Shown here: positions 1 to 26,845 of the stretch, one piece after another | Position numbering within the stretch: the stretch's first letter is position 1 | Layout of the letters: every line of letters begins with the position of its first letter | Program-made: the position numbers and the translations under genes | The notes under the pieces: generated by a model | The model's input: only the letters and a program-made list of their open reading frames with translations | Databases searched by the model: none | Told to the model about the DNA's origin: nothing | IMG/VR virus record: IMGVR_UViG_3300036846_000593 | Span: 1-26,845 of that record | DNA length: 26,845 nt | Strand: one strand, 5' to 3' | Origin: a virus

Positions 1-2
1 TC

Positions 3-125
3 CCCCGATGGGTCGCCGTACTGCTCGTGACGAAGATGGCGCTTGATGAGGCCGAGGGGCGCGAAAAGATGGCGCTTGACCTCCTACGCAAACATCTGCC
101 CGCGGCGAAGGATTCAATTCAATGA
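3..125 (+). CDS. 3' end of an unidentified gene, truncated by the window edge
   Basis: The frame is open from the window edge to a TGA at 123-125, giving about 40 C-terminal residues (ending LRKHLPAAKDSIQ). The piece is charged and helical, with a short internal repeat (KMALDE, KMALDL). I do not recognise a family. The stop overlaps the integrase start in an ATGA arrangement, which suggests the two genes are co-transcribed and translationally coupled. The start lies outside the window, so total length and function cannot be judged. Confidence 0.5.
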   Translation, partial: PRWVAVLLVTKMALDEAEGREKMALDLLRKHLPAAKDSIQ

Positions 126-1285
126 AGGTCAGAATGCTGGACGGCAGCGGCTCGCGTGATTACCGCTACGTCTTCGTCCAGAACCCCGGCAACCGGGTTT
201 TCTTTCAGCGCGAGTCGCGCGCCCCGATCCGCACGCCGCGCATCCGGTTGCGCGAGCTCCCCGGCACGGACGCTTTCGATCTGGAATACCGCCGCGCCTT
301 CAAGGGCGAGGACATCGAGCCGCCGAAGATGGGGCGCCCGAAGATCGTCATCGAGCGCGCCGTGTCGAACACGCTGCGGTGGCTGGTCGAGCAATATTTC
401 GGCTCGCGGGCCTGGAAAGAGCTCGACGCCGATAAGACCCAGCCGAAGCGGCGGCACGCCCTCGAATCGATCTGCCGCGAGATACACGTTTCGACCGGCG
501 AGCCCTACGGCAACTTGCCCCTGGCGAAGCTCAACAGCGGTCACGTCGCCGCGCTGCGCGACAGCCCGGACGCCTTCAGCACCGGCAACGAGCGGGTCAA
601 AGCCTGCAAAACGATGTTCAAGTGGGCGGCCGCGGAAAAGCCGGACGCGTTGACGCCGGCACTGGTCGCGCAGAACCCGGCGGCGGTCACGCTCCGCAAG
701 CCGGCGCGCCCTGGCGGGCATCAGGCATGGAAAGAGCACAACGCGCAGGCATACGAGCGGACGCACGTGCTCGGGACCAAGGCGCGGCTAACCTCCGACC
801 TGTTGTTTTTCACGGGCGCCCGGATTTCGGACATCGTGCGGATGGGTCCGCTCAACATCGTCGGCGGCAAGCTTTGCTGGACCGAGTGGAAGGGGCGCAA
901 TCGCCACGAACCCAAGGAACACAAGCTGCCGATCCTCGCGCCGCTGCAATCCTCGCTCGACGCCTTCAACGCGGCCCGCGGCAACGTCACGTCGAAAACC
1001 TTCCTGACGACGCGCACCGGCGCCGCCTATAGCGAACACTCGCTCGGCGAGGCGTTGCGGGCGTGGTGCAAGGAAGCGGGCGTCCCGGCGGGACTATCGG
1101 CGCACGGTTGCCGCAAGCTCGCGGCGATCCGCTCCGCGCACAACGGCGCCTCGATTAAGGCCATGATGTCGGTCTTCGGCTGGCGGACCGAAAAGCAGGC
1201 GCTCTACTACATCGAGCAGGCCGAAAAAGAACTGTTCGAGGAAGCCGGCGCGCCCGCGCTGATGCCGTTCCGGGCAATAGGATAG
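122..1285 (+). CDS. int: Tyrosine recombinase / phage integrase
   Basis: 387 residues. This would be the site-specific recombinase that integrates and excises the phage genome in the host chromosome. The C-terminal catalytic domain shows the family signature: R234 in the FTGARISDI motif, K257 in EWKGRN, H328 and R331 in AHGCRK, and a double tyrosine Y362/Y363 as nucleophile. W354 (FGW) stands where most phage integrases have the second histidine, and Y363 is nine residues after it, the same spacing as Trp315/Tyr324 in Cre. The N-terminal 80 residues, with an RIRLRELPGT segment, resemble integrases common in Rhizobiales. The start is supported by AAGGA at 108-112, nine bases before the ATG, and by the ATGA overlap with the preceding gene. 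Target site and att sequences are not visible. Confidence 0.93.
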   Translation: MKVRMLDGSGSRDYRYVFVQNPGNRVFFQRESRAPIRTPRIRLRELPGTDAFDLEYRRAFKGEDIEPPKMGRPKIVIERAVSNTLRWLVEQYFGSRAWKELDADKTQPKRRHALESICREIHVSTGEPYGNLPLAKLNSGHVAALRDSPDAFSTGNERVKACKTMFKWAAAEKPDALTPALVAQNPAAVTLRKPARPGGHQAWKEHNAQAYERTHVLGTKARLTSDLLFFTGARISDIVRMGPLNIVGGKLCWTEWKGRNRHEPKEHKLPILAPLQSSLDAFNAARGNVTSKTFLTTRTGAAYSEHSLGEALRAWCKEAGVPAGLSAHGCRKLAAIRSAHNGASIKAMMSVFGWRTEKQALYYIEQAEKELFEEAGAPALMPFRAIG

Positions 1286-1297
1286 AGGAGTCGGGTT

Positions 1298-1612
1298 ATG
1301 GGCGAGGCTAAACGGCGGCGCAGCCGCGCACGGGTTGGGTGGGAAGAAGCACGGCGCGAAGGGCACGCGCTGGGCGACGGCCCGGTAGAGGAGGAATATC
1401 ACGACAAGATGAAGGCGATCGCGCAGGGGATCGACGAGTTCTTTAACGGGGACGGTCCTAAAAAGATCGGCTACGTCCTCATGACGTTCAATTTTGAGGA
1501 CGAAGGACGATGCAACTATATGAGCAACGCCGACCGTCGCGACATCATCACGCTGATGAAGGAGATGCTTGCCCGGTTCGAGGGTCAGCCGGAGATCAAG
1601 GGTAGAGCGTAA
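1298..1612 (+). CDS. Conserved phage protein of the MGEAKRR type
   Basis: 104 residues. The N-terminus MGEAKRRRSRAR is a very basic opening shared by many small (pro)phage proteins of Proteobacteria. The C-terminal half (LMTFNFEDEGRCNYMSNADR, then LMKEMLARFEGQPEIKGRA) resembles a conserved hypothetical family of rhizobial phages. No enzyme motif or membrane segment is seen. The ATG is preceded by AGAGGAG at 1284-1290 with good spacing, and the gene follows the integrase stop by 12 bases, so both probably share a transcript. Function unknown; its position next to the integrase suggests an early or lysogeny-side role, which is inference. Confidence 0.75.
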   Translation: MGEAKRRRSRARVGWEEARREGHALGDGPVEEEYHDKMKAIAQGIDEFFNGDGPKKIGYVLMTFNFEDEGRCNYMSNADRRDIITLMKEMLARFEGQPEIKGRA

Positions 1613-1635
1613 CCGAACAAGATGAGAACGAAAAA

Positions 1636-1674
1636 TCCTATCACTTTATCCCCGGCGTGGGGTGCCTGATAGGA
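1636..1674. repeat. Inverted repeat in the AT-richer intergenic gap
   Basis: Arms TCCTATCA (1636-1643) and TGATAGGA (1667-1674) are perfect 8-bp complements. Inside them CCCC (1650-1653) and GGGG (1659-1662) could form a second short stem. No T-run follows, so a terminator is unlikely. The core CTATCA/TGATAG recurs at 1775-1780 and 1823-1828. A protein-binding operator or a recombinase arm site are possible readings; neither is demonstrated. Confidence 0.4.
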
Positions 1675-1688
1675 AAAGCGGGGTCTAA

Positions 1689-2027
1689 TTGCTTGAATAT
1701 AAACACCCGTCTTTCCGGTCGCCTACTCAAGCCCGGACTTGGGTATTGGAACAAACACAACGGCTTAGCCCACCTGATAGAAAAATAATGTTCCGCGTTA
1801 TCTTGTCTTTAACCGGCGGTTCCTATCAAGCTCCGTTTGTGGCGAACCACCCAAATCGCAAACAATACCGGGTGCGGCTGACCGGCCGGGAAATCGACTT
1901 GCTGCTCGATCTGCTCTACCGGGTGATCGAGCATCAGGTTAAAGGCGGCTACCGAAACGCGGCCCACTTTGAGCGGATCGCCGACAAATTGGTAAAGGCG
2001 GACGAACTATCCGATACCGGCGCCTAG
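1689..2027 (+). CDS. Hypothetical phage protein with TTG start
   Basis: 112 residues, no family recognised. The frame begins with TTG directly after an in-frame TAA (1686-1688), so the start must be this TTG or a later codon; the first in-frame ATG would be residue 34 (MFRVILSL). A GGGG at 1680-1683 could serve as a weak ribosome site. The protein looks all-helical, with a leucine-rich segment EIDLLLDLLYRVIEHQV near residues 70-87 and no signal peptide. The first third of the gene is clearly more AT-rich than the surroundings, suggesting a different origin or a regulatory role of this DNA. The real start is the least certain part. Confidence 0.55.
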   Translation: MLEYKHPSFRSPTQARTWVLEQTQRLSPPDRKIMFRVILSLTGGSYQAPFVANHPNRKQYRVRLTGREIDLLLDLLYRVIEHQVKGGYRNAAHFERIADKLVKADELSDTGA

Positions 2028-2072
2028 CCGGGTTGCCCGCGCCTCGGGGTTCAGGGGCTTGGAAACGAAACT

Positions 2073-2219
2073 ATGAATAGCTTTTTTGCGCTTGTCGTTT
2101 TTTGTGCCGTCGCCGTGTTGTCGGTCAATTGCAATCTGGCTCTTTTCGAGTGCGGCAGCGCGACCGGGACGGCCGGCACCCGCGCGGATTACCGCCTGTT
2201 GGTTGGGGAGAACGTTTGA
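2073..2219 (+). CDS. Short single-span membrane protein
   Basis: 48 residues. The first 26 residues are strongly hydrophobic (FFALVVFCAVAVLSV is the core), followed by a short polar tail with four charged residues. It could be a small inner-membrane protein or an uncleaved signal anchor; the cysteine after the core is not in a good lipobox. Its TGA overlaps the ATG of the next gene (TGATG, 2217-2221), typical of translational coupling and the best evidence that it is real. The ribosome site is weak (GGAA at 2061-2064). Function unknown. Confidence 0.5.
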   Translation: MNSFFALVVFCAVAVLSVNCNLALFECGSATGTAGTRADYRLLVGENV

Positions 2220-2653
2220 TGTTGAAGTATTGCAGCGCTCTCGCGCTCGTCGCGGCGATCGGCGCAACGCCCGCCGCGGCGTCACAATGGCAAACGGCCG
2301 CGGGCGCCGTGGTCTGCCCGAGCTACTTCGCGATGAAAGACGGCGAGGCCGCCGCCGATCACGGCGACATGGCGTGGTTGCAGCAAACCGGGTGCACGCG
2401 AATACAGGGTGGCTTGCCGGTTATCATCTTGCAGGAACCGCCGCTCGACGTTGTGAACCCCTGGCGCGTCCGCGTAGCAGGGCAGACCGTCTATATGCGC
2501 GGGTTCAACGTGGTCGGGTTCATCACGAAGAACGGGAAGCGCGTCGGGCCGTTGCCCTACCACGAAACTTATTGGAAGTGCGAATCAACATGCTCGATAG
2601 CCGGGACGGATGTTCGGTGCGTATCTCCCTGCACCGACACGCCGCACAACTAG
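2219..2653 (+). CDS. Secreted or periplasmic Cys-containing protein
   Basis: 144 residues. It starts with a textbook Sec signal peptide: MLKYC, a hydrophobic core ALALVAAIGA, and a likely signal peptidase I site after TPAAA near residue 22. The mature part has seven cysteines (one after the signal, one mid-protein, and clusters KCESTC and RCVSPC at the C-terminus), suggesting disulfides in the periplasm. The middle (WRVRVAGQTVYMRGF) is beta-rich and could be a small SH3-like barrel. I do not recognise a family. The ATG at 2219 is favoured over upstream in-frame starts because of the signal peptide and the TGATG overlap with the preceding small membrane gene. Lying beside the integrase and away from the late operon, it may be an accessory or lysogenic-conversion gene; that is inference. 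Confidence 0.65.
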   Translation: MLKYCSALALVAAIGATPAAASQWQTAAGAVVCPSYFAMKDGEAAADHGDMAWLQQTGCTRIQGGLPVIILQEPPLDVVNPWRVRVAGQTVYMRGFNVVGFITKNGKRVGPLPYHETYWKCESTCSIAGTDVRCVSPCTDTPHN

Positions 2654-2667
2654 GGGACTGCCCAACG

Positions 2668-2874
2668 GTGAAGCCCTTCCTCGTCTGGTCCGAGGAACAC
2701 GGCGCATGGTGGCGGCCCGGACGCGCGGGCTATACGCGGTCAATCCGCGAGGCCGGTCGCTACTCGCTCGACGAGGCCGCGGCTATCGTCGAGAACGCGA
2801 ACCGCTACGTGCGGGACGGGTTCAACGAGGTCGCAGTGTTCGACCCGATGCAACGGCCCGAGCCGCAATGCTGA
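2668..2874 (+). CDS. Small conserved phage protein (WWRP family)
   Basis: 68 residues from a GTG start. The sequence (WSEEHGAWWRPGRAGYT, then EAGRYSLDEAAAIVENANRY and NEVAVFDP) matches a small protein family I associate with many (pro)phages of Proteobacteria, with conserved WW, GYT and GRYS positions. No function is established that I know of. The GTG at 2668 is chosen because AGGGGA (2652-2657) precedes it and it lies just after the previous stop; an upstream ATG at 2590 would overlap the secreted-protein gene by 64 bases. It overlaps the next gene by seven bases. Confidence 0.68.
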   Translation: MKPFLVWSEEHGAWWRPGRAGYTRSIREAGRYSLDEAAAIVENANRYVRDGFNEVAVFDPMQRPEPQC

Positions 2875-3131
2875 GAGTTCAGCGCCGACAGTGCGCGACG
2901 TGCATCTTTCGCCCGATGCACGATCCGGCTTGGCTTAAAAGCCTGCTCGACGAAATCCGCGACCCGCGCATGGGCGGCTTTTTCGAAGGCTATCGCGTCT
3001 GCCACTATAGCAACGACGCCGTGTGCGCCGGCTTTTGGGCGCGGCATAAGGACGACTTTACCGGCGGACAACTTGCCCAACGCCTCGGCCTCGTCGAGCT
3101 TGTCGACGACGACGGAAGGGATGACGGCTAG
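2868..3131 (+). CDS. Small Cys-motif phage protein, possible metal binding
   Basis: 87 residues. An N-terminal CATCIFRP pair (C9, C12) and a later CHYSNDAVC pair could together bind one zinc or iron ion. This is followed by AGFWARHKDDF and a C-terminal LAQRLGLVELVDDD. The same order of motifs (CxxC-FRP, C-H-S, C-x-GFW, LG-V-E) occurs in a small family in many phages, including actinophages; its role is not known to me. The ATG at 2868 overlaps the end of the preceding gene. The TAG stop at 3129-3131 is part of CTAG, which also gives the stop of the convergent minus-strand gene. Confidence 0.68.
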   Translation: MLRVQRRQCATCIFRPMHDPAWLKSLLDEIRDPRMGGFFEGYRVCHYSNDAVCAGFWARHKDDFTGGQLAQRLGLVELVDDDGRDDG

Positions 3132-3292
3132 CCCCGCAGCCCCGGCAGGAAGATAAACAAGGCGACCAACAGGACCGATATCCACGCCAGCCAGCCCGAG
3201 GCCGTGGCGACTGCGGGCGGGAATTGCGGGATCGGCAGCAACGCGAGCAGCCACAAAAACAGCGTCACGACGAGCAGGACTTCGATAATCAT
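3128..3292 (-). CDS. Two-span small membrane protein, holin-like candidate
   Basis: 54 residues, almost entirely hydrophobic: a first span around residues 3-21 (VLLVVTLFLWLLALLP), a Pro/Gly-containing turn, then a second span around residues 33-50 (WLAWISVLLVALFIFLP). Size and topology fit small class II/III holins or accessory membrane proteins, but no family signature is recognised. Its ATG overlaps the TGA of the upstream membrane-protein gene (ATGA, 3289-3292), so the two are probably made together. It is the last gene of the late operon, a place where lysis genes are often found. A membrane protein is well supported; holin is inference. Confidence 0.55.
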   Translation of the reverse strand: MIIEVLLVVTLFLWLLALLPIPQFPPAVATASGWLAWISVLLVALFIFLPGLRG

Positions 3293-3585
3293 GGCTTGCC
3301 TCCCTTAGCTTCGAGTGCCCGGACGTCGTGTTCGAGGGCGTCGAGCCGCGCGGTCGCGGCCTCGGCCTCGCCGGCCTGCGTCAAACAGCGGTCGACGATC
3401 TTGTCGACGAGCGCGGTGCGTTCCGTCATGCGGTTGTCGAGGAACCAGAGAATCGCGCCGATGAAGATCGCGTTGATAAGTACGAGCCCGAGGAATGCCG
3501 GCGGCAGCGTGGTAATCAGGTTCTGACCAAGGCGCGCGACCGCGCCGATGGCGCTTTCGTTTGGCGGCGGCGCCGGGTCGGCCAT
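3289..3585 (-). CDS. Membrane protein with C-terminal coiled coil, lysis-region candidate
   Basis: 98 residues: a Pro-rich cytoplasmic-looking N-terminus, one strong membrane span around residues 30-49 (FLGLVLINAIFIGAILWFL), then a charged helix with heptad spacing to the end (LDALEHDVRALEAK). This architecture occurs in phage membrane proteins near lysis genes in rhizobial prophages. Together with the overlapping 54-residue protein it could form a holin/antiholin or membrane-anchoring pair; there is no direct evidence for this. The ATG at 3585 lies three bases before the end of the preceding gene, so it belongs to the late operon. Confidence 0.65.
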   Translation of the reverse strand: MADPAPPPNESAIGAVARLGQNLITTLPPAFLGLVLINAIFIGAILWFLDNRMTERTALVDKIVDRCLTQAGEAEAATARLDALEHDVRALEAKGGKP

Positions 3586-3587
3586 CG

Positions 3588-3791
3588 TCAGGCGTCGGCG
3601 TGCTCGGCCTCAGTTACGCGGTCGTGTCCGTTGACGTGCGGCGTCCGCGCGGCTGCGGCCTGTAGCTGCTCGGTGATACCGACCATCAGCGGATTGACGA
3701 TCCGCCACGGCGCTTCGCCGATAATCGCGAGGACTTGATTCCATTGCTGGGCTTCAAAGCTGATCGATACGACGTCGGTTGCGTTCAACAT
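3588..3791 (-). CDS. Small conserved phage protein of unknown function
   Basis: 67 residues. The central WNQVLAIIGEAPWRIVNPLM segment is a predicted helix pair; the C-terminus is polar and acidic. Similar short proteins sit between tail-fibre and membrane-protein genes in rhizobial prophages. The ATG at 3791 lies just after the stop of the tail-fibre gene (3797-3799); longer in-frame extensions would overlap the S74 domain and look like shadow sequence. No enzymatic or membrane motif is seen. Confidence 0.55.
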   Translation of the reverse strand: MLNATDVVSISFEAQQWNQVLAIIGEAPWRIVNPLMVGITEQLQAAAARTPHVNGHDRVTEAEHADA

Positions 3792-3796
3792 GGGGC

Positions 3797-5113
3797 TTAG
3801 ACTCCTTCCAATGCGGTGAGGCGGGCGGCCAGTTCCTTCACCGCGTTGATTAGCGCGAACGTGAGCGGGGTATGATTGAGGGTTGCATACGCCTCGCCGT
3901 CGGGCAGCGTGGCGCTGCCGTGCAAGTCGCTCATATGCGCGCAATCTTCGGCAATAAGGCCGACATGGACGCCCCCATCCGGGGCGAGGCCACCGGCGCC
4001 GGAATAACGGTAGCGCACCGGCGATAGCGCGAGGACTGCCTCTAAACCGTCATCGTAGGGCGCGATATCGGTCTTTAGTTCGCGCGCAGAGGGCGCGGCC
4101 CAGGTGCCGCCGCCCGGTTTGACCGCGTTGGTGGCGGCGGACGAATAAACCGTCAGCGCCCCTGTAGTTGCGGACGCGTCCAGCCCCATCAAGGCAGCCG
4201 TGCTTGGAGCCTGCCAAAGAAAACCAGTAGGTTGGCCCGCACCAAGAATGCTGTGAAAATAGGACGCATCGGCTTGCATAAGCGCGCCGTTGAGATGGAC
4301 CGTGCCGGGAAGCGTGACATCACCGGAAAAGGTCGCGGTGTTGCCGTTGAGGACGAGCGAGTTGGCCCCCGCAGTACTAAAGGTGAGCGAGCCAGAACCA
4401 GTATTGCTCAGGCTTGCCGCGCCATTAACCCCGGCATTGCGAAGGATGCGGAAATCAAAGTCACTCGCAGCGGTTCCGTGAAAGTCTACATAGGCTACGC
4501 CATCGCCCGTACGCCCCCCACCAACTTCGATCCCGCAACCCCCCGTCGACACGCCCTGCCCAATGACGAAGGCACTCCCGATCGTCATAGCGCCATCCGC
4601 AGCAGTGAGGATGTTGCCGCCGCAGGCGGTGAACGTACCCGAGAATGTCGCGGTGTCGCCGGCGAGGGTCAGGCTGTTGTGTTGCGCGACCGTCCCGGCG
4701 GGGGTTGTCCAGAAGGTCAGCGTCGTGCCCTGCGCCGTGTCGGACCAATTTTCGTTCGCGGTAAAGTTGGCCGCACCGCCGCCGGTCGTGCTGTAGGCTG
4801 TGGCACCACGCCCCTGGGTTCCGATTTGCAACAGGACATCACCGCTTTGCACCGCTGTCGGCGCTGCCGCCGTGCCACGCGAGCGGCGGCCAAAAACCTG
4901 CGGTGCCGCCGTGCCATAACTATCGAGCAGCAACAACGCTGCCGTTTCGGAGGCAATCACCTCGAGCGCATTGGCCGTGATCGGCTGCGGCTGCGTCGCC
5001 GTGCCGTTGATGAGTAGACCGTGAACCGTGGGCGCGGCCTTGACCGCCACGGTGCCGTCAGCCCCTACGGCGAAAAAAGCCGGGTCGAATTGGTTAGGTC
5101 CAGAAACGGCCAT
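3797..5113 (-). CDS. Tail fibre/spike protein with S74 intramolecular chaperone
   Basis: 438 residues. The first 330 or so are Gly/Ala/Thr/Ser-rich beta-type sequence with repeated short motifs (SLTLAGDTATFSG, then SLVLNGNTATFSG), as in trimeric fibre shafts. The last 99 residues match the peptidase S74 / endosialidase-type chaperone: SARELKTDI with the Ser342-Lys347 dyad used for autocleavage, then LSPVRYRY, GLIAED and a terminal coiled coil (AVKELAARLTALEGV). In this family the chaperone guides trimerisation and then cuts itself off. The start at 5113 is preferred over an ATG-like extension because GGGAGA precedes it at good distance. Lying distal to the hub genes, it is the best candidate for the receptor-binding protein. 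Confidence 0.82.
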   Translation of the reverse strand: MAVSGPNQFDPAFFAVGADGTVAVKAAPTVHGLLINGTATQPQPITANALEVIASETAALLLLDSYGTAAPQVFGRRSRGTAAAPTAVQSGDVLLQIGTQGRGATAYSTTGGGAANFTANENWSDTAQGTTLTFWTTPAGTVAQHNSLTLAGDTATFSGTFTACGGNILTAADGAMTIGSAFVIGQGVSTGGCGIEVGGGRTGDGVAYVDFHGTAASDFDFRILRNAGVNGAASLSNTGSGSLTFSTAGANSLVLNGNTATFSGDVTLPGTVHLNGALMQADASYFHSILGAGQPTGFLWQAPSTAALMGLDASATTGALTVYSSAATNAVKPGGGTWAAPSARELKTDIAPYDDGLEAVLALSPVRYRYSGAGGLAPDGGVHVGLIAEDCAHMSDLHGSATLPDGEAYATLNHTPLTFALINAVKELAARLTALEGV

Positions 5114-5127
5114 GAGGATTTCTCCCG

Positions 5128-5574
5128 TTAATAGCGGCGATACCAAATCTGGTCGGTGCTGTTGTACCGCCAGGACATACCGCCCCCGGCGGTGAGCAAG
5201 TCGGTTCCGCCCTCGACACTGAGGCCGGCATCCGGCGACGTCACGGCGATTTGCGTTATCGCTTGCGACGCCGATAGCTCGAAGATTTGCCCAGCGGTCG
5301 GCCCCGGCGGCAAGTGCACGTTGAGCGTCGCGATGGTCCCGGCCGGATCGATCACAAAGGCGCCGAGGCCGGTCCCGGCAATGATCGTTTGCCCGGTCGT
5401 CGGTCTAACGTGGGTGAACGAAACCGTAAACGACCCGCCGAGAATGCTGTTGATGACGACCATCGTGTCGCTGACCATTGGCAGCAACCATTGCCGATGC
5501 CCGCCGTTCCGCATGTCCTTGTCGGTCGACCCGTCATCGCTGTAGGTGTTGCCGTTGACTGTTACTTGGGTCAT
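5128..5574 (-). CDS. Tail-tip or fibre-associated protein
   Basis: 148 residues, beta-rich. The N-terminal segment (VNGNTYSDDGS, then MRNGGHRQWLLPMVSDTMV) is a pattern I associate with small tail proteins of rhizobial phages; the rest resembles a fibre or carbohydrate-recognition fold, ending MSWRYNSTDQIWYRRY. It lies between the distal tail protein and the S74 fibre, with short gaps of five and 14 bases. It could be a fibre adaptor or a small receptor-binding subunit. The ATG at 5574 follows the upstream stop closely. Specific function is not known. Confidence 0.65.
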   Translation of the reverse strand: MTQVTVNGNTYSDDGSTDKDMRNGGHRQWLLPMVSDTMVVINSILGGSFTVSFTHVRPTTGQTIIAGTGLGAFVIDPAGTIATLNVHLPPGPTAGQIFELSASQAITQIAVTSPDAGLSVEGGTDLLTAGGGMSWRYNSTDQIWYRRY

Positions 5575-5579
5575 GGCAT

Positions 5580-6437
5580 CTATCCGATGATTTCTTCGAG
5601 TGAAATCGGCACTTCGTCGATGTCGAGTTGGGTGCGAGTGAACATATCCGGCTCGGCGAACTGAGCGAGAAACGCGGTGCGGACCCAATTTGTCGGGTCG
5701 TCCGGCTCGGGTAGCCAGAGGATCGGGTCGCAGATGTCTCGTTGCCGCACCATTTCGAACCACTTGGCGAGCGCCACATTGTGCTCGGCGTCGAACGTGC
5801 CTTTGAAGGTGCGCGGCTTTGACCGCTCGTCGGCGTACTTCGCGCCGCCCAGCGCTTCGGTGAGCACCGTTCGAAAGCGGAAGCCGTAGCGCGCGCCGAG
5901 CTTGTAATTGAATTGCGCTTGATACTGCGCGGCAATTTCGAGATAGCCGGCTTGCACATAGCCGGCGGCGTTGGTCGGGTCGCTGATATCGATCCGGATC
6001 GCCGCGGCGATATAGTCGAGGCCGACCCACCAGAGCCACAACCAGTTCGTCCCTTCTAGCTCGGCGTCGCCATATTTGCCGGTCCAGTAGTTGTCGTCTT
6101 CCCATTCCAGCGTGTCGTAGGGATAGACCTCCTGCCAGAGCTGGGTCATGCCGCTGTCGTAGATAAGCGCCGTCATGCCGTTGTCGGAATAGAGCCGCAC
6201 CCGGACCTGTGCATCCGTCGTGCAATTGTGACGGGCGAGTCCAACCAGCCCGACACGCCGAGAGGTGTTTGACGTCGCGATGATGACGCAATCGGCGGCA
6301 GCGAGGCTTGCCGTCCGCGCGACGCGCGACAGCGGCAGCGATTGAAGGGCAGATTGCGGATAGTTCGCGCGCCAGTTTCCGCCGGACAGGCTGAACAGGT
6401 CGGTCACCGAGGGCCAGCCGAGGATTGCTGCCGTCAT
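5580..6437 (-). CDS. Distal tail protein, unknown specific role
   Basis: 285 residues, rich in tryptophan and tyrosine, with an acidic C-terminus (DIDEVPISLEEIIG). The mid-protein resembles a beta-sandwich, and RTFKGTFDAEHNVALAKWFE followed by ICDPILWLPEPDD looks like sequences of structural tail proteins. Position between the hub-like protein and the fibre genes suggests part of the tail tip or baseplate-like complex. The start ATG at 6437 lies four bases after the upstream stop. No exact family is claimed. Confidence 0.65.
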   Translation of the reverse strand: MTAAILGWPSVTDLFSLSGGNWRANYPQSALQSLPLSRVARTASLAAADCVIIATSNTSRRVGLVGLARHNCTTDAQVRVRLYSDNGMTALIYDSGMTQLWQEVYPYDTLEWEDDNYWTGKYGDAELEGTNWLWLWWVGLDYIAAAIRIDISDPTNAAGYVQAGYLEIAAQYQAQFNYKLGARYGFRFRTVLTEALGGAKYADERSKPRTFKGTFDAEHNVALAKWFEMVRQRDICDPILWLPEPDDPTNWVRTAFLAQFAEPDMFTRTQLDIDEVPISLEEIIG

Positions 6438-6441
6438 CAGA

Positions 6442-7986
6442 TCAGCCCCAAATCGCCAGCGTGAGTATCGATCGAACGGTGTTGTATTCCATCCCGGTTA
6501 TCAGCAACGGCCGCCCCGAATCGTACCCGAAACGGGGGATTGCAACGGCGACGGTCATCCCGAGGTCGAGCGCCTGGATTGCGTCGATGGTCAGCGGCGT
6601 GTCGACCTCGCCAAAATCGCGGTGGGTTTTGTAAAGGGCGAGGATGCGGTTTGCTTCCGCCTGGGCGTCCGCCTGAAGCGCCATCAGCGTCGTAAGCGTT
6701 TTTACTGCCGCGGCCGGGTCGGGAACCTTCACCGTGTCGTCCGAGGCGATGACGGTGCGTTCCTCTTTCGAGAGATAGGACCGCCGGTCGTCGGTAACGT
6801 CGCCGGCGATCCCGTTGCCGGTTTGCACCGTCCAATTGCGGGCGTAGTCGAGCGAGACTTTCCACGTCGGGATTCCGCGGTCGGGGTCGTTTGTCGGCAG
6901 AAACCGGAGGTCGGTCATATCGAGGTCGCCGGTCGCGGCGTCCGTCCCGATCCCGAACCGGCGCAGCGTCAGGATGGGGCTACCGGGAAGCTCTAGGCGT
7001 TGCATCCGCATGATGCTAAGGCGATCGGCGCCGTACCACGCGCCGACGCTCCCCAGGATTTGATCGAGCACCGCGGCGACCGTGGACGCGTTGTCGAGCC
7101 AAATCCCGACCGGCGCGGAGTTGTCCGCGTCGAGCGCGTCGACGTCATCTTCGTTTACCTCGGCGGGCGGGATCGCCCCCGGCCCGATCAAGACAGCCTT
7201 CGCGATCTGCGCGGCGGTCGCGCTGGCCGATTGCGTGACGTCAGCGGTCACAGTGCCAACCGGCGAGGTGCCGAGCCGAAAATATCCACCGGCGGGCCAG
7301 ACGCGGAAGTAACCCGCAGCCGGCGCCGTTGCCATCATGTCGGCTTGCGACGTGTAGTTTGTTTGCTTCGGTAGCGCCGCGCCGGAATCGTATACCGCCG
7401 GCACGTCATACACGGCGCCGTCATTGACCTGATAGATGAGCAGCGCGGTATTGCAGGATGGCGGCGAGACGTTAAGAACCTGTCCGAAGACGAGCGGCTT
7501 GGGCTTGTCCTTCAAATCGTCGACGCCTTCGAGCCCGTCGGGCAGGACGTTGTTCCCGAGGTAGTTATGCGGCTGCATCGGGCCTTGAAGGTCTTGCAGC
7601 CGGTCTTTCAGCCGAACTCGCGTCTCTGCGAGGTCGAACAACACCTGATCGACCCGGCCTTTGATAAGCGTCACGAACGCCGAGTAAGCGGTGTCGCTGT
7701 CGCCGATCAGCACGGTGCATTGCTGGCCGGCGAAGCCCCAAGGGCGCAGATAGTCGAGCGCGCCATCGGGGTTGCTTAGGATCAAATCCCCCTGTGACAC
7801 CGCGCCCTCGCCGCCGGTGGTGTTCTTCGAGAAGATGTCCCGCCGAAAGGTCGGCGGCTCGGTCATCCGGGCCGCGTAGGGTCCGGGCGCGGTCGGGTCC
7901 AAATAGGGCTGCGAACTAAAGCGGATGACCGTCAGTCCGGGCCCGCTGGTGTCGTAGCCTTCGAGCTCGATCAGATAGGTAAGCAT
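6442..7986 (-). CDS. Hub-like tail tip protein
   Basis: 514 residues. The N-terminal section (GDLILSNPDGALDYLRPWGFAG is a typical pattern) and the later beta-rich domains resemble large tail-tip or hub proteins found immediately after tape measure genes in rhizobial siphophages. No lysozyme or peptidase signature is visible. The ATG at 7984-7986 touches the last base of the upstream gene's stop codon, so the two are likely coupled. A hub or distal tail role is inferred mainly from position, size and low-level resemblance. Confidence 0.65.
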   Translation of the reverse strand: MLTYLIELEGYDTSGPGLTVIRFSSQPYLDPTAPGPYAARMTEPPTFRRDIFSKNTTGGEGAVSQGDLILSNPDGALDYLRPWGFAGQQCTVLIGDSDTAYSAFVTLIKGRVDQVLFDLAETRVRLKDRLQDLQGPMQPHNYLGNNVLPDGLEGVDDLKDKPKPLVFGQVLNVSPPSCNTALLIYQVNDGAVYDVPAVYDSGAALPKQTNYTSQADMMATAPAAGYFRVWPAGGYFRLGTSPVGTVTADVTQSASATAAQIAKAVLIGPGAIPPAEVNEDDVDALDADNSAPVGIWLDNASTVAAVLDQILGSVGAWYGADRLSIMRMQRLELPGSPILTLRRFGIGTDAATGDLDMTDLRFLPTNDPDRGIPTWKVSLDYARNWTVQTGNGIAGDVTDDRRSYLSKEERTVIASDDTVKVPDPAAAVKTLTTLMALQADAQAEANRILALYKTHRDFGEVDTPLTIDAIQALDLGMTVAVAIPRFGYDSGRPLLITGMEYNTVRSILTLAIWG

Positions 7987-10199
7987 CAGCCGAACGCTTG
8001 CCGGCGCAACGTGTTTTGAATGTCGTTCATGGCGTCAAGCTGGGCGCCGTTAACGCCGGCCATCCATTCGTCAAACTGCACCGTGACTTCGGCCAGGAAC
8101 TGAAGGTATCGGCGGATTTGGTCGAGTTGGTTGACTTGAGCCGCGCCCCACCCGGCGATGCGATTGCTCATATCGGCGATGACGTTATAGATATTTTGCG
8201 ACCAAGCGACGGTGTTCGCGTTGATGCCGCCGAGCGTCGAGTTGATGGCGTTCCCCCAACCGACAACGCTCCCGTTGACATTCCAGACCGCCTCGGCAAT
8301 GCCGCCGGTTTGCCCCTGCCAGCCGATCGCGCCGACGATCGAGTTGGCGGCGGAATAGATCGCGGCGATGGTGGTCGCGCTGATCGAGTAGAGCGAACCG
8401 ACAACTGCGTTGGAGCTATCGAAGGTCGCGCCGATTTGGTTACTCGATGACCCGTAGATCGCGCCGACCTCGGCGCCGGCGGCGGCAAATATCGAATTCG
8501 TAATGGCCGCGGTGGTCGCGTCGGTTTTGGCGGCGACGGCCTGCGCGTCGGCGGCGATCTGCGCCGTGAGCGTCGAGCTTTGCGCCTGATTGGCGGCGAG
8601 CAGGGCGCCCGAATTCGCTTCCTGCTGCTGCATCATGCTCGCGGCGTCTTCCTTGCTGCCGGCGAGCAGGGTTTGCGCGTTGGCTTGGTTGCTCGCGAGG
8701 AGCGACACGGTTCCTTGCGCCGCGGAGACGGTGCTTGCCGCTACCGCGTCGGACGTACCAACGGCAGCGGCAACGACCGCGGAGTTATCGGATTTCTTTG
8801 TCAGCAGATCGAGGCCGACCGTCACCGCGCCGACGATCGAGGCCGACCCGGCGCTGGCGTTGGTAATGATCGCGTTGCTTGTGTCAATCGTGGTGCCGGT
8901 GATCGCGTCGCTGCTGTCGCCGGTGGCGGCGATGATATCGCGCGACGTGTCACGGCCAGCCTGGACGATCTGCGCGTTTGTCGAGATGGTCGTGGCGACG
9001 ATCGTCGCGGCGCTGGCGTTGGTGGCGGTCCCTACGGCGTCGACGGTCTTTTGGCCGGTGTTGGTGATCGCGTCGACGATGGCGTTCGTGGAGGTCTGAT
9101 CTGCGCTCGGCACGCCGGGGAGCGCCGCAAGCTGTCGCTTGATTTCCTCAAACTCAGCACTGCCGGCCGGACCGCTCGCGAAGTAGCCGAGTAGCGCTTG
9201 CTTGAGACTATCGGCAACCCCGGTGATCCCCTGCAACGCGGTGAGGTCGCCGCCTTGAGCAAGGCCGAGTTGCGTCCCGAATTGCGACCGCGCGGCGGTC
9301 AGCCGCGACAGCGGCGACGTGTAGTCCGGCCCGGTTTCGAGGCTGTTCAGATATTGCCGGATTTGCAGGCCGGCTTGGAGGATCGCATTGTGCCGCGCCT
9401 CGGCGTCGGCGGCGGCTTGTGTCGCCGTCGCGGCATCATTGGACGCCTGTATCAGCCCCTTGGCTTCGTCGACCCACGACGCGAACGCCGGGTTGAGGTC
9501 GGCCAGGACTTTGCGCGACTCTTCAAGCTGATCGTTGTTTAGCTGGCGCAGGACGTTCAGCGCGGCTTGATGCTCCGTCTCTTGCGCCATGTTGACGGAA
9601 GCGTCATCGAGGCCGATCGCCCGCGCTTGCGCTTGTGTCGCTTGCCGGTTCTGGTCGAGCGTCCGAAGCTGCGAGAGATAGTCCGCGCCGCGCGCCGTAT
9701 CGTAAGCCTGCAATATCTGGAACTGCGCGGCTTGCCGATTGAGCGCCGCCGTCGCGGCTTCGGTCGCTGCCGCCGCATCCTTCGCGGCCTTCGCCATCGC
9801 GGGGAGGTCGGTATAGCCGAGTTCCGATACCGCGGCGATGACCTGATCGAGTTGCGTCGAGCTCAGCGGCGCGATGATCTGGGCAAAGCTGTTGTTGAGT
9901 ATTTGGCCGATCTGGTCGGTAACGCCCCTGTCGCCGCCGAGCCCGATCGCGGACGCTTCCTGATTGAGTGACTTGTAATTCGCGACTGTGGTCTGAATGT
10001 CGTTGAGGAAACCGGAACCCGTCGAGGTGTTAAACGCGGTGTTGAGCGCATCCTTGAAATCGCCCTGTAACCGCTTGGTCGCTTCCGCGAGGCCGGCATT
10101 GAGGGGATCGAGCGACAACCCGAACTTATTCGCCTGATCGGTCAGGGCGGCGAAGGTGGCATTGATCTGATCCATCGCCGTAGCGAATGGGCCCTTCAC
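7986..10199 (-). CDS. Second part of tape measure region, hendecad-repeat protein
   Basis: 737 residues from a GTG at 10199, but the frame is open for 35 more codons up to the TAA that ends the upstream tape measure, with which it is exactly in frame. There is no convincing ribosome site before the GTG (or the ATG eight codons later) and no start codon nearer the TAA. The N-terminal 300 residues are helical and Gln/Ala-rich. Residues around 395-630 show an imperfect 11-residue periodicity (for example NQIGATFDSSN, AVVGSLYSISA, TTIAAIYSAAN), as in tape measure coiled coils. Either it is a separate tail protein with poor initiation, or the C-terminal 40 percent of one tape measure cut by a nonsense codon or reached by readthrough. 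Confidence 0.7.
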   Translation of the reverse strand: MKGPFATAMDQINATFAALTDQANKFGLSLDPLNAGLAEATKRLQGDFKDALNTAFNTSTGSGFLNDIQTTVANYKSLNQEASAIGLGGDRGVTDQIGQILNNSFAQIIAPLSSTQLDQVIAAVSELGYTDLPAMAKAAKDAAAATEAATAALNRQAAQFQILQAYDTARGADYLSQLRTLDQNRQATQAQARAIGLDDASVNMAQETEHQAALNVLRQLNNDQLEESRKVLADLNPAFASWVDEAKGLIQASNDAATATQAAADAEARHNAILQAGLQIRQYLNSLETGPDYTSPLSRLTAARSQFGTQLGLAQGGDLTALQGITGVADSLKQALLGYFASGPAGSAEFEEIKRQLAALPGVPSADQTSTNAIVDAITNTGQKTVDAVGTATNASAATIVATTISTNAQIVQAGRDTSRDIIAATGDSSDAITGTTIDTSNAIITNASAGSASIVGAVTVGLDLLTKKSDNSAVVAAAVGTSDAVAASTVSAAQGTVSLLASNQANAQTLLAGSKEDAASMMQQQEANSGALLAANQAQSSTLTAQIAADAQAVAAKTDATTAAITNSIFAAAGAEVGAIYGSSSNQIGATFDSSNAVVGSLYSISATTIAAIYSAANSIVGAIGWQGQTGGIAEAVWNVNGSVVGWGNAINSTLGGINANTVAWSQNIYNVIADMSNRIAGWGAAQVNQLDQIRRYLQFLAEVTVQFDEWMAGVNGAQLDAMNDIQNTLRRQAFG

Positions 10200-10304
10200 C
10201 TGATCCGCGGCCTGCTCGACGGACTTAAAGGCATCGTCGGCCGCGGTCTTTACCGCGTCGTAGGCGTCGGCGAACTGCTTCGCCTGCGTTAGCTGATTCG
10301 GGTC

Positions 10305-13300
10305 TTAAAACTGGTCGTAGCTGAGCGAGCCCAGAACCTTTTGCGCCGTCTCGGAAAACTTAGACAGATCGATTTGTTTAAACAGAAACTCGCCGATCTG
10401 GTTCGAAAGCGAAGCTTGATCGGCGGCGCTGAAGGTCTGGGCGCCGAAGCCGCCGCGGAGTACCGCCTTTAGGCCGTCCCTGCTGCCGGCCTGCGCGATC
10501 AGCGTTTCCTCGGGGAGTATGGTTTGCCCGAGTATTTGATTGATGCTTTGGATTGTCTGCGCGATGGGCGCGACGATTGATTGGCTGGCCGCGTCATTGG
10601 CGGCGACGCCGCTGCTCGATGTGGCGCCGAGCGCACCGGAGGCAATCGATACGTTTGCCGTGCTGGCGAGGTTCGGCGGCTTGCTGTTGCCGAACAGCCC
10701 GCTAAGGAATTGTCCGGCCAGGCCGCCAACAATTGAGCCGAGCGGCCCCGCGAACGAGCCGAGCGCGCTACCGAGAAGCGCCCCGCCGGCGAGGCCGCCG
10801 AGCAAGCCGCCGGCACCGCTCGCGATCGTGCCGCCAATGCCCTGATTGCCGAACCCGAGCAATTGACCGGCGAGCGAACCGACCGTGCCGCCGAGGCCGG
10901 CGAACCCGAGCGCGCCGGTAAGCGTCGTCCCACCGAACAAGCCGGCGCTAACACCGCTCCCGGCGACGTCGGACGTGGCGCCGGTCGTCAGGTTCGTAAG
11001 GATGCCTTCGCCGGCCCCGCTGCCCGCCGCAATGTTCGAGCCGGACGAGGCAAAGCCGATGCTTGTCCCGATCTTGTTATTCAGGAAGTTCGTGATACCG
11101 CCAAAGATGCCGCCGCCGCTTCCGCTGCCGCTGCCGAGCGATACGACGTTCCCGGCGGATGAAATCGTGGCGACTGTGTTGCCGCTGCTATCCTTGATCG
11201 TGGCGCCGCCGCCGGAAGCGGCTTGGCTGCTATTGCCGGCGCTGAACAAGCCGCCGAGCAAGCCGGCGCCGCCGCCGCCGAACGTCCCGAAGCTTTGCGC
11301 GGCATTGGGCGAGAATATCGAGAGCACCGAGCCGATCGCCGGCTTGATGATCGCCATATCGAGAAGCTGGGTCTGGATCGACGCCAGAACTTGCTTAAAG
11401 ATCGTCCCCCACGATTCGATCTTTTGCCCGCTGAATAGCTTTTCTAGCTGGCCGGTGATCGCGCTATCGATGGTCTGGCCGATCGACCGGAACGTGTCAT
11501 CGATCCGCTGCTGTTCGCGCTGCGCCTCTTGAAGCTTCACGACCAGATCGGCTGTCGCCTCAACACTTGCGAGTCGTGCGTCTTTTTCTTTCTGGCTCAG
11601 CAGCGGAAACTTTTCTTCGATGTCCTGCTTCGCTCGCAGGATCGTGATCTGTCGCTGGATTTCGTCCGACGTCTGGCCGACTAGGCCAAGTTGCGCCGTC
11701 AACAGTTGCTGGGTGTCGGTCTGCGCCCGGATGTCCTCGGCGTTTTGCACTTTTTCAGCGGAGGCCATTTTGCCGAGGATGATCGCGCGGCGTTCTTCGA
11801 TCTGTTGCGTCTTGTCGACCGCGTTCCCGTACATCTGGGTGACTTCGGCCAGCGCTTGCGTCGTCGCTTGTTGCTCGACAACCGCCTTGCCGCTTTTCGC
11901 GTATGCGGCGGCGAGGGCGTTTTCCCCAATGGTCGCGTTATCAACAGCCGTGTTTTGCTGGGTGAACGCAGCGGTGGTCTTCGCTACCGCCGCCGCAACA
12001 TAGATTTGCTCTAGCTGGGTCTTTTGATTGACGTCCAGCCCCAGCCGCTCCGCGTCGGTTGCGGCGCGTTGCTTCGCGGCGAGAACGTCCGCGCTCAACC
12101 CCATTTGCTGGGTGACGGCGATATTGTCCTGTTCGGACTTCGTGAGCCGGTCAGTCTCGACCTGCTGTTGTGCCGTAGCGCCGGGGGTGCCGGTGACCGT
12201 AGCGCCGGGGGTGCCGGCGGGTAGCTGGCCTTGCTTTGCCTGATTGCTGGCAACCTCGCGGTTGGCGCCGATACCGTAATGACCGGGATCGGGATTGCTA
12301 AAGAGCGAACCGATCGAGATTTGAAGGCCGCGCGTCTGCGCTGCCGTCAGTATTGCTCGATCCATTTCCGGCGTCGGAAGCCCGCCGCCCATGCTTGGCC
12401 GTCCGACGATGCCTGTATCGACCGGCCTGCCGCCAGCATCAACAACCCGAACATCGACCGCATCGCCGCCGGGGTGAAGGCTATCCCCCGAGCGACTGCC
12501 CACGCCCGAGAAAATCTGAAAGCTCTGCCCCGGCGGGAGCACACTTGATGCGTCGCCCAATATCTGCCGTAAAGTCTCGACGCCCGGTGCTGTTACAACC
12601 CCCGGAGCCATCGAGACGCGCCCCGCCGTCCCCGTCCCCGTCGCGGTCGGCGGCGCAATCGGGATAACCTGCCCTTGCTGCCCGCCGCTGAAGTATCCCG
12701 GCCCCGATGGCGTGCCGCCGAATAGCTTCGTCACGTCATTGGCGAGGCCCGCCATGTCAGAAAAGAATTTCTGAAGGTTCGGCGCGATCTGTTTGCCAAG
12801 GGTATCAAGTAGATTGTCCCACGCCTTCGCCAGTTCGTTTGTCGCCGTTTGGAACGGCGTTAGGCTGTCTTTGTAGAAATGCGTTACCTTGGTATCGAGC
12901 AGCGCGAGGATTTGCGTCAGGGCTTGGGCGCTTTGGCCGTTCCGCGCCATTTCCTCGAAGTTCTTCGCCTGGGCTGCGGTCAGCGCGCCATAGTGCGTCG
13001 CCAGATCAATCGTCGCCTGGACCCCGCCGGTGAGCGCCTTTGTCACGTCATTGATGCCGGCAGCGGTGCCGCTGCCGGTAATCGCGCCGATACCGGCGCC
13101 GGCCCCTGCGATCTGTCGCGAGAAGGCCGGGTTCAGCCCCGAGGTCGATATACTGGTGATCGCCTTGCGCGCCTCGTCCGCACTGAGGCCGAGGTCGCGC
13201 ATATCCTTCGCGGCCTTTTCCAACCCGGCGCCGGTCGCGAGGCCCGCGTCACCGATGCCGGCCAGAGTGATGTTGAATTGCTTAATGTGCTGCTCTTCGC

Positions 13301-13994
13301 TGATGGCGTGCGCGCCCAACGCGACAAGCGCGACGGTCACGGCGCCGAGCGCGACACCGGCGGCGCCAGCGGCTATGCCCATCCCGCCGAGGCTTCGCAC
13401 CAGCCCCGGTATCGCCGGCCCGATCTGGAATAGCTGGGTCTGGAACGTCCGCGCCGCGCTCTCGCCGGCGGCCAAGCTTTGCACGACGTTGACGACGCCG
13501 GATCGCAAAATCTCGGTGTCGGTAAAGGTCAGCTTTGCCGCATTGCCGAGATTGCCGAGAGCCTTCGCGTTGTCGTTGGCGCCCTTCGTGCCGGCATCAT
13601 TCGCCGCGTTGCTTTTGGTGAGGTTCGCGAGCGCTTCTTCACGGCGCCGGGTGACGAGCTCGGTCGCTCTGGCGAGGTCCGCGGCGCTGTCGACGCCCGA
13701 CGCCTGCGCCTTGGCGATCTGGTTGAGGCCGCGTTGATAATCGAGCTCGGCCTTTGTCGCCCTGTCGAGCGTGCCGATAAAGCGGGTTAGCTGGGTGACG
13801 GTCCCGCCGGTCGCGGTATTGATAACCTGAAAGCTGGCGCCGGTGTTTGTGTTCGCCGCGGCGAGGCTGGTCGCGGATGCAGTGGCTTGGTTCTGGCTGA
13901 CGCTAAGCGCTTTGATGAGGTCATCGGCCGTTTTGACCTGATCTAGCCCGGTGACTCGAAGCTGATAGGTAGCGGTCGTTACCGTGTCAGCCAA
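10305..13994 (-). CDS. Tail tape measure protein with embedded M15-type peptidase motif
   Basis: 1229 residues. It would set tail length and be ejected with the DNA. The N-terminus is helical, with a hydrophobic Gly/Ala span near residues 203-231. Residues 240-425 resemble the prophage tail-length tape measure family (ITSISTSGLNPAF, then ATNELAKAWDNLLDTLG). Residues about 465-580 carry the zinc-peptidase pattern SLHPGGDAVD (H507, D514) and PGHYG (H572), matching HxxGxAxD...H of M15 carboxypeptidases. A helical region follows, then Gly-rich hydrophobic segments (about 930-1120). The start is a TTG overlapping the chaperone frame by eight bases, preceded by a G-rich stretch. A single TAA separates it from a 772-codon continuation in the same frame. 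Confidence 0.88.
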   Translation of the reverse strand: MADTVTTATYQLRVTGLDQVKTADDLIKALSVSQNQATASATSLAAANTNTGASFQVINTATGGTVTQLTRFIGTLDRATKAELDYQRGLNQIAKAQASGVDSAADLARATELVTRRREEALANLTKSNAANDAGTKGANDNAKALGNLGNAAKLTFTDTEILRSGVVNVVQSLAAGESAARTFQTQLFQIGPAIPGLVRSLGGMGIAAGAAGVALGAVTVALVALGAHAISEEQHIKQFNITLAGIGDAGLATGAGLEKAAKDMRDLGLSADEARKAITSISTSGLNPAFSRQIAGAGAGIGAITGSGTAAGINDVTKALTGGVQATIDLATHYGALTAAQAKNFEEMARNGQSAQALTQILALLDTKVTHFYKDSLTPFQTATNELAKAWDNLLDTLGKQIAPNLQKFFSDMAGLANDVTKLFGGTPSGPGYFSGGQQGQVIPIAPPTATGTGTAGRVSMAPGVVTAPGVETLRQILGDASSVLPPGQSFQIFSGVGSRSGDSLHPGGDAVDVRVVDAGGRPVDTGIVGRPSMGGGLPTPEMDRAILTAAQTRGLQISIGSLFSNPDPGHYGIGANREVASNQAKQGQLPAGTPGATVTGTPGATAQQQVETDRLTKSEQDNIAVTQQMGLSADVLAAKQRAATDAERLGLDVNQKTQLEQIYVAAAVAKTTAAFTQQNTAVDNATIGENALAAAYAKSGKAVVEQQATTQALAEVTQMYGNAVDKTQQIEERRAIILGKMASAEKVQNAEDIRAQTDTQQLLTAQLGLVGQTSDEIQRQITILRAKQDIEEKFPLLSQKEKDARLASVEATADLVVKLQEAQREQQRIDDTFRSIGQTIDSAITGQLEKLFSGQKIESWGTIFKQVLASIQTQLLDMAIIKPAIGSVLSIFSPNAAQSFGTFGGGGAGLLGGLFSAGNSSQAASGGGATIKDSSGNTVATISSAGNVVSLGSGSGSGGGIFGGITNFLNNKIGTSIGFASSGSNIAAGSGAGEGILTNLTTGATSDVAGSGVSAGLFGGTTLTGALGFAGLGGTVGSLAGQLLGFGNQGIGGTIASGAGGLLGGLAGGALLGSALGSFAGPLGSIVGGLAGQFLSGLFGNSKPPNLASTANVSIASGALGATSSSGVAANDAASQSIVAPIAQTIQSINQILGQTILPEETLIAQAGSRDGLKAVLRGGFGAQTFSAADQASLSNQIGEFLFKQIDLSKFSETAQKVLGSLSYDQF
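12173..12220. repeat. 24-bp tandem duplication inside the tape measure gene
   Basis: Two adjacent copies of a 24-base unit (12173-12196 and 12197-12220) differ at two positions. They encode the tandem octapeptides TGTPGATV and TGTPGATA in the linker after the M15-like domain, so the duplication keeps the frame and lengthens a flexible Gly/Thr/Pro linker. Confidence 0.8.
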
Positions 13995-14460
13995 CCGCGC
14001 CCCCCAGGTCGAACCGGCGCCCGCCGATCCCCGCCGGCCGAGGCCGCGGGGGCGGCGGTTTGTCGGTCGTCTTCGAGCTTTCCGCGGCTATCGACGCCCG
14101 GAGCATCCCGAGGAAGACCAGGGCGCGCGCTTCCCAGGCTTCGAGGTCAATCCCCATGACCTCGCGCCAGGACCGCAGCGCTTCCCAGGTAATGACCGCG
14201 GGCCCGAAGCCGGTCGGGGCGATGCCGAGCGTCAGTTCTTGGAACCACTGCCAGAGATAGGTCAGCAGTTCGGGGAACGCGGGCGGCGCGTCCGCGGGCT
14301 TCGGGGCGGTGATCGGCGACTCGGCGCGGCGATCGGGACGGCGCAACGCGGCGGGTATCTTCGCCCATTGCGCCTTGCCCGACTCGACGTGCTGGCGTTC
14401 GGTCGACCCGTCAGCAGCGGGGCGGTTGCCGCGGAACTCGAACTCGGCCCAAGCAATCAA
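13987..14460 (-). CDS. Tail assembly chaperone, GT-type extension reached by -1 frameshift
   Basis: This frame gives 157 residues from a TTG at 14460, but it is most likely read as the C-terminal part of a fusion. The upstream chaperone carries the slippery heptamer A AAT TTT at 14487-14481; a -1 slip leads through YAREVQA into this frame with no stop, giving about 299 residues. The segment LLTYLWQWFQELTLGIAPTG and the helix after it resemble the T domain of lambda-like GT chaperones. In lambda, G and GT bind the tape measure and recruit tube protein. The gene lies between chaperone G and the tape measure, the standard position. Independent initiation at the TTG (TTGA overlap with the upstream TGA) cannot be excluded. 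The last 40 residues are Pro/Arg-rich. Confidence 0.78.
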   Translation of the reverse strand: MIAWAEFEFRGNRPAADGSTERQHVESGKAQWAKIPAALRRPDRRAESPITAPKPADAPPAFPELLTYLWQWFQELTLGIAPTGFGPAVITWEALRSWREVMGIDLEAWEARALVFLGMLRASIAAESSKTTDKPPPPRPRPAGIGGRRFDLGGAVG

Positions 14461-14487
14461 TGCTTGAACCTCGCGGGCATAAAATTT
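14446..14487 (-). promoter_or_regulatory. Programmed -1 ribosomal frameshift site with stimulatory stem-loop
   Basis: On the minus strand the codons GCA AAT TTT near the end of the G-type gene contain A AAT TTT (14487 to 14481), an X XXY YYZ heptamer in the right phase. Ten bases later comes a stem of ten pairs (GGTTCAAGCA, 14470-14461, with TGCTTGGGCC, 14455-14446; two are G-U) and a five-base loop that contains the zero-frame TGA. The -1 frame continues straight into the downstream open frame. Confidence 0.82.
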
Positions 14488-14885
14488 GCGCGGTCAGCCG
14501 ACCACGCGTCGACCTGCTGCCGCAGCCAGAAAGCGCCCGGGTCTTCGTAAAGCTCGCGCGCCGCCTCGGCACTAAACGGCTTGTCGATCGGCTGGCCGTC
14601 AAAGTCGACGAGCGACCATCCAGCGGTGAGCGTCACCAGCAGGTCGGTCGCTGCGGCGTCCTGTTCCTCCGGGGTCATCTGCGTGCGGCCGCCGCGTTGT
14701 GCGATAGCCTGCCGCATCCGGATCAAGTCGCGCTGATGCGCCTTCGAGCGCGCGGAGTCGTTCGAATAGACGTCGACCCATCCGCCTTTTAACGCCTCGT
14801 TGGTCCGGGGATGCAGGATCGGCATCCGGCTTGCGGTCCCGACGTCGAGGTGAAGCCCCTCGAAGGGCGAATTGTTGCTTTTCAT
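14457..14885 (-). CDS. Tail assembly chaperone, lambda gpG-like
   Basis: 142 residues. The first part (GWVDVYSNDSARSKAHQRD) is charged, followed by AATDLLVTLTAGWSLVDFDG, PFSAEAARELYED and WLRQQVDAWSADRANF; this pattern of a helical body ending in a W-Q-V...RANF helix is typical of phage tail assembly chaperones. It would bind the tape measure during tail assembly in the cytoplasm. The ATG at 14885 is preferred over an upstream extension because AAGGGA lies nine bases before it and the extension contains the palindromes of the intergenic gap. The frameshift heptamer falls at residues 133-135; a normally terminated product ends seven residues later. Confidence 0.85.
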   Translation of the reverse strand: MKSNNSPFEGLHLDVGTASRMPILHPRTNEALKGGWVDVYSNDSARSKAHQRDLIRMRQAIAQRGGRTQMTPEEQDAAATDLLVTLTAGWSLVDFDGQPIDKPFSAEAARELYEDPGAFWLRQQVDAWSADRANFMPARFKH

Positions 14886-14948
14886 CGTGAGCGGTCCCTT
14901 ATGGCGGTAAGGAAAAGGGCGCGACGACCCGCCAGCCATCGCGCCCCC

Positions 14949-15007
14949 CGGTAGCACTACCGATCCGCCGGGTAGGACGGCGGACGGCGATCCCGTGGCA
15001 GCGGGAT
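14949..15007 (-). terminator. Three tandem stem-loops after the tail tube gene, attenuator candidates
   Basis: In the 123-base gap between tail tube and chaperone genes there are three perfect inverted repeats: ATCCCG/CGGGAT (14990-14995/15002-15007, loop 6), TCCGCCG/CGGCGGA (14964-14970/14978-14984, loop 7) and CGGTAG/CTACCG (14949-14954/14957-14962, loop 2). None is followed by a U-run, so a classic intrinsic terminator is not supported. They may stabilise the 3' end of the tube mRNA or lower downstream expression. Confidence 0.45.
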
Positions 15008-15008
15008 T

Positions 15009-16274
15009 TCACGCGGCACTGTCGAAGATTTGCATCGTGGTTTGCTCGACGCCGCTCGCGGTCCCGATGTACTTCAGTGCCGTGAACGGGATCGTCAGCG
15101 TCTGCGCGCCTAGCCCTTGAACCGCGACGTCGGCGTCAGAGAACTTGACCCGCGGTAGCAGCATCGTGACCGTGGGCGCATCCGGCGCGTTGGTCGTGGC
15201 GAGCGACACGAAAATCTCGATTTCGTCTTCGTTGAGAAAGTTTCGAATGAACGTGTTGTCTTCGAGCATGGCGGTCATCTGCCCGGTGATCGCGTTCGTC
15301 CCTTGAAAGACTTCAGGAACGAAGTTTTGCCCGACGACGGCATCCGAACTCGACTGCAAGTCCATCGCCAAGGTAAGGCCGGTCACGACGCCGACGACCG
15401 ACCCGCCGACCAGCAGCATTCCGTTGACCGCGGCGAAGATACCGGCGGTTGTTTCCGGTGCCGGCGCGGTGAAGAACGGCGCCACACCAAGCGGCGACAC
15501 GGCGTCGTAAAGCTCCATGTCGCGCCCGAAGAACGGAAACTCGATCGTCGACATGCCCGACGCCGGAAGCCCGAGGTTGAACCCGCCGACGCGGCATTCA
15601 GTGTATAAGCGCGCCGATGCGATATCTTCGTGGAAGACTTCCAGCCCGAACTTGCGGCGGGCGAACCCGGTCGACGGGATGAAAAGATGCTTACCCGGCG
15701 AGTTGACGGTAAAGGTCAATTCCGCGGCCATATCGGCCGGCGGCGCCGGGGCCACGGTGATGGTCGCGTTGGTGATCCCGCCGAACGCGACCGCGACAAA
15801 TTGCAACCCGTTAAACTCGGTCGCGCTGACCCCGGCGAGCGAAAAGATGCTGCCCTTGCGGAAACCGCTCGCCACCGGATCGCCCGACCCGAAGGTGATC
15901 GTCGAGGCGGTCTTGTTGGCGACCACGCTGGTAAAGGTCGACTGATCCAACGGGGTATCTTGCGCGTCGGTCGCGGTGCCGCGGAACCCGGCCTCGAACA
16001 GCGGGAAGTAGGTTCCCGGCGAAAACTCGCCGCTGACGTTGCCGGTAACGCGCCGGGTGCCGTGGCGCATATCGACGACCTGCCGATCAGAGCGGATTTC
16101 CGTCGCCTGATAGCTGTCCTTGGCGAGTTTGATGGTGGTGGCGACGCGGCGCAGGACTTGCCCGCCGGTCGGACCGGGATCGGTCGAGGATACCGCCTGC
16201 GTGTTGCTGTCGATAACGCCGGTGGTATAGGGCTTGTAAGCGACTCGGGCGCTTACGCCTTCCGCGAGGCTCAT
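15009..16274 (-). CDS. Major tail (tube) protein
   Basis: 421 residues. It would form the hexameric rings of the tail tube. The N-terminus (MSLAEGVSARVAYKPYTTG, then LRRVATTIKLAKDSYQATEI and a VTGNVSGEFSPGTY segment) is characteristic of the phage tail tube family of long-tailed phages; the rest is beta-rich with a likely inserted Ig-like or variable domain between residues 140 and 200 (ITFGSGDP to ATITVAPAPP). It sits between the tail terminator gene and the chaperones, as expected. The ATG at 16274 has GGAG nine bases upstream. Stem-loop-bearing gaps flank the gene on both sides, consistent with separate tuning of a highly expressed protein. Confidence 0.87.
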   Translation of the reverse strand: MSLAEGVSARVAYKPYTTGVIDSNTQAVSSTDPGPTGGQVLRRVATTIKLAKDSYQATEIRSDRQVVDMRHGTRRVTGNVSGEFSPGTYFPLFEAGFRGTATDAQDTPLDQSTFTSVVANKTASTITFGSGDPVASGFRKGSIFSLAGVSATEFNGLQFVAVAFGGITNATITVAPAPPADMAAELTFTVNSPGKHLFIPSTGFARRKFGLEVFHEDIASARLYTECRVGGFNLGLPASGMSTIEFPFFGRDMELYDAVSPLGVAPFFTAPAPETTAGIFAAVNGMLLVGGSVVGVVTGLTLAMDLQSSSDAVVGQNFVPEVFQGTNAITGQMTAMLEDNTFIRNFLNEDEIEIFVSLATTNAPDAPTVTMLLPRVKFSDADVAVQGLGAQTLTIPFTALKYIGTASGVEQTTMQIFDSAA

Positions 16275-16325
16275 GGCTTAGGCTCCGTCACAATGCCGTT
16301 GCCCAAGCGGCGTTGCGGCTGGAAA

Positions 16326-16348
16326 CCTCGCGCGGGCTTCACGCGAGG
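16326..16348 (-). terminator. Stem-loop between tail terminator and tail tube genes
   Basis: CCTCGCG (16348-16342 on the minus strand) pairs perfectly with CGCGAGG (16332-16326) around a nine-base loop and is followed by TTTCC. The short T-run makes it at best a weak intrinsic terminator; it may be an RNA processing or stabilising element just before the abundant tail tube gene. Confidence 0.45.
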
Positions 16349-16357
16349 GGTTCGGGG

Positions 16358-16819
16358 TCATCCGATGGTGTCGAAAAAGAGCCGCACTTCGGTTGCGGCC
16401 CAGAAATAGTTGCTGACCTCGCTGGGCAGACCGGGCGGCCGCAACGAGGCGCCGTCGCCGCCCGGGCGGACCGAGGCGGCGATCACCGAGACGAGGTCGT
16501 CGCGGTAGGACCGGAGCAGTTGCGCGACGCTCTCGGCGGTATCGGTCGCCCAGGTCAGCCCCCAGCCTTTCGGCACGAAAACGTAGACGTCGAGCCAAGC
16601 CGGGTTGCGGTAGACGTTGGCGAACCGTCCCCCACCGAACCCGACTTGCTCCCCCGAATCGACATAGAAATCCGAATAGAGGAACGGCGCCGGGGTATCC
16701 GGCAGGGCGACCGCTCCGGTGCTGTCCTCGTCCTCGTTCTGCCAGCGCAGCGGCGGCAGGCCGGCGCCGCCCTCGATGACGCTCCGCAGGGCGCCGTAAG
16801 CTTCGCTCGCGGTCGTCAT
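16358..16819 (-). CDS. Tail terminator / tail completion protein
   Basis: 153 residues. A helical N-terminus (SEAYGALRSVIEGG) is followed by a beta-rich body (FLYSDFYVDSG, FVPKGWGLTWATDTAESVAQLLRSYRD) that resembles tail terminator proteins (lambda gpU-like role), which cap the tube at the head-proximal end and stop polymerisation. Its ATG overlaps the stop of the upstream neck-protein gene by four bases. The order neck protein, terminator, tube protein is the standard one in siphophages and supports the call. The family assignment is by pattern and position. Confidence 0.7.
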   Translation of the reverse strand: MTTASEAYGALRSVIEGGAGLPPLRWQNEDEDSTGAVALPDTPAPFLYSDFYVDSGEQVGFGGGRFANVYRNPAWLDVYVFVPKGWGLTWATDTAESVAQLLRSYRDDLVSVIAASVRPGGDGASLRPPGLPSEVSNYFWAATEVRLFFDTIG

Positions 16820-17475
16820 GTGCGGCGGCCGATAAAGATTGCGGGGCTGCGAACCGCCTCGCCGACCATGCGCTGAGCGCGACGGCGCCGGCGGGGATTG
16901 CGCGAGGTCCGGCCGACGTGGCCCTTGGACGTGATCGCATTCGGCAGCGTCACGTAACCGAAGGTTATCTCGACCGTGGGGAAGCGGTTCGCCGCGGCGC
17001 GCGCGACCCGCTCATAGAGCCGGTTCGGCTTGCTGACGAGGAAGGCGCGGCCGGACTCGGTTTTGCCGATCTCGAGGCGCCGCGCGTAGGGAACCGGGTT
17101 CGCGATCATGACCACGGCGCCGGCGGGGATCGGGCCCGCGGCCGAGGGCTGGCCGTTGACGAAAAGGGTATGGCTGCGCCGGTAAAGCCCGCTGTCGACC
17201 GGCGAGCCGTCCTCGAGTTGCTTGATGATGACCGGCGCGACCAGCGACAGGGCGGGCGAGTATTTGAACGTGATGAGCCGCTCGGCCTGTTCCCACGACC
17301 GGCCCGGAACGTCGCCGAACGCGGTCCACGTCGAGTCCGGCTGGTCGTGCATGATCTTGGCGTGACCGGCGCGGGCGGTGGCGACGAGCAGCGCGCGGCC
17401 TTGCTTCTCGGCCTCGGCCCGCCAATCGATCACGGTCGCCCGCAGCGTTTCTAGGGCGAACGCGGGTTCGGCCAT
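16816..17475 (-). CDS. Neck protein, HK97 gp10-like
   Basis: 219 residues. The region EDGSPVDSGLYRRSHTLFVN is the P-x-D-S/T-G-x-x-R-x-S motif of head-tail joining proteins of the HK97 gp10 type; it is followed by a beta segment (AVVMIANPVPYARRLEIGKT) and a very basic C-terminal tail (RNPRRRRRAQR) that might touch DNA. The ATG shares one base with the downstream gene's stop, TGATG. Position between head closure and tail terminator supports a neck role. Exact function within the neck is inferred. Confidence 0.72.
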   Translation of the reverse strand: MAEPAFALETLRATVIDWRAEAEKQGRALLVATARAGHAKIMHDQPDSTWTAFGDVPGRSWEQAERLITFKYSPALSLVAPVIIKQLEDGSPVDSGLYRRSHTLFVNGQPSAAGPIPAGAVVMIANPVPYARRLEIGKTESGRAFLVSKPNRLYERVARAAANRFPTVEITFGYVTLPNAITSKGHVGRTSRNPRRRRRAQRMVGEAVRSPAIFIGRRT

Positions 17476-17831
17476 CAGCCTTTGACCGTCAGGCGATAGG
17501 CGCGCAGCGCGCCGCCGATGTTGTGGGTCCAGACATCGACAAGGCTGATCGCGAGCTCGCGGCCGGCGACAACGAGCTTGTCGCCGGTGGTGATGGGGGC
17601 GCCGAACCCCGCGGCGGTCAGATCCTCGACGCTGATGAGCGCGTGTGCGATCTGCTGCATGACGTCGCCGACCAGCGCTTCCGGCGACCCGGCCCTGTGC
17701 TGTTTGACGTGTCCGCGCGCCGGATAGTCGGTCGCGGTCCGGTTCGGCCCCGCCGGCCCGGTAAAGCGGCGGATCGTCACCGGCTCTTGCAACCGGCGCC
17801 GGTAGATGCCTTGCGCGACCGCGGGGCTCAT
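17475..17831 (-). CDS. Head closure / head-tail adaptor protein
   Basis: 118 residues. A short beta-barrel type protein: an N-terminal RLQEPVTIRRFTGP strand, a long loop, then TTGDKLVVAGRELAISLVDVW and LRAYRLTVKG. This fits small head closure proteins (SPP1 gp16 / HK97 gp7 role) that sit under the connector ring and interact with the tail. The ATG at 17831 forms an ATGA overlap with the connector gene; an upstream in-frame TTG would lengthen it by three residues only. Family call is mainly by size, fold pattern and position. Confidence 0.65.
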   Translation of the reverse strand: MSPAVAQGIYRRRLQEPVTIRRFTGPAGPNRTATDYPARGHVKQHRAGSPEALVGDVMQQIAHALISVEDLTAAGFGAPITTGDKLVVAGRELAISLVDVWTHNIGGALRAYRLTVKG

Positions 17832-18472
17832 ACCGACCAATACCGATAGTAGATCAGCCCATCACAGACCCAGACCGGCGGAAGGGCGGCGTCGCCGGTC
17901 GTCGAGGCGGCCTGTGCGGCGTTGGCGTAAACCACCATCGATGCGTCAAAGACCGTTTCCGACTGAATCGACGGGTCGCGGTCCGCGGAGAAGTAGCGCG
18001 CCTGTACCCAATCGCCGGCGACCGATTGGAGGTCTGGCGGGATCGGCTCGTAACCGGCGGTATAGTCGAGGACGATCAGGCCGACCCACACGCCATCGAT
18101 CAGGTAGAGCGCGCCGGTGTCCGGGTTCACGTCATAGGTCGCCGGGTCAATCGCCGTGCCCTCGACGGTGATCGTCAGCAGCGGATTGCCGCTGGTGTCG
18201 AGCGCGATCGGATATTGCCGGCAGCGCAGCGGCTTCATGAGGTCGAGGCAGACCCCGCGGTATTGGTCGCGGTAGACCTGTTGCGGGAAGAGCCGGTCGC
18301 AGTAATTCGACATCCGGGCCGAGACGTTGGCGATCATGCCGGTGAGCTTGTCGTCCTGGCTCGTATCCGCGGGATCGATCCCGAGCCGAAGCTTTGCGTC
18401 GTCGAGCGTAATCAGCCCCTGGTCATCCGCCGGCGTGATCAGCCGCGGGATCAGCACGCCGGGGTTGCTCAT
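17828..18472 (-). CDS. Head-tail connector protein, gp6-like
   Basis: 214 residues. The N-terminal helix pattern LITLDDAKLRLGIDPADTSQDD with DKLTGMIANVSARMSNYCDR is the hallmark of phage head-tail connector proteins of the gp6/gp15 type, which form the ring below the portal. The C-terminal half has beta strands and a helix (PPDLQSVAGDWVQARYF) also typical of this family. The ATG overlaps the preceding stop (ATGA). This is one of the more certain neck assignments. Confidence 0.82.
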   Translation of the reverse strand: MSNPGVLIPRLITPADDQGLITLDDAKLRLGIDPADTSQDDKLTGMIANVSARMSNYCDRLFPQQVYRDQYRGVCLDLMKPLRCRQYPIALDTSGNPLLTITVEGTAIDPATYDVNPDTGALYLIDGVWVGLIVLDYTAGYEPIPPDLQSVAGDWVQARYFSADRDPSIQSETVFDASMVVYANAAQAASTTGDAALPPVWVCDGLIYYRYWSV

Positions 18473-19059
18473 GATTGCAGCCGTGCGAGCAGCGGGTAGA
18501 GGTCACAGGTGACGGTCGAGCCATCCGCGGCGGCGAGCGTCAAGAGTCCGTCATCGCTCACCGTCAGCGAGGCGAGCCGCAGGCCGGGACCGGGTGCGCC
18601 GCGCTCCCCAGGCTTCCCGCGGCTTCCCTGGGAAGCCATCATTTGCCACTCGGGGCCCGGACAGGCGCCGGGTTTGTCCGATCGGGCGACGAAGCTCGAT
18701 CCGTCCTTGGTGACGACATCGAGGACGGCATAGACCGCGGCCGCGTCATACGTACCGCGGGTCTGAAACGACCGGCCGTTCGTCCCGGCGAGCCCAGGAA
18801 CGGCGAGGCATTGCCAATCGTCACCGGGCGGCGGTTTGCCGGTATCGCGGACCGCCTGCCATGTCGCGCCGCCGTGCACCACGACGACGCCGGCATAATG
18901 CACCTCGTCGGCCCAACTACGGGCCTGCGGGAAGCGCGCGGCCGGCGCCGGGGCGGCCTTGAGCGCCCGGACTTCCTCAAGGGCGCGCGTGCCGAGTCCC
19001 ACGGCAACCGCGAGAGATTGCCAGATCGTGTATCGCGGAGTCGGAACACCGTCAGTCAT
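18469..19059 (-). CDS. Collagen-like protein with a carbohydrate-binding-like domain
   Basis: 196 residues. Residues 35-90 include YAGVVVVHGGATWQAVRDTG, and a second similar unit follows (GRSFQTRGTYDAAAVYAVLD, then GSSFVARSDKPGACPGPEW). Both resemble small aromatic-rich modules (chitin-binding or fibre type) with a DVV...G.SFVA core. Five Gly-X-Y triplets (GSRGKPGERGAPGPG, residues about 145-159) follow, then a short beta tail. Collagen-like triplets in phage proteins normally form trimeric rods. It is the last gene of a block lying between portal and connector, where surface fibres are not usually encoded. It could be a head or neck fibre; function is inferred. Confidence 0.65.
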   Translation of the reverse strand: MTDGVPTPRYTIWQSLAVAVGLGTRALEEVRALKAAPAPAARFPQARSWADEVHYAGVVVVHGGATWQAVRDTGKPPPGDDWQCLAVPGLAGTNGRSFQTRGTYDAAAVYAVLDVVTKDGSSFVARSDKPGACPGPEWQMMASQGSRGKPGERGAPGPGLRLASLTVSDDGLLTLAAADGSTVTCDLYPLLARLQS

Positions 19060-19481
19060 GCGGCGAGCAACAGCAGGAATTCATTGTCATAGCCGGTTGC
19101 CTCCCCCGTAGCCGCGCCGCCGGCGAGGCGAGCGACCGTCAGCGGCAGGACCGCACCGCGCGCCGCCGCATCGATACCCGGGCGGCCCGGTCGCAGGGAC
19201 ACGAACAGTTCGAGGTAAGCGCCGGGAGCGACCGCATCTTGCCGGCGCGGCGCCGCGCCGCCGATGACGACGGTAATCTGGCTCTCGCCGCTCGCCGCAC
19301 CCGGAACGAATGCCAGATCGAGCCCGAGGGCTGCGCCGGCCGCGACGGCGCCGGCGTCCGGCAATTGGCCGAGCGCCCATCGCCCGAGCGGCCCCGGACC
19401 GCTTGTAGCCGCCGCAGCCGGGGCAACGGTCGGCAGGGCGCCGCCGAGCGCCGAGGTGCCGAGCGGTCCGCCGCCGAGCAT
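19056..19481 (-). CDS. Gly/Ala-rich structural protein, unknown
   Basis: 141 residues. It opens with MLGGGPLGTSALGGALP, and a similar GPLGRWALGQLPDA follows at about residue 30; such G-PLG-ALG motifs occur in small structural proteins of rhizobial phages. The remaining sequence is beta-like (SQITVVIGG, YLELFVSLRPG). No known enzyme motif. The ATG at 19481 overlaps the upstream stop by one base (TGATG), and its own stop overlaps the collagen-like gene's start. Probably part of the same surface assembly as its neighbours; this is inference from the operon. Confidence 0.6.
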   Translation of the reverse strand: MLGGGPLGTSALGGALPTVAPAAAATSGPGPLGRWALGQLPDAGAVAAGAALGLDLAFVPGAASGESQITVVIGGAAPRRQDAVAPGAYLELFVSLRPGRPGIDAAARGAVLPLTVARLAGGAATGEATGYDNEFLLLLAA

Positions 19482-19945
19482 CAGGCGCGCGCCTCTAGCG
19501 CGGCAACCCGCGCTTCGAGCTCGTTGATGGCGTCGGCAACGGTCCGATCCGCCTCTTGCGGCATCAGCAGGGCGCCGCCGCCCACGTTGATGACCAACGG
19601 CCCGGTCATGGTATCGCCGCCGCGCTGGACCCACGGCGCGCCGGCGAGGTCCGCGGCCAGGACGGTGATAAAGACCTGTGCCGCGCCGCTTAGCGGGATC
19701 GGCGAGGTATTGCCGGCGCCGGTGCTGCGGTAGACCGAGCGCGTCAGCGTCAAGGCCGCCGCGTTGTACGTCCCGGCGCCGGTTTCGCTCTGACCCGCGT
19801 CGGCGATGCCGTAGGAGACAACCGCGCCATCGGGCACCCCGGCCGAAGCAAAATTGAGATAACCGCTAACCGGCGGGCCGAGCGTCAGCGTCCCGGTCCC
19901 GACCGTTGGCGTCGTGACGCGGCAGAGGTCGAAAAGCTGGTTCAC
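19481..19945 (-). CDS. Fibre-like protein with C-terminal coiled coil
   Basis: 154 residues from a GTG start. The body (VNQLFDLCRVTT, then TGTLTLGPPVSGYLNFASAG, GAVVSYGIADAG and LTLTRSVYRSTG) is a repeat pattern I know from tail-fibre or appendage proteins of rhizobial and other proteobacterial phages. The segment GGDTMTGPLVINVGGGALL matches the fibre shaft motif that often precedes phage fibre tips, and the end (ADAINELEARVAALEARA) is a good trimeric coiled coil. The GTG at 19945 overlaps the preceding TGA (GTGA). Unusually for such a protein, it is encoded in the head module. Confidence 0.68.
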   Translation of the reverse strand: MNQLFDLCRVTTPTVGTGTLTLGPPVSGYLNFASAGVPDGAVVSYGIADAGQSETGAGTYNAAALTLTRSVYRSTGAGNTSPIPLSGAAQVFITVLAADLAGAPWVQRGGDTMTGPLVINVGGGALLMPQEADRTVADAINELEARVAALEARA

Positions 19946-20343
19946 GTCGCGTTGTGGATCGTGACGGTTGAGGCTTGGAGGGTGAACGCGCCATTGAGCG
20001 ACGTCACCATCCCGCCAAAGTCGATATAGGCGACGAGTGCTTGGTTGCTGGCGCTGTAGTAGACGGCGCCCGTTGCGCTGATCGTTGAGGCGGGCCACGC
20101 CACCGAGCCCAGCACGATATCCGTCTGGGCTGCGCCGGCGTCGTTGACGGTGACCGGCGCGGCTAGCCCGCCGGCGGTATAGCCGGCCCCGGTGACTTCG
20201 CCGGTGACGTCGCTCACCGTATTGTGGAGCCCCTTGTTCGGGCTGTAACCGCTGACGAGCATCGCCTTGAAGCTACCGGACGCGAAAGGGATCGTGCCCG
20301 CGGCCATGCCGTCGACCATTGCGTCGTAGATGAGGCTAGGCAA
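19942..20343 (-). CDS. Conserved phage structural protein
   Basis: 133 residues. The sequence (SLIYDAMVDGMAAGTIPFAS, then FKAMLVSGYSPNKGLH, VTGEVTGAGYTAGG and STISATGAVYYSAS) belongs to a conserved phage protein family in which a short helix is followed by repeated beta strands; it is usually found near fibre or appendage genes. No enzyme function is known to me. A TTG at 20343 is taken as start because family members begin just before the SLIYD segment, and it overlaps the upstream gene by eight bases. An ATG eight codons later (MVDGMAAG) is the alternative. Confidence 0.7.
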   Translation of the reverse strand: MPSLIYDAMVDGMAAGTIPFASGSFKAMLVSGYSPNKGLHNTVSDVTGEVTGAGYTAGGLAAPVTVNDAGAAQTDIVLGSVAWPASTISATGAVYYSASNQALVAYIDFGGMVTSLNGAFTLQASTVTIHNAT

Positions 20344-20854
20344 CGTTCCGCTCGATTTCGAGGATGCGGCCCCGGTCGTCGTGTTTGGTGACGCGCGTCC
20401 GCTCGACGCTGCGGACCGGCGTCGGCACGGTGACGTTGATAACCGGCGCCGGCGGGGCGATCACCGGCGCCTCGGCGAGCATCGACGCGCCGCGGCTGAT
20501 GAGGTGCGCGAGGTCGTCCGGCGCATAGGGATCAACACCGGGCGGCCCTGACGGCCCCTGGATGCCCTCAACGCCGGCGGGGCCCTCTACACCCCGCTCG
20601 CCCGCTTCCCCCTGCTCGCCGCGCTCGCCCGCGGCCCCTGGCTGGCCTTGTTCGCCGGCCGGTCCGGGTTCGCCGTCCTTGAGTTCGGCAATCCGCGCCG
20701 TCACGGCCTCGTTTAGCGTTCCGACCTCGGCGACAAGCTCGCGGATCGTCCGATCGAGCATCGCCTTTGTGTCGTCCTCGATCTTTCGCGCGATGCCGCC
20801 GAGTTCGGCGGCCAGGACTTCAAGCGGCGAGGTCGTCATAAGCTGATGAGCCAT
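20336..20854 (-). CDS. Collagen-like phage protein
   Basis: About 172 residues if started at the ATG at 20854; ATGs at 20893 and 20839 are also possible and none has a clear ribosome site, since the start lies inside the portal gene. A helical N-terminal part (LEVLAAELGGIARKIEDD, then a heptad-like helix) precedes 16 uninterrupted Gly-X-Y triplets (20531-20674). A C-terminal domain follows, with APVIAPPAPVINVTVPTP and a basic end. A coiled coil followed by a collagen rod is the design of trimeric bacterial and phage collagen-like proteins. In the portal-connector region it could form a fibre on the head or neck; that role is inferred. Confidence 0.7.
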   Translation of the reverse strand: MAHQLMTTSPLEVLAAELGGIARKIEDDTKAMLDRTIRELVAEVGTLNEAVTARIAELKDGEPGPAGEQGQPGAAGERGEQGEAGERGVEGPAGVEGIQGPSGPPGVDPYAPDDLAHLISRGASMLAEAPVIAPPAPVINVTVPTPVRSVERTRVTKHDDRGRILEIERNVA

Positions 20855-22244
20855 AGGCGGCGCGGAAGGCGCGCAGGGCGTTTTGTCCGGCATTGGGTTC
20901 GTTCGGTTCGTTCGGCTCGTTCGGGTCGTTCGGGTCCGGCTCGGGCTCGTTCGGCGCCGGCGATGGTGGCGACCCCGCCGGCGCCGGTGGCGGCGGTTGC
21001 ATGTTGGCGCCGTAGCTCAGCGGAACGACCTGCTGCTGAACCCGCGGCATCGCGCCGTAGCCGTTGGCGACCGCGGACAGGTCTTCCTCGGCGCGCGCCT
21101 CGTCGGGCGCATAGATGCCGCTGATGACGGCTCGCGCCAGCCCCTCGATCCGATCCTTGAACGCGGACCGCAACAGCGCCCGCGTGTTGAATTCGAGATA
21201 TTCGGTCGGCTGGCCGGCGAGGTTGAACAATTGCCCGAACGCTTCCTCAAGATGGTTGAGCGTGAAGCCGAGGCCATTCGCGATCCACTGTTGCATCAGC
21301 AGTTCGGTCGAGGCGTAGGGCGTGCCGCCGATCCCGAGGATGGCGAGTGGAACCCGCAGCGCAACCGCAACCGCCTGATCGTTCATCTTGAGCAGGTCGG
21401 CCAGCAACCCGTCGTTCGCGGTCCCCGTTAGGGTATGGGCCTTGAGGCCGTGCGTCAGGATCGGCGTCTTCCCGGCGTTTTCCCCGGTCGTTCGTTGTTC
21501 CCACTTCTCGCGTAGCTGGTCGACCTCCGCTTCCTTGATCGGAAGGTCGGTTTCGAGAATGTAGGACGGGCGCGCTTGGTTCAGGTAATAGGCGATCTGC
21601 TGATTGAGCGCCGCCCCGGAGAGCGCGAGTTCGAGCGTCGCCGCGAGGATCGGTGACACGCCTTTGAGCGGATGCGTCGGGGTATTCAGCCGGACGTGCA
21701 GAACATCGCGGGCGGGTATCGGATCGGTGAAGTCGATTCGCTGTTGGAGCACCTGATTTCCGTACACGCTGTAGAAAACCGAGCCATCTTCGCCGAGCAT
21801 GGCGAGGCCCCGGCGCATCAGGTGAAGCTCGATGATTTCGGCGCGGTTGTTGCGGATCGCGACGGCGAACGCCTCGCCGTTTTCGTAAAGGCGGCGGACG
21901 AGGTTTAAGAGGAAATCCGAAATGCTCTGGTAGTCGTTCGGCGCTTGCAGAATCCGGCACAAGGCCGAATTCGTGACCCGATCCCGCCCGCCATCACCGC
22001 GCGCCCGCCAATGGTCGCCCGGGCACATTGCGACGGTTTGGGCATAGGCGGACACGCACGCCTCGACGATCGCCGAGCTTTGCCCGCCCGGGAGCGCGGT
22101 ATAGCCCGCCTGCCACCAATTCATCAGGCGGCCCGCCGAGGCCGGCAACCACGACCCGTCGGTGAAAAAGTAAGGCCCCGGACGATACTGGCCTTCCGGG
22201 GCCCTGGTCAGCCATCCCGCGACGCGGGTCAACCAATTCGCCAT
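20820..22244 (-). CDS. Portal protein, HK97 family
   Basis: 474 residues. The dodecameric portal is the DNA gate at one head vertex and the terminase docking site. The sequence follows the HK97-type portal family: TALPGGQSSAIVEACVSAYA near residue 50, DFLLNLVRRLYENGEAFA (about 108-125), HPLKGVSPILAATLELAL, and a long helix before VPLAILGI and STELLMQQWIANGLGFTLN. The C-terminus is low-complexity Pro/Asn/Glu (four PNE-type repeats near residues 441-455). The ATG at 22244 directly abuts the stop of the preceding 46-residue gene. Terminase-capsid-portal order is inverted relative to HK97 (terminase-portal-protease-capsid), which is worth noting. Confidence 0.92.
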   Translation of the reverse strand: MANWLTRVAGWLTRAPEGQYRPGPYFFTDGSWLPASAGRLMNWWQAGYTALPGGQSSAIVEACVSAYAQTVAMCPGDHWRARGDGGRDRVTNSALCRILQAPNDYQSISDFLLNLVRRLYENGEAFAVAIRNNRAEIIELHLMRRGLAMLGEDGSVFYSVYGNQVLQQRIDFTDPIPARDVLHVRLNTPTHPLKGVSPILAATLELALSGAALNQQIAYYLNQARPSYILETDLPIKEAEVDQLREKWEQRTTGENAGKTPILTHGLKAHTLTGTANDGLLADLLKMNDQAVAVALRVPLAILGIGGTPYASTELLMQQWIANGLGFTLNHLEEAFGQLFNLAGQPTEYLEFNTRALLRSAFKDRIEGLARAVISGIYAPDEARAEEDLSAVANGYGAMPRVQQQVVPLSYGANMQPPPPAPAGSPPSPAPNEPEPDPNDPNEPNEPNEPNAGQNALRAFRAAYGSSAYDDLAA

Positions 22245-22385
22245 CTATCGCGTCTCGTAACCGCGGCTTGGCTTGGCTTCCATATCGCGGCGCTTTGGCG
22301 GCCGGTAGCCGGCGGGCTTTTTGCGCGGCGAGACTGCCGGCGGGCCCGCGCGGTCCTTTTCGCCGGCGGGTTTTGGCTTATTCAT
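22245..22385 (-). CDS. Small basic protein ahead of the portal gene
   Basis: 46 residues, strongly basic and proline-rich (MNKPKPAGEKDRAGPP, KKPAGYRPPKRRD). It fills exactly the space between the Ig-like gene and the portal: its ATG overlaps the upstream stop by eight bases and its TAG ends at the base before the portal ATG. A short disordered basic protein could bind DNA or a head component, but nothing specific is recognised. The perfect packing between neighbours is the main evidence that it is translated. Confidence 0.5.
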   Translation of the reverse strand: MNKPKPAGEKDRAGPPAVSPRKKPAGYRPPKRRDMEAKPSRGYETR

Positions 22386-22761
22386 GGCGATGATGGCCGC
22401 GCGCTACTGGCTCTCGCGCCGCCGCAATCTCGACCGCGTTACTCTGCGGCGCCGTCGTCGAGCCGGTGCCGTTGGTGGCGGTGACAACGCAGGCGAGCGA
22501 TTTGCCGACGTCGGCCGCAACCGCCGTGTAGTCGCTGCTGTCCGTGCCGACCGGGGCGCCGTCGCGCTGCCACTGGTAAGCGTAGCTGGTCGGCTCGTTC
22601 GTCCAGTTGCCCATTGTGCAGGACAGGACTTCGCCGACCGCGCCGTTGCCGGTCACAACCGGGATATCATCGCAAATCGGGACGGTGATCCCGCTCGACG
22701 CCAGGGAGAGGGCGTCGGCGTGTTCCTGACCCGGCCAAGGTGCGAGCGTTTCGTCTGCCAT
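22378..22761 (-). CDS. Ig-like capsid decoration protein candidate
   Basis: 127 residues. A single immunoglobulin-like domain at about 33-112: VVTGNGAVGEVLSC, then YAYQWQRDGAPVG with the core tryptophan, DYTAVAADVGKSLACVV with the second cysteine, and TGSTTAPQSNAVEI. This is the pattern of the Ig-type domains in phage surface proteins (Hoc-like), which bind carbohydrate or mucus weakly. Lying immediately after the capsid gene, it probably decorates the head. The ATG at 22761 has GGAG seven bases before it. It is the first gene after a gap of 63 bases that holds a stem-loop. Confidence 0.75.
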   Translation of the reverse strand: MADETLAPWPGQEHADALSLASSGITVPICDDIPVVTGNGAVGEVLSCTMGNWTNEPTSYAYQWQRDGAPVGTDSSDYTAVAADVGKSLACVVTATNGTGSTTAPQSNAVEIAAAREPVARGHHRHE

Positions 22762-22786
22762 GTGGTTTCTCCGTTCAAGGTAAGAG

Positions 22787-22806
22787 CGAGGCCCCGAAAG
22801 GCCCCG
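22787..22806 (-). terminator. Stem-loop after the capsid gene, partial terminator candidate
   Basis: On the transcript CGGGGCC pairs with GGCCTCG (seven pairs, one G-U) around a six-base loop, followed by CTCTTACCTT. It lies 19 bases after the capsid stop and 26 bases before the next ATG. The tract after it is only moderately U-rich, so partial termination or mRNA end protection is more likely than full termination. Confidence 0.45.
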
Positions 22807-22824
22807 CCCCTACTAACGTGCGGC

Positions 22825-24747
22825 TTAGGGTAGTGCCCAATTCGCCCCGGTGATCGTTTGCACCATCCCGGTCCGGCGCATCGCCCAGGTGAGGTTGGCG
22901 AGCATCCGGAGCGCGATTTGCCCAGTTTGGAACATCGATTGAACCGGCGCCGCGACGGTCGGCGGCGAACCCGGCGTGCCGATGTTCAACGGCGTCGTGT
23001 CCTCCATGTGCAGCGTGGCGAATTCGGAGGTTTCGAAGTTGAGGCCGCCCGAGACGCTGGCGAGGTCGCGCGCATCGATCATGACGAGCGTTCCCGCCGG
23101 GATGTTCGTGCTTTCGAGGATCGTCATCCGCTGGGTGATGGCCGATGTCCAGCCGAACGCCCCCGGCACGACCGGGCCCGGCACGTTCGCCATGTTCAAG
23201 CCCTCGCGGGGGTTGATGAACAGCAGCAAATCCCGGCCCGCGTTTTGGGCATAGAAGGCGCCCGCCAAGGCCGTGATGTCCTTGATGATCGCGGTTGCGC
23301 CGCCGCCGGTAGCCGCGGTGATCGCCACGACCCCGTTGGTGAGGCCCGCCGGCCGGATCACACTCGCCGCCACATTGTCGATAAACAACCCGTCGACAAT
23401 GATGCTGGTGTCGGTTCGGATAGCGTCCTGAAGCACGCCCTCGATTTGCGGGTTCGAATACGCCGCGACTTCGCGGCTGAAGACGGTCAACACGCCGACC
23501 TTGTGAGGCGTCAGCGAAATTGACGAGGTGCCGAGCCGGCGAACCGGGATCGGGGCACCTTCCGCGACGAAGCTTCCGCCGACCGATGGCGTCGCCGCGC
23601 GTGACGGGATTTTGATAATCCCGGCATTCTGGCCAAAGGTCAGTTGCACTCCGTGCGGCGCGGCGCGCAGGAAGATCGAATCCGGCGAGAGCAAGTCGAG
23701 GAACCCTTCATAAGCCGTCTCGACAAGCTCGGAGGCCCAACCGGCGACCGTCGTCGTTGCCCCGGTCATCGCCGCGCGGGTGACAACCCCAGTTGCCTCG
23801 TCGTCGTTGTAGCGGTCGCGAAGCACCTGATCGACCGAGCGGCCGCGGACGTGCGCTGTCACGCTGCAAACGGCGGCGCGGATGACCAGATCGCCGATCG
23901 TCACTTTCTTGACCGGCACGCCAAACGGCGCCCGGGTCGAGCGCACGGCCGGGGCCGGCAGGTCTTCGGTGCTGGTCGTATTCCCGGCGCCCGGTCCGAG
24001 CGCCTTTTCCGTGCGCTTGAGGCTGACGAGCCGCGTTTCGGCTTGGTCGATTTCGGCGGTGAAAAGGTCCGCCGCCTCGCTGTCGTGGTCGGGATCGCGG
24101 GTAAGCTCCGCGAGGCCGTCGCGGGCGGCATTCAGGCGTGCTTGGGTTTCCTCAATCTGTCGGCTGATGGGCGTCGGCATTGGATTTCCCCCAGATTTGG
24201 GGTGATTTGGGGCAGACCTGCCGGTAGTCGTGACCTCCCGCGTCGTTGCGGACCCGCGGCCGAAAACGAGAGATTGCGTTTCACGTGAAATCCCGAGCTC
24301 GCGCGCGACGGCGAGCGAGTTGGGGTTAGCCGGAATCGAGACAACCGAGCATTCGACAAGCTCGGATTTCGTGTAGCGCCACGCGTCATAGGGTTGCTTC
24401 GGATCGATCGGCTCATGTTCGAGGCCGAGAAACCCGACCGAGGTCGCGCGCAGGACGTCTTGCCGAACGAGGCTGATAATCTCGTCGACCCGCGGCGACG
24501 TTCCCGGCTCGGCCGGTTCGAGGTCGCCGAGCAACTGGCCCTTGTCGACCCGGACGTTTGACCACGTGCCGATCGGGAACGAGGCTTGGTGACCGAACAG
24601 CGCCACCGGGTTGCGGCGGAAATTGTCGAGTTGCCAGCCGGTCGGCTCGATGATGTCGCCGTAGCGGTCGACCGTCGCATCCGAGAGCACGAACGACAGC
24701 CCGCCGGCGACCTTGCCGGTGTTCAGCTTGCGAACAATCTTCGTCAT
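22825..24747 (-). CDS. Prohead protease fused to HK97-fold major capsid protein
   Basis: 640 residues. Residues 1-155 are an HK97-type prohead (S78) protease: GLSFVLSDATVDRYGDII, H53 in FGHQ, S103 in ATSVGF, and E132 in ELVECSVVSIPANP as probable catalytic residues. A linker follows, then from M190 a helical delta-like scaffolding segment (ISRQIEETQARLNAARDGL to about 265) and the capsid domain (GWASELVETAYEGFLDLL, VGGSFVAEGAPIPVR, LTVFSREVAAYSNP, ANVPGPVVPGAFG). Normally these are separate genes. The start at 24747 lies one base after the terminase stop; longer versions overlap terminase. An internal ATG at 24180 with a strong ribosome site would make a 451-residue capsid alone. Confidence 0.9.
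   Translation of the reverse strand: MTKIVRKLNTGKVAGGLSFVLSDATVDRYGDIIEPTGWQLDNFRRNPVALFGHQASFPIGTWSNVRVDKGQLLGDLEPAEPGTSPRVDEIISLVRQDVLRATSVGFLGLEHEPIDPKQPYDAWRYTKSELVECSVVSIPANPNSLAVARELGISRETQSLVFGRGSATTREVTTTGRSAPNHPKSGGNPMPTPISRQIEETQARLNAARDGLAELTRDPDHDSEAADLFTAEIDQAETRLVSLKRTEKALGPGAGNTTSTEDLPAPAVRSTRAPFGVPVKKVTIGDLVIRAAVCSVTAHVRGRSVDQVLRDRYNDDEATGVVTRAAMTGATTTVAGWASELVETAYEGFLDLLSPDSIFLRAAPHGVQLTFGQNAGIIKIPSRAATPSVGGSFVAEGAPIPVRRLGTSSISLTPHKVGVLTVFSREVAAYSNPQIEGVLQDAIRTDTSIIVDGLFIDNVAASVIRPAGLTNGVVAITAATGGGATAIIKDITALAGAFYAQNAGRDLLLFINPREGLNMANVPGPVVPGAFGWTSAITQRMTILESTNIPAGTLVMIDARDLASVSGGLNFETSEFATLHMEDTTPLNIGTPGSPPTVAAPVQSMFQTGQIALRMLANLTWAMRRTGMVQTITGANWALP
24178..24192 (-). promoter_or_regulatory. 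Internal ribosome binding site and start for stand-alone capsid
   Basis: GGGGGA (24192-24187) lies six bases before an in-frame ATG (24180-24178), at the point where a separate capsid gene would start (MPTPISRQIEETQARL). Its strength exceeds that of most starts in this operon. It suggests that capsid is made mainly from the internal start and the protease fusion as a minor product; the ratio is inference. Confidence 0.65.
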
Positions 24748-24748
24748 G

Positions 24749-26266
24749 TCAGCCCACCATTCCCAGCACGTGGTATTGCTCCGCGTAGGCAGCGGCGACG
24801 CCGCGGGCCATCGCCAAGGCAACCATCCCGTCAATCCGTCCCGAGGATTTGTCCTTGGCGAGCTTGCGGTTTCCCGCCGGGTCGCTCTGAACGACCGCGT
24901 TCACGGCGCACATTTTCAACACCGGGTGATCGCCGTGCGCGACGAGGCCGTTCAACAGGTCGCTTTCGAGCGCGCGCAAGGCCGGCGACATGGAACCGTA
25001 GCCCTGGCCGAATTCCTCGAAGTGCTCGTCGACCTCGTATTCGCCAAACCCGGCCTTGATGAGCCACGGCCGCAGCGTCTTCCAACCCCAGCTATCAAAC
25101 CCGATCTTTCGGATATCGAGGCGATCGAACAGCGCGCGCAGGTAATGGGCGACCCACTCATATTCGATCGCTCGACCGGGCGCGGTTTCGAGGTAGCCGG
25201 CGCGGGCCCAGGCGTCATAGGGGACGCGATCGGCGCGAGCCTTGTCCGCCAGCCCGTCCCCCGGTAGCCAGAATGTCGGCAGAACCTGCCACACCCCGTC
25301 GAGGTCGCCGATCAGCACCAGGGCGGTAAGGTCGCGCGCCGACGAGAGGTCGAGGCCGCCATAGATCGGCATCCCCTCCAACGACGCCGGCGCGGCCTTG
25401 CAGCGGGCCCAGACGCCGGCCGAGACGAAGGGCGAGCTTGCCTCGACCCGCTGGTTGAGGATCAGGTTCCGATATTGCGCTTCTTTCGCCGGCATCCGCT
25501 CGGCGTCGCGGGCTTGGGCGCGAACCTCGCGGGCGTTGAGGAAGTCGCCATAGGCCGGGTTGGCGGCCTTGATCGCCGCCACCGAGAACGGGTCGGCCTC
25601 GGGGTCCGCGGTGTAGAGCGAGACGACGACGCGCGGATCGTGACCGGCCAAGGCGTCATCAATGAGGACCGACAGCAAGTCGCTATCCGTCGCCGCCTGG
25701 GTCGAGATGATGATCGAAAGCGGGTTTTCCTGCGCGCCGGTGGCGGTTTCCATCGCCTCGTAAAGCGCGCTCCGCGGACCCCTGACCTGCGCCAATTCGT
25801 CATGGACGATGAAGACCGGCGACAGGCCATAAGCCGTTGTGGCCTCGGCCGACAGCGCCCGGTAAACGGTGCCCAATTCGGGACAATAAAGCTGCTTTGC
25901 CGTCTCGCGGATGCCGATCACCGCGTGCAGTTCCGGCGACGCCCGGACTATTTTCGCCGCGAGCTCGAACAGGATCGCCGCCTGCGCTCGGCTTTGCGCG
26001 GTGCTGTAAAGCTGGGAATTCGCCTTGGCCTCGGGACCGCAGAGGTGCAGCAAAAGCAGGAAGCTGGCGAGCGCGGTTTTGCCGTTCTTACGGCCAAAGG
26101 AGAGGATCGCGCGGCGCGTCCCGGCCGGATTGTCATATATCCGGTGCAGTTCCTTTTTCTGCCACGGCCGAAGCTTGAGCGGGCGGCCGCCGTGCGCGCC
26201 CTCTGGCACGCGGCAATATTCCTCAATCCACCAAATGGCCCGATGGCCGCGGCTACGAAAACGCAA
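24749..26266 (-). CDS. terL: Terminase large subunit
   Basis: 505 residues. This is the ATP-driven packaging motor and nuclease. The ATPase domain shows the Walker A-like motif FGRKNGKTAL (about residues 57-66) and Walker B VFIVHDEL (about 171-178) with the catalytic DE. The nuclease domain has acidic residues in YGGLDLSS, IGFDSWGW and GRIDGMVALAMA. Length and motif order fit the HK97/phi-type large terminases. The start is a TTG directly after the small-terminase TAG (TAGTTG), with GGGAAG just upstream; no earlier start is possible in frame. Followed after one base by the protease-capsid gene. Confidence 0.94.
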   Translation of the reverse strand: MRFRSRGHRAIWWIEEYCRVPEGAHGGRPLKLRPWQKKELHRIYDNPAGTRRAILSFGRKNGKTALASFLLLLHLCGPEAKANSQLYSTAQSRAQAAILFELAAKIVRASPELHAVIGIRETAKQLYCPELGTVYRALSAEATTAYGLSPVFIVHDELAQVRGPRSALYEAMETATGAQENPLSIIISTQAATDSDLLSVLIDDALAGHDPRVVVSLYTADPEADPFSVAAIKAANPAYGDFLNAREVRAQARDAERMPAKEAQYRNLILNQRVEASSPFVSAGVWARCKAAPASLEGMPIYGGLDLSSARDLTALVLIGDLDGVWQVLPTFWLPGDGLADKARADRVPYDAWARAGYLETAPGRAIEYEWVAHYLRALFDRLDIRKIGFDSWGWKTLRPWLIKAGFGEYEVDEHFEEFGQGYGSMSPALRALESDLLNGLVAHGDHPVLKMCAVNAVVQSDPAGNRKLAKDKSSGRIDGMVALAMARGVAAAYAEQYHVLGMVG

Positions 26267-26698
26267 CTACACTTCCCACGGCCTCGGGCCCTTGGCGGCG
26301 TTCGCCGCGGCGGTATGCGCGGCCCGGTGCCCGTAGCGGCTTTGGTTGGTCAAGCGCAGCGATCGGGCCATCGACATTGCGGCTCGCGTCTCGACCTCGC
26401 GGATGCGGGACAGCGCTTGATACTGCTTCACGCCCTCGCTGTTCTTCAGCCACTCCGGGTTAAAGCGGTCGATAACGGCCGAAACGTTCTCCGCGGCCTC
26501 CCGGTGGCGGCAATAGTCCGCGAGCAAGCCGCGCTGCGCCGCCGTGGCGAAGAACTCGACCGGCTCGGATGCCGCCGTCTCGCGCCATATCTCGGCCTGC
26601 CGCGCGGTCAGTTCCGCGGGCGGCTCCGGTCGCTTGCCGAACTCCCCGACGATGACGGTGGCTTGCGCTGCCGGTGATTTGCGTCCGTGTTGCCGCAT
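26267..26698 (-). CDS. terS: Terminase small subunit, P27 family
   Basis: 143 residues. The sequence matches the P27-type small terminase: a basic start (MRQHGRKSPA), then PPAELTARQAEIWRETAAS, a helical stretch with LLADYCRHREAAENV, and FNPEWLKNSEGVKQY with a further helix ending SMARSLRLTNQSRYG. Small terminase recognises the packaging site and stimulates the large subunit. The ATG at 26698 is preceded by GGAGGG at 26703-26708, the best ribosome site in the operon. Its TAG abuts the large-terminase TTG. Confidence 0.87.
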   Translation of the reverse strand: MRQHGRKSPAAQATVIVGEFGKRPEPPAELTARQAEIWRETAASEPVEFFATAAQRGLLADYCRHREAAENVSAVIDRFNPEWLKNSEGVKQYQALSRIREVETRAAMSMARSLRLTNQSRYGHRAAHTAAANAAKGPRPWEV

Positions 26699-26815
26699 CT
26701 AACCCTCCGCGACCATCGCCCGACCCGCGGCAACCGGCGGACGTCCTCCCGCCACTGTCCCGGCACTTCCGACAACCTCGATTATCCTTGCTCGGGCGTT
26801 TGCGGCTGGTCGCAT
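26699..26815 (-). CDS. Possible 38-residue leader ORF before the terminase genes
   Basis: An ATG at 26815 opens a frame that ends in a TAG abutting the small-terminase ATG; upstream it is closed by a TAA at 26831-26833. The product (MRPAANARARIIEVVGS and a Gly/Ala-rich tail) has no recognised family, and no ribosome site is seen before it. The abutment is the only argument for translation; the stretch could equally be untranslated leader or promoter region, where cos/pac sequences may also lie. Confidence 0.25.
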   Translation of the reverse strand: MRPAANARARIIEVVGSAGTVAGGRPPVAAGRAMVAEG

Positions 26816-26845
26816 GGGGGTTACGGCCGGTTAACGGAGAAAATG

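Follow-up and report, generated by a model that had tools for sequence, protein, structure and literature searches.

A private in-frame stop codon probably breaks a single tape measure gene, about 2,000 codons long, in an uncultured temperate siphovirus

Does a single in-frame TAA divide a phage tape measure into two working proteins, does it allow a short and a long form, or does it break what is one gene in related phages? This question is raised by a stretch of 26,845 bases (the window), which is a whole IMG/VR virus record and a single contig without a second. The window is a fragment of an uncultured temperate siphovirus; the phage bears an integrase and is perhaps a prophage. Viewed alone, the window could be taken to encode two proteins or to specify two lengths of tail. 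We show here that relatives instead carry one ordinary gene across this position and that the stop is private to the window. The genes that surround the tape measure, with further distal tail genes after it on the minus strand, are the following:

122-1285, plus strand: integrase
6442-7986, minus strand: protein of 514 residues directly after the tape measure (phrog_8917, E 2.7e-106)
13987-14957, minus strand: tail assembly chaperone pair, G and G/T type, directly before the tape measure (phrog_313 tail assembly chaperone, E 3e-12)
15009-16274, minus strand: tail tube protein
20820-22244, minus strand: portal protein
22825-24834, minus strand: protease-major head protein fusion in one frame of 669 residues (phrog_617, Peptidase_S78 and a weak Phage_capsid match)
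24749-26266, minus strand: terminase large subunit

From 13994 to 7986 the minus strand holds one frame of 2,002 sense codons that is interrupted once, by a TAA at 10305-10307. The first-pass annotation had described such a frame of about 2,000 codons, and its coordinates and counts are correct. The parts of the frame are:

10308-13994, minus strand: N part of the tape measure, 1,229 codons with a TTG start that overlaps the end of the preceding gene
10305-10307, minus strand: in-frame TAA, codon 1230, private to this contig (a sense codon or a gap in all aligned relatives)
10197-10199, minus strand: GTG, nearest candidate start downstream of the TAA, not conserved
7986-10304, minus strand: C part of the tape measure, 772 codons and a TGA stop, in the same frame as the N part

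The open reading frame 7986-10199 on the minus strand has a GTG start and a TGA stop, encodes 737 amino acids and shares its frame with the one of 1,229 residues; this relation, and the 35 open codons from the TAA to the GTG, were part of the original description and are confirmed in the sequence. At the base composition of the window, a downstream open frame of 772 codons has a chance probability of about 7e-10, and third-position GC is high on the two sides of the TAA, 0.76 and 0.80 (0.80 in the C part), a level shared with the genuine genes of the window. Hence, what follows the TAA is genuine coding sequence, read in the tape measure frame.

The identity of the protein is given by its N part, which matches PF06791 (TMP_2) with 32.9 bits against a curated cut-off of 30.2 and phrog_24 (tail length tape measure protein) with E 3.9e-8, while the 772 codons of the C part gave no family match. 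The gene follows the tail assembly chaperone genes and precedes the distal tail genes, as expected for a siphovirus tape measure, and the same order of chaperone, tape measure and distal tail genes is found in Caulobacter phage Sansa. Family match and gene order are thus those of the PF06791/phrog_24 proteins, from which the window differs by its stop at codon 1230.

Relatives were reached first by the terminase, and then by alignment queries with the C part and by alignment of the neighbouring protein; exact peptide patterns taken from either part of the tape measure or from the protein after it returned nothing among viral contigs, the patterns being too strict. Among the longer terminase relatives, two of 19 (G002 and G005) carry a related tape measure, and in both the N-part match ends and the C-part match begins within a few bases, in one stop-free frame of 2,488 and 2,659 codons, respectively. 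The C-part query led to 10 loci, and in all of them the junction lies inside one frame of 2,389-2,659 codons. The 514-residue neighbour, used as an anchor, added the closest colinear relative, L071, in which an uninterrupted tape measure of 2,070 codons is 53% identical to the window in the N part (1,205 aligned residues) and 48% in the C part. Altogether, 11 of 11 contigs that align across the stop, some of them near-identical to each other, have one uninterrupted frame of 2,070-2,659 codons. The first-pass annotation had proposed a homologue search in which long fused frames would speak for a broken gene and two genes with a conserved TAA for a split; run here, the search returned fused frames throughout, and the recent nonsense mutation that was one of its three options gains support, since related tape measures are uninterrupted across the stop. 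Two separate genes with a conserved TAA were rejected as a description of the locus, because the relatives carry a single uninterrupted frame.

The alignment also resolves the site itself. In the TAA column of seven aligned relatives the same sense residue stands in five (L071, L073, L066, L067 and L068) and a gap in two (L074 and L084), and from the TAA to GTG 10199 the alignment with the relatives' proteins runs through all 35 codons without a break. At the place of GTG 10199, no relative's alignment has a start codon or a methionine-type residue. This unbroken alignment, together with the lack of conservation of the GTG, indicates that the ancestral state is one gene and that the stop is derived and private. 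The single-frame tape measures of L071, L074, L073, L084, L066 and L068 are colinear with the window, are 43-56% identical to it in the C part and end in the same C-terminus (LRRQAFG or LRRNAFG); they differ from it in being uninterrupted over 2,070-2,659 codons, and their N-terminal halves are mosaic, with 28-53% identity. C-part identity reaches 55% to G002 and 53-56% to L074, L073 and L084, which is about the similarity of the relatives among themselves, and at such distances a rate test on the branch of the window would not be meaningful. No relative with more than 70% tape measure identity was found, so that polymorphism at the site is not visible, and a query made of the bases on either side of the stop brought up no other copy of this phage. 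Scans of bacterial genomes and a plasmid search likewise found no relative of this phage. As a separate observation, the tape measure of L067 has an N part identical to that of L073 and a C part identical to that of L066; it is either a clean recombinant or an assembly chimera, and the changeover falls somewhere close to the alignment column that holds the TAA of the window.

How the TAA is read has to be considered for the phage as a whole and for this site. The TAA that terminates the major head protein gene lies exactly at the end of the homologue in L007; TAA is therefore not generally recoded in this phage, and genome-wide reading of TAA as sense was rejected. Programmed or suppressor-dependent readthrough at the tape measure TAA, yielding a short and a long protein, would agree with a downstream frame that is intact and undecayed in codon composition. 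Recoding in the adjoining tail assembly chaperone pair may also seem to favor it: the chaperone frames 14457-14957 and 13987-14460 (minus strand) overlap in two frames with a slippery AAATTTT at 14487-14481, and this A-AAT-TTT run fits the known programmed -1 frameshift of the G/G-T type. Yet that frameshift, although a recoding in tail genes just upstream, is a different and conserved device that acts between two genes and not on a stop in a tape measure, and it says nothing for readthrough there. A TAA followed by G, as here, is an efficient terminator, no tRNA gene was found in the window, and a stop at this position occurs in no aligned relative, which speaks against readthrough as a conserved mechanism; stop readthrough had been among the options of the first reading of the locus. 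We regard readthrough as most improbable. A two-part tape measure fares similarly. Here re-initiation or coupling would yield a separate C-part chain, begun at GTG 10199 or ATG 10175, that works together with the N part. The in-frame GTG lies 35 codons past the stop, and its ribosome site is poor: pairing with the anti-Shine-Dalgarno sequence amounts to -4.9 kcal/mol before GTG 10199 and to -9.3 kcal/mol at the tape measure start. The statement that there is no ribosome site before this GTG thus holds in so far as the site is weak, but several genes of this phage have sites as weak or weaker, and the score does not discriminate for or against the GTG as a start. What counts against two chains is that neither a conserved TAA nor a second start is present in the relatives, that none of them has two genes, and that the 35 codons aligned without a break in relatives would be missing from both products. 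A two-part tape measure is therefore very unlikely. With both the stop and the GTG start missing from every relative, neither conserved readthrough nor the two-part reading is supported, and it is hardly to be expected that regulated readthrough or re-initiation at a private TAA gives one phage two lengths of tape measure or a ruler made of two chains.

A further explanation places the TAA in the record and not in the phage, as a sequencing or assembly error of a metagenomic consensus, with an intact phage gene of 2,003 codons. The change is private and of a single base, the rest of the gene and the other structural genes are intact, and the window is a metagenome-type contig of IMG/VR, all of which an error would accommodate. 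Against this, the structural genes of the contig show no other stop or frameshift error, and of the substitutions that a random base error could cause in this gene, only about 2.5% would yield a stop. We consider a consensus error unlikely. As to the age of the stop, 446 single changes in the whole gene, and 182 in the C part, are able to make a stop, so that the lack of a second one limits neutral change since the loss to about 2% or less for the whole gene and about 5% or less for the C part (95% bound). Therefore, one of three things applies: the stop is recent, the phage does not have it because the consensus is wrong, or expression of the downstream part continues.

Taken together, it is likely that this is one tape measure gene of about 2,000 codons, recently broken by a private, derived TAA that leaves a truncated product. 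A single substitution is enough to account for the TAA, and an ancestral single gene would have acquired the in-frame stop at 10305-10307 by such a step; we infer that the mutation is real and recent. The chain would then stop at residue 1,229 and lack the conserved C-terminal part. What this would mean for the particle can be judged by analogy with gpH of phage lambda. That protein is matured by C-terminal proteolysis of the full-length chain, not by a stop codon. The protein of the window is likened to it by its presumed role, and not by sequence, as a helical ruler anchored by its C-terminus in the tail tip, where the C-terminus of gpH has been located (PMC10721106). By this analogy the lost part would be expected at the tail tip and the chain would probably fail to initiate a tail. 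Since this conserved C-terminal part is cut off, the copy is probably tail-defective. The tail lengths calculated in the first-pass annotation are arithmetically right (about 184 versus 300 nm at 0.15 nm per residue), and they presume that each form builds a tail; the phenotype, as judged from gpH, is probably not a 185-nm tail but the absence of a functional one, barring suppression of the stop. Particles could be rescued if the host suppresses the stop leakily or if the population is polymorphic. Annotation pipelines would list a tape measure of 1,229 residues and a 737-residue protein of unknown function, and a tail length of 185 nm predicted from such an annotation would be wrong. If the mutation is true, this copy is probably a defective temperate phage. 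No clear lesion was seen in the other structural genes of the window, and thus nothing besides the tape measure stop marks the phage as decayed.

The frequency of such breaks was estimated with the 514-residue neighbour (phrog_8917) as a neutral anchor, which makes sampling independent of the intactness of the tape measure. Viral contigs contained 65 anchored loci; six were left out because the contig end cuts the tape measure, and the remaining 59 contigs, with a complete tape measure, are counted as records, without merging those of one phage, and not as independent events. In none of the 59 does an in-frame stop divide the tape measure, and two are split by a frameshift (L134 near 9081 and L135 near 7308-7353), L135 being 96% identical to the intact L124. 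Like the window, both have a recognisable tape measure with one lesion, which in them is a frameshift and not an in-frame stop. The short tape measures of L085, L090 and L100 begin at the N-terminal homology and are complete. Broken tape measures thus occur in the neighbour-anchored sample but are rare, and two frameshifts in 59 contigs give a rough break rate for this phage group. A literature search, made largely without subscription journals, found no report of a natural in-frame stop that splits a tape measure.

Two further features of the window were observed. Within the tape measure, the segment 12222-12614 (minus strand) shows by eye a motif like that of M15 peptidases, SxHPGGDAxD ... 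HYG, and the block of residues 470-551 is 78% identical to L071. A Pfam test of the segment gave no match; judged by its motif, it is possibly a wall hydrolase. At 18469-20893 on the minus strand lies a gene that is one frame of 362-586 codons in L007, L009, L011 and L013. The window matches it in two blocks, 20899-20537 and 18921-18475, which are in different frames and are separated by about 1.6 kb of other open reading frames, apparently an inserted module.
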